Source: Archangium violaceum (GTDB lineage: Bacteria > Myxococcota > Myxococcia > Myxococcales > Myxococcaceae). Taken from it: a DNA stretch of 64,000 nt. Positions within the stretch are counted from its first letter, which is position 1; every line of letters begins with the position of its first letter. A program made the translations under genes and the position numbers. The notes below the pieces were generated by a model, which searched no databases, had not been told where the DNA came from, and was given only the letters and a program-made list of their open reading frames with translations. Shown here piece after piece: positions 1 through 64,000 of the stretch. Location: positions 4,615,001 through 4,679,000 of the forward strand of contig NZ_CP069396.1 in assembly GCF_016887565.1 (NCBI RefSeq). Direction: 5' to 3'.

Positions 1-3000
1 TTCGCCGAAGCGGAAGCCGCACTCGAGAAGGCAGGCCGAGTCGAGGACCTCATCCGTCTCTACGAGGGACGCGCGCGGGAGACTCCCGCTGCCGAGGCGA
101 CGCGGGTACTGGTTCGCGCGGCACAGCTCTCCTACGAGCGGTTGCGCAACCCGGCCCGCTCGGAAGAGCTGCTGCGGCGCGCGCTGCTGATCGCCGAGGA
201 CGTGCGCCCCGTGTTGCGCGGGCTGAGGACCGTCTACGAGGCGCGCCAGGACATGGCCGGGCTCGTCGACGTGCTGGAGCGGCTGGGCTCCATGACGCAG
301 GGGGAGGAGGCCGCATCCTCCTTCATGAAGGCGGCCAACCTCCACGAGCAGAAGCTGTTCCGGCGCGATCGCGCGGTGCTGTGCTTGCAGCGGGCCGCTC
401 GCGTGAAGCCGGAGCGCGCCACCTTCAAGCGCGCGCGCCAGCTGCTCCTGTCCGAGGAGCGCTTCCAGCCCGTCTTCGAGTCGCTGGAGCGCGAGCGCGC
501 CACGCTCGGTGGTGAGGGGATGGTGGAGGAGTACGTCACCTTCGCCGAGCGGTTGGTGGAGGACCCCACCGAGCACGTGCTCGCCCAGCAGGCGCTGGCC
601 GTGGTGCGGGAGCTGGATCCGCGGAACGCGCGGGCGGAGAAGGCCACGCAGACGCTGCAGCGCTTCGAGCAGGCGTGGCGCGAGCGTGCCCGCATGCTGC
701 GCGGCATGTCCCTGGAGGAGCGCGATCGCAAGAGCGCGGCGCGGCTGTCCCTCCTGGTGGCCAAGCTGCACGCCTGGTACGAGCCGGCCGCGGTGGACAA
801 GGTGAAGGAGGCGCTGGACCGCTGCTTCCTGCTGTGGCCCGGCATGCCCGAGGCCCTCAACCTCATCGAGCGCGTGGCCGAGCGCAATGGGGACTTCACT
901 CCGGCGCAGGCGTGGATCGAGACGCTGGCGAACGAGGCCCGGGAGCGCAACGCCCAGGTGGACCTGTGGCTGCGGCTGGGCACGCTGCGCCTCACGCGGC
1001 TGAATGACGCGGCCGGGGCGCTCGCCGCCTTCGAGAAGGCCGTGTCGGTGGATCCGGCCCGCGCGGACGTGGCGAGCCTCGGCGCGGAGCTGCTGCTGGA
1101 GCAGGGCCGTGGGGCGGAAGCGCTCGCCATGCTGGAGCGCTACCTCGGCACGGTGAAGGACCGCGTGACGCAGGTGGCCCTGCGGCTGCGCCTGGCGGAC
1201 CTCTGCCTGCATCAGAAGGACGGTGACGCGGCGAAGGTGCACCTCGAGGCGGCCCTCAAGGTGGATCCGGCCAATGCGCTCGCGGCCTTCCAGCTCGTCC
1301 GGCTGATGGCGGAGGAGGAGAACTTCGAGGGGCTGGAGCCGCTGCTGGATCTGGCTCTGCTCGCCCCGCGCCCGCGCGCCGAGCGCGTGGCCTTCTGCGA
1401 GGGACTCGCGCTCCTCTACGAGGAGGCGGACAACGCGCGTGGCGCCTTCGAGGTGCTGGCTCGCGCCCTGGCGTTGGATCCCACCCGGCCCCTGCTGCTG
1501 GACGCCGTGGTGGAGCATGCGAGCAAGGCCCACGCGGAGCCCGCGCTCGCGGTGGCGCTGCGGCGGGCGGCCCAGGTCGCCCCTCCCGAGGCGTCCCTCC
1601 CGCTCTGGCGGTACCTCGCGCAGCTGCTGCAGGGCGCGCTGGCGGATCCCGCGGGCGCCGAGGCGGCCTGGCGGGAGGTGCTCGCGCGCGCTCCGGGTGA
1701 CAGCGCCGCGCAGGAGGCGGTGAAGTCGCTCCGGGGCGCCGCCGCGCTCGCGGATGATCCGAAGGTGCGCCTGGAAGGGGAGATCGCCCGGCGCGAGGCC
1801 ACTGGTGCGTCTCCGGCGGAGCTGGAGCCGATGGTGCGCGAGCTGGTGAAGCTCTCCCCGGAGGACGCTGGTCCCGTGCGGCGCCTGCAGGCGGTGTGCG
1901 TGGCGCTGTCGAAGTTCGAGGAGGCCGCGGCGCTGGCCGGCAAGCTGGCGAAGCTGGCCGAGACGCAGGTGGAGCGCACCGACTGGGCGGGGCGTCAGGC
2001 CCGTCTGTACGCCGAGCGCCTGAACCGTCCGCAGGAGGCCGCGGGCCTCTTCCTGCAGTTGCTCGCGGAGAACGTCTCCACGGGCGTGGTGCTGGGCGGG
2101 CTCGAGCGGCTCGCGGCGGCTGGAGTGCGCACGGCGGAGATCGCCGAGGCGCTCGCCAGTCACTACGGCCGCAACGGTGACCACCAGCGCCAGGTGACCG
2201 CGATGCTGCAGCAGCTCGAGGCCACCCAGGACGCGGCGGTGCGCCAGCGGCTGTACGGGCAGATCGCCGGCATCCACGAGAAGCAGCTCGCCGACGGCCG
2301 GGCCGCCTTCGATCTGCGCATGAAGGCCATTCGCGAGGCCCCCGCGGACGAGGTGAACCGCGCCGAGGCGGCGCGTCTGGCGCACGACCTGTCGGCCCAC
2401 GCCGAGCTGGTGCGCGTGCTGAAGGCGCTGGCCACGGAGGCGGAGGCGCCGGCGCTCGCGGTGCAGTTGCTCTCCGAGGCCTCGAAGCTGGCCGACGACT
2501 CCGGGGCGCTCCCGGAGGCCATCAGCTCGCTGGAGGTCGCGCTGCAGCGGGTGCCCGAGTCGCCCGAGGTCCTCAGCCGGCTCATCAAGCTGTACGGCAA
2601 GGCGGGGCGCGCGGCGGACGCGGACGCGCTGCTGCGCAAGCTCATCCTGACGGCCACGAAGGCGGAGAAGGTGGAGCTGCAGATGCAGCTCGTGGAGCTC
2701 AACGCCGAGCTGGGCCGTCCGTTGCAGGCCGCCGAGGCACTCCAGGCCGCCATCCACTCGGGCGCGGACGAGGTGCGTCACCTGCCTCGCCTGGCCGACC
2801 TGTACGAGAAGGCCGGCCGCAAGCGCGAGCTGGGCGAGGTGCTGGCGCGGCAGATCGCGCTCGCGGAGGACGCGGGCGACCTGGATCGCGTGGCGCGGCT
2901 GACGCTCAAGCGCTCGCAGGTGCTGCAGGACTCGTCGGGTGACCGCACGGACGTGGTGCGCAGCTTCGCGGACATCCTCCGCCAGCGCCCCTCCGACACG

Positions 3001-6000
3001 GATGCCCGTGCCGCGCTCGAGGGGATGCTCGCCGATGGCAACGCGCGCGAGGAGGCCGCGAGGGCCCTCATTCCCGCCTACGAGGCCACCAAGGATCACC
3101 GCAAGCTGGTGGCCGCGCTGGACGTGCTCGCCGAGGTGGCGCGTGATGACGCAGCCCGGGTGCTGGCGCTCCGCCAGGCCGCCCAGGTGCACCTGACGCA
3201 GCTGCGCCAGCCCGAGCTGGCCTTCGCCTCGCTCGCCCGGGCCCTGCGCCTGGCTCCGGGGGATCTCCCCCTGCGCGCCGCCGCGCGCCAGGCCGCCGAG
3301 GACGCGGACTCGCTGGATGCCTTCGCGGAGATCCTCATCGAGCTGACGGAGGAGGGGAGCACGGGTTCCGCCCGGGCCGGACTCCTGCGCGAGCTGGCCG
3401 AGGTCCAGGAGAAGAAGCTCGACGATCGGGATGCCGCGGTGAAGTCGCTGCGCGCCCTGCTGCAGCTGGAGCCGGGCAACCTCGACTGCCTGCGCGCGTT
3501 GCAGCGCCTGCACCGCGCGGGCGAGGAGTGGGCCGCGCTCGCCGAGGTGCTGGAGAAGCTCGCCGCCGCCGCGGCCGAGCCGGCCGAGCAGCTCGCGTAC
3601 CTGCGCGAGGCCGCCCTGCTGCACGAGTCGAAGCTGTCCGACAAGGAGAGCGCCGCCGCCGCGTGGCGCGCCATCGCCGAGCGGGAGCCACTCCAGCGCG
3701 AGGCCGCCACTTCGCTGGATCGCCTCTACAACGAGCTCAATCATCCGAAGGAGCTGGCATGGGCGCTCGGCCTGCGGCGCACGCAGGAGGGACAGAGCCC
3801 GCAGGGCCGTGAGGTCTCCTTCCGCCTCGCCGAGCTGCTGCGCACCCGGCTGGACGACCCCAACGCGGCGTTGCAGCTCTACCAGGGCATCCTCTCCGAG
3901 GACCCCGGCCACCCCGGCTCGCGCTCGGCGCTCGAGGAGTGGGTGAAGGCCGCCGTGCCGATGAGCGCGGGGGCGCTGGAGGTGTTGGATCCGGTGCTGG
4001 CGCGGCTGGGAGACCACCAGCGCCGCGTGGCGCTGCGCGAGGCGCGCATGGACTCCGCGCTCAGCACGGAGAAGGCGCAGCTCGCCGCGGACATCCGCCG
4101 CATCTACGAGCGGGACATGCAGCAGCCGTCGCTCGCCTTCATGGCGGCGGTGAAGTCCTTCTCGCTGGGGTTGGATCGCGAGGGCTTGCAGTCGGAGCTG
4201 GAGCGGCTCGCGCGCGAGACGGGCTCGCACGAGATGCTGGCCGAGCTGTACGAGGAGGCCGCCTCGGATCTGCCCGAGGGTGACGCGTCGGCGGTCGGGC
4301 TGCTGCGGCGGTCCGCGGAGCTGCGCGAGCAGCTCGGCCAGACGGAAGAGGCCACCAGCGTCTGGAAGAAGATCCTCGAGGACGCGCCGCAGGACCGGCA
4401 GGCGCTCGAGGCCCTGTCGCGCCTGTACGAGCGGGGGCAGAACGCCAAGAACCTCTCCGAGGTCTACGCCACCCAGTCGACGCTGGCCAAGGATCCCGAG
4501 GAGCGACGCGCCCTGCTGGTGAAGGCGGGCGAGTCCTTCGCCGCCGCGGGCGATGACGCGAAGGCGATCGAGACGTGGCGCTCGGCGCTGGCCATCCGCA
4601 AGGCGGCCGACGGCCTGCTCGCGCTGGACAAGCTGTTCGCCAAGACCCGGCGCTTCGTGGAGCAGGCGGACGTGCTGCACCAGCTCTCCGAGCTCGCCAC
4701 GGACGTCGAGTCCCGCCGCGGCTTCATCCTGCGCCGGGCGCAGCTGCTGGAGAAGGAGGGCAGCCACGCCGAGGCGCTGAGCGCGTACCGCGCGCTGATG
4801 GGGCTGGCCCCGGGAGATCCGCAGGCCGTCGCCGGTCTGGAGCGCATGCTCCAGGTCGATGCGCAGCGGGTGGAGGCGGCGCGGTTGTTGGAGCCCGTCT
4901 ACCGCGGCCTCAACGACACCCGGAAGCTGGTGGAAGTGCTGGAGGTGCTGATGCCGGGCACGGTGCCCGCGCAGAAGCTGGAGCGCATCCAGGAGATCGC
5001 CACCCTGCGCGAGGCGCTCGGGCAGACGTCGCTCGCCTTCGCCGCGCGCCTGCGTGCCTTCAACGAGTCCCCGCAGGACGACGGCGTGCTCGATGACCTG
5101 GAGCGGCTCGCGGCCGACTCCGGCTCCTTCGAGGAGGTCGCGGCGGCGTACGAGGATCAGCTCGATCGCGGCGCCACCGAGCCCCTGGCGGGCGATCTGT
5201 GGCGGCGGCTCGCGGGCATCTACGACGGGCGCCTCAAGCGCTACGACCTGGCGGTGCGCGCGCTGGAGGAGGTCAGCCGGCGCGATCCGCAGAACAAGCA
5301 GGTGTTGGAGTCCATCGCCCGCGTGCACCGTCGCACGGGCGCGAACCGCGAGCTGGCGCTGGTGATGCGCCGGCAGGTAGCGGCCGAGGCGTCCGTCAGC
5401 ACCCAGGTGAACGTGCTCTTCGAGCTGGCGCACCTCGCGGAGGAGACGCTCTCCGACAAGGCGCTCGCGGCGCAGACGTACCGGGATATCCTCGAGCGCC
5501 GGCCCGAGGACGCCAACGCGCTCAAGCTGCTCGGCCGCGTGCTGACGCAGATGGAGCGCTGGCCGGAGCTGGCGCAGCACATCGAGCGGGAGATCCAGCT
5601 CACCGACGCGCGCAACGCCCAGGAGGAGGGGAGTGACCTGCGCGTGCGCCTGGGCCGCCTGAAGTTCAGCCGCCTGGACGATCCGCGCGGAGCGCTGGCG
5701 CTCTTCCAGGAGGTGCTGCGCCGCCGGGCCGGACACGCCGGCGCGGTGGGTGCGCTGGAGGAGATGGCACGCTCGGACAGCCCGTTGCGCGGCCAGGCCG
5801 CCCTGGCGCTGGAGCCGGTGTTCGCGGCGGTGGGAGACCACCTCAAGCAGGTGCAGATGCTGGAGTCGCGCATCTCCGCCGAGCCGGTGCCCCAGGAGCG
5901 CGCGGCGCTGCTGCGCCGCATCGCGGAGACGTACGCGGGCCCGCTGGAGAACGCGGAGATGGCGTTCCTCTCCGCCACGCGCGCGCTGCGCGAGCAGCCG

Positions 6001-9000
6001 GATGACGCGCGTACGCTCGAGCTGTGCCTCTCGCTGGTGGACAAGGCGGGGGCCGCCGAGGAGTTCGCGGCCGTCCTCTCCGAGATCGCTCCCCGGGCGT
6101 CGGACAATGCCCGCGCCGAGCTGTACCGGGCGCTCGCGAAGCTGCAGGCGCGCCTGGGCGAGGACGACGAGGCGTTGGCCTCGTGGCGCAGGGTGCTGAC
6201 GCTGCGGCCCACGGACACGGACGCGCTCGACAGCGTGGCGCGGCTGGTGGCCGATTCGGGCACGCCGCAGGAGCTGCTGGAGGTGCTGCGCCGCCAGCTG
6301 GCGAGCGCCGAGGAGCCGGCCCGCCGCGCCTCCGTGCTGCTGCAGATCGCCGTGCTCCAGGAGGAGAAGCTGCAGGATGGGCTGGGCGCACTGGCCACCC
6401 TGCGGCGCCTGCTGGACGTGAAGCCGGACGACACCGCCGCGCTGACGCGGATGGACGGCCTGTGCCAGAAGCTGGAGCGCTGGCCGGAGCTGGCGGACGT
6501 GCTGTCGCGCCGCATCGCGCTCGTGTCGCCGGAGGAGGGGCTGGAGCCGAAGTTCCGCCTCGCGGTGGTGCGCGAGACGAAGCTGCTGGACAAGGCGGGA
6601 GCGCTGGCGCTCTACGGCGAGGTGCTCTCGCTGCAGCCCAACCACGCGGGCGCGGTGGGCCGCCTGGAGGCGCTGGTGGCCCGCGAGCCGCAGAACCTGC
6701 TCGCGGTGGAGACACTGCTGCGCGCCTTCCGGGCGAGCGGTGACGTGGCGCGGCTCGCGTCGCTCATCGAGACGCGGGTAGGCGTGTCGCCGGACGCGCA
6801 CGAGCGCAAGACGCTGCTGAGCGAGCTGGCCACGCTGCGCGAGAGCCAGGGCGAGCCGGAGCTCACCTTCCTGGCGCTCTTCCGGGCCTTCAAGGAGGAC
6901 CCGAACGATGGCGAGCTGCGCCATCGGCTGGAGAACGCCACGGACGCGGCCGGCTCGTACGACGAGCTGGTGGTGGTCTACGAGGAGTCCCTGCCGCGCG
7001 TGGCGGAGGCGTCCGAGGCGGCGGAGATGTGCCTGAAGCTGGGCCAGCTCTTCGAGTCGCGGCTGCAGGAGCCCGAGCGCGCCGTCATCTACTACGAGCG
7101 CGCGCGCACGCTGGATCCGACGTCGCAGCAGAAGTCGCTGATCGCGCTGGATCGGCTGTACGTCGCGCTGGAGGCGTGGCCGGAGCTGGCCGACGTGCTG
7201 GAGGCGCTGGCCTCCACGGCGGAGGAGACGGCGGACAAGGTGGGCTTCCTGTTCCGCCTGGGCCAGCTCGTCCAGGAGAAGCTGGACAACATGGACCGCG
7301 CGGCCTCCGCGTTCGAGCAGGTGCTGGCGCTGGAGCCCGGGCACCTCGCCTCGGCGCGGTTGCTGGAGACCATCTACGACTCGGCCGGCGCGCACGACAA
7401 GCTGTACAACATCCTCAAGCTGCAGGCCGAGCGCGTCACCGGTCCGGAGCGCGAGCGCGTCCTCACGCGCATGGCGCAGGTGTCCGCCGAGGGGCTGGAG
7501 GACATCGACCGCTCCATCGAGCTGTACCGCGAGCTGCTGGCGAAGAACGCGCGCAACGAGCAGGCGTTCACCGCGTTGGAGTCCCTCTACGAGAAGTCGG
7601 GCCGCCACGAGGAGCTGCGCAAGCTGCTGGCCGATCGGCTGGCGCAGACGCTGGATCCGCGCGAGGTGGTGCGGCTCAACGAGCGGTTGGGCCGGGTGCT
7701 GTACCGGTTGCTGAAGCAGCCCGAGGCGGCGGTGGCCTACCTCAAGGCCGCGCTGGAGCGCGACGCACGGCACCGGGGCGTGCTGGACACCCTGCGCGAG
7801 CTCTACGAGGAGACGGGGCAGGCGGAGGAGCTGGTGGGCGTCTTGCGGCGGCTCGTCCCGCTGCAGGACTCGGCCGAGGGCGTGAAGGCGCTGCGCCTGC
7901 GGCTGGCCGAGGTGCTCGCGGGCGTGAGCCGTCGCGAGGAGGCCCTGGACGCGGCCCGCCGCGCGCTGGAGGTGGAGCCGCACGCGGTGGCGGATCTGGA
8001 TCGCGTGCACGCGCTCTTCCTCTCGCTGCGGGCCTACAACGACGCGGTGCGCGCGCTCGAGCTGAAGGTGCAGGTGCACCAGCAGGCCGAGGAGCGTGAC
8101 CAGGCGGTGGCCACGTGGTTCGCGGTGGCGGACCTGTGGTCCGGCGTGGGCAACAAGCCCGAGCTGGCCGCTGGCGCGCTGGAGAAGGTGCTGGAGCTCG
8201 ACCCCGCCAACCGCACGGCCTACGAGCGCGTCTGCGAGCTGTACCGTGGGAACAACGACTGGCGGGCCTACGCGCAGGTGGTGGATCGCTACCTGCCGCA
8301 CCTCGTCACCGAAGAGGAGAAGCTGGCCACCCTCAAGGAGCTGGCGAGGGTGCAGGAGCAGCGGCTCGGCCAGAAGGACGTGGCCTTCCTGGCGCTCTGC
8401 CGCGCGCTGCAGATCGACGCGGCGGACGACACGCTGCGCGAGGAAGTGGAGCGGCTCGCCGACGAGACGGGCTCGCACGAGGAGCTCGCCGCCGTCTACG
8501 AGGAGGTGGCGGACAATCTGCCTCGGGGTCCGCTGGCCGAGCGGATGTACGCCACGCTGGCGCGCGTCCACGACCTGAAGCTGGACGACGCGACGGCGGC
8601 CGAGGGCGCACTGCGGAAGATCCTCGAGTTCGACCCGACGAACGTCACGGCGCTCGACGGGCTGGCGGGGATGTTCCAGCGGCGTGGCCGCGACCGCGAG
8701 TACGTGGTGGCGCTGGAGCAGAAGATCGAGGCCGCCGGTTCCATCGAGGCGCGCAAGGCCATCCTGCGGGAGATCGCCCGCGTCTGGGACGAGCGCCACG
8801 ATGATCCGGTGGAGGCCGCGGGCGCGCTGCTGCGTGCGCTGGACCTGGAGCCGGACGCGGAGACGCTGGGCGTCCTCACCGACCTCTACCGCCGCCAGAA
8901 GTCGTGGCCGGACGTGGCGGCCACGCTGCTCCGGGCGCGAGACTTGGCGTCCACGGTGGAGGAGCGGGCGCGCATCCAGGTGGAGGTGGCGGGCGTCTAC

Positions 9001-12000
9001 GAGCGCGACATCGGCGATGACGAGGCCGCGGTGGTCGCGTACCGGCAGGCGCTGGAGTTCGAGCCGTACAACCGTGAGGCGCTGGATGCGCTGGAGCGGT
9101 TGCACACGCGGCTGGATCAACCGGCGGAGCTGCTCGCCACCTACGAGCGCATGCTCGAGGTCATCACCGACTACCGCGAGCGGGTGCGCGTGCTGTTCCG
9201 CTGCGCGAGCATCTGGGAGGACAAGTACCAGAACCCGGCCAACGCGGACGCCTTCATCGAGGGCGTGCTGGCCATCGATCCGCAGAACCTGCAGGCCATC
9301 AAGGCGCTGATCCGCCTGCGGCGCATGCAGGGGCGGTGGGAGGACCTGGTCCAGGCCTACGAGCGGCAGCTGCAGCTGGCCACGTCGCCGCAGGAGCAGG
9401 CCGAGCTGTACGTGGAGATCGGCAACGTCTACCACCAGCAGCTCAAGCAGGTGGACCGGGCGGTGAACACCTACAGCTACGCGCTGGAGGTGGATCCGGG
9501 GAGCCGGCCCGCGCTGCACGCGCTCGGCAAGCTGTACGAGCGCAGCGGCAACTGGCCCTTCGCCCTGGAGATGCTGGCGCGCGAGGCGCAGATCGCCGGC
9601 TACGCGCCCGACGCGGTGGAGCTGCACTTCCGCATGGGCAAGATGAACGAGGACATGCTGATGGACACGGGCAGCGCCCGGTCTTGCTACCAGCAGGCCC
9701 TCGCGATCGACCCGGGCCACCTGCCCAGCATCCGCGCCCTCAAGGGCATCCAGGAGCAGGAGAAGGACTGGGGCGGCTACGAGCAGACGCTCCTCCAGGA
9801 GGCGCAGCAGACCGAGGACAGCGAGGCCAAGACGCGCGCGCTGCTCGAGGTGGCGCGCTACAACGCCGAGACGAAGGGCGATCCGGACACGGCCACGGCC
9901 TACTTCGAGGAAGCCCTGAAGTACTCGCCGGAGAGCCTGGAGGCGGCGCGTCCGCTCGCGGACGTCTACAGCGCGCGCGAGGACTGGGTGACGGCCGAGC
10001 GGATGCTCGACATCGTCGTGCGCAAGATGGCGGAGAAGGCCATCGCGGAGAAGGACCCCGCGCTCACCGCGGATCTCTGCCGGCAGCTGTACCGGCAGGG
10101 CTACGTGGCGGACAAGCTGGGCAAGCGCGACAAGGCGCTCGATGCCTACGAGAAGGCGTACGGCCTCGATGCCACCTACCTCCCGGCGCTCGAGGGCTAC
10201 GGCCACCTGCTGGTGCACGCGAAGCGGTACGAGGACGCGCTGCGCATCTTCCAGACGATCCTCATCCACCACCGCGAAGAGCTCACCGACATGGAGGTGG
10301 TGGAGGTCTACTGGCAGCAGGGTGACATCTACGCGAAGCTGAACCAGGCGGACCGCGCGCAGAACCACTTCGAGAAGGCGCTGGCCATCGACTCCAACCA
10401 CGAGGCGTCCTTGCGTGCGTTGGTGGCGCTGATGGACAAGGCCGGCAAGTGGGAGCGGGCCGCCGACCACCGCTTGCAGCTGGCCAACGTGCTGGAGGGC
10501 GAGGCGAAGGCGAGCGTCTTCCTCGAGCTGGGCCAGTTGGCGCGCGAGAAGCTGAAGGATCCGTACCAGGCCATCGACGCGTACACCGGGGCGCTCAAGC
10601 TGCAGCCGGAGTCGCCCGAGGTGCTGGACGCGCTCTACGTGCTGTTGCGCGAGACGCGCCAGGGCCAGAAGGCCGCTGACATGCTGGAGCGGATGTTGAG
10701 GCTGCCCGCGCTGGCCGCCGAGCCGAACAAGGCCAAGCGGGTGTGGTTCGCGCTCGGCGAGCTGCGCCGGGACGAGCTGCGCGACGTGGAGGGCGCGGCC
10801 GTGGCCTTCAACACGGCGCTGGACCTGGACCACCGCTTCGTCGAGGCCTTCAGTGCCCTCGAGGCGATGCTGGGCGGCGCGGGCCAGTGGAAGTCGCTGG
10901 AGGAGAACTACGCGAAGATGCTCGGGCGCATGCCGAAGACGCCCGACACGCACGGGGCGCGCATGGCGCTGTGGCGGGCGCTGGGCGACCTGTACCGCCA
11001 GGTGCTCAAGAACCAGGAGGGCGCGGTGGCGGCCTACGGTGTCGTCGCCAAGGGCCTCCCGGACGACGCGCAGGTGCAGGAGATCTACGCCGAGCTGGCG
11101 GCGGCCTCTCCGGGCAAGGAGGACGAGGCCATCGCCGCGCTCCGCCGCGCCCTGCCGAACACGAACGAGGCGCGCAAGGTGGTCTCGCAGCTGGTGCGCC
11201 TGTCCGCGCTGCGCAAGGACTACGACGGCGCGTGGATGGCCGCGCAGGCGGTGTCGGGCCTGCTCGGTGAGGCGGGGGATGACGAGAAGGAGATCCTCAC
11301 CAAGCTGGGGCCCTACGCGAAGCGCAAGGAAGTGGCCCAGCGGCCGCTGCCGGACCGGATGTGGCAGACGCACCTGCTGCACCCCAAGCTGCGCGGGCCG
11401 TTCACCGAGCTGATGGGGCTGCTCTTCGAGCAGGTGGGGCACCTGTACGCGGTGCCTCACCAGAACTACCAGATCGTCCCGAAGAAGCACCGCATCGACC
11501 TGGCGAGCGCGCAGGAGTACCACGTGCAGCACTACCGGTACGTGGCGCGCCTCTTCGGGCTGGACGCGGTGGAGCTGTACTCGCCGCACCTGGTGGTCCG
11601 CCGCGAGAACATGGCGAAGCGCTCCAACGATCCGGCGCCGGATCCGCTCGTGAACGTGGAGGTGCTGCAGACGCACCCGGCCTGCGTGCGCGCGGGTGGG
11701 CGCTTCTTCGCGGAGCAGGGACAGAAGGAGGCGTACTACCTGCTCGGGCGGACGCTCGCGCTGGTGCGCCCGGAGCTGGCCTTCAGCCAGCGGCTGGCCC
11801 CGGAGCGGCTCGAGGCCGTGGTGCAGGCCGCGCTCAGCCTGGTGGTGCCCAACCTGCGCTTCACGGTGGATCCGCGCATGGTGGACGCCGAGCGCCGGGT
11901 GTTGGAGAAGAGCATCGGCGAGCCGGGTCGTGCGGCCCTGGCCAAGGTGGCACGGGTCTACCTGCCCACGGCCACGCCCGCAGATGTGCGCCAGTACCTG

Positions 12001-12213
12001 GAGGGGGCGGAGCTGACGGCGGCGCGAGCCGGCCTCTTCGCCGCGAGCGAGTGCGAACCCGTCAAGCGCATGGTGATGGGGGAGACGGGCTCGGCCTTCC
12101 GGGTGGTGCCGAAGGCGAAGTTGAAGGAGCTGCTGCTGTTCGCCACGTCCGACGAGCTCCGCGAGCTGCGTGTCGCGGTGGGTACGGACGTGGAGGTGCA
12201 GGTAAGGAAGTAG
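1..12213 (+). CDS. gltI: Giant TPR-repeat gliding-motility protein, GltI/AgmK-like (5' end outside window)
   Basis: The frame is open from base 1, so the N terminus lies upstream; about 4,070 residues are visible. Almost all of it is degenerate helical TPR-like units (DPxNxxAL and LExLxxxxGxxxELxxxY patterns), followed by a non-repetitive domain from about nucleotide 11,300 to the stop. There is no catalytic motif. In Myxococcus xanthus a TPR protein of similar giant size (AgmK/GltI) sits directly upstream of AgmX/GltJ and belongs to the Agl-Glt gliding complex. The same pairing here, with the next gene starting 157 nt downstream, is the main reason for the name. Repeat conservation alone would only support 'TPR scaffold'. 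A higher-order repeat of about 300 residues is visible inside it (see findings). Confidence 0.8.
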
Positions 12214-12296
12214 ATGTGCGGCTTGAGGGCAAGTGGAGACCCGAAACGGGGATCCACACGTTGAAAGAAGCAGCCGGGCGGGCAGGGTTCGCGTCC

Positions 12297-12325
12297 TTGA
12301 CCCCCCCGGATGCCACCTCTACGAT
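12297..12325 (+). promoter_or_regulatory. Candidate sigma-70-type promoter upstream of gltJ
   Basis: TTGACC at 12297-12302 and TACGAT at 12320-12325 are separated by exactly 17 nt. They lie about 46 nt before the gltJ ATG. The -35 matches the consensus at 5 of 6 positions and the -10 at 4 of 6. This would let gltJ be transcribed independently of the long gene upstream. Inference from sequence only. Confidence 0.45.
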
Positions 12326-12370
12326 TCCGGCGGGTTTTCTCCCGTCATTTCTGAGGGTTTGCGGGGAACG

Positions 12371-14446
12371 ATGCGTTTCGTCTGCGATAGCTGCCGCGCG
12401 CAGTACATGATCAGCGACGACAAGGTTGGCGCGAAGGGCGTCAAGGTTCGTTGCAAGAAGTGCGGCTACAACATCGTGGTTCGTCCAGCCGGCTCGGCGC
12501 CGGCGAAGGACGAGGAGACCGAGGCCGCCAACGGCAACGGTACGGCCACGTCACAGGGTCAATCGAACAACGACAGCTTCGGGCTGCCCGCGTCGCTGGG
12601 CACGCCTCCCGAGGGCGGCATCTTCAGCGGTGTCGAGGATGACGAGCTGGGCGCCGTGTTCGATCAGGTGCTCAACTCCGGATCTCACAGGATTCCGGCG
12701 GGCGAGGCGGTCGGAGACGGCCCGGCCCAGCTGGACGCGTCGGCGCTGTCCGACGCGGGCGAGACGGTGCGCAAGCTGGCGGAGGCCGAGGCGGGTAGCG
12801 CGAAGCCCGCGGCCGCGCACGAGTGGTTCGTCGCCATCGACGAGAAGCAGGTGGGCCCGCTGTCGCTCGAGAAGGTGAAGGACCACTGGGAGAAGGGCGA
12901 GGTCGGTCCGGACAGCCTGTGCTGGCGCGCGGGCTTCAGCGACTGGATTCCGCTCTCGGAGGCCTCGGAGCTGGCGTCGGTGTTGGCGCCGCGTCCGACC
13001 AAGGCGGTCATCGTGGAGCCGGCGCCGGTGGCGTCTTCCTCGTCTGCGGCTTCCGGACCGGTGGAGTCCGCCTTCAGCGCGGGTGGTCCCTCGAAGGGGG
13101 CGAAGGCCAACACGCCGGCACCGGTGGGTCCGTCCGCGCAGGAGTCGGGCTGGAAGCCGTCGGCCGCGAGCGTGCTCGCCTCGCTGGTGAAGGAGGAGAA
13201 CGAGGCGCTGACGAAGCCAGCGGCCAAGGCGCCCGTGGAGGAGAAGGCGAAGCCCGTGGTCTCGGGGCTGCTCGACGTGCCTCCGCCGGAGTCCGCGCCC
13301 GTGGCGGCGCCGAGCCCCATGATGGCCGAGCCGCCCGCCCCGGCGTCGCCGTACCTGCCGCCTCCGCCGGCACCGGCCTATGCGCAGCCGCCTCCGCAGG
13401 CCTATGCACAGCCGTACGCCGCGCCCCCGGGGCCGCAGTATGCGCCGCCGGCGGGGTACCCTGGCTATCCGCCGCCGGCCGCACAGGCGCCGAAGCAGGG
13501 CGGCAAGATGGGGTTGATCATCGGCGTGGCCGTGGGCGTGCTGCTGGTGGGCGGCGGCGCGGGGTTCTACTTCGCGACGAAGTCCTCGGGGCAGACGGAG
13601 ACGCCGCCCGCGACGACGCAGCAGGCCGTGGCGCAGGCGCCGGCGACGGCCCAGCCGAAGCCGGCGGATCTGCCGCCCATGCCGCCTCCTCCGGCGGCGG
13701 TGGCTCAGAACACCGCGGGCACGCCCGCGGGGGCCGCGACGCAGCCGGCGACGGCTCAGCCCGCCACGACCCCGCCGCCCGCGCCGGCGGTTGCGGCGGC
13801 GAACCCTGGGACGGCACCGGCCGCGAACCCGCCGGCCCCGACGCAGCCCGCGCAGACCGAGCCCGTGAAGCCTTCCGAGCCTCAGCAGGTGGCCCGTGCG
13901 GAGGTGCCGGATCGCGGTGGCGCCAAGCGTGGCACCGCGCGTCCCGCGTCGAGCCGTCCCGCGTCGAACGACGATGACGAGGAGACGATCACGGCTTCGC
14001 GCGGCAGTACCGCCAGCAAGCCGGCGGCGCGCCCGTCGGGTGATGCGGACGACGAGTTCGATGAGCTCTTCGGGACGAAGAAGCCCGGCAAGACGGAGAG
14101 TGCGTCCGGTCGCAACGCGCCCACGGCCTACATCCCGCCGGAGCCTGGCGGTGGTGCGACGCTCGAGAAGCTGGGTCAGTCGGACATCATGCAGGTGGTG
14201 TTGGCCAACAAGCCGGCCATCGTGAAGTGCGTGAACGAGCAGAAGAAGAAGGATCCAGGTCTGAGCGGCAAGCTGGTGATGCGCTGGATCATCCAGACGA
14301 ACGGGAAGACGAAGAACGTGTCTTGCCAGACTTCTGAGTTCCGCTCGACTTACATGGCGACCTGCATTTCCGGGCTGATCAAGGGCTGGACCTTCCCGAA
14401 GCACAAGGTGCAGGGCGACTCGATCGACTTCCCGTTCACCTTCTAA
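12371..14446 (+). CDS. gltJ: GltJ/AgmX-like gliding motility protein (zinc ribbon, GYF, TM, TonB-type C terminus)
   Basis: 691 residues from the ATG at 12371, chosen because the zinc ribbon starts at residue 1 (MRFVCDSC) and GGGGAA lies just upstream. Domains in order are: an MJ0042-type zinc ribbon with Cys5, Cys8, Cys28 and Cys31; an acidic linker; a GYF_2-like domain at about residues 151-200 (EWFVAI ... VGPLSLEKV); a Pro/Ala-rich stretch; one transmembrane helix at about 380-402; a long Pro/Ala-rich periplasmic linker; and a TonB-like C-terminal domain at about 602-691. In M. xanthus this architecture is AgmX/GltJ, an inner-membrane Glt component whose cytoplasmic part contacts the MglA-driven motor. 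Position directly after the giant TPR gene supports the assignment. The extreme Pro/Ala linker is normal for the family. Confidence 0.88.
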   Translation: MRFVCDSCRAQYMISDDKVGAKGVKVRCKKCGYNIVVRPAGSAPAKDEETEAANGNGTATSQGQSNNDSFGLPASLGTPPEGGIFSGVEDDELGAVFDQVLNSGSHRIPAGEAVGDGPAQLDASALSDAGETVRKLAEAEAGSAKPAAAHEWFVAIDEKQVGPLSLEKVKDHWEKGEVGPDSLCWRAGFSDWIPLSEASELASVLAPRPTKAVIVEPAPVASSSSAASGPVESAFSAGGPSKGAKANTPAPVGPSAQESGWKPSAASVLASLVKEENEALTKPAAKAPVEEKAKPVVSGLLDVPPPESAPVAAPSPMMAEPPAPASPYLPPPPAPAYAQPPPQAYAQPYAAPPGPQYAPPAGYPGYPPPAAQAPKQGGKMGLIIGVAVGVLLVGGGAGFYFATKSSGQTETPPATTQQAVAQAPATAQPKPADLPPMPPPPAAVAQNTAGTPAGAATQPATAQPATTPPPAPAVAAANPGTAPAANPPAPTQPAQTEPVKPSEPQQVARAEVPDRGGAKRGTARPASSRPASNDDDEETITASRGSTASKPAARPSGDADDEFDELFGTKKPGKTESASGRNAPTAYIPPEPGGGATLEKLGQSDIMQVVLANKPAIVKCVNEQKKKDPGLSGKLVMRWIIQTNGKTKNVSCQTSEFRSTYMATCISGLIKGWTFPKHKVQGDSIDFPFTF

Positions 14447-14459
14447 TAGTCAAGGAGAA

Positions 14460-14499
14460 GGACAGTCACGCAGGTCACAATCCTATCGCGTGACTGTCC
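14460..14499 (+). terminator. 12-bp perfect inverted repeat after gltJ
   Basis: GGACAGTCACGC at 14460-14471 pairs perfectly with GCGTGACTGTCC at 14488-14499 across a 16-nt loop, beginning 13 nt after the gltJ stop. There is no U tract, so this may be a factor-independent terminator of GC-rich type, an RNA-stabilising hairpin, or an operator. Confidence 0.5.
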
Positions 14500-14559
14500 G
14501 ACCCGAGGCGACAGAATTTCCCTGAAGAAGGATGCGTCATGAGTTCGTGTCGACATTGG

Positions 14560-14589
14560 TTGACACGTCTTGAGCGCCGGGACTAAAGC
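14560..14589 (+). promoter_or_regulatory. Candidate promoter of the Cys-rich lipoprotein gene
   Basis: A perfect -35 hexamer TTGACA lies at 14560-14565, with a weak -10 candidate TAAAGC at 14584-14589 (18-nt spacer). The predicted 5' leader would be about 80 nt, ending in a strong GGAGGA ribosome-binding site before the ATG at 14675. Confidence 0.4.
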
Positions 14590-14674
14590 CGCGCGCTGCG
14601 GGACGGAGGGGGGCTGGAGTGTGGGGCCGGAAACCCTCTTCCGAGCGACGTATCCATTCAGGAGGAAGTAGAGA

Positions 14675-15580
14675 ATGCAGCTTCGTAAGATGTCGTTGAT
14701 GCTCACGGTGTTGGGCGCGGTGGGCATGATGCTGACGGGTTGCGGTGGGGACGAGCAGACCCTGACGTGCTCCGCGGACACGGACTGCTTGGAGTCCGAG
14801 ATCTGTCACCCGAACGCGAAGGTCTGCGTGCAGACGTGTACGGCTGGCGCGGACTGCCCCGACACGGCCAAGACCTGCGAGGCGCTGGACACCTCGAGCG
14901 CGAGCTCCCCGAAGATCTGCAAGTGCAGCACGGACGCGCTGTGCAACACCGGCCGTGAGACTGCCGATCTGACGTGCTCGTCGGCCTACAAGGTCTGCGT
15001 GCCCTCTGGGACCGCGGGCGGTTGCACCACGAACGCTGACTGCGCCTCGGGTCAGACCTGCCAGGCGGGCGTGTGCAAGGCGCCGACCACGGGTTCGACC
15101 TGCTCGGGCGAGGGCAAGAGCACCTGCAACTACGGCGAGTACTGCAGCAGCAGCACGTGCGCTGCGGTGCCTGCTCCGACGTGCGACAACTACCAGAACT
15201 TCACTGACCGTACCAAGCTGGGCACGACGGGCCCCATCACCTTCAAGGCCGTGACGACGAGCGCCACGACTGACACGACTTGGTGCGCCGGTGCCGGCAC
15301 GCCCAAGCGCGTGAAGGTGACGATCTCTGCGTATTCCAACACGCCGTTCCCGCAGGACAAGGATCAGCTGAATGGTTTGTTCTGGGTTCAGGTGAATGGC
15401 TCCCCGAAGTCCGCTACCGACATCATCAGTGCTTCTGCGGGCAATTACACGGTAACGGGTACGAACCGCGAGCGCGCGGATATCGTCCTGAACTTCTGCG
15501 TTGCGGCTGACAGCCAGACCCTCTCGACGGGTGTGTACTTTACGGGTGGCAACTTCTTCTGCTACCGGGCGAACTACTGA
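14675..15580 (+). CDS. Cys-rich exported lipoprotein of unknown function
   Basis: 301 residues, with a very clear ribosome-binding site (GGAGGAAG) 8-9 nt before the ATG. The N terminus is a lipoprotein signal: basic start, hydrophobic core, then the lipobox LTGC with lipidated Cys at about residue 23. The next roughly 150 residues carry regularly spaced Cys in C-x-x-D-x-D-C and GQTCQAGVC type units, a pattern common in myxobacterial and other deltaproteobacterial surface proteins and probably disulfide-bonded. The C-terminal 120 residues are beta-rich with two Cys near the end and no recognisable catalytic motif. It is flanked by its own candidate promoter and a terminator, so it is probably monocistronic. 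Function unknown; a surface or binding role is a guess. Confidence 0.8.
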   Translation: MQLRKMSLMLTVLGAVGMMLTGCGGDEQTLTCSADTDCLESEICHPNAKVCVQTCTAGADCPDTAKTCEALDTSSASSPKICKCSTDALCNTGRETADLTCSSAYKVCVPSGTAGGCTTNADCASGQTCQAGVCKAPTTGSTCSGEGKSTCNYGEYCSSSTCAAVPAPTCDNYQNFTDRTKLGTTGPITFKAVTTSATTDTTWCAGAGTPKRVKVTISAYSNTPFPQDKDQLNGLFWVQVNGSPKSATDIISASAGNYTVTGTNRERADIVLNFCVAADSQTLSTGVYFTGGNFFCYRANY

Positions 15581-15630
15581 GGCCTTGAGGTCGAATCGGT
15601 TGCAGGTTCGCTGACGACCAGTGTTCTTTG

Positions 15631-15670
15631 GGGCCCTATCCAGTTCTTCGCTGGGTAGGGCCCTACCATT
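15631..15670 (+). terminator. Rho-independent terminator after the lipoprotein gene
   Basis: GGGCCCTATCCA at 15631-15642 pairs with TGGGTAGGGCCC at 15652-15663 (12 bp with one G-U), a 9-nt loop and a following TACCATTTT. It lies 51 nt past the stop codon. Confidence 0.75.
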
Positions 15671-15730
15671 TTAGGTATGGCCGCCACCGGCGGCGTATGC
15701 GCCAATCCCCTGGGCTATGGGAATTCCAGT

Positions 15731-15741
15731 GTGAATTTCAC
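15731..15741. promoter_or_regulatory. Small palindrome upstream of the MORN-like gene
   Basis: GTGAATTTCAC is an 11-bp palindrome about 65 nt before the ATG at 15805, in the only A/T-rich patch of this intergenic region. It could be an operator half-site pair. There is no independent support. Confidence 0.2.
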
Positions 15742-15804
15742 CCGTCGGGTAGCGTCATTTAAACAGCACGCACGGCGATGCCGGCGTTCTCACAAGGAGA
15801 GTTC

Positions 15805-16305
15805 ATGTTGCCTTCGAAGATGATGAAGACCTTCGCTCTTGGGCTGGTGTTCGTGGCACCTCTTGCCCTTGCCGAGGGACAGGCGACCAAGGGGGCAGTG
15901 AACAACAAGCTGAGCTGCCCTGCGGGAACGAAGCAGTTTGGCAATGCGGACGATGGGCTCTTCTGCCGTAAGGTGGACGCCAAGGACGGTACGCTCATCC
16001 CGCATGGTCCGTATGCTTCGTACTTCCCCAATGGCCAGAAGCGCTCCGAGGGGCAGTACGTTGACGGCTTCCGTTCCGGCTCGTGGACCTTCTACAACGA
16101 GGCGGGTCAGGTGACGGGTCGTACGGAGTTCCAGCGCGAGAACTACCACGGGAAGCGGGTGCTCTACTTCGCCAACGGGAAGCCGCACATCGTCGAGGAG
16201 TACGCAAACGGTAGGCGTAACGGCCTCGTTCAGGAGTTCTCCGAGGACGGCAAACTCGTTCGCCAGGCCCAATACCGTGATGATCAGCAGGTTGCCGAGA
16301 AGTAG
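15805..16305 (+). CDS. Exported YwqK/MORN-type repeat protein
   Basis: 166 residues from the ATG at 15805, preferred over the in-frame ATG at 15778 because AAGGAG lies 6 nt upstream and the signal peptide then begins correctly. The N terminus (Lys, hydrophobic core, ending in ALAEG) looks like a signal peptide of about 22 residues. The mature part has three to four beta-hairpin repeats of the form G-x-Y-x-x-(Y/F)-x-x-G-(Q/K)-x-x-x-x-G-x-(Y/F), as in MORN_2/YwqK-type repeats (HGPYASYFPNGQ, GSWTFYNEAGQ, GKRVLYFANGK). Such proteins are usually periplasmic or outer-membrane associated and of unknown role. A strong terminator follows. Confidence 0.72.
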   Translation: MLPSKMMKTFALGLVFVAPLALAEGQATKGAVNNKLSCPAGTKQFGNADDGLFCRKVDAKDGTLIPHGPYASYFPNGQKRSEGQYVDGFRSGSWTFYNEAGQVTGRTEFQRENYHGKRVLYFANGKPHIVEEYANGRRNGLVQEFSEDGKLVRQAQYRDDQQVAEK

Positions 16306-16329
16306 CGGAACTGCTGCTCGGTGACTTCC

Positions 16330-16370
16330 AGAGGGCCCTCCCCAAGCGGGCGAGGGCCCTCTGTTTTCTC
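16330..16370 (+). terminator. Rho-independent terminator
   Basis: AGAGGGCCCTC at 16330-16340 pairs perfectly with GAGGGCCCTCT at 16352-16362, followed by GTTTTCTC. It is the strongest canonical terminator in the window, 24 nt after the preceding stop. Confidence 0.88.
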
Positions 16371-16414
16371 GGAGCCTCTTCCCTCCGTGTACGGGCTCGG
16401 CTAGAAGCCCAGAC

Positions 16415-17515
16415 GTGAAGGCCGAGCCCACTATCCCACAGTTACCCGACATCCCCGTTTGCACCGTGGCGGACATGGGTCTCCGCGAGCTGGAGCGCAT
16501 CCGGCTCATTCTCCGGGGTAGCTCGGTCATCGACTGGCGGCGGATGCACTTCCAGGCCCGGGATGAGGTTGACCGCTTCCTTCGGCTCTGTCAGGTCGAC
16601 ACCCGTCAGCCTCACGACGAGGCGTGGGCGCGTACGGTGCTCGCCGATGCGGTCGAGTACCTGCGACGAACCTTCGATTACCGCGTCGCGGATGCCGTGG
16701 CGAGCCCGGAGGAGATCCACGATCTCTTCCTCTATGCATCGGGTGCAAAGGGGCAGCCGAGGCATCGGCGCATTGCCTGCATCGTGCTCAAGGTGATGCA
16801 TGTCATCCAGCACATCGAGGGGCGAGACCTGCTTCACCGGTTGGCGGTCTCCGAGGCGGACTTGTCCGAGATGGTGACCGCCAATGTGCTGCGGGTGGCG
16901 CAATTGCTTCGCGACAAAGGACTCCCCGTCATCGAGTTCGCCCACTCCATCAAGACGCGCGAGTCACTCATCACCAAGCTGCTGGCCAAGAAGGAGACCG
17001 TGGCCGCGCAAATCTATGACCGGACCCGCTTCCGCATCATCACGAAGACGCGCGCTGACATCCTTCCGGTCGTATATTTCCTGACCCAGCACCTGTTCCC
17101 TTTCAACTTCGTCGTCCCTGGGCAGACGGAGAACACTCTCATCTCGTTCAAATCCGTGCTCGAGGAGAACCCGCACCTGCAGCAGTACGCGCAGCAACTT
17201 CATCTGGACCTCGATTATGAGTCCAGAGAAGAGCAGTCGCGGAACCTCTTCTCCGGGAGTTCCTACCGAGCATTGAACTTCGTCGTGGATGTTCCTCTGC
17301 GATTGGACGCGTACCTGCCGCCTCCCGATCAGGATTCTCGCGAGCGTAAGAATCGGACGGCTTTCACGCTCGTGGAGTTCCAGGTGATGGACGAGGAGAT
17401 TGCTCGTCAAAACGAGGAGGGGGAGAATGCTCACAAACTCTACAAACGAAGGCAGAAGCGGCGCGTGCTGCGCCGCCTCTCCCGAGGGCTTGTCGTTCCA
17501 AAGCGGCAAGGCTGA
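16415..17515 (+). CDS. Conserved cytoplasmic protein with RelA/SpoT-synthetase-like motifs
   Basis: 366 residues from a GTG at 16415; no better start is visible. There is no signal peptide or membrane segment. The N-terminal 170 residues are helical and I do not recognise them. The second half follows the order of motifs in RelA/SpoT nucleotide synthetase domains: a basic S-x-K-T-R-E-S-L-x-x-K segment (about 181-192), IYDRTRFRII (about 198-207; compare I-x-D-x-x-x-x-R), SSYRALNF (compare G-Y-x-S-x-H), TLVEFQV (about 318-324; compare V-E-V-Q-I) and a later His in ENAHKLYK. The S-x-H substrate motif is replaced by A-L-N, so activity could differ or be lost. It may correspond to a myxobacteria-restricted uncharacterised family (TIGR04552 from memory). 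Function is therefore inferred, not known. Confidence 0.55.
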   Translation: MKAEPTIPQLPDIPVCTVADMGLRELERIRLILRGSSVIDWRRMHFQARDEVDRFLRLCQVDTRQPHDEAWARTVLADAVEYLRRTFDYRVADAVASPEEIHDLFLYASGAKGQPRHRRIACIVLKVMHVIQHIEGRDLLHRLAVSEADLSEMVTANVLRVAQLLRDKGLPVIEFAHSIKTRESLITKLLAKKETVAAQIYDRTRFRIITKTRADILPVVYFLTQHLFPFNFVVPGQTENTLISFKSVLEENPHLQQYAQQLHLDLDYESREEQSRNLFSGSSYRALNFVVDVPLRLDAYLPPPDQDSRERKNRTAFTLVEFQVMDEEIARQNEEGENAHKLYKRRQKRRVLRRLSRGLVVPKRQG

Positions 17516-17547
17516 AGTGTTACTGCACTACTTTGGATGAGGCCAAT

Positions 17548-19569
17548 CTAATTGTTGTACCGGCGTACGTAGAGGTAGTCCCCAGCGAAGTCACCGCCAA
17601 TAACATGGCCATTATGCCAGGCGATCACGGGTCTTCCGGAGAAGTCGATTGCTAGCATGGGGTGTATATTGATGTTTTGACCCTCATTGATGCCGTCTTG
17701 AGTGGTCAAGGTGTTCCAGGTTTGATTGTCCCAGTGACTGGCAAATAGATTTTGATGCGTTGATTCAATGGTCCCATCGAACTCTATCCATGTGACGAAA
17801 AGCTTTCCAGAGGGAGTCACTTGAATGCGCGGTTGAATGGCAAAGCTGAAGCCGTCGAATGCGCTAAGAGGACTCCCAATTCGCTCCCAGGATTGAGGAC
17901 CCGTGGAACGGTAGACTTGGATATCCTGCGGGCCATTTATGAGGGTCTCTTCCGACCAAGCCAGATACAAATTGTTCTGGGCGTCAATGCTCAATGAGCA
18001 GTCCTTGGCCGGCGTATCTCCACTGGATGCGCTGAGTCCGCCTGATACGTAACCAGTCGTATCGTTACCGTAGAATGGTGGTACGGCATAGGCCCAAGAG
18101 CCGTTCGGTTGGAATCGCATGACGTAGATGTTCGCGATATGACTTTCGTTTAGAGTCTGCTCGTGGAAGGCCACGATGGGTTGACCGTTGCTGTCCAACA
18201 CGAGCGAAGGCTTGGAGCCGTTCGTGAAGTCGTAGACAGCGTTGATCATGCCTCCATTGGGGCCTACGCCGACGAATGCACCACCGTCAACTGACTTCTG
18301 GACATGGATCACGGTGATTTCATCAATGCTTACTTCATCCCATGCAACGTAGATTTCATTTCCGTGCACCGCGAGGGATGGATTGCGTGCCGGTGTCGGA
18401 GTTGGGTTGGGACGAGTGTCGTCCACGGCGGAGAGGCCTCCTGTTCCTATGGATTGCCAGGTGGACCCATTCCAGCGCTTGACGTAGATGTTCTCGTTGA
18501 AACCGTCTGATTCCTGCCACGCAACGACAGGGTTCCCGTTGCCATCAAGCGCCAGTGCTGGTTTGTACGCGGACCCAGATGGCGTGCTATTCAGGGGAGT
18601 GCCTAGCGGAGTAAAGGCATTGCCATCCCAACGGTAGACGAAAATGGATGTCCTGCCGCCAGTCGCGAGCTCTTCACTCCAGGCGACCACAGGGTTGCTC
18701 TGGCTATCGAGGACCATGGCGGTGTCCTTCAGGAGGGTGCGCCCTCCTACCGCATTCAACGGTCCGCCAAATGCGTACCAGTTGGGAAGCTCGAAGCTCC
18801 ACGGTGTGCCTGGTCCCACGAGCGCATTTCCGGCCAGATCGGTAATGCTGCTACTCAGGCTGACCGAGAATGTCGCGGGCAGAGGCGGTCTTGCCTTGGG
18901 CGTAATGGTCAGCGTCTTTCCGTCGCTCGATAGCGAGAGCGTCTTTTCAGCCAGCACTCCAGAGACAGCGAAGCCCACGGTGGCATCACTGACGGTTGCC
19001 GCCTTCACGGCCTTGGTGAAGACCACTTGAATGGGCGTGCTGTAGTCTACATTGGTCGAGCCGGGCGTAGGTGAACGCGAGGAGACACGCAGATTGGCGC
19101 GGTCGACGATGATGGTCACGGGCGCGCTCGTGAACGTGCGGCCTGACTTGGTTGCGCGAGCCGTGATTTTGTAATTGCCCTCGGTCTCGGTCGTGGTGTT
19201 CCAGGTGTATGCATAGGGCGAGGAGAGCGTTGCGAGCTCCACCTCATCCTTGAAGAGCTGCACCAGTTCCGGCGTTCCTCCTCGCACATCGACGGAGATG
19301 GACGCGGAACCGCTGGTGTAGAGGGGGCCAGTAGGGGCGGTGATCGTGACGGTCAGACCGCTCGGCTGTGTACCCGAGTCGGGCACATCCACCGCTCCAG
19401 CGTCACCTGCGCCCGGGTCTCCCGCGTCCGGTTGTGTGTTTGTTGGCGTTCCCGAATCAGTAGCGGGCTCGATCTCCGGCACGTTGATGCATGCGGAGAC
19501 CAGTCCGATGAGGACCAGGGGGATATAGCGTCTGAGGGTTGGCATGCTGCTCCGCTGTGCAGGGCTCAT
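17548..19569 (-). CDS. Secreted lipoprotein with Ig-like and beta-propeller-like domains
   Basis: 673 residues. The ATG at 19569 is preceded by AGGAG at good spacing; an alternative ATG lies at 19545. The signal ends in a lipobox-like GLVSAC with Cys at about residue 27. A Pro/Thr/Asp-rich linker follows, then an Ig-like domain (about 72-155), a bacterial Ig-like domain with the pattern VxVxFTKAV (about 160-265), and about 400 residues of repeated strands with PVVAWSEE / PVVAWQES / YVAWDEV / YLAWSEE signatures, suggesting a beta-propeller. No catalytic motif is seen. GC is clearly below the neighbours (about 45% in 17701-17760 counted by eye), suggesting recent acquisition or relaxed codon use. 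Probably a surface-displayed protein of unknown function. Confidence 0.75.
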   Translation of the reverse strand: MSPAQRSSMPTLRRYIPLVLIGLVSACINVPEIEPATDSGTPTNTQPDAGDPGAGDAGAVDVPDSGTQPSGLTVTITAPTGPLYTSGSASISVDVRGGTPELVQLFKDEVELATLSSPYAYTWNTTTETEGNYKITARATKSGRTFTSAPVTIIVDRANLRVSSRSPTPGSTNVDYSTPIQVVFTKAVKAATVSDATVGFAVSGVLAEKTLSLSSDGKTLTITPKARPPLPATFSVSLSSSITDLAGNALVGPGTPWSFELPNWYAFGGPLNAVGGRTLLKDTAMVLDSQSNPVVAWSEELATGGRTSIFVYRWDGNAFTPLGTPLNSTPSGSAYKPALALDGNGNPVVAWQESDGFNENIYVKRWNGSTWQSIGTGGLSAVDDTRPNPTPTPARNPSLAVHGNEIYVAWDEVSIDEITVIHVQKSVDGGAFVGVGPNGGMINAVYDFTNGSKPSLVLDSNGQPIVAFHEQTLNESHIANIYVMRFQPNGSWAYAVPPFYGNDTTGYVSGGLSASSGDTPAKDCSLSIDAQNNLYLAWSEETLINGPQDIQVYRSTGPQSWERIGSPLSAFDGFSFAIQPRIQVTPSGKLFVTWIEFDGTIESTHQNLFASHWDNQTWNTLTTQDGINEGQNINIHPMLAIDFSGRPVIAWHNGHVIGGDFAGDYLYVRRYNN

Positions 19570-19805
19570 TCCAAGCTCCTGCTGCTGAGTTCCGGAGGAC
19601 TCACGCTCGTAAGTCCCCGAAACGACTCGCGGAGAATGCCTCAGTTACGTCCACAGCGGGAATCGGGCCTCAGCGCTCTGTCCTGATGTCGAGACGCACC
19701 GTCCGTGACGCTGGATGGACCTTAAACAGCAGCGCCGCTCCAGGAGGCCCTCCGTGGGCTCCCCGAGCGGCGCGTGTCCCGCAGCGCTCCTCTTCGGAGC
19801 GGCGG

Positions 19806-21452
19806 CTACTTCTTCTTCCGGTTCTTCTTCTTGTTTTCCTTCTCGCGCTTGCGGCGCTCCTTGATGGCGTCCTTGTTCTCGGACTTGGCGCCCGCGGCCG
19901 AGGGCGGGGCGTAGCCCATCATGCGCGCCTTCGCCATGGCCGCCTGGCCCATCGGGGGCGTGTAGCCGGGGGCGATCTGCGGCAGCTGCATCGGCATCCC
20001 GCCCATGCCCATGCCGGCCATCGCCTTCTCCATCATCTTCGGGTCCTTTCCGAAGATGCTCGACATGTCCATGTTCTTCATCTGCGCCAGCTGACCCATC
20101 TGCCGGAAGCCGGGGATCCGCCCCAGCAGGCCCGGGTTCTGGCCGATCGTCCCCATCACCTGCTGCATCATCCCGAACTTCTGCAGCAGCTCGCGCACCT
20201 CCTCCGGCTTGCGGCCGCTACCCTTCGAGATGCGCTTCACCCGGCTGTCGGTGATGAGGTTCGGACGCAGGCGCTCCTGCTCCGTCATCGAGTCGTACAT
20301 CGCCTCGATCTTCGTCAGCTCCTTCTCGTCCGGGTTCAGCTGCTCGGTCAGCTCGCCGAAGAGCGGGAACTTCTCCAGCAGATCCTTCAGCGGGCCCATC
20401 CGCCGCACCATGCGGATCTGCTCGACGAAGTCCTTCATCGTGAAGTTGCCCGACAGCAGCTTCTGCGCGTCCTCCGCCGCCTTCTTCTCGTCGACGACCC
20501 CCTCGAAGTCCTTCATCAGGCCCACGATGTCGCCGAAGCCAAGAATGCGGCTCGCCAGACCGTCCGGACGGAACTCCTCGAGCTTGTCCATCGACTCGCC
20601 CATGCCCAGGAACTTGATGGGCTTGCCCGTCACCTCCTTGATGGACAGCGCCGCGCCACCACGCGCGTCACCGTCCAGCTTGGTGAGGATGAAGCCGTCC
20701 AGGCTCAGGCGCCGATCGAACTCGGCCGCCGTGCGCACCGCGTCCTGGCCAATCATCGCGTCGCACACCAGTAGGATGTTGTCCGGCCGGACGTTGCCCT
20801 TGATGGCCTCCAGCTCGGTCATCAGTGCCTCGTCGATGGCCAGGCGGCCCGCGGTGTCGATGAGCACCACGTCGCACTTCTGCTCACGCGCCGCGGCGTA
20901 CCCGCGCTTCGCCAGCTCCGGCGGCGGCACGTTGGGCTCGAAGTACACCGGCACCTTCAGCCGCTCGCCCAGTACCTTGAGCTGGTCCACGGCCGCCGGA
21001 CGGTAGATGTCCGCCGCCACCAGCAGGGGTTTGCGCCCCTCCTTGAGCAGCTTGCTGGCGAGCTTGCCCGTGGTCGTCGTCTTACCCGACCCCTGCAGAC
21101 CCACCATCATGATGCCGCTGACCTGGTCCTTGGGCTTGAGCTGGAGGCTCGTGTCCACCGGACCCATCAGGGCCTCGAGCTCGTCGTGGCAGATCTTCAC
21201 GAAGTGGTCGCCCGCACTGACGCGGTGCTTGCGGCCAGCCTTGTCCGTGATGGTCGTCTGCACGACCTCTCCGACGGCCTTCTCGCGCACTCGCGCGACG
21301 AACTTCTTCACCACATCGAAGGCGACGTCGGCCTCCAACAGGGAGACGCGGATGTCACGCAGCGACTCATCCACCATCTCGGGGGTGATCTCACTCTTGC
21401 CCGCAAGGCGGTTCTTGGCGGCGCGGAAGCCCTTGGCGACGGTTTCAAGCAT
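19806..21452 (-). CDS. ffh: Signal recognition particle GTPase Ffh
   Basis: 548 residues; 54-kDa SRP subunit that binds 4.5S RNA and signal sequences and docks with FtsY. The N-domain helical bundle (1-100) is followed by the G domain with P-loop GLQGSGKTTTTGK (118-130), DTAGR (G3), TKLDGD (G4) and GLG-type closing motif, then the Met-rich M domain (about 310-500) including the RNA-binding SRVKRISKGSGR-type helix. The C-terminal tail is unusually long: a Met/Gly/Pro-rich segment and a Lys/Arg-rich end. Many Ffh proteins end near residue 450, so this adds about 90 residues. ATG at 21452 gives the standard start. A weak GC hairpin (19785-19801) lies just past the stop. Confidence 0.97.
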   Translation of the reverse strand: MLETVAKGFRAAKNRLAGKSEITPEMVDESLRDIRVSLLEADVAFDVVKKFVARVREKAVGEVVQTTITDKAGRKHRVSAGDHFVKICHDELEALMGPVDTSLQLKPKDQVSGIMMVGLQGSGKTTTTGKLASKLLKEGRKPLLVAADIYRPAAVDQLKVLGERLKVPVYFEPNVPPPELAKRGYAAAREQKCDVVLIDTAGRLAIDEALMTELEAIKGNVRPDNILLVCDAMIGQDAVRTAAEFDRRLSLDGFILTKLDGDARGGAALSIKEVTGKPIKFLGMGESMDKLEEFRPDGLASRILGFGDIVGLMKDFEGVVDEKKAAEDAQKLLSGNFTMKDFVEQIRMVRRMGPLKDLLEKFPLFGELTEQLNPDEKELTKIEAMYDSMTEQERLRPNLITDSRVKRISKGSGRKPEEVRELLQKFGMMQQVMGTIGQNPGLLGRIPGFRQMGQLAQMKNMDMSSIFGKDPKMMEKAMAGMGMGGMPMQLPQIAPGYTPPMGQAAMAKARMMGYAPPSAAGAKSENKDAIKERRKREKENKKKNRKKK

Positions 21453-21618
21453 GGCGGTCGCTATATAACAGCGCTGGCGTGGACGGGATGCCCATGTGCG
21501 GGGCGGTCGTCCAATGGTGGAGAGTGACCGTCCCCGTCCTGCACGCGCAGCGGACCGGCAGGCGCCACGGACTTGAAATCCTCAAGCTTCCCGGGGACTT
21601 AGCGTCTCCTCGTGGCGG

Positions 21619-22197
21619 TTACCGGCCTGCTTCCAGGATGCCGGTCACCTCGAACCAGGGTGGCTCCGGATACGGATTCTCCTCGATTCGCATCCCCAGC
21701 CGACGCATGACCGCGATGGAGGCCCTGTTGTCGCGCTGCGTCCCGGCCAGTATCCGGCCCAGCTTCAAGGTGCCGAAGGCGTGGTCCACCAGGGCGTGAG
21801 CGGCTTCCGTGGCGTACCCCTGCCGTTGCCGCGCCGGCGTCAGCGCCCAGAAGAGCCCGACCTCCGCGGAGAAACGCGCGCCTTCCACTCCACCAAAAGA
21901 GGGCAGCTGTCCGAAGGGGGCCAGCAGGGGGACCAGGCCCACGAGACCCACGAAGCGCCCGCTCTCCTTGTCCTCGATCGCCCGCTCGCCGTACGGGGGC
22001 TGGTACAGGAGCGCCAGCTGCTCATAGTTGCGGACGGTCCACTCCAGCCACTCGCGGCGCCGCTTCAGGTTCTCCTCCTCGCTCACCGCCTTGTCCGCCC
22101 AGTCGATGTCGACGTAGAGCCGGTGGCAATCGTTCAGGTCTTCCATCCGCAGCGGGCGGATTCGCAACCTCTTCGTTTCCAACGTAGGTAGGTGCAT
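21619..22197 (-). CDS. GNAT-family N-acetyltransferase (RimJ/RimL type)
   Basis: 192 residues. It starts with the RimJ/RimL signature LETKRLRIRPLRMEDL and contains the acetyl-CoA loop RQRQGYATEA (compare R/Q-x-x-G-x-G/A) and the later motif NRASIAVMRRLGM typical of the family. It probably acetylates an amino group of a protein or small molecule; the substrate cannot be told. It is divergent from the first NRPS gene across 280 nt, so it may be the left flank of the biosynthetic region rather than part of it. Confidence 0.88.
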   Translation of the reverse strand: MHLPTLETKRLRIRPLRMEDLNDCHRLYVDIDWADKAVSEEENLKRRREWLEWTVRNYEQLALLYQPPYGERAIEDKESGRFVGLVGLVPLLAPFGQLPSFGGVEGARFSAEVGLFWALTPARQRQGYATEAAHALVDHAFGTLKLGRILAGTQRDNRASIAVMRRLGMRIEENPYPEPPWFEVTGILEAGR

Positions 22198-22477
22198 GGC
22201 GTTCCAGGCGCTCGAGGCAACTCGCGCTTCGAGCCGGCCACTCTACATCAGTGACTGCCCGGGTCATGGCTCCGATGAAGCCGGATCCTCCATTCCGCGC
22301 GTGGATGAGTCTTTCGAGTCTTGGGAAATGAGGCTCGTGTTCCCGCAGACCCTTGTCCATGCGGCCATTCGCATGTGGACGGCCCATGCATGCCGTCGGT
22401 AGCATCCGCGCGCCCTTTTTCGATTCGCGGAGTGCCGGAAAGCACGGCCTCGAAGCCCACAAGCCGAAAGAAATCGC
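22198..22477. promoter_or_regulatory. Divergent intergenic region between GNAT and NRPS genes
   Basis: 280 nt without a credible gene. It should hold promoters for both directions, but I see no convincing hexamer pair. Stop codons close the NRPS frame at 22400, and no C domain can be read upstream of the first adenylation domain. Confidence 0.4.
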
Positions 22478-27505
<5,028 letters not shown>

Positions 27506-27526
27506 ACCCTTTACCCTCCCAGAACC

Positions 27527-30500
27527 ATGCGACGCACTGAAACCGCACTCGACACTCCTCCTGGTTCCGATGCCGCCGACGGCGAGCGTCTCCCGCTTTC
27601 GTTCGCGCAGCAGCGCATGTGGCTCCTCCACCACTACGCGCCCGACGTTCCGCTCTACAACTCGCCCATCGCGTTCCGGATCCGCGGTTCCCTGTCGGCC
27701 CCCGTGCTCGAGCGCGGCCTGCGCCTGCTCGCCGAGCGCCACGAGGGCATGCGGACCACGTTCCCCACGGTGGACGGCATGCCGCAGGTGGCGATCTCCG
27801 ACGAGGTCTCCTTCCACCTTCCGGTGGAGGACCTGCAGCACCTGCCTCCCGCCGCCCGCGAAGAGGCCGCCCTCGAGCGCGCCACCACCGAGGCCCGGCG
27901 CGTGTTCGACATGGGCCAGGGTCCGCTCTGGCGCGCGCTGCTGCTCCGGCTCACCCCGGAGGAGCATCTGTTCGTCCTGACGATGCACCACATCATCACG
28001 GACGGCTGGTCCATGGGCCTCCTGTGTGAGGAGCTGTCCCGGACCTACGAGGCGCTCTGGAAGGGGACGGAGCCGGTGCTCCCCGAGCTGCCGCTCCAGT
28101 ACGCCGACTTCGCGGCATGGCAGCGCGAGTGGCTCTCCGGCGACACCCTCGCGGCGCAGCTGAAGTATTGGAAGGAGAGCCTGGCCGGCGCCCCTCCGGT
28201 GATGGAGCTCCCGACGGATCGCCCTCGCCCCGCGAAGAACACCTACCGGGCCGCCCGTCATGCCTTCGTGCTGCCCGCGTCCCTGACGAAGCCGCTCGAG
28301 GCGCTGAGCGCGAAGGAGGGATCCACCCCCTTCATGATCCTCCTGTCCACCTTCTCGGCGCTGCTCGGGCGCTACACGCGCCGGGACGACATCATCGTGG
28401 GCACGCCCATCGCCAACCGGAACCGGGCGGAGATCGAGCGGCTGGTGGGCTTCTTCGTCAACACCCTGGTGCTGCGCGTCCGCCTGGACGGCAACCCCAG
28501 CTTCCGCGAGCTGCTCCAGCGCGTCCGTCAGGTGACGCTCGGGGCGTATGACCACCAGGATCTGCCCTTCGAGAAGCTGGTGGAGGAGCTCAGCCCCGAG
28601 CGCAACCAGAGTCACTCGCCCATCTTCCAGGTGCTGTTCGACTTCGCCACCGCGGACCTCTCCCTGCGGCTCCCGGGGCTCGAGGCCTCCCACGTCCGGC
28701 TCGATGAGGGCTCCACCCCCTTCGACGTGAGCGTCTCGCTGGAGAAGAGCGGCGACTCCTACGGCGGGTACTTCACCTACAACGCGGACCTCTTCGAGAG
28801 CACCACCATCGCCCGGCTGGAGCGGCACTACGCCCGGCTGCTGGGCGCGGCCCTGGCCCAGCCGGAGCGGCCCGTGGGAGACCTGCCGCTCCTGGAGGCG
28901 GACGAGGAGCACCGGCTGCTGGTGGACTGGAACCGCACCGCCTTCGAGCCTCGCGCCGACTCCACCCTCCACCACCTCTTCGAGCGCCAGGTGGAGGCCA
29001 CGCCCGAGGCGCTCGCCCTCGTCGTCGGCACCCGCCGCTTCACCTACCGGCAGCTGGACGAGCGCGCCAACCAGCTCGCCTGGCACCTGCGCTCCCTGGG
29101 CGTGGGCCCCGAGGTCCCCGTCGCCGTGTGCCTGGAGCGCACCGAGACCCTGCTCGTCGCCATCCTGGCCGTCCTCAAGGCCGGAGGGGCCTACGTGCCG
29201 CTCGACCCGGCCTACCCCTCGCAGCGCCTGGCCTTCAGCCTCGCCGACGCCAGGAGCCCGCTGCTCCTCACCCAGCACTCGCTGGCCGAGAGCATGCGCG
29301 GCCTGGGCGCCCCAGCCCTCCTGACGCTGGATGAGCCCGAGGCCTTCTCCCACCACCCCACGCACCGGCCCGCCTGCCCCGCGGAGTCCCAGCACCTGGC
29401 CTACGTCCTCTACACCTCCGGCTCCACCGGCAGGCCCAAGGGCGTCGCCGTCCAGCACGCCAGCGCCGCCGCCCTCGTGCAGTGGGCCCTGAACGCCTTC
29501 TCAACGGAACAGCTCTCCGCGACGCTGGCCGCCACCTCCGTCTGCTTCGACCTCTCCATCTTCGAGCTCTTCGCTCCGCTGTCGTGCGGCGGCCGCGTCT
29601 ACCTCGCCGACAACGCCCTGGCCCTGCCTTCGCTGCCCGCCGCTTCCGAGGTCACCCTCATCAACACCGTGCCCTCGGCCGTGACCGAGCTGGTGCGCCA
29701 GGGCGCACTGCCCGCCTCGGTGCGCACCGTCAACCTCGCGGGCGAGCCGCTTCCGGCCTCCCTGGTGCAGTCCCTCTATGGCCTGGGCACCGTCCAGTCC
29801 GTCTACAACCTCTACGGCCCCACCGAGGACACCACCTACTCCACCTGGGCCCTGGCCCCGCGTGAGTCCTCCGCGCCGCCTCCCATCGGCCGGCCCCTGC
29901 CCGGCACCCAGGCCTATGTCCTGGATGCGCGGCTGCGGCCCGTTCCCCAGGGCATCCCCGGCGAGCTGTACCTCGGCGGCAAGGGCCTGGCCCGCGGCTA
30001 CCTCGGCCGCCCCGACCTCTCCGCCGAGCGCTTCGTCCCCAATCCCTTCTCCTCCACGCCGGGTGCGCGCATGTACCGCACCGGCGACCGGGTGCGCTGG
30101 CGCGCCGATGGGCAGCTCGAGTACCTGGAGCGCATCGACTTCCAGGTGAAGGTACGCGGCTTCCGCATCGAGCTGGGTGAGGTGGAGCAGGCGCTCCTGC
30201 AACACCCGGCCGTGCGCGAGGCGGTGGCCCTGGCGCGCGACGGTGGACCGGACGGCAAGCAGCTCGTGGCCTACGTCACGGGCCCGGCGGACCAGCTCGG
30301 CGCCTCGGCGCTGCGCTCCTTCCTCCGCGAGCGTCTGCCGGACTACATGGTGCCCTCCGCCTTCGTGGTGCTCGAGGCGCTGCCCCTGACGGCCAACGGC
30401 AAGGTGGATCGCCAGGCCCTGCCGGCCCCCGTTCCCTCGGCGGGCGCCTCGCGGATCCACATCCCGCACCGGGATCGTACCGAGATGCTGCTGTGCGGCA

Positions 30501-31525
30501 TCTGGGAGGAGCTGCTCAACGTCCACCCCATCGGCATCCGGGACGACTTCTTCGCGCTGGGAGGCACCTCGCTGGTGGCGGTGCGGCTGATGCACCGCAT
30601 CCGCGAGACCTTCGGGCGCACACTGCCCATCTCCGCGCTCTTCAGCGCGAAGAGCGTGGAGGAGCTGGCGCTCCTGCTGCGCGAGAAGCAGGACCCGGTG
30701 GCCTGGACGCCGCTGGTGCCCATACAGCCCGGCGGCAAGCGGCGCCCGCTCTACTGTGTCCACCCGCTGGGCGGGACGGTGCTCGGCTTCGGCCCGCTCG
30801 CGCGAAGGCTGGGACCGGATCAGCCCTTCTTCGGCCTGGAGCACGTTCGGCCGGGCAAGCCGCCGAACCGGGTGGAGGCCATGGCCGCCGAGTACCTGGC
30901 CGCCATCCGCAAGCACCAGCCCCAGGGGTCGTACCGCCTGGCCGGCAAGTCCGTGGGAGGCCTGGTGGCCGTCGAGATGGCGCGCATGCTCCAGGCCGAG
31001 GGTCAGGAGGTGGAGCTGCTGGCCCTGTTGGGCACCGCCGTGCCGATGGATGATCGACCGGGCCCCAACGCGGAGTCCATCCAGGCCATGGCGCATCTCT
31101 CCAAGGAGGACGCGCTCGTCGCCAAGATCCTCCTGCAGTTCGGCCAGGAGTTCCCCGAGCTGCAGGAACTGGCCAGGATGAGCAAGGAGGAGAAGCTGAG
31201 CAAGGGCCTGCGCTTCGCCAAGGAGCACGGCGCGTTGCCGGCCGACTTCGGCGAGTCCCAGCTGGATCACCTCTTCTGGGCCTGGCACGCCGAGGCGGAG
31301 GCGTTCGACATCTACCGCGCGCAGTACTACGACGGCCACATCACCCACTTCGTCCCCGCGTGCGACGAGGGCAAGCCCGTCATGGACTGGAGCGGGTTGT
31401 GCCGCTCGTGGGAGGTGCACGTGGTGGCGGGCGAGCACGAGACGATCGACGACGAGCCGCACGTCGAGGTGCTCGCCAACGCGCTGGGGGGCTGCCTGCG
31501 CCGGCTGGACGGCGTGAAGCCCTAG
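27527..31525 (+). CDS. NRPS termination module, C-A-T-TE
   Basis: 1,332 residues. C domain about 20-455 (SFAQQRMWLL; HHIITDG with catalytic His155), A domain about 480-970 (YTSGSTGRPKG at 629), T with Ser1015 (LGGTSLV), type I thioesterase about 1065-1325. The TE nucleophile lies in GKSVGG (Ser1142) and the general base is His1304 (GEHETI). A-domain pocket residues D-L-F-N-N-A-L-T-Y match, from memory, an alanine code. With the preceding gene this gives a complete three-module line (Pro-like, hydrophobic, Ala) that releases its product by hydrolysis or cyclisation. The ribosome-binding site is poor, consistent with coupling to the gene upstream. A strong bidirectional hairpin lies 12 nt after the stop. 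Confidence 0.93.
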   Translation: MRRTETALDTPPGSDAADGERLPLSFAQQRMWLLHHYAPDVPLYNSPIAFRIRGSLSAPVLERGLRLLAERHEGMRTTFPTVDGMPQVAISDEVSFHLPVEDLQHLPPAAREEAALERATTEARRVFDMGQGPLWRALLLRLTPEEHLFVLTMHHIITDGWSMGLLCEELSRTYEALWKGTEPVLPELPLQYADFAAWQREWLSGDTLAAQLKYWKESLAGAPPVMELPTDRPRPAKNTYRAARHAFVLPASLTKPLEALSAKEGSTPFMILLSTFSALLGRYTRRDDIIVGTPIANRNRAEIERLVGFFVNTLVLRVRLDGNPSFRELLQRVRQVTLGAYDHQDLPFEKLVEELSPERNQSHSPIFQVLFDFATADLSLRLPGLEASHVRLDEGSTPFDVSVSLEKSGDSYGGYFTYNADLFESTTIARLERHYARLLGAALAQPERPVGDLPLLEADEEHRLLVDWNRTAFEPRADSTLHHLFERQVEATPEALALVVGTRRFTYRQLDERANQLAWHLRSLGVGPEVPVAVCLERTETLLVAILAVLKAGGAYVPLDPAYPSQRLAFSLADARSPLLLTQHSLAESMRGLGAPALLTLDEPEAFSHHPTHRPACPAESQHLAYVLYTSGSTGRPKGVAVQHASAAALVQWALNAFSTEQLSATLAATSVCFDLSIFELFAPLSCGGRVYLADNALALPSLPAASEVTLINTVPSAVTELVRQGALPASVRTVNLAGEPLPASLVQSLYGLGTVQSVYNLYGPTEDTTYSTWALAPRESSAPPPIGRPLPGTQAYVLDARLRPVPQGIPGELYLGGKGLARGYLGRPDLSAERFVPNPFSSTPGARMYRTGDRVRWRADGQLEYLERIDFQVKVRGFRIELGEVEQALLQHPAVREAVALARDGGPDGKQLVAYVTGPADQLGASALRSFLRERLPDYMVPSAFVVLEALPLTANGKVDRQALPAPVPSAGASRIHIPHRDRTEMLLCGIWEELLNVHPIGIRDDFFALGGTSLVAVRLMHRIRETFGRTLPISALFSAKSVEELALLLREKQDPVAWTPLVPIQPGGKRRPLYCVHPLGGTVLGFGPLARRLGPDQPFFGLEHVRPGKPPNRVEAMAAEYLAAIRKHQPQGSYRLAGKSVGGLVAVEMARMLQAEGQEVELLALLGTAVPMDDRPGPNAESIQAMAHLSKEDALVAKILLQFGQEFPELQELARMSKEEKLSKGLRFAKEHGALPADFGESQLDHLFWAWHAEAEAFDIYRAQYYDGHITHFVPACDEGKPVMDWSGLCRSWEVHVVAGEHETIDDEPHVEVLANALGGCLRRLDGVKP

Positions 31526-31536
31526 GCGCCCCCGGG

Positions 31537-31568
31537 GACGACCCTCGGCCTACTCGCCGAGGGTCGTC
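31537..31568. terminator. Bidirectional hairpin between NRPS and peptidase genes
   Basis: GACGACCCTCGG at 31537-31548 pairs perfectly (12 bp) with CCGAGGGTCGTC at 31557-31568 around an 8-nt loop. It sits between two convergent genes and overlaps the 3' end of the peptidase gene, whose stop codon lies in the loop. Confidence 0.75.
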
Positions 31569-33535
31569 ACCACCGCGGTCGAGCCCGGCACGCGCTCTCC
31601 GCCCAGGGGCTCCGCGCGTCCGCCCAGGCACCGGGCCAGGAAGGCCTCGACGCGGGCGTTGAAGTCCATGTTGTTCTCGGCGCGCGTGAGGCCGTGCCCC
31701 TCGTCCGGATAGAGGACGTAGGTGACCCGGCCGCCGCGCTTCTTGATCGCCGCGACGATCTGCTCGGCCTCGCTGACGGGCGCGCGGACGTCGTTGGCGC
31801 CCGCGCCCACCAGCAGCGGCCGTTCGATCCGATCCACGCGGAACAGCGGCGAGCCGGTCTCGAGGAGCTTCTCGTCCTGGGGGTTCCCCAGCTTGCCGAG
31901 GCGTGCATCGAAGAAGGCCCGCGCCCCTTCCCAATACGGCGGGATGTTGCGCAGCCACGAGATGAGGTTGGCCGGCCCCGAGTGGTCCACCGCGCAGGCG
32001 AACTTCTTCGGCGTGAAGGCCGCACCGGCCAGTGCCGCGTACCCGCCATACGAGAAGCCGTAGATGGCCACCCGCTCCGGATCCGCGTAGCCCTCGCGCA
32101 CGGCCCAGTCGACCGCGTCGACGAGATCGTCCTGCATGGCCAGCCCCCACTGGCGGTAGCTGGCGGCCATGAACTTCTTCCCGAAGCCCGAGGAGCCACG
32201 GAAGTTCACCTGCAGCACGGCGTAGCCGCGGTTGGCGAACCACTGGGTATACGGGCTGAAGCCCCACCAGTCGCGCAGCCAGGGGCCACCGTGCACGTAC
32301 ACCACCATGGGTAGCTTGCGCGCTGGCACGCCGAGCGGAAGCGTCAGGTACGCCTGGAGCTTCAGCCCATCGCGGGCCTCGAAGGAGACCGACCGCATGG
32401 GCGCCAGCGGCTGCTTCTCCAGCTCCGCCTGCTGGTGGAACAGGAACCGACCGCTCCGGGCCTGGCGGTCCCAGGCGTAGATGCGGGGCGCGCCCTTGTC
32501 GGTGGTGTACTGCACCAGCCAGAAGCGGTCCGAGTGATCCCTGCTGATGACGTTGAAGTCTCCATCGAAGAGCTTCTCCAGCCCCTCGAAGTCGGCCTTC
32601 ACCGCCGGGTCCACCACCGTCCAGCGCTTGCGCGCGGGATTGAAGGCCACCGCCTGGGCCTTCTGGGTGCGCGGATGGAGCAGCGGCTCGATCGCATCCG
32701 CCTCCTCGGAGGCCGCGAGCACCCGCTGCTTGCGGGTCTTGATCCCCATCTCGACCAGGCGCGCCTTGTCGCCACCGATCGAGCTGAGCAGCAGCAGGGC
32801 GCGGCCCTCATCGGCGAAGCCCATCACGTCGAGCAGCTCCTCCGGCCCCACCGTGAGGAAGGAGCGCCAGGGTGCCTTCTCGTCGTCCCGGACGCGGATC
32901 TCCGTCCCGCCGTCGCGGGAGGTGGTCACCAGCGCCCGGACGCGCAGCCGCGAATCGACGACCCAGCGGCTGACTCCGCCCGGATCCCTCGCCACCCGCT
33001 CCAGCGCGCCCGTGGAGAGGGTGAGGCGATAGATGTCCGTGAGGGTCCGGTCCTCCAGGTTGATGGACACCAGCAGCGTGTCCGGGAACGCGGGGGAGGA
33101 GGCCACCAGATCGGCGCGCACGCCCTCGACGGGGGTGTAGTCGCGCACGTTGCCCGTGGGAAGGTCCACCCCGAGGATGTGCCAGTTCTCGTCCCCGTCC
33201 TTGTCCTTGAAGAACAGCAGCGTGCGGCCGTCCTCCGCCCAGCGGAACGCATGGATGCCCCGCGGGTCCGACGTCACCGGCTTGCCCTTGTCGTTCCCCT
33301 CCAGCGAGCGCACCCAGACCTGCACGTGGTTGTGCTCGTCCGGTAGCAGGTAGGCCACCGACTTCCCATCGGGCGACAGCTGGGGGATGGCGTACGAGGT
33401 GGGATCGGCGATCGGCGGGGAGTCCTTGGGATTGCCGAAGAGGATCTCCCGGGGAATGAGCGGTGGAGGTTCGGCGCTCGCGGGAAGGGCGAGTGTCAGG
33501 GCGAGCAGGAGCGCGCGGGCGTTGAGGCGCAGCAT
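31550..33535 (-). CDS. Exported S9-family (prolyl oligopeptidase type) peptidase
   Basis: 661 residues from the ATG at 33535, where a signal peptide starts (MLRLNARALLLALTL, cleavage after PASA). A longer reading from GTG 33562 would overlap the upstream stop. The N-terminal half is a WD/beta-propeller-like region (about 40-380); the C-terminal alpha/beta-hydrolase has GFSYGG (Ser495), Asp582 (GANDVRAP) and His614 (DEGHGL). Family members cleave short peptides, often after Pro, here probably in the periplasm or outside. It lies directly after the M28 peptidase on the same strand (23 nt), so they are likely co-transcribed. Proximity to an NRPS with a Pro-like module is suggestive but may be chance, since these peptidases are common myxobacterial enzymes. 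Confidence 0.9.
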   Translation of the reverse strand: MLRLNARALLLALTLALPASAEPPPLIPREILFGNPKDSPPIADPTSYAIPQLSPDGKSVAYLLPDEHNHVQVWVRSLEGNDKGKPVTSDPRGIHAFRWAEDGRTLLFFKDKDGDENWHILGVDLPTGNVRDYTPVEGVRADLVASSPAFPDTLLVSINLEDRTLTDIYRLTLSTGALERVARDPGGVSRWVVDSRLRVRALVTTSRDGGTEIRVRDDEKAPWRSFLTVGPEELLDVMGFADEGRALLLLSSIGGDKARLVEMGIKTRKQRVLAASEEADAIEPLLHPRTQKAQAVAFNPARKRWTVVDPAVKADFEGLEKLFDGDFNVISRDHSDRFWLVQYTTDKGAPRIYAWDRQARSGRFLFHQQAELEKQPLAPMRSVSFEARDGLKLQAYLTLPLGVPARKLPMVVYVHGGPWLRDWWGFSPYTQWFANRGYAVLQVNFRGSSGFGKKFMAASYRQWGLAMQDDLVDAVDWAVREGYADPERVAIYGFSYGGYAALAGAAFTPKKFACAVDHSGPANLISWLRNIPPYWEGARAFFDARLGKLGNPQDEKLLETGSPLFRVDRIERPLLVGAGANDVRAPVSEAEQIVAAIKKRGGRVTYVLYPDEGHGLTRAENNMDFNARVEAFLARCLGGRAEPLGGERVPGSTAVVTTLGE

Positions 33536-33558
33536 GGGATCTCGGGTGTAGGGGTGGC

Positions 33559-35850
33559 TCACAGCTTCAGCTGGCGGGTGACGACGGTGACGTCGCCGTC
33601 CTCGAAGGAGATGGCTTCACGGTCGCGCGCCTGTCCGAGGCGCTGGCCCTCGGCGGGCAGGCCCGGAGACACGTCCCGGAGGAACAGCTTCAGGGGCTGG
33701 GTGGCGCCCAGCTCCAGGGTGATGGCCACGCCCTCGGGCGGCGGCTCGTGGATCTGGATCAGGTTCCAACCCCAGAGGCAGGCGTCGAACCCCCCCCGGC
33801 CCTTGGGGAGCTCCAGGCCCTGCACGGTAACGGCCTTCAGCTCGCTCTCCGGCGGCAGGGCGAGTTGCAGCCGTCCGGCGCGGCGCGAGGACGTGGCGGT
33901 GACGCGCATGCGGCGCGACCCGTTGGTGGACATGTCCTCGTTCACCACGAGCTCGGGGGCCGGGAGCGAGACCCCGGGTCCTTCCGCCAGGTACAGGAAT
34001 CCCTCCGGCTCCCAGGGGTAGAGACGGTCAAGGGTGCCGCCGAAGAGCTTCTCCGCTTCGAGCGAGGGCGGCAGCGGCACGCCCTCGTTGAAGGCGGCCC
34101 AGTGGGACTTGTGCGCGTCCGCGTCCTGGTGCAGCTCGAGGACGAGCCGGTTCGGCGTCTCCTGGGAGTGGGGCGGAGAGAGCGCCGCGGCCACGCAGGC
34201 GAGCGCCACGGCTCCGGCCATGGCCAGCCTGGCCGGGCGTTGCTGGAGCAAGGGGGCGAGCAACGGGGCGGCCAGACCCAGCACGAGCGCGCCGATGAAC
34301 GACCACAGCGCGGGCGGGCCCAGCCCGACCGCCAGGAAGAGGCACCAGGCCATTGGCACCCAGAGCAGGAGCGCGACCGCGAGCGGCGCGAGCAGGACGA
34401 GACCACGCGGACCCTGGCCTGGAGCACCGGGCAGGAGCATCGCGAGTGCCGCGGCGAGCGCGGGGAGCACGAAGAGGAAGCTGGCGCCGGGCAGGGCGAG
34501 CGCACACGCGAGCGCCAGCAGCACCATGAGACTCCACGCTCCCAGCCACAACCCCCAGCTCCCGGCACGGCGCTCCAGCCAGGAGGCGGCGAGGCCGGCC
34601 GCGAACAGGCCGAGCACGTAGAAGACCAGCGCATCGGCTTGCGGAGCAGGCAGCCAGGGCCGGTCCGTCACGCCCATGGCCCGCAGCGGCAACGCCACCA
34701 CCACCGCGAGCAGCACCGCCAGCGGGAGGGAGACGAGGCGGGCGAGCAGCCCCCAGGCGAACCCCTTCATTCCCAGCACCCCGGCTCGGCGCAGCCGGAA
34801 GGCTCCCAGCCCGAACAGCACGGCCGTGACGAGGCTCAGGGGCAGGGTGAGCCACCCCGGCCACCAGAAGACGGTCAGGCCGAGCACATCGAAGAAGACG
34901 GCATCGCTCGCGGCCGGGACGGGGAGTGCCTCCTCCTGGAGCCCGCGCAGCAGCGCCACCACATTGTCACCATGGTGCTGGATGCTGCGGGGGTCGAGCT
35001 GCTCCACCCGGTCGAGCGGCGTGTGGTAGTGCTCGGCGTCCCCGATGAAACCCAGGTTGAAGCCCTGCATGCCGGCGCGCACGAAGGGCGTGAGATCCGT
35101 CGAGTTTCCCATCTGCTGATAGATGGACGTGAAGGTGGAGTTGGCGATGGGGAAGGCCGTGCGCCGCGTGAAGAGCCGGACGAGGTTCTCGTTTCCGGCG
35201 CTCGTCTCGAACATCATGCTCGGACCGCTGGAGCCGCGGGCCTCGACGTTGAGGGCGACACGGATCTCCCGGGCGTAGGGGTGGGAGGCCGCGAAGGCGC
35301 GCGCTCCCAGCAGTCCGATTTCCTCACCGTCCGAGAAGAGGATGACCACTGGGTGGCGCGGCGCGGGCCCGCCCTTCAACATCCGGGCCACCTCGAGCAT
35401 GGTGGCCACGCCCGCTCCATCGTCCGAGGCGCCGGGCGACGTGGGCGCCGTGTCGTAGTGCGAGGCCAGGAGGATGGCGCCACCCGGCTCCGTCCCCTCG
35501 AGCCGGGCCACGATGTTGCGCACCGTCGCGCAGTTGCCGCAGCCGCCGCAGACGAAGGTCTCCTGAACGGTGGGGGCGTAACCCATCCGCGTGAGCTCGC
35601 CGAGGATCCGCTCGCGCACGCGCGCGTGGGCCTCCGAGCCCACCGGATGCGGTTCTCCCCCTTCGAGAATCCGCCGGAGCACCGAGAGCGCCCGCTCCGA
35701 GGAGAACGCGTCCGCGGGGGCGCTGGCGTCCCTGGGGGCCGGGCCCCGGTAGCGCAGGGCCGTCACCGCGAGGAGGAGTGCCAACAGCGAGAGCAGGGCA
35801 AGGGAGTGGAGACGAACGCCTCGTCGATCCATGGGGGCGCGACTCTCCAT
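33559..35850 (-). CDS. Membrane-anchored M28-family metallopeptidase
   Basis: About 763 residues from the ATG at 35850 (an alternative is 35832); frames further upstream run into the divergent FAAL gene. An N-terminal signal anchor (LALLSLLALLLAVTAL) precedes the M28 zinc-peptidase domain, about 40-320, with SHYDTAPTSPGASDDGAG, FSDGEEIGLLG, LNVEARG and AEHYHTPLDR carrying the usual His/Asp/Glu ligands. Eight or so hydrophobic helices follow (about 345-600) and then a soluble C-terminal domain. The layout is like ER/vacuolar M28 membrane proteases (Fxna/Pff1-like) and bacterial relatives. A CGGCGNC motif near residue 105 is unusual. The predicted role is extracytoplasmic aminopeptidase, substrate unknown. 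Confidence 0.88.
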   Translation of the reverse strand: MESRAPMDRRGVRLHSLALLSLLALLLAVTALRYRGPAPRDASAPADAFSSERALSVLRRILEGGEPHPVGSEAHARVRERILGELTRMGYAPTVQETFVCGGCGNCATVRNIVARLEGTEPGGAILLASHYDTAPTSPGASDDGAGVATMLEVARMLKGGPAPRHPVVILFSDGEEIGLLGARAFAASHPYAREIRVALNVEARGSSGPSMMFETSAGNENLVRLFTRRTAFPIANSTFTSIYQQMGNSTDLTPFVRAGMQGFNLGFIGDAEHYHTPLDRVEQLDPRSIQHHGDNVVALLRGLQEEALPVPAASDAVFFDVLGLTVFWWPGWLTLPLSLVTAVLFGLGAFRLRRAGVLGMKGFAWGLLARLVSLPLAVLLAVVVALPLRAMGVTDRPWLPAPQADALVFYVLGLFAAGLAASWLERRAGSWGLWLGAWSLMVLLALACALALPGASFLFVLPALAAALAMLLPGAPGQGPRGLVLLAPLAVALLLWVPMAWCLFLAVGLGPPALWSFIGALVLGLAAPLLAPLLQQRPARLAMAGAVALACVAAALSPPHSQETPNRLVLELHQDADAHKSHWAAFNEGVPLPPSLEAEKLFGGTLDRLYPWEPEGFLYLAEGPGVSLPAPELVVNEDMSTNGSRRMRVTATSSRRAGRLQLALPPESELKAVTVQGLELPKGRGGFDACLWGWNLIQIHEPPPEGVAITLELGATQPLKLFLRDVSPGLPAEGQRLGQARDREAISFEDGDVTVVTRQLKL

Positions 35851-36019
35851 TCCAGGTCCATCCATGTCAAGGCACGCCGCCGCTCGCCGGGAGGGCCACT
35901 CCCCGGGCATCTTCCAACCGGAATCCATCGTTGATTCCCCCGGGAGTGGGCCAGTACCCTCGCGCGCCCTGTAAGCCGCTTCGTGGCTCCAAACATTTCC
36001 TGACGAGGCTTCACAACAC
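35851..36019. promoter_or_regulatory. Divergent promoter region (M28 / FAAL)
   Basis: 169 nt between divergent starts. On the plus strand TTGATT (35931-35936) and TACCCT (35955-35960) are 18 nt apart and would give a leader of about 50 nt for the FAAL gene. The minus-strand promoter is not obvious. Confidence 0.3.
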
Positions 36020-38080
36020 ATGAGCTCAATCAGCAGCCGTCCGCTGTCCGCCCAGCGCGAGGCATTGGTCGATGTCCTTCGCACGTGGAGCGATGCGCAA
36101 CCAGACGCCCGGGCCTACACCTTCCTGTTGGATGGGGAGGGCGAGGAAGTCCACCTCTCCTACGGGCAGCTCGATCGCAATGCCCGCACCATCGCCAACG
36201 CGCTCCGGGCGCGCCTCCCCGTCGGCGGACGGGCCCTGCTGGTCTACCCGCCGGGCCTCGAGTTCATCGCGGCCTTCTACGGCTGCCTCTACGCCGGTGT
36301 GGTGGCGGTGCCCGTCTTCCCGCCCATGCCGGGCAAGTCTCCCGAGGCCCTCGAGCGCGTGGCCGCCGACTCCGGCTCGGCCGTGGCCCTCACCACCACC
36401 CTCATCCGCGACTTCGCCGAGCCCCTCCTGGACTCCTCGGAGGTCCTGAAGAAGCTCGAGTGGCTCAGCACGGATGATCTTCCGGACAGCAGCGCCAGCT
36501 GGCAGCGGCCCGAGCTGGAGCGCCGCTCGGTGGCCTTCCTCCAGTACACCTCCGGCTCCACCCGCGCCCCCAAGGGCGTGCGCGTGACGCACGAGAACCT
36601 CATGGTGCAGGAGGACTTCATCCAGAAGGCCTTCGAGCACGACGAGAAGACGGTCGTCGTCGGGTGGCTGCCGCTGTACCACGACATGGGGCTCATCGGT
36701 AACGTGCTCCAGCCCATGTACCTGGGCGGCCACTGCGTCCTCATGTCGCCGTTCGACTTCCTCGGCTCGCCGCTGCGCTGGCTGGAGGCCATCTCCCGCT
36801 ACCGCGCCACCACGAGCGGCGGCCCCAACTTCGCCTACGAGCTGTGCGTGCGCAGGTACCAGCCCGAGCGCGCGGCCGCGCTCGACCTGAGCAGCTGGAA
36901 GGTGGCCTACAACGGCGCGGAGCCCCTGCGCGCCGCCACCCTGGAGCGCTTCGCCCGGACCTACGCGCCCCACGGCTTCCGTGAGGGTGCCTTCCTGCCG
37001 TGCTACGGGCTCGCCGAGGCGACGCTCGCGGTGTCCGCCGGACGCCCGGTGTTCGCCAGCTTCGATCGGCGGGCGCTCGAGCGGCGCGAGGCCCTGGCCG
37101 CCCCGTCCGGTGCCGAGGAGTCCGTCACCCTGGTGGGCTCCGGCAGCTTGATGCTCGGAGACGTGCGGGTGGTGGATCCAGAGACGCGGGTGCAGTGCGC
37201 CCCGGGCGGCATCGGGGAGATCTGGATCTCCAACGCGTGCGTGGCCGACGGCTACTGGCAGTCCTCCGAGAGCGCGGCCACCTTCGACGCGCGGCTCACG
37301 AGCGGCGAGGGCCCCTTCCTGCGCACCGGAGACCTCGGCTTCCTGCGCGACGGCGAGCTCTTCGTCGTGGGCCGGCTCAAGGACATGCTCATCGTCCACG
37401 GGCGCAACTACTACGCGAACGACCTCGAGGCGACGGCCGAAGCGAGCTTCCCGGGGCTGCGTTCGGGATGCGGGGCCGCGTTCGCGCTGGAGAAGGACGG
37501 CGAGGAGCAGGTGGTGATCGTCCAGGAGATGGCCGAGTCCTCCACCGAGCGCTGCGCCGAGGCGGCCGAGGCGATCCGCCAGGCCATCACCACCACCCAT
37601 GGCATCCCGGTCGCGGCCGTCGTGCTGATCGAGCCCAAGAGCATCTTCAAGACCTCCAGCGGGAAGATCCGCCGGCAGGACTGCAAGAAGGCCTTCCTGG
37701 CCGGCACGTTGAAGGTGCTGGGCGAGCTCCGCTTCGACGCGCACGAGGCCGCCCCCGCCAGCGAGGCCCCCGGCACAGAGACGGAGCAGGCCATCGCCGG
37801 AATCTGGGCGGAGCTGCTCGGGCTGCGCGGGGAGCAGGTGGGCAGCGACACCGACTTCTTCTCCCTGGGCGGTGATTCCGTGCTCGCCGCGCAGGTCGTC
37901 AACCGCATTGGCGAGCAGTTCCAGGTGCAGGTGCGCCTGGAGGACGCGACGGCGGACTTCACCGTCCGCGGGCTCGCCCGGGCGGTGGACGCGCTGCTGC
38001 TCCAGAAGCTGGAGCAGATGTCGGACGCCGAGGCCGAGGCGCTGCTCGCCCGCTCGGGTGGCAAGGCCCAGGGCTCGTGA
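36020..38080 (+). CDS. Fatty acyl-AMP ligase fused to an acyl/peptidyl carrier protein
   Basis: 686 residues. Residues 10-570 are a FAAL-type adenylating enzyme: YTSGSTRAPKG at about 176, WLPLYHDMGLIG, GPNFAYELC, YGLAEATL, RTGDLGFLRDGELFVVGRLKDM and YANDLEATAE. These are FAAL hallmarks rather than CoA ligase or NRPS A-domain ones. Residues 585-660 are a carrier domain with Ser620 (LGGDSVLAAQ), followed by a tail (LEQMSDAEAEALLARSGG) of the kind found at carrier C termini before docking. The role is to activate a free fatty acid as acyl-AMP and load it on its own carrier as starter for a lipopeptide or polyketide line. The Arg in STRAPKG replaces the more usual Ser/Thr. The stop overlaps the next start (GTGA), implying coupling to the mutase-like gene. 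Confidence 0.92.
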   Translation: MSSISSRPLSAQREALVDVLRTWSDAQPDARAYTFLLDGEGEEVHLSYGQLDRNARTIANALRARLPVGGRALLVYPPGLEFIAAFYGCLYAGVVAVPVFPPMPGKSPEALERVAADSGSAVALTTTLIRDFAEPLLDSSEVLKKLEWLSTDDLPDSSASWQRPELERRSVAFLQYTSGSTRAPKGVRVTHENLMVQEDFIQKAFEHDEKTVVVGWLPLYHDMGLIGNVLQPMYLGGHCVLMSPFDFLGSPLRWLEAISRYRATTSGGPNFAYELCVRRYQPERAAALDLSSWKVAYNGAEPLRAATLERFARTYAPHGFREGAFLPCYGLAEATLAVSAGRPVFASFDRRALERREALAAPSGAEESVTLVGSGSLMLGDVRVVDPETRVQCAPGGIGEIWISNACVADGYWQSSESAATFDARLTSGEGPFLRTGDLGFLRDGELFVVGRLKDMLIVHGRNYYANDLEATAEASFPGLRSGCGAAFALEKDGEEQVVIVQEMAESSTERCAEAAEAIRQAITTTHGIPVAAVVLIEPKSIFKTSSGKIRRQDCKKAFLAGTLKVLGELRFDAHEAAPASEAPGTETEQAIAGIWAELLGLRGEQVGSDTDFFSLGGDSVLAAQVVNRIGEQFQVQVRLEDATADFTVRGLARAVDALLLQKLEQMSDAEAEALLARSGGKAQGS

Positions 38081-39489
38081 ACATGAACGATCCCGGAAGA
38101 GTGCTCATCCTTGGCAGCGGCCCCACGGGGCTCGGTGCGGCCTACCGGCTCCAGGAGCTGGGCGTGAAGGACTTCCAGCTGCTCGAGCTGGGGGCGGGGC
38201 CCGGAGGACTGGCGGCGAGCCACGTCGATCCCCAGGGCTTCACGTGGGACCTGGGCGGTCACGTCCAGTTCAGCCACTACTCCTATTACGACGCGGTCCT
38301 GGATCTCGCGCTGAAGGACGCGTGGCTCTGGCACGAGCGCGAGTCGTGGGTGTGGCTCAAGGAGCGGTTCGTTCCCTATCCGTTCCAGAACAACATCCAC
38401 CGGCTGGACGCGCGGGACCGGGAGCGCGTGCTCGCGGACCTGCGCGCCGCCGCCTCGGCCCGGACGGGAGCCGGGCGCCCCGCCAACTTCGGGGAGTGGC
38501 TCCGGTGGAACTTCGGCCAGGCGCTCTGTGAGCTCTTCATGGAGCCGTACAACGCCAAGGTCTGGGGATGCCCGCCCTCGCACATGGGCGTGAGCTGGAT
38601 GGGCGAGCGGGTGGCCGTCCCCGACGTGGCGCGGATCGAACGCAACATCCAGGAGAACCGGGACGACGTTTCCTGGGGACCCAACAACCGCTTCCGCTTC
38701 CCCCTGCACGGAGGCACGGGGGGCATCTGGGAGGGGGTGGCCGGGCTGCTCGACCCCAGCCGCCTGTCCTTCGGGTGCAACGTGGTGCGAGTCGAGCTCG
38801 ACGCGCGGGTGGTCGTCCTCGAGGACGGCAGGCGCTTTTCCTACGACACGCTCATCTCCACCCTGCCCATCGACGTCCTCTCGCGCATCTGCGACCCGCT
38901 CCCGCCCGAGGTCCGGCGGGCCGGCGGCCAGATGCGCTACAGCTCCGTGCACGTGCTCGGGGTGGGGCTGCGACACGGCATGCCGGAGAGCCTCTCCAAG
39001 AAGTGCTGGATGTACTTCCCCGAGGAGCACAGCCCCTACTACCGGGTGACGGTGTTCTCGAACTACTCGCCGAACCACGTGCCCGAGGGTGGGGGCTACT
39101 GGTCCCTCATGGCCGAGGTCTGCGAGTCCCCGACCCGGCCGCTGTCCACCTCCGACCTGAAGGGCTGGACGCTGAAGGCCATGCGCCAGGACGCCCTCAT
39201 CCCTCCCGACGCGGAGGTGGTCAGCTTCTGGCACACGCGCCTGGACCACGGGTACCCCACGCCCTTCGTCGGCCGCGACGAGCTCCTCGCCCAGATCCAT
39301 CCCGCGTTGGAGGAGAAGCGCGTGTTCTCACGCGGCCGCTTCGGTGGCTGGAAGTACGAGGCCGGCAACCAGGACCACTGCTTCATGCAGGGCGTGGAGC
39401 TGGTGGACCGGCTCACACTTGGAAGGCCGGAGGTCACCTACCCGGATCCGAACCGGGCGAACTCCGGCATCTTCCTGACGAAGAGCTGA
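38077..39489 (+). CDS. UDP-galactopyranose mutase homologue of eukaryotic type (FAD)
   Basis: 470 residues from GTG 38077, which overlaps the FAAL stop; ATG 38083 is equally possible. The Rossmann FAD motif GSGPTGLGAA is at about 11-20. Blocks I recognise from fungal/protozoal UDP-galactopyranose mutases occur in order: FTWDLGGHVQFSHYSY, VPYPFQNNIHRL, LFMEPYNAKVWG, SWGPNNRFRFP plus GGTGGIW, YSSVHVLGVG, KCWMYFPEEHSPYYRVT, FSNYSP, FDHGYPTP-like LDHGYPTP, SRGRFGGWKYEAGNQDH and GVELVDRL. These are more like the eukaryotic than the classical bacterial Glf branch. The likely reaction is UDP-Galp to UDP-Galf, supplying a furanose donor. A glycosyltransferase gene lies convergently 11 nt away. An alternative is a related FAD sugar or amine oxidoreductase. 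Confidence 0.82.
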   Translation: MNMNDPGRVLILGSGPTGLGAAYRLQELGVKDFQLLELGAGPGGLAASHVDPQGFTWDLGGHVQFSHYSYYDAVLDLALKDAWLWHERESWVWLKERFVPYPFQNNIHRLDARDRERVLADLRAAASARTGAGRPANFGEWLRWNFGQALCELFMEPYNAKVWGCPPSHMGVSWMGERVAVPDVARIERNIQENRDDVSWGPNNRFRFPLHGGTGGIWEGVAGLLDPSRLSFGCNVVRVELDARVVVLEDGRRFSYDTLISTLPIDVLSRICDPLPPEVRRAGGQMRYSSVHVLGVGLRHGMPESLSKKCWMYFPEEHSPYYRVTVFSNYSPNHVPEGGGYWSLMAEVCESPTRPLSTSDLKGWTLKAMRQDALIPPDAEVVSFWHTRLDHGYPTPFVGRDELLAQIHPALEEKRVFSRGRFGGWKYEAGNQDHCFMQGVELVDRLTLGRPEVTYPDPNRANSGIFLTKS

Positions 39490-39505
39490 GGGCGCGGGAC
39501 TCAGC
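39485..39505. terminator. Short hairpin over two convergent stop codons
   Basis: GCTGAG (39485-39490) pairs with CTCAGC (39500-39505) around a 9-nt loop and includes both stop codons of the convergent genes, which are only 11 nt apart. It is weak but well placed. Confidence 0.35.
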
Positions 39506-41495
39506 GGCTCCGGCGGCGCTCGATGAGGCGCTGGAAGAACTCCATCAGCCGGGGCAGCTGGTCATCGAAGCAGAAGGCGCTCCGGGCCTGGCGCATGTTC
39601 CGGGTGAGCTGCTGGAGCCGGGCCCGATCGCGCAGCTGCTGGGCCAGCTCCTGGCCGTTGTTGGCGAAGATGCCCACGTCGAGCCGCCGGGCCAGCGTGT
39701 CGAGCGCCACCCGCGAGTGGCTGTTGTCCCGGAGGATCCACGGCAGGCCCGCGGACGCATACGTCCCCAGGCGCGCCGGCAGGTTGAAGTCGATCCAATC
39801 CGCGCGGCGGAGATCTCCCCCGTTGCGGCTGGTGAAGATGTGGCACCAGGCGGCGTCGTACTGGGAGAGCACGCGCACCCAGTCCGCCACGCCGACGGGC
39901 GGGTGCAGGTGGACGAGCCCGCTCGCCTTGAGCTGCGCGAGCATCTCCGGGGGGGCGTTCTGGAAGAGGGCCCCTCCGTACAGGTGCACGTGGATGCCCG
40001 CCTGGAGGACGGACATGACGAACTCGGCGGCCTGGGGGCTCTCCCGCGGATCCAACCCCAGGGGGCGGCCCGTGCACACGGTGTGCAACTGCCCATCCTT
40101 CTCGGACAGCTTCGGGGACCACTCCTCCGTCATCCACTCCCGCTTGACCAGGTCTCCGTCCAGGAACAGCACGTTCTCCGGCTTCAGCATCCCGTCGGTG
40201 GCGTACTGGTACCACTCCAAGGACTCCTCGTTGATGAGGATCTGCCCGTCGCTCCGGGCGAGCACGCGCATCAGCGTGGGCCACAGTCCCCGCTGGAAGC
40301 AGAAGAACGGCGCTTCCTTGAAGTGGAAGGCCATGGGGATGCCCAGGTTGGCGTCCAGGACGGTGTCGATCAGCGGCAGCGCCTGCCAGTTCAGCAGGGC
40401 GTAGATGATGTCCGGTTGGATCTCCCGCACCCGCTCGCGCCAGCGGGAGTCGGCCGGGATGTTCTCGATGTTGCCGTACGCGGTGGTGCTCGCCGTGTCC
40501 CAGATCTCCGCGCGCGACCACATCCCGTACAGCCGGTGCCCCTGCTCCTCGAACGCGACGAGCCGCTCGGCGTTGAACCCGAGCTCGCCCACCAGGAGGA
40601 TCTTCAACCCCTTGCGCGCCGGCGGCGGGCGCTGCTGGCGCCAGCGCCCGTAGGTGGCGCGCTCGTCCACGGGGAAGCCCCTGGAGGGCTGCCAGTTGAG
40701 GGCCTCGCCCTGGGCGATGCCGTAGTGCTCCCGGTAGCGGGACAGCCCGCCATGGAAGACGTTGAGGATGAGGTCGCGCCGGTTCTCGGTGTGCAGCACC
40801 CGCTCGCAGCTGATGGCCCCCGCGTAGGCGAAGGTGGCGCCGCGCGACAGCAGCCCCCACCAGAAGTCGGGCTCGAGCCTGTCCGAGACCTGCTCCTCGC
40901 GCGGCGTCCAGCGATGCTCGGCCTCCAGCGTCCGCCGGTGCATCACCTGCACGAGCGCCAGCAGGTTGTTGTCCTCGGGGTTGCCGCGGACCCGGCTGAG
41001 CGCTTCCGCCTCGGCGTTCGCCGGCACCGCGCCCTGGAGCGTCGGCTCCTGCTTGTCGAGCGTCCAGTACATGCCGCGGCCGATCTGATCGCTGCTCTCG
41101 GGGCGGGCACTCCAGCGCACGCCGCCATAGGCCAGGTAGACGTCCGGCCGCGCGTCGAGCAGCGCCACCAGCCGCTCCAGGTGCTCGGGGTAGTACACGT
41201 CGTCCGAGGGCAGGTACGCGATGTACTGGCCGCGCGCCATGCCGGTCGCCAGGTTGAGGGCGTTGCCCAACCCGCGGTTGCGCTCCAGGCGGTGGTAGCG
41301 GATCCGCGGCTCGGCGAGGTAGGGCGCGAGCACCTGCCGCGTGTCATCGTCGGAGCCGTCATCGATGATGATCAGCTCCCAGTCCTTCAGGTGCTGCGCC
41401 TTCAGTCCCTCCAGCGCCCTGCGGAGGAAGGAGGACTGACGGTACGTCGGCATCAGGATGGAAACGCGCGGTGTCTGTGTCTGAGGTGTATGCAC
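39501..41495 (-). CDS. Two-domain glycosyltransferase (GT2 plus GT-B-like)
   Basis: 664 residues from a GTG at 41495; no ATG is nearby. The N-terminal 240 residues are a GT2 (GT-A) domain: VSILMPTYRQSSFLRRAL, IIIDDGSDDDTR, RNRGLGNALN and the metal-binding LPSDDVYYPEHL. After a Pro-rich linker (RQQRPPPARKG), residues about 300-650 look like a GT-B or CgeB-like domain (LKILLVGELGFNAERLVAF, HTVCTGRPLG, HLHPPVGVADWVRVL, ARLGTYASAGLP). The enzyme may add one or two sugars, to the product of this cluster or to the cell surface. It is the last gene of the minus-strand unit that begins with the large NRPS, 52 nt after the exporter gene, and it converges on a sugar-mutase gene. The substrate cannot be read from sequence. 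Confidence 0.82.
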   Translation of the reverse strand: MHTPQTQTPRVSILMPTYRQSSFLRRALEGLKAQHLKDWELIIIDDGSDDDTRQVLAPYLAEPRIRYHRLERNRGLGNALNLATGMARGQYIAYLPSDDVYYPEHLERLVALLDARPDVYLAYGGVRWSARPESSDQIGRGMYWTLDKQEPTLQGAVPANAEAEALSRVRGNPEDNNLLALVQVMHRRTLEAEHRWTPREEQVSDRLEPDFWWGLLSRGATFAYAGAISCERVLHTENRRDLILNVFHGGLSRYREHYGIAQGEALNWQPSRGFPVDERATYGRWRQQRPPPARKGLKILLVGELGFNAERLVAFEEQGHRLYGMWSRAEIWDTASTTAYGNIENIPADSRWRERVREIQPDIIYALLNWQALPLIDTVLDANLGIPMAFHFKEAPFFCFQRGLWPTLMRVLARSDGQILINEESLEWYQYATDGMLKPENVLFLDGDLVKREWMTEEWSPKLSEKDGQLHTVCTGRPLGLDPRESPQAAEFVMSVLQAGIHVHLYGGALFQNAPPEMLAQLKASGLVHLHPPVGVADWVRVLSQYDAAWCHIFTSRNGGDLRRADWIDFNLPARLGTYASAGLPWILRDNSHSRVALDTLARRLDVGIFANNGQELAQQLRDRARLQQLTRNMRQARSAFCFDDQLPRLMEFFQRLIERRRSR

Positions 41496-41547
41496 GCGCG
41501 GCAGCCTAGTGGAATTCTCCCGGGGGATTGAAGCCGTATCCCCGCGC

Positions 41548-42882
41548 TCAGGCCTGTCCGACGTCCGGCTGCCGGGGACGGATCAGGGCGGGGTTGAAGA
41601 GCTGGACCACCGAGAAGACGAGGTACCCGGCGGCGAGCGTGGCGAGCACCTTGCCCGGATCCGTCGCCGCGCTGGCCAGCCCGGCGATGACGGTGCCCGC
41701 GGGCGCGGTGCACAGGGCGATCACCCGGCGCACGGAGAAGACGCGGCCCTGGAGCTCCAGCGGCGTCTGCTGCTGCCACAAGGTGAGTGATGCCGCGTTC
41801 ACCATCGGTGGAACGGTCCCCGTCAGGAAGAGCAGGCCCGCGGCCACGTAGAGATCCCTGTTGAGGCCGAGCAGCACCAGGGTCACCCCGCTGAGGATCA
41901 TGGGCACCAGGACGCCGTAGATCTGCCTGGACTTGAGCCCTCCCCACACGCTGATGGTGATGCCACCAGTCACCGCGCCCAGGCCGAAGCACGTCTGGAG
42001 CAGGGCGAGCGCGGTCTCGAAGCGGAAGCCCCGGGCGGTCCAGTCCGCGGCGAGGTCGAACTTGAGGATGAGCGGCTGGAGCACCTGCAGGGGCCCGATG
42101 ACCACGTTGGCGACGGCGAAGAGCCCCAGCAGCCAGAGCAGGGCGGGGCGCTCCCAGATGAAGCGCGCCCCCGAGACGATGTCCGCCCGGAGGCCCGGAC
42201 CGGCCTGCTGCTCGGAGGCGGCGGGCGCCGGGGAGACCTGGGGGAAGCGCAGGAAGAGCAGCGTCACCGCCGACACCAGGAAGGAGACGCAGTCGAGCGC
42301 GATGACCAGCGGCGTGCCGTCCACCGTACCGGACAGCGAGTGCACCGGCAGGGCGATGAGCAACGCGGCCACGGAGGGCGCGAGCACGCTCGAGATGGCG
42401 TAGGAGGCCTGGATCATCCCGTTGGCCCGGCCGAGCTGCTCCGGGGGGACGAGGGAGGCCTGTGACGACTCGAAGGCCGCCGTGTGGAACGCACTGAACG
42501 TGGCGAGCAGCACGGTGATGAGCAGGAGCGCGGGCAGGGAGAGCTTCCCCGTCAGCATCAGGAGCAGCGGTGCCACGCCCAGGACGGCGCTGGCGAAGTC
42601 CGCCGCCAGCAACGTCCGGCGGCGGTCGTGGCGGTCCGCCCAGGCGCCGGCCACGGGGGCCAGCAGGACGGAGGGCAGCAGGAAGGCGAGCGCCACCGCC
42701 GAGAGCGCGAACGACAGCTGCCCCTTCTGCTCGGGTGCCGGGTACAGCCTGTTTGACAGCCACACCGTGAGGGAGAAGAAGGTCAGCTGGCTGCCGAAGA
42801 CGGAGATGGACTGCGAGAGCCACACCGTCAGGAACATCCGCATGCCGCGGACCGGCTCCACCTCACGGGTCGCGTCACTCAT
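41548..42882 (-). CDS. MFS exporter
   Basis: 444 residues from the ATG at 42882, which lies 7 nt after the upstream stop; a longer in-frame start overlaps the dioxygenase gene and reads as nonsense. About 11-12 hydrophobic helices are present. The start FLTVWLSQSISVFGSQLTFF and the loop GAWADRHDRRRTLL (motif A-like) mark it as a member of the MFS_3/EntS-type group of small-molecule exporters. It probably exports the NRPS/PKS product and gives self-protection. It is translated in the NRPS > dioxygenase > exporter > glycosyltransferase unit. Confidence 0.9.
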   Translation of the reverse strand: MSDATREVEPVRGMRMFLTVWLSQSISVFGSQLTFFSLTVWLSNRLYPAPEQKGQLSFALSAVALAFLLPSVLLAPVAGAWADRHDRRRTLLAADFASAVLGVAPLLLMLTGKLSLPALLLITVLLATFSAFHTAAFESSQASLVPPEQLGRANGMIQASYAISSVLAPSVAALLIALPVHSLSGTVDGTPLVIALDCVSFLVSAVTLLFLRFPQVSPAPAASEQQAGPGLRADIVSGARFIWERPALLWLLGLFAVANVVIGPLQVLQPLILKFDLAADWTARGFRFETALALLQTCFGLGAVTGGITISVWGGLKSRQIYGVLVPMILSGVTLVLLGLNRDLYVAAGLLFLTGTVPPMVNAASLTLWQQQTPLELQGRVFSVRRVIALCTAPAGTVIAGLASAATDPGKVLATLAAGYLVFSVVQLFNPALIRPRQPDVGQA

Positions 42883-42889
42883 CGTCGTG

Positions 42890-43648
42890 CTAGGCCCCCG
42901 CCGCCGCGCGATCGCCGCCGCGCAGGGCCTTGTCGAAGATGGGGAACAGGTAGTTGAGCGCCTGGATCTCCACCTCGGTGAGATCCGGGTGCCAGATGTC
43001 CCACAGGAGGATCGTCCGCACCTCGGTGCCCTTGTGCCACACCTCGTGGATGAAGCTGTCGTCGAAGATGAGGCACTTGCCTGGCGTCCAGCCGCGGACC
43101 TCGTCACCCACGCGGATGGAGCAGCCCTCGGGGATGATCAGCCCCAGGTGGCAGGTGAGCACCACGTTCACGCCGCCGGTGTGGGGCGTCAGGTGCGCGC
43201 CGGGGTTGAGCCGCGTGAACATGCCCTGGCGCACGCCGCGCGGGGACTTCTCCAGCAGCTGGATCGTCTGCGGGCAGCGGGCGGCGTTCTTCTCGTGCCG
43301 CTTGCCCTTGCGGTAGAGCGTATAGGTGTCCCAGCCCTTCCAGCCGAGCTCCAGGGTGTAGGGATCCTCGTACGGGAAGAAGCCCGCCTTGGTCTCCTGC
43401 AGGCCCTTCAGCTCGCCGAGGACGGTCTCCCACGAGCGCTCGATATCCGCGACCCAGGGGAAGTCCGCGGTGTCGTGCCACCCCTTGGCGCTCAGCCCGG
43501 GGAAGTACAGGCGCGTGGGCTCCTGCTGCGGGTGGGGATAGACCGGGGTCTTCTCGCCACTCATGTACCGCAGGCACTCCTCCACCCGCTCCAGCCCCTG
43601 GCTGGAGAAGCGGCGCGTCAGCTCATCGAGGATGTTCTTAGTGTCCAT
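42890..43648 (-). CDS. Aspartyl/asparaginyl beta-hydroxylase-type Fe(II)/2-oxoglutarate dioxygenase
   Basis: 252 residues. The core is the AspH fold (PF05118 type): LNPGAHLTPHTGG (first metal His), LGLIIPEGCSIRVGDEVRGW, GKCLIFDDSFIHEVWHKG (second metal His) and RTILLWDIWHPDL (Arg that binds 2-oxoglutarate). Family members with this two-His triad hydroxylate beta-carbons of Asp/Asn or similar residues. Its ATG overlaps the 3' end of the large NRPS gene by 11 nt, so the two are co-translated. The natural reading is hydroxylation of an amino acid, free or carrier-bound, or of the acyl chain of this product. The exact substrate is unknown. Confidence 0.87.
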   Translation of the reverse strand: MDTKNILDELTRRFSSQGLERVEECLRYMSGEKTPVYPHPQQEPTRLYFPGLSAKGWHDTADFPWVADIERSWETVLGELKGLQETKAGFFPYEDPYTLELGWKGWDTYTLYRKGKRHEKNAARCPQTIQLLEKSPRGVRQGMFTRLNPGAHLTPHTGGVNVVLTCHLGLIIPEGCSIRVGDEVRGWTPGKCLIFDDSFIHEVWHKGTEVRTILLWDIWHPDLTEVEIQALNYLFPIFDKALRGGDRAAAGA

Positions 43649-46600
43649 CGTTCTCGTTCCCGGGCTTGCCCGTCCGGGGGGGTTGTGCGCGCCGCTCCAT
43701 CAGTTTCCGCATGGCGGCGCGGCGGTTTTCGGCTTGCGTCTGGTGCTGCTCCGTCGACGGTGGGGGCGGCGGCGCCTGGGTGAGCCAACGGGCCAGCGCG
43801 CTCACCGTGGGGTACTGCAGCAGGTTGACGAGCGGCACCGGCTGTCCCAGGGCCTGCTCCAGCCGGTTCTGCACCTGGACGAGGAGCAGTGAGTGGCCAC
43901 CCAGGTCGAAGAAGTTGTCGTGCGCGCCCACCTTCTCCAGCCCGAGCACCTGCTGCCAGATCTCCGCGATCGTCCGCTCGCGCCCGGCCGAGGGGCCCAC
44001 CCAGCCCGCCTCCAGCTCGGGGCGGGGCGGGGGAGGGGCGGGCAGGGCGGGGCGATCGATCTTGTTCGTGCTCGTGCGCGGCAGCTTGTCCAGGAAGACG
44101 AAGAAGGAGGGCACCATGAAGGCGGGCAGCTGCCGGGAGAGGTGTTCCCGCAGCTCGGACGAGGGCAGCGTCCGCGAGGCCACCACGTACGCGACGAGGC
44201 GCGGCTCCTCCGTCTTCTCCGCCGGGCGCACCACCACGGCGCACTCCACCACCGACTCGTGGCGCCCGAGCACCGTCTCCACCTCGCCCAGCTCCACCCG
44301 GTTGCCGCGGATCTTCACCAGATGGTCCGCGCGTCCGAAGAACTCCAGCGTTCCATCCGGGCTCAGCCGCGCGAAGTCGCCGGTGCGGTAGACGCGGTCG
44401 TCCTCGCGCCCGGTGAGCGGGTTGGCCAGGAAGGCCTTCCGCGTCTCCTCCGGACGCCGGTAGTAGCCGCGCGTGAGGTAGCGGCTGCGGATGTAGACCT
44501 CACCCTTGGCTCCGGGCGGGGTGGGGCGCTGGCGCGCGTCGAGCAGCAGCAGTTGTCTGCCGTCGATGGGCCGGCCCACCGGGATGGATCTCGCCCAGGC
44601 CGGAACCTCGCGCACGGCGTGGTGCGTGGCGAGCACCGTTTCGGTGGGGCCGTAGAGGTTGATGAGCTTCGGGCGCGGGCCGAAGCGCTCCAGCCACGCC
44701 CGGGCGAAGGGGATCGGCAGGGGCTCACCCGACAACAGCACGTACTCCAGCTCCGGGAAGGCCGCGCCTCCCGCGGAGGGCCCGAGGCTCTCCAGGAAGC
44801 GGGCGGCGAAGCTCGGCACCGTCTGGAAGAGGTGGATGCGCTCGCGGCGCAGCCAGTCCGCCATGGCGGTCGGACTGACGCGGATCGCCACGGGGGCCAG
44901 GCTCGCCGTCGCGCCGAAGCACAGCGCGCCCAGCAGCTCGCAGTAGCAGGCGTCGTAGGTGATGGGGGACCAGATGGCGATCCGCTTCGGGGCCACCATC
45001 CCGAACTCGGCGGACTGCCACTCCAGGAACTGCCGGAAGCTCCGGTGGGACTGCTCGATCCCCTTGGGACGGCCGGTGGAGCCGGAGGTGTAGACGATGT
45101 AGGCCGCGTCCTCCGGCCGTGCGCGCCCGCGCAACCCCTCGCCATCTCCCGGGCCCGCCACCGTCGTCGCGTCCAGCACCCAGGGCACCTGGGCCGCCAG
45201 CTCCGGGTGGGCCGCGAGCGCCGGGGGCTCGGTGACGAGACACGCGGGGCCCACGTCCTCGAGGATCTGCCTCAGGCGGCCATCGGGGTGGAGGACATCC
45301 AGGTAGACCATGGCGCCGCCCGCCTTGAGCACCGCCAGACCGGCGGCGATCTGATCCAGGCCGGCGTCGAACAGCAGGGCCACGGGCGAGCCCGGAGCCA
45401 CGCCGCGCTCGACGAGGGCGTGTGCCAGCTGGTTGGCGCGTGCGTCGAGCTGCGCGTACGTCCACTCCCGGCCCTCGAGGGAGACCGCGATGGCGTCCGG
45501 CGCCCGGCGGGCGTGGTCCTCGAAGAGCTCGTGCAGGCACCGATCGCCCGCGGCGCTCACTGGCTCGGGAACGGGCGCGAGCAATGCCTCCAGCTCCTGG
45601 GCGGAGAGCAGGGGCAGCTCCGAGAGCCGCGCCTCCGGCCGTGCCACCACCGCCTCGAGCAGGACCCGGAGCTGGCCCACCCAGCGGGAGATGGTGCGGG
45701 CATCGAAGAGGGCCGTGTCGTAGTTGAGCCAGCCGCTCAGCCCCTCGGGCGTGGGCTCCAGCATGAGCGTCAGATCGAACCGGGCGGTGGTGACCGGCAC
45801 CTCCAACCGCTCCACCCGCAGGTCTCCCATGCGCAGCTCGCCCACGGGGGCGTTCTGCAGGATGAGCATCACCTGGAAGAGGGGCGAGTAGCCCGGATCC
45901 CGCTCGGGCCGGAGGGCCTCCACCACCTTGGGAAACGGCGTCTCCTGGTGCGCGTAGACGCGCAGCGCCGTCCGCCGCACGCGCCCGAGCAGCTCGAGGA
46001 AGGTGGGATCTCCCCCGAGCTCACCCCGGAAGACGAGCGTGTTGACGAAGTAGCCGATCAGCTCGGCCAGCTCGGGGCGTTCCCGATTGGCCACGGGCGC
46101 GCCGACCCGGATGTCCTCCTGGCCCGTGTAGCGGTGGAGCAGCGTCTGGAACGCCGCCAGCAGGGTCATGAAGAGCGTGGCGCCCTCGCGCTGGCTCAGG
46201 GCCTCCAGGGCCTCCACCAGCGGCCGTGGCAGCCGCACCCGCTCGATGGCGCCCTCGGCGCTCTGCTTCGGTGGCCGGCGGTAGTCGGTGGGCAGCTCCA
46301 GCCGCGGTGCCTCCGGCAGCTCCTGGCGCCAGAAGGCCAGCTCCGCCTCCAGCTTCTCGCCCGAGAACGCCTGGCGGTGCCATGCCGCGTAGTCGGTGAA
46401 TTGGAGGGGAAGGGCGGACAGCGGCGAGGGACGGCCCGCCGTGAAGGACGCGTACAGCGCCCCCAGCTCGTGCGCCAGCACGCCAGCGGACCAGCCATCC
46501 CAGACGATGTGATGGATGACCAGCAGCAGCGCGTGCTCGTTCGGAGCCAGCCGGAAGAGGGTGAAGCGCAGCAGCGGGCCTCGGGCGAGATCGAACGGCC

Positions 46601-49600
46601 GGCGGGCCTCGCGCACCGCGGCCCGCTCGAGCGCGTCGCGGCGCTCGTCCCCGGGCACGCCGGAGAGCTCCTCCCGGGCGAGCTGGACGTCCGCGCCCGC
46701 CTGGAGCACGGGCCGCACCCGGTCTCCGTCACGGGTGAAGGTGGTGCGGAGCACCTCGTGGCGATGGACCACCTCCGCGATGGTGCGCTGGAGCGCCCCT
46801 TCGTCGAGCGGCCCCTCCAGGCGGAGCATCACCTCGTGGTTGTAGAGCGGGCTGTTGGGCTCGAGCTGATCCAGGAACCAGAGCTGCTCCTGTCCCACCG
46901 AGGGCACCGGGGCGGCGCCCGGCGGCTGACGCCCGAGCGGAGGGAGGCGGGAGCTTCCCGTGGCCGCCTCCAGGGCCGTGGCCAGCTCCGACAGGCCGGG
47001 CTTCTCGAAGAGCAGCGACAGTGGCACGTCCACCGCGAGCGACTCGCGCAAGCGGGCCATGGTGCGCGAGGCGAGCAGCGAGTGCCCGCCCAGCTCGAAG
47101 AAGGAGTCCGTCCGGCCCACGCGCGTGAGGTTCAGCACCTCCGCCCAGATGCGCGCCACCGCTTCCTCGGTGGGGGTCGCCGGGGGCTCGTGGTGGGCCG
47201 CGTCGTCGACCTCGGGAGCGGGCAGCGCGCGCCGGTTCACCTTCCCGTTGTCCGTGAGCGGCAGATCCTCCAGGCACACCCATACGCCGGGCACCATGTA
47301 CTCGGGCAGCCGCTCTCGCGCGAAGGCGCGCAGCTCCTCGAGCGCGGGGGGCTCGCCACGGGGCGCGTAGTAGGCCACCAGCCGCTGATCGCCCCGGGTG
47401 TCCTCGCGCACCATCGCCACCGCCTGCCGCACCCCGGGGTGCTGGCCCACCACGGACTCCACCTCGCCCAGCTCGATCCGGAAGCCGCGCAGCTTGGCCT
47501 GATGATCCACCCGGCCGAGGAACTCCACCCGGCCGTCCTGCCGGTAGCGCGCGCGATCTCCCGTCCGGTACATCCGGGCTCCTTCCCGGCCCGAGAAGGG
47601 ATCCGCGACGAAGCGCTCCGCGGTCAGCTCCGGACGCGCGGCGTATCCTCGCGCCACGCCCGCGCCACCGATGTACAGCTCGCCCACCACGCCGATGGGC
47701 ACCGGGTTGAGCGCCGGATCCAGGATGTACAGCTCGGTGTTCGCGATGGGCCGGCCGATGGGCATCGGCTCCTCGGCGCGCTCCACCTCGTGGGTGGAGG
47801 ACCAGATGGTCGTCTCGGTGGGACCGTACGCGTTGACGATCCGGGCGCGCGTCCAGCGGCGGAGATCCGTCACCAGCGCGGGCGGGAGGGCCTCGCCTCC
47901 CAGCACGAGCGTGCCCAACCCACCGAGCGCGTGTGCCGTCCCGGCGTCCTCCAGGAGGATGCGCGCGAGCGAGGGGGTGCACTGGAAGTGGGTGACGCCG
48001 TGCCGCTCGAGCAGCTCCGGCAGCTCCGCGTGTGGGATGCCGGGGCGGCGGGCGCGGCCATTCTGCTCGGGGGCCAGCACCACGGTGAAGCCGCGGGTGA
48101 GGCTCCAGATCAGCTCCAGGCCGGAGATGTCGAACGCGATGGTGGTGACGGCCAGCCACACCCCGGGGCCCTCCCTCCGGAGGGGGACGTCCATGGCCGA
48201 CAGGAAGGCGGCGAGGTTGCGCCGCGTCACCATCACCGCCTTGGGGGTGCCGGTGGAGCCGGAGGTATAGATGAGGTAGGCGAGGCCGTCGGCCGGTGCC
48301 GTGGCGAACGGAGGGACGGACGCACCACCGGACTGGCTCGCGGGCTCATCGAGCAGCAGCACGGGCAGGGGGGCCTGGGGGAACAGGTTCTCCAGCGCCC
48401 GTTCCGTGAGGAGCACGGCCGCGCGGCTGTCCTCGAGCATGAAGGAGAGCCGCGCGCGCGGGTAGGTCGGATCCAACGGGAGGTAGGCGGCGCCCGTCTT
48501 GAGCACGGCGAGCATCCCCACCACCATCTCCACCGAGCGGTGCAGGCACAGGGCGATGATCCGCTCCGGCCCGGCGCCGAGCCCGGCGAGACGGGCCGCG
48601 AGAGCGCTCGCGCGCGCGTCCAACTCCCGGTACGTCAGCGCCTCGCCCGCGAAGCGCAGGGCCACCGCGTCCGGAGTCGCGCGGGCCTGCTCCTCGAGGA
48701 GCCGCGCCACGTCGGAGCCGGGGGTGGGGGCGGCGGTGGCATTCCACTCGACGAGTTGCCGCTGGCGTTCCTCCTCCGGGAGGAGGGGCAGCTCGAGGAT
48801 CCGGCGCCCGGGCCCGGCCACCGCCGCCACGAGCATGCGCTGGAAACCATCCGCCAGACGCGCGGCGAGCCCGGCGTCCATCACGTCGGTGCCGTACTGG
48901 AGCGCCGCCCGCATGCCGCCCGGCGAGTCCTCCACCTCCAGGCACAGGTCGAACTGCGCGGTGGTTCCGTCCAGCTCCACCCGGCCCACCTCCAGCCCCT
49001 CGAGGGAGAACGGGGAGGGCGGCAGGTTGTGGAAGATGAACAGGGCCTGGAACGGCGGCTGCCGTCCGGTGGTGCGCGAGCGCTGGAGCTCCTCCACCAC
49101 GCGGTCGAACGGCACCTCCTGGTTCGCCAGGGCCCCGGAGAGCACCTCGCGCACCCGTCCGAGGAGCTCGCGGAAGACCGGGTTGCCGGACAGCTCCGCG
49201 CGCAGGGCCAGGGTGTTGATGAAGGGGCCCAGCACCCGCTCCAGGTCGGCGCGCGTGCGTCCCGAGACGGGCGTGCCGACCACCAGATCCGTCTGGCCGC
49301 TGAACCGGTGCAGCGCCGCCAGGAACGTGGTGAGCAGGACCGCGAAGGCCGTGGTCTGCTCCGCGCGGCCGAGCGCCTTCACCCGCGCGGCGAGCGCGGC
49401 CGGCAGCTCGAAGCGGTGGACCGCTCCCGCGAAGGTCCGCGTCGCGCTCCGGTGCCCCGGCAGCTCCAACGCGGACCGCTCCCCGGCCAGCTGCTTGCGC
49501 CAGTGCTGGAGCTGCCGCTCCACCACCTCGGGTGTGAGCGCGCTCCGCTGCCGGTGGGCGGCCTCAACGTATCCGGGACCGGAGGCGATGGCCGGTGCCT

Positions 49601-50192
49601 GGCCTCCCCTGCACTCCCGGTAGCGCGCGCCCAGCTCGCGGAGGAAGAGCCCGAGCGACCAGCCATCGAACACGGCGTGGTGGGCCACCAGCAGCAGCCA
49701 GTGCTCCTCGGCGCTGGCCCGCCACAGGATGACCCGGGTCAGCGGGCCCCGGGCGAGATCGAAGGGAGCCTCCGCGTGCTCGCGAGCGAGCCGGAGCACC
49801 TCCTCGTGCGCGGGCCGCGACGCCTCCAACTCCACCACCGTCACCGCGAGCCGGGGCTCCGGGTCCACCACCAGGGTGGGGTGGCCGTCCTCGAGCGGGA
49901 AGCGCATCCGCAGCGCGTCATGCTGGTGGGCGATCCGCTCCACCGCGCGCCGCAGCGCCTCCACATCCAGAGGGCCCGTCAGGCGCCAGAAGCTCCAGAT
50001 GTTCTGCACGGAGGTTCCCGGGTGGAGCTGCTCGAAGAAGAGCAGCCGCTCCTGGGTGAAGGAGAGCCGTGGGCGCTCGTTGGGAGGCGGCGGTGGCGTG
50101 GCGGCCTGAGTGTCCACGAGCTGCCCGCGCTGCATGGCACGCAGGAGCGCGAGCTTCGTCGGGGAGAGCTTCGGGCGGCTTTCTTCGGACAT
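43638..50192 (-). CDS. NRPS, C-A-T-C-A-T (second A domain with beta-amino-acid-like pocket)
   Basis: 2,184 residues. Domains: C1 about 40-480 (HHAVFDG), A1 about 500-1000 (YTSGSTGTPKA at 642), T1 Ser1038, C2 about 1080-1530 (HHIVWDG at about 1227), A2 about 1550-2050 (YTSGSTGRPKG at about 1701), T2 Ser2101, then a Pro/Gln-rich tail. Pocket residues by eye: A1 D-I-L-Q-V-G-A-I-W, similar to glycine codes but with Val and Ala changes; A2 D-A-C-Q-L-S-L-L-A, which lacks the usual Trp/Phe at position 239 and resembles, from memory, the beta-tyrosine code of SgcC1 (C-1027). No thioesterase, epimerase or methylation domain. A C domain at the N terminus means it accepts an upstream acyl chain, for which the FAAL-carrier protein is a candidate. 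Confidence 0.93.
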   Translation of the reverse strand: MSEESRPKLSPTKLALLRAMQRGQLVDTQAATPPPPPNERPRLSFTQERLLFFEQLHPGTSVQNIWSFWRLTGPLDVEALRRAVERIAHQHDALRMRFPLEDGHPTLVVDPEPRLAVTVVELEASRPAHEEVLRLAREHAEAPFDLARGPLTRVILWRASAEEHWLLLVAHHAVFDGWSLGLFLRELGARYRECRGGQAPAIASGPGYVEAAHRQRSALTPEVVERQLQHWRKQLAGERSALELPGHRSATRTFAGAVHRFELPAALAARVKALGRAEQTTAFAVLLTTFLAALHRFSGQTDLVVGTPVSGRTRADLERVLGPFINTLALRAELSGNPVFRELLGRVREVLSGALANQEVPFDRVVEELQRSRTTGRQPPFQALFIFHNLPPSPFSLEGLEVGRVELDGTTAQFDLCLEVEDSPGGMRAALQYGTDVMDAGLAARLADGFQRMLVAAVAGPGRRILELPLLPEEERQRQLVEWNATAAPTPGSDVARLLEEQARATPDAVALRFAGEALTYRELDARASALAARLAGLGAGPERIIALCLHRSVEMVVGMLAVLKTGAAYLPLDPTYPRARLSFMLEDSRAAVLLTERALENLFPQAPLPVLLLDEPASQSGGASVPPFATAPADGLAYLIYTSGSTGTPKAVMVTRRNLAAFLSAMDVPLRREGPGVWLAVTTIAFDISGLELIWSLTRGFTVVLAPEQNGRARRPGIPHAELPELLERHGVTHFQCTPSLARILLEDAGTAHALGGLGTLVLGGEALPPALVTDLRRWTRARIVNAYGPTETTIWSSTHEVERAEEPMPIGRPIANTELYILDPALNPVPIGVVGELYIGGAGVARGYAARPELTAERFVADPFSGREGARMYRTGDRARYRQDGRVEFLGRVDHQAKLRGFRIELGEVESVVGQHPGVRQAVAMVREDTRGDQRLVAYYAPRGEPPALEELRAFARERLPEYMVPGVWVCLEDLPLTDNGKVNRRALPAPEVDDAAHHEPPATPTEEAVARIWAEVLNLTRVGRTDSFFELGGHSLLASRTMARLRESLAVDVPLSLLFEKPGLSELATALEAATGSSRLPPLGRQPPGAAPVPSVGQEQLWFLDQLEPNSPLYNHEVMLRLEGPLDEGALQRTIAEVVHRHEVLRTTFTRDGDRVRPVLQAGADVQLAREELSGVPGDERRDALERAAVREARRPFDLARGPLLRFTLFRLAPNEHALLLVIHHIVWDGWSAGVLAHELGALYASFTAGRPSPLSALPLQFTDYAAWHRQAFSGEKLEAELAFWRQELPEAPRLELPTDYRRPPKQSAEGAIERVRLPRPLVEALEALSQREGATLFMTLLAAFQTLLHRYTGQEDIRVGAPVANRERPELAELIGYFVNTLVFRGELGGDPTFLELLGRVRRTALRVYAHQETPFPKVVEALRPERDPGYSPLFQVMLILQNAPVGELRMGDLRVERLEVPVTTARFDLTLMLEPTPEGLSGWLNYDTALFDARTISRWVGQLRVLLEAVVARPEARLSELPLLSAQELEALLAPVPEPVSAAGDRCLHELFEDHARRAPDAIAVSLEGREWTYAQLDARANQLAHALVERGVAPGSPVALLFDAGLDQIAAGLAVLKAGGAMVYLDVLHPDGRLRQILEDVGPACLVTEPPALAAHPELAAQVPWVLDATTVAGPGDGEGLRGRARPEDAAYIVYTSGSTGRPKGIEQSHRSFRQFLEWQSAEFGMVAPKRIAIWSPITYDACYCELLGALCFGATASLAPVAIRVSPTAMADWLRRERIHLFQTVPSFAARFLESLGPSAGGAAFPELEYVLLSGEPLPIPFARAWLERFGPRPKLINLYGPTETVLATHHAVREVPAWARSIPVGRPIDGRQLLLLDARQRPTPPGAKGEVYIRSRYLTRGYYRRPEETRKAFLANPLTGREDDRVYRTGDFARLSPDGTLEFFGRADHLVKIRGNRVELGEVETVLGRHESVVECAVVVRPAEKTEEPRLVAYVVASRTLPSSELREHLSRQLPAFMVPSFFVFLDKLPRTSTNKIDRPALPAPPPPRPELEAGWVGPSAGRERTIAEIWQQVLGLEKVGAHDNFFDLGGHSLLLVQVQNRLEQALGQPVPLVNLLQYPTVSALARWLTQAPPPPPSTEQHQTQAENRRAAMRKLMERRAQPPRTGKPGNENDGH

Positions 50193-50333
50193 GGATTCCA
50201 GGCTCCGAGGGCGCGGGAAGCGCGAGGGCGCGCATCTATACCTCTAGTCGCCTGTTCCGGGGCAGCCTTGCCTGACATAATTTCGCATACGCCTGCCCTC
50301 CTTCCGAGCGCGGGACATCTGATGAGGAGGGGC
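50193..50333. promoter_or_regulatory. Divergent promoter region (large NRPS / cupin-PKS side)
   Basis: 141 nt. On the plus strand CATAAT (50276-50281) is a good -10 candidate (5 of 6) without a clear -35. On the minus strand TATAGA (50240-50235) is a possible -10 for the NRPS unit. Regulation is unknown. Confidence 0.3.
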
Positions 50334-50684
50334 ATGAGAATCCTGAAGATCGTCACGGGCCCGGATGGGGAGAGCCACTTCCAGGAGGCGGAGATCGCCT
50401 TCGAGCCGATGGGCGCGCTCGCCTGTTCCGAGATGTGGCCGGTGATGGGCGCCGGCTTCCGTCACTTCCCCCCCGGCTTCGCCAGCGACTTCCATACTGC
50501 TGGAATGCGGGAACTGTCGGTCGTGCTGGCGGGCGAGGCCGACTATGAGGTGAGCGACGGCGAGGTCCGGCGGCTGGGGCCCGGCAGCGTGCTCCTGATG
50601 GAGGACACCACGGGCAAGGGGCACCGCAGCCGCAATGTGGGAGCCGCGGAGCGGATTTCGCTTTTCCTGCCACTCGGAGATTGA
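50334..50684 (+). CDS. Small cupin-fold protein
   Basis: 116 residues from the ATG at 50334, preceded by AGGAGG 3 nt away; an in-frame ATG at 50322 is an alternative. It is a single-domain beta protein with cupin features: HFPPGFASDFHTAGMRELSVVLAGEADYEVSDG, then the turn LGPGSVLLMEDTTGKGHRSR. Two His (FHTAG and KGHRS) could bind a metal. Such proteins act as small isomerases, dioxygenases or ligand sensors. Placed between the large NRPS and the PKS, it could be a tailoring enzyme or a bystander. The gene is easily missed, because it is the end of a very long antisense frame running through the NRPS gene. Confidence 0.72.
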   Translation: MRILKIVTGPDGESHFQEAEIAFEPMGALACSEMWPVMGAGFRHFPPGFASDFHTAGMRELSVVLAGEADYEVSDGEVRRLGPGSVLLMEDTTGKGHRSRNVGAAERISLFLPLGD

Positions 50685-50841
50685 GAATTCGCGCGCCGGG
50701 CCTCTTGGAGTGCCGGGCAGGTGGCCGGGCGGTCGGGAGCGTTTATTTGATGAGAGTGTTTGGCCGAAGACTGTAGACTGCGCGCCCTTTCTCTCGGCCT
50801 CGCCAGGCCGGGACCTCCAAACACCAAGGAAGGCGAAGTCA

Positions 50842-53800
50842 ATGGGCGCGTCTCGCGAGCCAGTCGCGATCATCGGAATGTCGGGCCGTTTCCCCGGGGC
50901 GAACACCCTGGAGCAGTTCTGGGAGAATCTCCGCAATGGGGTGGAGTCCATCCAGCGGATTCCAGAGAAGATCATCGACACCCGGAGGGATCCGCGGGGC
51001 AACCTGCCGCCCAATTTCGTCCCGAGGGGCTCGTTCCTGGCGGACACCGAGTGGTTCGATCACCAGTTCTTCGGGCTGTCGCTGCGTGACGCGAAGGTGA
51101 TGGATCCGCAGCAGCGGCTCTTCATCGAGTACGCGTGGACGGCGATCGAGGACGCGGGCTACGAGCCGGAGACGCTGGGCGAGCGCGTCGCCGTATATGG
51201 TGGAGGCGGGCCCTCGCGGCACATCCTCGACGCGCTGGATGCCTTCGGTCACGACTACGGCACCATGTTCGAGGTGGTGGCCACCGGCGTCGCCAACGCG
51301 ATGGCGATGCGCGTCTCGCACCTGTTCAACCTGCTGGGCGAGTCCCTCTACATCTATACCGCCTGCTCCACGACGCTGGTGGCCATCGACATGGCGTGCC
51401 GGGCGGTGCTCGATGGGCGGGCCGACGTGGCGCTCGCGGGCGGCACCGCCCTGTGGCTCCCCCAGATGGAGGGCTATGAGCACGTGGAGGGGATGATCCT
51501 CTCCAAGGACGGGCACTGCCGCGCCTTCGACGCGCGCGCCAGCGGCACCATCTGGGGCAATGGCGTCGGCGCGCTGGTCGTCAAGCCGCTCGCCCAGGCG
51601 CTGCGCGATCGGGATCCCATCCGGGCGGTGATCGCCGGCTCGGCGGTCAACAACGACGGGCGCCTGAACAAGCTCAGCTTCGCCTCGCCGAGCGCGGAGG
51701 GGCAGACGCGCTGCATCAAGATGGCCTACGCCGAGTCCGGCGTGCCGACCCAGAGCATCTCCTTCGTGGAAGCCCACGGCACCGGCACGGTGGTGGGTGA
51801 TCCGCTCGAGCTCGAGGGCCTGCACATGGCGTTCGGCAAGGGCAAGGGCCCGAAGACGGTCGCCCTGGGCTCGGTGAAGACGAACATCGGCCACCTGGAT
51901 CCGGTGGCGGGCATCGCCTCGGTGGCCAAGACGGTGCTCGCGCTGGAGAACGAGGAGCTCCCAGCCAGCCTGCACTTCGAGAAGCCCAACCCGGCCATTG
52001 ACTTCGAGTCCGGGCCGTTCTTCGTGAATTCCACCCTGCGGCCCTGGCCGCGGATGGACGGCGCGCCCCGGCGCGCGGGCGTCAACTCCTTCGGCGTGGG
52101 CGGCACCAACGCGCACGTCATCCTCGAGGAGGCGCCGAGGCCCGAGCAGCCGGTGCGCAGCGCGCGGCCGCGGCAGCTCGTCACCCTGTCGGCCCGGACG
52201 GAGAAGGCGCTGGACAACATGACGGCGCAGCTCGCCGCGCACCTGCGCAAGCACCCGGAGCTGGACGTGGCGGACGTGGCGTTCACCCGCGCGCTGGGCC
52301 GGCGCCAGTTCGACGCGCGCCGCGCCCTCGTGGTGGAGGACGTGCCCTCGCTCATCCAGGCGCTGGAGTCGCCCCCGCCCGCGGTGAAGGTGCGCCCCAG
52401 GGCCGAGCAGCAGAAGGTGGTCTTCCTCTTCCCCGGCCAGGGCTCGCAGCACACGCGGATGGCGCAGGAGCTGTACACGAGCGAGCCCGAGTTCCGCCGC
52501 GACGTGGACGACTGCTGCGAGGCGCTCCAGGGCCTGCTCAAGCAGGACGTGCGCAAGGTGCTCTTCCCCGAGCAGGACAAGCTCGCCTGGGCCGAGGAGC
52601 AGATTCAGCAGACGTACCTCACCCAGCCCATCCTCTTCGTCGTGGAGTACGCGCTGGCGCGGCAGTGGATGCGCTGGGGCATCCAGCCCGCGGCGATGCT
52701 CGGCCACAGCGTGGGCGAGTACGTGGCCGCGTGCCTCGCGGGCGTCTTCAACCCCGGTGAGGCGTTGACGCTCCTGGCGGCGCGCGGGCGCTGCATCCAG
52801 GAGGCCCCGACGGGCGCGATGATCGCCGTCACCCGTCCGGAGTCCGAGGTGGTCCCGCTGCTCGGGCCCGGCCTCGACGTCGCCGCGGTGAACGGCCCCG
52901 GCCAGTGCGTCGTCTCCGGTCCCCACGAGGCCATCGAGGCCCTGGAGAAGGTGCTGACGGGCAAGGGGATCGAGTCCTTCCGGTTGCGCACCTCGCACGC
53001 GTTCCACTCGGCCATGCTGGAGGGCGCCGCCGACAAGTTCCTGGGCGCCGCCCGCCGCGTGAAGTTCCGTGCCCCGCAGCTGCCCTTCATCTCCAACGTC
53101 ACCGGGACGTGGATCACCCCGGAGCAGGCCACGGATCCCCAGTACTGGGCCCGGCACCTGCGCCAGCCGGTGCGCTTCTGGGCCGGTCTGCAGACGCTCC
53201 GCCAGTCCGGATACCGGAACTTCCTCGAGGTGGGCCCCGGCCACACGTTGAGCAGGATCCTCCAGGAGAACCCGGTGGAGGGCGGTGGGCAGGAGCTGGC
53301 ACTGGCCTCGCTCAAGCACCCGAAGAAGGTGGGCTCGGACTACGACGTGCTGCTGCGCGGCCTGGGAGACCTCTGGGCGCACCGCGTGTCGGTGAAGTGG
53401 GCCGGGTACTACGGCAACGAGAAGCGCCGCCGCGTGCGCCTGCCGCACTACCCCTTCGAAAAGGCCTGGTGCGCGCTGTACGAGCCGGGTGAGGAGTTCA
53501 AGCTGGTGGAGAAGGCGCTGGGGGCGCAGCGGCTCGGCAATCCGCTCTCCGATGCCCAGCGGCCCACCGAGGGCCAGACGCAGGCCGCCGCGCAGCTCGC
53601 CGCCGTGGTCCAGGCCGCCAGTCACGCGCCCGCGCCCGTCGCGGATGCTCCCGCCGCCCGCGCCTCGCTGGCCGGCCCGCCCCTCCAGGCCCGTCCCAGC
53701 TCCTACCAGCGTGACTTCGTGGCCCCCAGCGGCGACGTGGAGATCCGCATCGCCGAGGTGTTCGGCCGGGCGCTCGGCATCCGCGAGGTCGGTGCGGACG

Positions 53801-53976
53801 ACGATCTCATGGAGCTCGGAGGCCACTCGCTGATGCTGGTGGCCATCACCAACCACCTGCGCGCCATGTTCGACATCCAGATCAACATTCGCGCCGTCAT
53901 GGACCACCCCACGCCCGCCACGCTGGCTCGCAAGGTGGAGAGCCTCATCGCCGAGAAGAAGGCGACCGAGAAGTAG
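50842..53976 (+). CDS. Type I PKS module, KS-AT-ACP
   Basis: 1,044 residues from the ATG at 50842; upstream in-frame codons read as random sequence, and AAGGAAG lies before this ATG. KS about 5-430 with Cys175 (TACSTT), His in EAHGTGT and His in KTNIGHL. AT about 510-830 with GHSVGEY (Ser623) and HAFH at about 719-722, the malonyl-CoA signature. Then a linker and an ACP with Ser996 (LGGHSLM). No KR, DH, ER or methyltransferase, so it adds a C2 unit and leaves the beta-keto group. No N-terminal docking helices are seen. The ACP is of the PCP-like LGGHS type, common in NRPS-PKS hybrids. It is followed at 42 and 28 nt by two SnoaL-like genes, which probably act on its product. Confidence 0.95.
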   Translation: MGASREPVAIIGMSGRFPGANTLEQFWENLRNGVESIQRIPEKIIDTRRDPRGNLPPNFVPRGSFLADTEWFDHQFFGLSLRDAKVMDPQQRLFIEYAWTAIEDAGYEPETLGERVAVYGGGGPSRHILDALDAFGHDYGTMFEVVATGVANAMAMRVSHLFNLLGESLYIYTACSTTLVAIDMACRAVLDGRADVALAGGTALWLPQMEGYEHVEGMILSKDGHCRAFDARASGTIWGNGVGALVVKPLAQALRDRDPIRAVIAGSAVNNDGRLNKLSFASPSAEGQTRCIKMAYAESGVPTQSISFVEAHGTGTVVGDPLELEGLHMAFGKGKGPKTVALGSVKTNIGHLDPVAGIASVAKTVLALENEELPASLHFEKPNPAIDFESGPFFVNSTLRPWPRMDGAPRRAGVNSFGVGGTNAHVILEEAPRPEQPVRSARPRQLVTLSARTEKALDNMTAQLAAHLRKHPELDVADVAFTRALGRRQFDARRALVVEDVPSLIQALESPPPAVKVRPRAEQQKVVFLFPGQGSQHTRMAQELYTSEPEFRRDVDDCCEALQGLLKQDVRKVLFPEQDKLAWAEEQIQQTYLTQPILFVVEYALARQWMRWGIQPAAMLGHSVGEYVAACLAGVFNPGEALTLLAARGRCIQEAPTGAMIAVTRPESEVVPLLGPGLDVAAVNGPGQCVVSGPHEAIEALEKVLTGKGIESFRLRTSHAFHSAMLEGAADKFLGAARRVKFRAPQLPFISNVTGTWITPEQATDPQYWARHLRQPVRFWAGLQTLRQSGYRNFLEVGPGHTLSRILQENPVEGGGQELALASLKHPKKVGSDYDVLLRGLGDLWAHRVSVKWAGYYGNEKRRRVRLPHYPFEKAWCALYEPGEEFKLVEKALGAQRLGNPLSDAQRPTEGQTQAAAQLAAVVQAASHAPAPVADAPAARASLAGPPLQARPSSYQRDFVAPSGDVEIRIAEVFGRALGIREVGADDDLMELGGHSLMLVAITNHLRAMFDIQINIRAVMDHPTPATLARKVESLIAEKKATEK

Positions 53977-54018
53977 GGTGCCCCGCGCCTGGAAGAACGA
54001 GAGAGAGAGACACACACC

Positions 54019-54450
54019 ATGAGCACTGCTGAAGACAAACTCGCCATCCTCGAGGTGATGACCAGCTACTTCTTCGCCCTGGACGCGCTCGCGGATCCCT
54101 CCGCGCTGCTGAGCCACTACACGCCGGACGCGGTGTGGGAGTGCTACAACCATGGCGAGAAAGAGCCCGCGCTGCGCTTCGACTCTCGCGAGCAGATCGA
54201 GCAGGTGATCGCGATGGAGTCGGCGACGCCCAACCCGGTGCTGCTGCGCCACCACCAGTGTGGCGTGTTGTTCCGGGAGGTGACGGGCTCCACGGCGGTG
54301 ACCCGCACCAAGGTGATGGTCACCGCGCAGCGCCCGGACGATCCGGCGCCCCGCGTCCGCAACACCGCCACCTGCGAGGGACACTGGCGCAAGGGGACGG
54401 ATGGGTGGAAACTGGCCAAGTGGACCATCTTCCGCGATCCCGCGGCCTGA
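54019..54450 (+). CDS. SnoaL-like (NTF2-fold) protein 1
   Basis: 143 residues. NTF2/SnoaL-type alpha+beta cone: an N-terminal helix (EDKLAILEVMTSYFFALDAL), then HYTPDAVWECY, and three long strands ending GWKLAKWTIFRD. Family members act as cyclases, dehydratases, isomerases or non-catalytic partners on polyketide-type ligands. The His pair in LLRHHQCGVLF lies where an active-site pocket would be. The leader is a GA/CA dinucleotide run (GAGAGAGAGACACACACC), which supplies a GAGAG ribosome-binding site. Co-transcribed with the KS-AT-ACP gene. Confidence 0.8.
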   Translation: MSTAEDKLAILEVMTSYFFALDALADPSALLSHYTPDAVWECYNHGEKEPALRFDSREQIEQVIAMESATPNPVLLRHHQCGVLFREVTGSTAVTRTKVMVTAQRPDDPAPRVRNTATCEGHWRKGTDGWKLAKWTIFRDPAA

Positions 54451-54478
54451 GTCCCCCACCATGCGTCAGGAATCCTGG

Positions 54479-54910
54479 ATGTCACTCGAAGGCAACAAGG
54501 CCGTCGTTCGCCGCTACTTCGAAGAGGTGATCGACGGCCGCGCCAATGTCCTGGAAGAGCTCTTCACCCCCGACTGTGTCATCCACCGTCTGGAGCTGCC
54601 GGAGCCCATCAGCGGTCTCGAGCAGATGCAGATGTTCCTGGAGATGTCGCGCTACTCCATCCAGCAGACGCGCACCACGCTGCACCGGCTGGTGGCGGAT
54701 GGCGACACGGTGGCCGCGCACCTGACGCACCGGGTGGTGTTCGCCGGGATGATCTCCACGCCGTTCGGCGCCAGGGACGTGGCCGGGCAGTCCGTGGAGT
54801 GGTCCGCGATGACCTTCTTCCGCATGGTGGACGGGAAGATCGCCGAGGAGTGGGTGAATCGGGACGAGATGGGCATCCTCGCCCAGGTGGGGCTGGTGCA
54901 GCGCTCGTAA
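54479..54910 (+). CDS. SnoaL-like (NTF2-fold) protein 2
   Basis: 143 residues from the ATG at 54479, preferred over 54461 because AGGA lies 7 nt upstream and because it gives the same length as its neighbour. It starts EGNKAVVRRYFEEVIDGR and has FTPDCVIHRLELPEPISGLEQM, AAHLTHRVVF and a C-terminal DGKIAEEWVNRDEMGILAQVG. That layout is close to SnoaL polyketide-cyclase-like proteins, with Asp/His/Glu in the cavity. Only 28 nt separate it from the first SnoaL-like gene, yet they are not close copies, so a heterodimer or sequential action is possible. It could process the beta-keto chain, by cyclisation or dehydration, left by the unreduced PKS module. Confidence 0.82.
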   Translation: MSLEGNKAVVRRYFEEVIDGRANVLEELFTPDCVIHRLELPEPISGLEQMQMFLEMSRYSIQQTRTTLHRLVADGDTVAAHLTHRVVFAGMISTPFGARDVAGQSVEWSAMTFFRMVDGKIAEEWVNRDEMGILAQVGLVQRS

Positions 54911-54911
54911 C

Positions 54912-54938
54912 CCCGCGGTGCCGGGAAGGCACCGCGGG
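54912..54938. terminator. 11-bp GC hairpin between convergent genes
   Basis: CCCGCGGTGCC at 54912-54922 pairs perfectly with GGCACCGCGGG at 54928-54938 around GGGAA. It starts 2 nt after the SnoaL stop and lies 18 nt from the convergent flavoprotein stop, so it can serve both. Confidence 0.7.
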
Positions 54939-54955
54939 CCACGCGCGGTGCCCTC

Positions 54956-56209
54956 TCAGTCGACCTTGCTCTGGGGCAGATCCTCGGGGGAGAGCGCGAA
55001 GCCGGTGGGGTTGGCGGCCAGGGTCATGCCGCTGGGCAGCACGCCCAGCTCGAAGCGGCCCGCCAGGTACGCGGCATGGTCTGGCTTGATGGCCATCACC
55101 AGGCCGGCCTGGGCATCCCGGAAGAGGCGCTCGATGGGGAAGGCGCGGCTGAGGGCCTTGGCGCCCGCCACGCGGATGGACTGCTGGGCCATTTTCGCGG
55201 CCATCTCGCCCACGACGTACTTCGCCTCGGCGAGCGCCCACGTCCGCTCGAAGGAGCCGACGGGCTCCATCAGCGCCGCCCGCTTCAGCATCAGCCACGC
55301 CGGCTCGAGGGAGATCTTCATCTCTCCCACGGTGCTGAAGAGCCGGCCCGCGTCCGGGTGTCCGTGGCCCGCCTCACCCTCCAGCGTGCGCTTCATCGTC
55401 TCGCGGGCGAGTTCGCGGGCGTACCGGTACGCGGACTCGGCCACGCCCAGGTACGCGGCGCAAAGGCCCACGCCGTACTCCAGCTCCAGCAGGAGGTTGA
55501 GCGGGGTGGTGATGACGTCCTGCTCGGGGATGAAGGTGTCCTCGAAGTCGATGCTGACGCTCTGGGTGCCCCGCATGGCGAGGGTGTTCCAGTCGGAGTG
55601 GAAGCGGATGCTCGGCGCCGTGAGGGGGACGACCACGCCCACCAGGGCCTCGCCCAGCATCGCGTTGACGAAGGCGAGGTCGGCGTTGGGCCCGAAGGAG
55701 CAGTACGCCTTGCGGCCCCGGAGCAGGTAGCCGCCCTGGGTCCGGGTGAGCACCGTCTTCGGCAGGTTGCCGGAGAAGATGCTCGCCTGGGGCTCCGAGC
55801 CGAGTGCGCTGAACTTCACGCCCTCTCGCACCACCCTGCCGAAGAAGCGCTCCTTCTGCTCGGGGGTGGCCAGCAGGTCGATGAAGGTCATCGCCGTGTT
55901 GTGCATGGTGAAGCACAGCGCGGTGGCGGGATCTCCCTTGGCGACCTCCAGGGTGACGGCGGCCTGCGTCAGGCTGCTGGCGCCCTGGCCGCCGTACTGC
56001 TTCGGCACCCGCAGCGCCATCAGCCCGTGACGCTGGAGGTCCTCGAAGTTCTCGGTGGGAAACCTGTTCTCCGCGTCGTAGCGCTCCGCGCGCGGGCCGA
56101 AGTTCTCGTAGGCCAGGCGCCGCGCCACCGTGATGAGCTCCTTCTCCCCCGGGGACACCTCGAGGTGGGAGTGATCGAAGACCTCGGGGCCCCGGTTCAA
56201 CGTGCTCAT
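54956..56209 (-). CDS. Acyl-CoA-dehydrogenase-fold flavoprotein
   Basis: 417 residues from the ATG at 56209 (GGTGAG upstream; 56239 is an alternative). The three-part ACAD layout is present: helical N domain with RVPKQYGGQGAS, beta domain with FSALGSEPQASIFSG and YLLRGRKAYCSFGPNADL, and C-terminal helices with SAYRYARELARETM, FPIERLFRDAQ and KPDHAAYLAGR. In ordinary acyl-CoA dehydrogenases the segment after the RD(A/S) motif carries the Y-E-G-T catalytic-base region; here it reads AGLVMAIKPDHAAY, so the canonical base seems absent. ACAD-fold enzymes in NRPS/PKS clusters can desaturate carrier-bound chains, hydroxylate them, or form epoxyketone warheads. Last gene of the MIO enzyme > NRPS > flavoprotein unit (46 nt gap). 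Confidence 0.87.
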   Translation of the reverse strand: MSTLNRGPEVFDHSHLEVSPGEKELITVARRLAYENFGPRAERYDAENRFPTENFEDLQRHGLMALRVPKQYGGQGASSLTQAAVTLEVAKGDPATALCFTMHNTAMTFIDLLATPEQKERFFGRVVREGVKFSALGSEPQASIFSGNLPKTVLTRTQGGYLLRGRKAYCSFGPNADLAFVNAMLGEALVGVVVPLTAPSIRFHSDWNTLAMRGTQSVSIDFEDTFIPEQDVITTPLNLLLELEYGVGLCAAYLGVAESAYRYARELARETMKRTLEGEAGHGHPDAGRLFSTVGEMKISLEPAWLMLKRAALMEPVGSFERTWALAEAKYVVGEMAAKMAQQSIRVAGAKALSRAFPIERLFRDAQAGLVMAIKPDHAAYLAGRFELGVLPSGMTLAANPTGFALSPEDLPQSKVD

Positions 56210-56255
56210 TGGCTCACCGCTTTCCGTGCTTCCATGCACCGCTGCGAGGAGACTG

Positions 56256-59200
56256 CTAACGCCCGGCCACGGCGCGGTTGCCGGAGGCGGCTTCCAGCCG
56301 CTCGGCCAGGGCCGCCACCGTACGGCCCTCGATGAAGTACCTCAACGGCACCTCCATCCGGAGCGCCGAACGGATCTTCGCCACGAGCTGGGTGGCGAGC
56401 AGCGAGTGGCCGCCCAGCTCGAAGAAGTCGTCGTGGATGCCGACCTGCTTGATGCTCAGCGCCTGGGCCCACAGCTCGGCCAGTTGCTGCTCGAGCGCGG
56501 TGCGCGGCGCGACGTACTCGCCCTCCAGCGTGGGGCGGCCGAGCTGCGGGGTGGGCAGTGCGTTGCGATCCACCTTCCCATTGGGCGTGAGCGGGAACGA
56601 CTCCAGCGTCACGAAGATGGAGGGGAGCATGAACTCGGGCAGGCGATCCTTGAGGAAGGCGCGCAGCTCGGACTGGGACAGCTCCACACCCCAGCGGGTG
56701 ACGAGGTAGGCCACCAGGCGCTGATCGTCCGCGGGGCCCCGCACCACCACCACCGCCTCGCGGACGCTGGGGTGCTCGCCGAGCGCGTTTTCGATCTCCC
56801 CCAGCTCGATGCGGAAGCCGCGCAGCTTGACCTGGTGGTCGTTGCGGCCGAGGAACTCGACGGTGCCATCGGGCAGCCAGCGGGCCAGGTCGCCGGTGCG
56901 GTACATGCGCGCGCCCGGCGAGGTGGAGAACGGATCCGGCACGAAGCGGGAGGCGGTGAGGTCCGGCCGCTCATGGTAGCCGCGGGAGACGCCCGAGCCC
57001 CCGATGTACAGCTCGCCCACCACGCCGATGGGGAGCAGGTCCAGCCGCTCGTCGAGGATGTAGAGCGAGGTGTTGGCGATGGGCCGGCCGATCGGCACGG
57101 AGTGGCCCACCTTCTCCACGCGCTGGGTGGAGGACCAGACGGTCGTCTCGGTGGGCCCGTACATGTTGAGCACCTCGGGCACCCGCGCGGAGAGCTCCCG
57201 CGCGAGGGGGACGGGGAAGGCCTCGCCGCCCACCAGCAGCTTGCTCAGCCGGCCCAGTCCCTCGGGCTCCTGGAGCAGCAGGCGCCCCAGGGACGGGGTG
57301 CACTGGAAGTGGGTGACGCCGTGGCGCGTCAGGTTCGACAGCAGCGAGGGCTCCTTCTGGGCGGAGCGCGGCGCGTTCACCACCCGGCGCAGCTCGTCGA
57401 GCCTGGGCAGGCTGGCCAGCACCTCGTCCGCGTCCACTCCGAAGTCGATGAGGCAGCCCAGCTCGTCCACGCCGATGGCGCGCAGCCGGTCCACCATCTG
57501 CGCGCAGCTCTCCACCGTGCCCATGAGGCTGCTGGTGCCGAAGTAGCGCTCGAAGGCGTGACCGAGCAGCGCCTCCAGGTCGTCCTCGGTGAAGCCCTGG
57601 GCCTTCACGTCCACGCCCATGCTGCGCGCCAGGTTCTGGATGAGATCCAGCGACGTCTTCAGGTAGTTGCAGAAGGGGCGGCGGACGAGCTTCTTCACCG
57701 CCTCGAGATCCTCACCCACGAAGGTGTGGAGCATGAGGGTGACGTGGCCCTCGCCAGGGTGGCCGGCCTTGCGCCACGCCTCACGGTAGCGGGCGACCTT
57801 GCCCGCCAGCTCCTCCACGCTCTGGCCGAGCAGGTGGGTGAGGATGCCCGCGCCGGCCTCGCCCGCGGCCTCGAAGGTCTTGGGATCGCCCGAGGCGGTG
57901 AGCCAGAAGGGCAGCTCCTTGCGCACCGGGCGCGGAAGGGGGCTGACCTGGATCTCGTTGCCGGCGCCGTTGAGGAAGGGCCGGCTCTCCCCGCGCCACA
58001 GCCGCCGGACGGTGTCGATCTCCCGCAGCATGATGGCGCGGCGATCGGCGTAGTTGTCCTTCTGGAAGACGAAGTCGTCGGCGTGCCAGCCGGCGGCGAA
58101 GGAGATGCCCACCCGGCCGCGGGAGAGGTTGTCCACGACGGACCACTCCTCCACCACGCGGATGGGGTTGTGCAGGGGGAGCACCACGCTGCCGGCGCGG
58201 ATCTGGATGCGCTGGGTGGCGACGGCCAGGGCCGCGCTGGTGACGGCGGGATTGGGGTAGAGCCCACCGAAGGAGTGGAAGTGGCGCTCGGGCGTCCACA
58301 CCGCGGCGAAGTGGTTCTGGTCCGCGAAGCGGGCCGCCTCCAGCAGCAGGCGGTACTTGTCCTCGGACTGTTGGTCCTCGGCGCTGGCGAAGAAGAACAG
58401 GCTCACCTGCATCTCGCGCTGGCGCGGCGCCTGCTCGGTGGACTCGGCGGCCGCCTCGTCCTCCTCGCGGGGCACCACCACGCGGAAGCCGCGCGTGAGC
58501 GTCCAGAGCAGCTCCAGCACGGAGATGTCGAAGGCGAAGCTGGTGAGTGCCAGCCAGGTGCCGCCGGTGGCTCCCACGCGCGAGTCCATGGCCAGGAAGA
58601 AGTTGGCCACGTTGCCGTGCTCCACCAGCACGCCCTTGGGCCGGCCCGTGGAGCCGGAGGTATAGAGGACGTACGCGGTGTTGCCCGCGCGGGCGCGGGC
58701 GGGCACGTCGAGCGGGCTCGCCTCGGCGAGCGCGGCCGACTCGGACTCGGGGCAGAGCACCTCGAGCCCCGGCGCGGAGAGGAAGTTGCGCAGCCGCTCC
58801 TCGGTGACGAGGAGGGTGACGCGCGCATCTTCCAGCACGAAGGTCAGGCGCTCGTGCGGGTACTCCGGATCGAGCGGCACGTAGGCACCGCCCGACTTGA
58901 GGATGGCCAACATGGCCACGACCAGATCCGGCCCGTGCGACATGCACAGGCCCACCCGGCTCTCCGGGCCCACCCCGCGCCGCTCGAGCAGGCGGGCCAG
59001 GCGGTTCGCCCGCTCATTCGCCTCGCGGTAGGTGATCCGCTGCTGGCCTCCGAGCAGGGCGAGCTCGTCCGGGGTGCGGCGCACCTGCTCCTCGAACTGC
59101 TCGACGAGGGTGGTCTCCGGCACCGGTAGCGTGCGGGTGTCGTTCCAGGAGTCCAGCAGGAGCGTCCTCTCCTGGCGCGAGAGGATCGGCAGCCGCGACA

Positions 59201-60635
59201 CCTGCTGGCCGGGCTCGCTCACCGCGCCCTCCAGCAGCACCAGGTAGCGCTCGGCGAACAGCGCCGCCGTCGTGGCGTCGAAGAGGTCCGTGTTGTACTC
59301 GAGCTCCGCGCGCAGGCCGTCCTCGGCCGTGGGGATGACCTCGAGCGTGAGGTCCAGGCGCGCCGTCCCGGCGTCCACCCGGTCCGGCTCCACGGTGAGG
59401 CCGGGCAGCTTCAGCTCGACCGGGGGCACGTTCTGGAGGGTGAACATCACCTGGAAGAGCGGGGCCCGGCTCGGATCCCGCTCGGGCCGCAGCTCCTCCA
59501 CCAGCTTCTCGAAGGGCAGCTCGGCATGGGAGAACGCCTCGAGCGTGCCCTGCCGCACGCGCCCGAGCAGCTCGCGGAAGGTGGGGTTGCCGGAGAGGTC
59601 CGTGCGCAGCACGAGGCTGTTGACGAAGAAGCCGATCAGCCCCTCCGTCTCCACGCGGCCGCGGTTGGCGGTGGGCGAGCCGACGATGATGTCCGTCTGG
59701 CCGGAGAGCCGGTGCAGAAGCACATCGAACGCGGCCAGCAGCACCATGTAGAGGGTGGCGCCCTCGGCGCGGGCCAGCTCCGCCACCTGGCGGGCGAGCT
59801 CGGGTGGGAGCTCGAAGTGATGGACGGCGCCGCGGTACGTCTCCGAGGGAGGACGCGGGCGGGACGTGGGCAGCTGCAGCGTGGCGCGTGGCGCGGCGAG
59901 CTTCTGCTTCCAGTAGGAGAGCTGCTGGGCGAGCACCTCGCCCTGGAGCCACTCCCGCTGCCACGCCGCGTAGTCGCCGTACTGGATGGGCAGCTCGGGC
60001 AGGTCCGGCTCCTGCCCGCGGGCGTACGCCCCGTAGAGCGCCACCAGCTCCTTGACCAGCACCGTCCGGGACCAGCCGTCCGAGACGATGTGGTGGTTGG
60101 TCAGCAGCAGCACGTGCGAGTCCTGGCGCACCTCGATGAGGGTGGCGCGCAGCAGCACGGGCTGCGTCAGGTCGAAGGGCTTGCGTGCCTCCTCCTGCGC
60201 CAGGCGGGCGACCTCGGCCTCGCGCTGGTCCTCGGGCACCTCGGCCAGCCGCACGCGCTCGAGCGTCAGCTGGGCGAGCATGGGGATGCGCTGCACGGGC
60301 CGCTCATCCACCAGGACGAAGCTCGTCCGGAGGATCTCATGACGGCGCACGAGCTCCTCGAGGCTTCGCTCCAGGGCCTCGACATCCAGGGTGCCGCGCA
60401 GCCGCAGCAGCACGTTCTCGTTGAAGGCGGGGTTGCCTGGATCCAACTGATCCAGGAACCACATCCGCTCCTGGGAGAAGGAGAGGGGGGCCCGCCCCGT
60501 GTCCTCGCGGCGCCGGATGCCTGGCCTGGCGGTCCCGGCCTCGCCCCTCAGGCGGCGGGCGAGGAGTTCTTGTTTCTCGGGAGAGAGATTGGCGCGGCGC
60601 CGCGCCAGGTCCTTGGGGTCCCTGGTGTTCGTCAT
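56256..60635 (-). CDS. NRPS module C-A(luciferase-like oxygenase insert)-T
   Basis: 1,459 residues. C about 50-490 (SFSQERMWFL; HHIVSDG at about 181), A domain from about 510 (YTSGSTGRPKG at 658). A luciferase-like monooxygenase of about 345 residues is inserted after the A4 region, and the A domain then resumes at VTHFQCTPS (about 1109) up to about 1390; T has Ser1411 (LGGHSLL). Pocket residues D-I-L-Q-L-G-M-V-W match glycine codes. From memory, MtaG and MelG (myxothiazol, melithiazol) have a Gly-specific A domain interrupted by an oxygenase that hydroxylates the Gly alpha-carbon, leading to a terminal amide; this protein looks the same but has no TE. It lies 27 nt after the MIO gene and 46 nt before the flavoprotein gene, so it sits in one operon. 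Confidence 0.95.
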   Translation of the reverse strand: MTNTRDPKDLARRRANLSPEKQELLARRLRGEAGTARPGIRRREDTGRAPLSFSQERMWFLDQLDPGNPAFNENVLLRLRGTLDVEALERSLEELVRRHEILRTSFVLVDERPVQRIPMLAQLTLERVRLAEVPEDQREAEVARLAQEEARKPFDLTQPVLLRATLIEVRQDSHVLLLTNHHIVSDGWSRTVLVKELVALYGAYARGQEPDLPELPIQYGDYAAWQREWLQGEVLAQQLSYWKQKLAAPRATLQLPTSRPRPPSETYRGAVHHFELPPELARQVAELARAEGATLYMVLLAAFDVLLHRLSGQTDIIVGSPTANRGRVETEGLIGFFVNSLVLRTDLSGNPTFRELLGRVRQGTLEAFSHAELPFEKLVEELRPERDPSRAPLFQVMFTLQNVPPVELKLPGLTVEPDRVDAGTARLDLTLEVIPTAEDGLRAELEYNTDLFDATTAALFAERYLVLLEGAVSEPGQQVSRLPILSRQERTLLLDSWNDTRTLPVPETTLVEQFEEQVRRTPDELALLGGQQRITYREANERANRLARLLERRGVGPESRVGLCMSHGPDLVVAMLAILKSGGAYVPLDPEYPHERLTFVLEDARVTLLVTEERLRNFLSAPGLEVLCPESESAALAEASPLDVPARARAGNTAYVLYTSGSTGRPKGVLVEHGNVANFFLAMDSRVGATGGTWLALTSFAFDISVLELLWTLTRGFRVVVPREEDEAAAESTEQAPRQREMQVSLFFFASAEDQQSEDKYRLLLEAARFADQNHFAAVWTPERHFHSFGGLYPNPAVTSAALAVATQRIQIRAGSVVLPLHNPIRVVEEWSVVDNLSRGRVGISFAAGWHADDFVFQKDNYADRRAIMLREIDTVRRLWRGESRPFLNGAGNEIQVSPLPRPVRKELPFWLTASGDPKTFEAAGEAGAGILTHLLGQSVEELAGKVARYREAWRKAGHPGEGHVTLMLHTFVGEDLEAVKKLVRRPFCNYLKTSLDLIQNLARSMGVDVKAQGFTEDDLEALLGHAFERYFGTSSLMGTVESCAQMVDRLRAIGVDELGCLIDFGVDADEVLASLPRLDELRRVVNAPRSAQKEPSLLSNLTRHGVTHFQCTPSLGRLLLQEPEGLGRLSKLLVGGEAFPVPLARELSARVPEVLNMYGPTETTVWSSTQRVEKVGHSVPIGRPIANTSLYILDERLDLLPIGVVGELYIGGSGVSRGYHERPDLTASRFVPDPFSTSPGARMYRTGDLARWLPDGTVEFLGRNDHQVKLRGFRIELGEIENALGEHPSVREAVVVVRGPADDQRLVAYLVTRWGVELSQSELRAFLKDRLPEFMLPSIFVTLESFPLTPNGKVDRNALPTPQLGRPTLEGEYVAPRTALEQQLAELWAQALSIKQVGIHDDFFELGGHSLLATQLVAKIRSALRMEVPLRYFIEGRTVAALAERLEAASGNRAVAGR
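57380..58412 (-). other. Luciferase-like monooxygenase domain inside the adenylation domain
   Basis: Residues about 742-1085 of the module start MQVSLFFFASAED and contain FAAVWTPERHFHSFGG, GSVVLPLHNPIRVVEEW, RGRVGISFAAGWHADDF, LTASGDPKTFEAAG and a C-terminal helical part ending LGCLIDFGVDADEVL. This is the pattern of the natural-product luciferase-like monooxygenase family (TIGR04020 from memory), FMN-dependent. The flanking acidic/Gln-rich linker (DEAAAESTEQAPRQ) marks the left junction. Confidence 0.9.
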
Positions 60636-60662
60636 GGGGGCGGGTTCCGGGTGATCAGTCGA

Positions 60663-62189
60663 TCAGATGAGGTTGAACTCGCGCGTCCACGTGCGGCGAT
60701 GGGCCTGGACGAACTGGTGCGCGGCGTTGATGTCCGCGTCCATGGGGCGGTCCACCTCGAGGAAGGAGACGTGCTGGCGGAACTGCTTGTAGATGCTCTC
60801 GGTGACGGGCGACAGCCGCAGACCCTGGTTGAAGTCGATGGCCTGGGCGGCGGTGAGCAGCTCGATGCCCAGGATGTACTCGCAGTTCTGCGCCACCGTC
60901 TCCAGCTTGTAGGCGGAGGTTCCGCCCATGCTGACGTGGTCCTCCTGGAGCTGGCAGGTGGGGATGGTGTCCACGCTGGCCGGGGTGCAGAGGACCTTGT
61001 TCTCGTTGAGGAGCGCGGCGGAGGTGTACTGGATGATCATCAACCCCGAGTTCACTCCGGGGTGCTTCACCAGGAAGCTGGGCAGGCCGCGCTGGCCGGA
61101 GAGCATCTGGTAGGTGCGGCGCTCGGAGATGTTGGCGACCTCGCTGGTGGCGATGGCCAGGAAGTCCAGCACGAAGGCGGTGGACTCACCGTGGAGGGCG
61201 CCGCCGAAGAGGACGGTGTCCTGCTCGGGGAAGAAGAGCGGGTTGTCCGAGACGCCGTTGTACTCCTTCTCCAGCGTCTCCTTGGCGAAGCGGAACGTCT
61301 GCCGGATGGCGGCGTGCACCTGCGGGATGCAGCGGTAGGAGTAGGGGTCCTGCATGGACTTGTTGCAGGTGGGCAGCTCCCAGTGGTTGCTGCCCTCCAG
61401 CAGCCGCCGCAGGTTGGCCGAGACGATCCTCCGGTCCTCGTGGAACGACGTCTGGTGGTAGAGGGCCTGGTAGAAGGTGCGCGAGGCGCTGTATCCCTGG
61501 ATGCTCAGCGAGGCGATGACGTCCGAGGCGGAGATCAGCTCCTCGATGTGCATCAGCGCGTTGGCGCCGAGCGCGTTGATGTACTGCACGCCGTTGGTGA
61601 GGGCCAGGCCCTCCTTGGCCTTGAGCCGCAGCGGCTGCCAGCCCATCTCCGCCAGGGCCACCTTGGAATCGACGAGCTGGCCGCGGAAGTGCACCTTGCC
61701 CAACCCGAGCAGCGGCATCGCCATGTGCGCCAGCGGCGCGAGGTCACCACTGGCGCCCACCGTGCCCTTCTTCGGGATGGCCGGGATGACGCCGTGGTTC
61801 CAGAAGTCGAGCATCCTCTGGACGGTCTCCATCGACACGCCGGTGTGCCCGGTGCGGAAGGTGAGCAGCTTGATGAGCATCACCAGCCGCGAGATGCGCT
61901 CGGGGACGATCTCCCCGACGCCGCAGGCATGTGAGACGACGTGGTTGTACTGGAGCAGTTCCACCTCCGCGGGGGTGACCCGCGTTTCGCAGAGGGAGCC
62001 GAAGCCCGTGTTGACGCCGTAGATGTAGCGGTCTTCCTGGGCCTTCTTCTGGACGTAGCGGGCCCCCGCGTCGATGCGCTCGACGACTTCTGGGGCCAAT
62101 GACAAGTGGGGCGTCTCCTCCACGAGGGCGCGGAGTTCATGGAGCGAATAGAAGGCGAGGGAAAGAGCGTGCGTGCGTTCCGATGACAT
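60663..62189 (-). CDS. MIO-cofactor aromatic ammonia-lyase / 2,3-aminomutase family enzyme
   Basis: 508 residues, normal length for the bacterial HAL/TAL/aminomutase family. The MIO prosthetic group should form from Ala146-Ser147-Gly148 in TVGASGDLAPLAH. Catalytic Tyr57 lies in YIYGVNTGFG. Other family blocks are NGVQYINALGANAL, QDPYSYRCIPQVHA, SDNPLFFPEQ and LQEDHVSMGG. The substrate-selectivity pair is Ser86-His87, as in histidine ammonia-lyase and, as I recall, in tyrosine aminomutase SgcC4. No hutU/I/G neighbours exist, and it heads an operon with an NRPS and a flavoprotein, so a biosynthetic role (beta-Tyr, beta-Phe or a cinnamoyl unit) is more likely than His catabolism. A beta-amino-acid-like A domain in the same region supports aminomutase. 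Confidence 0.88.
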   Translation of the reverse strand: MSSERTHALSLAFYSLHELRALVEETPHLSLAPEVVERIDAGARYVQKKAQEDRYIYGVNTGFGSLCETRVTPAEVELLQYNHVVSHACGVGEIVPERISRLVMLIKLLTFRTGHTGVSMETVQRMLDFWNHGVIPAIPKKGTVGASGDLAPLAHMAMPLLGLGKVHFRGQLVDSKVALAEMGWQPLRLKAKEGLALTNGVQYINALGANALMHIEELISASDVIASLSIQGYSASRTFYQALYHQTSFHEDRRIVSANLRRLLEGSNHWELPTCNKSMQDPYSYRCIPQVHAAIRQTFRFAKETLEKEYNGVSDNPLFFPEQDTVLFGGALHGESTAFVLDFLAIATSEVANISERRTYQMLSGQRGLPSFLVKHPGVNSGLMIIQYTSAALLNENKVLCTPASVDTIPTCQLQEDHVSMGGTSAYKLETVAQNCEYILGIELLTAAQAIDFNQGLRLSPVTESIYKQFRQHVSFLEVDRPMDADINAAHQFVQAHRRTWTREFNLI

Positions 62190-62364
62190 GGGGCGCGCAA
62201 GCTACCCAAGACCGGAAAGCTCATTCAAGCACGCAGATGCGTATGCAACCGACGTTTGCTTGCCTGCCATATGTGCGCCACGCATGGGGCTCGCGGCTCC
62301 GGCCCGATGCGTGCGACGTGTCGACGCTATTTGAATACGGCGGCTCCTGTAATAGATGGCGCGC
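62190..62364. promoter_or_regulatory. Divergent promoter region with ATGCGT-type repeats
   Basis: The region separates the MIO-NRPS-flavoprotein operon from a PKS gene. GATGCGT occurs at 62236-62242 and 62306-62312, and CACGCAT (62279-62285) forms an inverted repeat with ATGCGTG (62307-62313). Three copies of one short motif in both orientations in a divergent promoter suggest a shared regulator. No clear -10/-35 pair is seen, although the DNA around 62331-62340 (TTGAATACGG) is relatively A/T-rich. Confidence 0.35.
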
Positions 62365-64000
62365 ATGAACGTCCCGCACGAGCCTTCTTCTCCTCCGAGC
62401 ACTCACTCCGGTGGTGAGACCGACATCGCCATCATCGCCATGACCGGCCGTTTTCCCGGTGCTCCGAACGTGGAGGCGCTGTGGGAGAATTTGCTCGCCG
62501 GCAGAGAATCCATTTCCTTTTTCTCATCGGATGAGTTGGCGGCGGCGGGTGTGGAGGAGTCGCTGCGCAAGAACCCGCGGTATGTCGCGGCGCGCGGCAT
62601 CGTGGAGGGCATCGAGGACTTCGATGCTGGCTTCTTCGGCTTCAATCCGCGCGAGGCGGAGATCATGGATCCGCAGCAGCGGCTCTTCCTCGAGTGCGCG
62701 TGGGAGGCACTGGAGGCGGCCGGCTATTGCGCGGAGGGCGCGGGGGGGCGGGTGGGTGTCTACGCGAGCGCCTACTTGAGCACCTATCTGCTGCGCAACG
62801 TGTACCCCAACCGGGGGGCGCTCCGGGAGCTGGGGCCGGCCCTCGTGCATCAGGGCAACGTGGGAGACCAGCTCGCCACCCGCGTGGCGTACAAGCTGGG
62901 CCTCACCGGGCCCGCGCTCACCGTGCAGACGGCGTGCTCCTCCTCGCTGGTGGCCGTGCACCTGGCCTGCCAGGCGCTGCTGGTGGGGGAGTGTGATACG
63001 GCGCTCGCGGGCGGTGTGTCGCTCATGGTGCCGCAGCGCGCGGGCTACCTCCACGAGGTGGGGGGCATCGTGTCGCCGGACGGCCACGTGCGCGCCTTCG
63101 ATGCGCGGGCCCAGGGCACCGTCTTCAGCGATGGCGCCGGCGTGGTCGTCCTCAAGCGCCTGGCGGACGCGATCGCGGACGGTGATGAGATCCTCGCGGT
63201 GATCAAGGGCTCGGCCATCAACAATGATGGTTCGGGCAAGGTGGGCTTCACCGCGCCGAGCGTGGACGGGCAGGCGGAGGTCATCTCCAGCGCCCTGGCG
63301 ATGTCGGGCCTGGAGCCCGCGGACATCGGCTACGTGGAGGCCCACGGGACGGGCACCGAGCTGGGTGACTCCATCGAGGTGCACGCGCTCAACCGCGTCT
63401 TCGGCGGCTCGCGGCGCCCGGGCGGCTGCGTCCTGGGCTCGGTGAAGACGAACCTGGGGCACCTGGACAACGCCGCGGGCGTGGTCGGGTTGATCAAGGC
63501 CGCGCTGGTGGTGGGCCGCGGAAAGCTCCCCGGGACGCTCCACTTCGAGACGCCGAGCCCGAAGCTCGGGCTGGAGCAGGGGCCGTTCCAGGTGTCGGCC
63601 GCGACGCGCGACTGGCCGCGGGACGGGCAGCCGCGCCGCGCGGGCGTGAGCGCGTTCGGAGTGGGCGGGACGAATGCTCACGTGGTGGTGGAGCAGCCCC
63701 CGGCGAGCAAGGCCTCGGCGGCGTCCGCGCGCTCGCACCGGCTCGTGGTGCTCTCGGCGAAGACGGCCTCGGCGCTGGATGCGGCGACCGAGCGCGTGGT
63801 GGAGGTCCTCGCGAAGCGACCCGACGTGTCGCTGGATGACGCGGCGTACACGCTGGCGGTGGGGCGGCGGGCGCTGCCGCACCGGCGGGTGCTGGTGTGC
63901 CGGGACGTGGCGGATGCCGGAGCCGCGCTCCGGGGCGGTCCCTCCGGGCGCCGCGTGGCGAGCGCGCACCACGAGGGCGCCGCGGCCGAGGTGGCCTTCC
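62365..64000 (+). CDS. Type I PKS, KS domain and linker (3' end outside window)
   Basis: 545 codons from the ATG at 62365 (62356 is an alternative, adding Met-Ala-Arg), open to the window edge. KS about 20-445: IAIIAMTGRFPGAPN, DPQQRLFLECAW, Cys191 in TACSSSL, EAHGTGTELGD, KTNLGHLDNAAG and GVGGTNAHVV. It is a complete, catalytically intact ketosynthase. Then comes the KS-AT linker (HRLVVLSAKTASALDAA ... YTLAVGRRALPHRR). What follows (AT, reductive domains, ACP, possibly NRPS) is not visible. The short N terminus has no docking helices, so it may receive its chain from an NRPS carrier or start de novo. Divergent from the MIO operon, it very likely belongs to the same pathway. Confidence 0.93.
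   Translation, partial: MNVPHEPSSPPSTHSGGETDIAIIAMTGRFPGAPNVEALWENLLAGRESISFFSSDELAAAGVEESLRKNPRYVAARGIVEGIEDFDAGFFGFNPREAEIMDPQQRLFLECAWEALEAAGYCAEGAGGRVGVYASAYLSTYLLRNVYPNRGALRELGPALVHQGNVGDQLATRVAYKLGLTGPALTVQTACSSSLVAVHLACQALLVGECDTALAGGVSLMVPQRAGYLHEVGGIVSPDGHVRAFDARAQGTVFSDGAGVVVLKRLADAIADGDEILAVIKGSAINNDGSGKVGFTAPSVDGQAEVISSALAMSGLEPADIGYVEAHGTGTELGDSIEVHALNRVFGGSRRPGGCVLGSVKTNLGHLDNAAGVVGLIKAALVVGRGKLPGTLHFETPSPKLGLEQGPFQVSAATRDWPRDGQPRRAGVSAFGVGGTNAHVVVEQPPASKASAASARSHRLVVLSAKTASALDAATERVVEVLAKRPDVSLDDAAYTLAVGRRALPHRRVLVCRDVADAGAALRGGPSGRRVASAHHEGAAAEVAF

Follow-up and report, generated by a model that had tools for sequence, protein, structure and literature searches.

The bacterium Archangium violaceum carries, at positions 38077..39489 (+) of the window, the whole 64,000-nucleotide stretch of DNA analysed here, a gene for a fungal/protozoan-type UDP-galactopyranose mutase (UGM), an assignment confirmed by PDB matches, active-site residues, a phylogenetic tree and a structural model. 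The gene encodes a FAD enzyme of 470 residues and lies in one conserved gene set with a carrier-domain FAAL and with NRPS and PKS modules. The enzyme probably supplies UDP-galactofuranose for glycosylating the lipopeptide-polyketide of this cluster, a role in which the activity, the sugar, the use of the adjoining glycosyltransferase and the acceptor are all inferred.

The open reading frame is intact, as a sequence-only reading of this DNA had described it, and runs from a GTG start (38077-38079) to a stop at 39487-39489, with an in-frame ATG at 38083, two codons past the GTG, as a possible alternative start; the blocks VPYPFQNNI, KCWMYFPEEHSP and SRGRFGGWKYEAGNQDH quoted in that reading are found in the translation. 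The GC content of the gene (0.687) and its GC3 (0.932) match those of its neighbours. The likeness that had been drawn to fungal and protozoal UGMs rather than to bacterial Glf is borne out by phmmer searches of the PDB, which match the protein to the UGMs of T. cruzi (4dsg, E 6.3e-143, query residues 8-463) and A. fumigatus (3ute, E 1.7e-126, two stretches jointly covering 9-460); bacterial Glf does not occur among the 19 distinct PDB sequences matched. Classical Glf (PF03275; E. coli 1i8t, K. pneumoniae 2bi7) shares the overall flavin fold and is expected to catalyse the same reaction; by comparison, the window protein is about 100 residues longer, and GLF (PF03275) is absent from the six Pfam families matching it at E<=1. 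In one alignment, it is 48.6% identical to T. cruzi UGM and 43.8% identical to A. fumigatus UGM, the two being 48.8% identical to each other. According to passages of PMC3624792, fungal and protozoan UGMs share 47-60% identity within their group and 14-18% with bacterial Glf, and the value for A. fumigatus falls slightly below this in-group range.

The structural model of the window protein (pLDDT 89.9) gives VIA Z values of 49.5 to T. cruzi 4dsh and 45.4-48.0 to A. fumigatus entries, and of 26.3-30.5, at 16-20% structural identity, to the bacterial UGMs among the matches listed. Foldseek ranks 1-34 are all occupied by T. cruzi or A. fumigatus UGM, the next best structural family lying 15 Z units below, and protoporphyrinogen and amine oxidases are widely outranked. 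A check of the substrate-binding residues, proposed along with the sequence-only reading, came out in its favour: when scored against the contact table of A. fumigatus UGM (AfUGM) in the passages of PMC3624792, all 13 UDP-galactopyranose contacts (Y104, F106, Q107, F158, N163, W167, R182, N207, Y317, R327, Y419, Y453 and N457) are identical, including those listed for the sugar itself (R182, N207, N457). The FAD contacts (T18, D38, S39, L46, G62, H63, V64, V242, R447, G456, Q458 and S461) are identical at nine of 12 positions, with D38E, S39L and S461C differing from AfUGM; T. cruzi UGM has E at position 38 and C at 39 in the same numbering. The flavin loop GGH (G61-G62-H63 of AfUGM, with its two glycines) is called unique to eukaryotic UGMs in the passages of PMC3624792. 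It is present in the window protein and in 24 of the 25 bacterial UGM-type rows with letters at this place, and is thus not unique to eukaryotes. The window protein thereby shares with the T. cruzi (4dsg, 4dsh) and A. fumigatus (3ute) enzymes its full-length sequence, its fold, the GGH loop and the 13 substrate contacts, but differs from them in its bacterial host and in the coupling of its gene to a FAAL within an NRPS/PKS cluster. Judged by this homology, it is very likely an active mutase.

The tree, built from 38 rows including two eukaryotic sequences, places the window protein in a 26-row UGM-type clade (100/100) with the UGMs of T. cruzi and A. fumigatus, and leaves outside it a paralogue family of 12 rows at roughly 30% identity; the placement among UGMs rather than among generic amine oxidases, which had been suggested as a check, is therefore upheld. 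Four of 42 rows had been dropped beforehand (L036 and L042 contain stops, L026 is a frame-shifted half, and L027 lies on the contig that also carries L032), and a fragment (L025) was never included. After the homologue in G035, a genome of another genus, the closest rows are from Acidobacteriota (4-row clade, 100/99). The AU test rejects a topology in which the 24 bacterial UGM-type rows together are separated from the eukaryotes (AU p 0.0106); with two eukaryotic sequences sampled, the eukaryotic UGMs nest among bacterial UGM-type sequences. Relatives occur in MAGs carrying labels of seven bacterial phyla, as given; the 21 relative loci, mostly from MAGs, were found by matching short peptide patterns taken from the window protein, which makes such counts lower bounds.

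These results bear on two readings that would take the gene away from a bacterial UGM lineage. The Pfam families above cut-off, Amino_oxidase and NAD_binding_8 only, would suit a generic FAD amine oxidase, or a tailoring enzyme that oxidises the peptide, a reading that is very improbable against a complete UGM substrate site and a best-match list made up of UGMs; amine-oxidase function was rejected on the structural ranking and the retained site. Recent capture of the gene from a fungus or protist would agree with the clade formed by the T. cruzi and A. fumigatus UGMs and the window group, itself weakly supported (81/74), yet the Acidobacteriota neighbours, the AU test that puts eukaryotes inside bacteria and the GC and GC3 resembling those of neighbouring genes leave it with hardly any credence, and it too was rejected, on the tree, the AU test and GC/GC3. 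As the type is widespread in bacteria and eukaryotes branch among them, the gene was not recently acquired from a eukaryote. The description of the protein as eukaryotic-type thus stands for family, fold and residues and fails for origin, for which the name is misleading.

Immediately upstream, at 36020..38080 (+), lies the gene for the 686-residue FAAL with its fused carrier domain (Pfam AMP-binding 8e-65, PP-binding 9e-15 and AMP-dom_DIP2-like); its best NCBIfam resemblances are FAALs, every one under its cut-off. The overlap of the UGM start with the FAAL stop, taken earlier as operon-like coupling, can be read directly in the letters GTGA, with GTG at 38077 and TGA at 38078-38080. In G035, an ABC transporter gene separates FAAL from UGM, and the direct overlap is not conserved. 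On the other side of the UGM gene, a convergent gene at 39501..41495 (-) adjoins its 3' end and encodes a 664-residue glycosyltransferase with an N-terminal GT-A (family 2) domain (Glycos_transf_2, 2.4e-31, residues 11-120). An MFS transporter (41548..43107, -; Pfam) stands between it and the 2184-residue NRPS C-A-T-C-A-T (43638..50192, -; 79% identical in G035), whose first A domain has a code, read here, that we take to be glycine-like. There follow a PKS module KS-AT-ACP (50635..53976, +; 87% over residues 66-1110), a SnoaL-like protein (54401..54910, +; 87%), an acyl-CoA dehydrogenase family protein (54956..56239, -; 83%), an NRPS C-A-T (56256..60635, -; 86%) whose A domain, presumably with the code for glycine, is interrupted by a luciferase-like monooxygenase, an aromatic amino acid lyase/aminomutase of the MIO family (60663..62189, -; Pfam 1e-167; 90%) with histidine ammonia-lyase as its nearest PDB chains, and the start of a second PKS module (62356..64000, +; 84% for the part in the window), which continues for 2921 bases past the window as AT-KR-ACP. 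The domains named are as assigned by Pfam.

Synteny was compared with one second genome, G035, in which a single 35-kb stretch holds the genes for FAAL (84%), UGM, the glycosyltransferase (83%), both of these NRPSs and PKSs, the SnoaL-like protein, the acyl-CoA dehydrogenase and the MIO lyase at 79-90% identity. The transporters differ: where the window has the MFS gene, G035 has a P450 and an ABC transporter. Since the core is conserved at this level while the transporters differ, the UGM and the glycosyltransferase belong to the cluster. The genes at 22478..36084, namely an NRPS A-T-C-A-T, an NRPS C-A-T-TE, an S9 peptidase and an M28 peptidase (33748-35934, -; Pfam), lie outside the conserved core and are absent from the syntenic place in an 80-kb stretch of G035, where a GNAT gene adjoins FAAL; a single cluster comprising all NRPS genes of the window was rejected for this reason. 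The position of the UGM inside an NRPS region, as first described, therefore holds in that NRPS genes flank FAAL, UGM and glycosyltransferase on both sides, but only part of these NRPS genes are in the conserved cluster. The sole thioesterase found is that in 27527-31525, outside the core, and the core enzymes showed no releasing domain, neither thioesterase nor reductase. The genes also occur together: a search of 195 genomes of the phylum at E<=1e-120 finds the MIO gene in G000 and G035 alone.

The glycosyltransferase is proposed to be the user of the galactofuranosyl donor. Its resemblance to PDB chains is limited to about the first 150 residues, where chondroitin synthase and SpsA are the best matches; the last 374 residues match no PDB chain at E<=5, and the PDB matches listed include no characterised galactofuranosyltransferase. 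A single-sequence AlphaFold model has a mean pLDDT of 38.5. By eye alone, the C-terminal 370 or so residues contain Rossmann-like and GT-B-like segments. A likeness to GlfT2 drawn from length was rejected, there being no GlfT2 in the PDB listing and the GT-A domain being N-terminal. Among 96 genomes of the family, only G000 and G035 have matches extending past the first 125 residues. A glycosyltransferase adjoins UGM in six of the eight loci of related bacteria scanned for neighbours, and none was seen in the other two (L050, L052). Glycosyltransferase profiles built from the loci match 11 of 25 loci, with weak hits some kb away in L019 and L021; they were trained on six of the same 25 loci plus the window, and because they are partly self-trained and two hits are weak, the Pfam calls were relied on instead.

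The flavin N5 mechanism of UGM is established for the T. cruzi enzyme and is carried over to the window protein by homology. With FAD reduced, flavin N5 would attack the anomeric carbon of UDP-galactopyranose, and the sugar ring would open and reclose as a five-membered ring, releasing UDP-galactofuranose. The mutase would be produced in one operon with the fatty-acid-loading FAAL, and the adjacent glycosyltransferase would transfer galactofuranose onto the lipopeptide-polyketide made by FAAL, the two conserved NRPSs and the two conserved PKSs. The genome contains one galE above its cut-off and no PF03275 match at E<=0.001, in a search whose control was positive in four of 14 genomes. The fuller proposal, in which mutase and two-domain glycosyltransferase form a dedicated galactofuranosylation unit of a FAAL-NRPS-PKS cluster, the product is galactofuranosylated and the UGM derives from the bacterial stem lineage of the fungal/protozoan enzymes, is tentative and stands somewhat short of an even chance.

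A genuine UGM could instead make galactofuranose for a cell-surface polysaccharide or lipid, its gene merely lying beside the NRPS/PKS genes. Surface glycans are what UGM normally serves (passages of PMC3624792), relatives in other bacteria sit among surface-glycan genes and adjoin glycosyltransferases in non-NRPS loci, the one in L051 having an O-antigen type ABC protein that carries Wzt_C close by, and the NRPS-cluster context is seen in two genomes only. This explanation is nevertheless unlikely: between 36020 and 64000 a single glycosyltransferase was seen, with no further genes for polysaccharides, the UGM and the glycosyltransferase are common to both genomes having the NRPS/PKS set, and UGM is not found at E<=1e-40 in the five other genomes of the genus. 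Less likely still is a pyranose-furanose mutase acting on another UDP-sugar, such as UDP-arabinopyranose or UDP-N-acetylgalactosamine, which would place a different furanose on the product. Such a reading could draw on the arabinofuranose macrolides of myxobacteria, gulmirecin and disciformycin (passages of PMC11852209), on PDB 4mo2, a bacterial-type enzyme titled UDP-N-acetylgalactopyranose mutase, and on the deviations from AfUGM at 461, 38 and 39; however, the sugar contacts are all retained, the deviating positions are FAD contacts, and the E at 38 is shared with T. cruzi UGM.

The mutase role favoured here, in galactofuranosylation of the cluster product, has partial parallels. Galactofuranose on a lipopeptide had been considered unusual beforehand, but a bacterial galactofuranosylated specialised metabolite has a precedent in clostrienose of Clostridium acetobutylicum, a polyketide bearing rhamnose and then galactofuranose, whose sugar genes are not clustered with the polyketide genes and whose glycosyltransferases are unclear according to passages of PMC5686105. 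The gulmirecins and disciformycins of Pyxidicoccus fallax are likewise furanose-decorated myxobacterial products, but they are macrolides with arabinofuranose and have no UGM link in the passages of PMC11852209. No UGM clustered with NRPS/PKS genes was found in passages of the open PMC literature. The Corynebacterium mutase rfbD (COG0562) belongs, we assume, to the classical Glf type. It is listed in the corynomycolate/arabinogalactan locus, called a BGC, where UGM is accompanied by the galactofuranosyltransferase glfT2 and lipid genes; this is a cell-wall locus (passages of PMC6712304).

If the proposed role is correct, a definite orphan cluster would be identified as one expected to yield a galactofuranose-bearing product, and the enzymes that make and use the sugar donor for a glycolipopeptide would both be at hand. 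Galactofuranose is absent from humans and is recognised in microbes. With the "eukaryotic" UGM class widespread in bacteria, the split between prokaryotic and eukaryotic UGMs in statements on drug targets and evolution would need rewording, and the bacterial relatives would be easy proteins for studying the fungal/protozoan-type UGM class.

The UDP-galactopyranose mutase gene (UGM; 38077-39489, + strand) is an intact open reading frame of 470 amino acids whose start codon overlaps the stop codon of the fatty-acyl-AMP ligase-carrier gene (FAAL; 36020-38080, +) in a GTGA tetranucleotide, as the sequence-only reading had it; its GC content (0.687) and GC3 (0.932) are those of the neighbouring genes. 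The likeness to fungal and protozoal UGM rather than to bacterial Glf, claimed in the same reading, is borne out by database searches: phmmer against the PDB matched 19 distinct sequences at E<=0.01, of which the top 14 are T. cruzi or Aspergillus fumigatus UGM or their mutants (best 6.3e-143) and those beyond are weak flavoprotein matches, and the Pfam search returned only Amino_oxidase and NAD_binding_8 above cut-off, with no match to GLF. Since NCBIfam also gave sub-cut-off matches only (the best to PRK07208, a "hypothetical protein" model), the identity of the protein could be overlooked by automatic annotation. An AlphaFold model built from 20 aligned sequences (the window protein and 19 relatives) has a mean pLDDT of 89.9 and retrieves, with Foldseek, T. 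cruzi or A. fumigatus UGM at all of ranks 1-34; VIA Z values are 45.4-49.5 against these eukaryotic enzymes, whereas the listed bacterial UGMs give 26.3-30.5 and protoporphyrinogen oxidases reach 30.6. The window protein is almost certainly a UGM of the fungal/protozoan type.

Loss of substrate-binding residues, a point on which the sequence-only reading had let its assignment hang, is not seen: in the A. fumigatus UGM (AfUGM) contact table taken from PMC3624792, all 13 substrate positions are identical in the window protein, as are 9 of the 12 FAD positions (the differences being D38E, S39L and S461C). The catalytic residues of T. cruzi UGM discussed in PMC4192007 (His62, Arg176, Asn201, Arg327, Tyr395 and Tyr429) share one chain numbering offset, and the window protein retains their A. 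fumigatus equivalents. Because these positions are kept, the chemistry that may be transferred by homology is that of a flavin N5-sugar adduct, ring opening and reclosure. The enzyme is very probably a mutase with UDP-galactose as its main substrate. A second UGM-like family, ~24-31% identical, occupies 14 loci (L002 and L033-L045), one of them in the window's own genome (L002, G000:C1:9676669-9677946). All 14 members keep AfUGM Q107, F158, N163, N207, W315, Y317, R327, Y419, R447 and Y453 and have H at position 66, but R182 is replaced in every one (by F in 12 and Y in 2), as is N457 (by S in 9, A in 3, T in 1 and G in 1). The four members scanned with NCBIfam matched sub-cut-off "hypothetical protein" models only. 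Judged by these residues, the family looks like a UDP-sugar flavoenzyme with an altered sugar pocket.

The fungal/protozoan type of UGM was found at no fewer than 21 loci in a collection of 84,980 species, under labels, taken from the titles of metagenome-assembled genomes, of Verrucomicrobiota, Acidobacteriota, Myxococcota, Pseudomonadota, Planctomycetota, Actinomycetota and Armatimonadota (the last, L026, frame-shifted); within the window's own phylum it also occurs in G035, G009, G011, G142 and G171, which are 46-82% identical. In a 38-row tree, the 26 rows of this type form one clade (100/100) that includes the T. cruzi and A. fumigatus enzymes, and the window protein falls within it, the outcome of the phylogenetic check that the sequence-only reading had proposed. 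An 8-row group (96/91) unites the two eukaryotes, Acidobacteriota, one myxobacterial row and the window protein with its G035 counterpart; this pair clusters with two Thermoanaerobaculia rows (100/99), and the resulting group joins the eukaryotes with weak support (81/74). A tree constrained to unite the 24 bacterial rows of this type to the exclusion of the eukaryotes is rejected (p-AU 0.0106). The two eukaryotic UGMs thus nest among bacterial ones; as the tree holds two eukaryotic sequences, the claim is limited to nesting and names no exact sister.

In G035, a genome from the same family but a different genus, tblastn across an 80-kb stretch recovered, in one order, PKS2 (from 62356, +; 84% identity over the in-window part), the MIO lyase (90%), NRPS4 (56256-60635, -; 86%), an acyl-CoA dehydrogenase (83%), a SnoaL-like gene (87%), PKS1 (50635-53976, +; 87%), NRPS3 (43638-50192, -; 79%), the family-2 glycosyltransferase GT2 (39501-41495, -; 83%), UGM (82%), FAAL (84%) and a GNAT gene (85%), which lies immediately 5' of FAAL. 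In this stretch NRPS3 is separated from GT2 by a P450 and an ABC transporter, and FAAL from UGM by another ABC transporter, so that, of the two genomes, direct FAAL-UGM overlap belongs to the window's only; the window's MFS gene has no counterpart there, and the syntenic place lacks NRPS1, NRPS2 and both peptidase genes, S9 and M28 (22478-36084 in the window). In the window, this block is separate, between GNAT and FAAL, and comprises an A-T-C-A-T NRPS, a C-A-T-TE NRPS and the two peptidases. From what the two genomes do and do not have in common, the conserved core includes FAAL, UGM and GT2, and the transport genes and flanking NRPS pair are exchangeable. Outside the cluster, a very large tetratricopeptide-repeat open reading frame (1-12213, +; 4070 aa) is open at the window edge, and downstream (L054:6511-18055) lie a 1537-aa protein whose Ig domains are HYDIN/Cep192-like and genes resembling those of type VI secretion (TssF and an IcmF helical domain).

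Codes of the adenylation domains were read against a PheA stretch. Those of NRPS3 A1 (DILQVGAIWK) and NRPS4 (DILQLGMVWK) look like glycine codes; that of NRPS3 A2 (DACQLSLLAK) has no recognised match. The A domain of NRPS4 is interrupted, between the two halves that bear its glycine-like code, by a luciferase-like monooxygenase (residues 743-1056), a layout resembling that of myxothiazol MtaG. The MIO-type ammonia-lyase/aminomutase (60663-62189, -) matches PDB histidine ammonia-lyases (343 bits) better than tyrosine aminomutases (246 bits). With protein order assumed, a plausible product consists of a FAAL-loaded fatty acid, two residues, one malonate unit, glycine in oxidised form and a second malonate unit that has been reduced; Pfam found no releasing domain in the core enzymes. 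Some 370 C-terminal residues of GT2 are without a PDB match; this part is Rossmann-like by eye and is possibly a second transferase domain.

At E<=1e-40, UGM occurs in 4 of 96 family genomes (the window's own, G035 at 82%, G009 at 52% and G011 at 48%) and was found in none of the other five from the window's genus. GT2 reaches E<=1e-25 in three of the 96 (full length in the window's genome and G035, residues 8-125 only in G052), and of 195 genomes searched for the MIO gene at E<=1e-120, 2 have it, again the window's own and G035. The search of the window's genome (13,213,980 bases, one contig) for PF03275 Glf found none, its control being positive in 4 of 14 genomes; seven galE-like places were found, one above the family cut-off. 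The rival destination for the sugar, a surface glycan, draws some support from UGM neighbourhoods in other bacteria: when genes beside or close to UGM were scanned with Pfam, a glycosyltransferase directly adjoined it in six of eight loci (GT2 in L007, L008, L009 and L012; in L051 and L053 one of GT1/4 type), with none seen in L050 (6 ORFs scanned) or L052 (4 ORFs scanned), and in L051 a Wzt_C-bearing ABC protein lies two genes away, as in O-antigen export. These neighbourhoods support nucleotide-sugar work in general. Attachment of galactofuranose to the cluster's own product is, on balance, the somewhat likelier outcome.

A bacterial specialised metabolite that bears galactofuranose is already known: clostrienose, described in PMC5686105, is a polyketide with a rhamnopyranoside and a galactofuranoside, its sugar genes being termed non-clustered. 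In PMC6712304 a UGM and glfT2 are listed for a corynomycolate locus. A limited survey of the open literature found no account of a UGM within an NRPS/PKS gene cluster, nor one of the fungal/protozoan type in bacteria. As an enzyme, this UGM is an ordinary representative of a family already known; what is new is its location, in a FAAL-NRPS-PKS cluster that is conserved.
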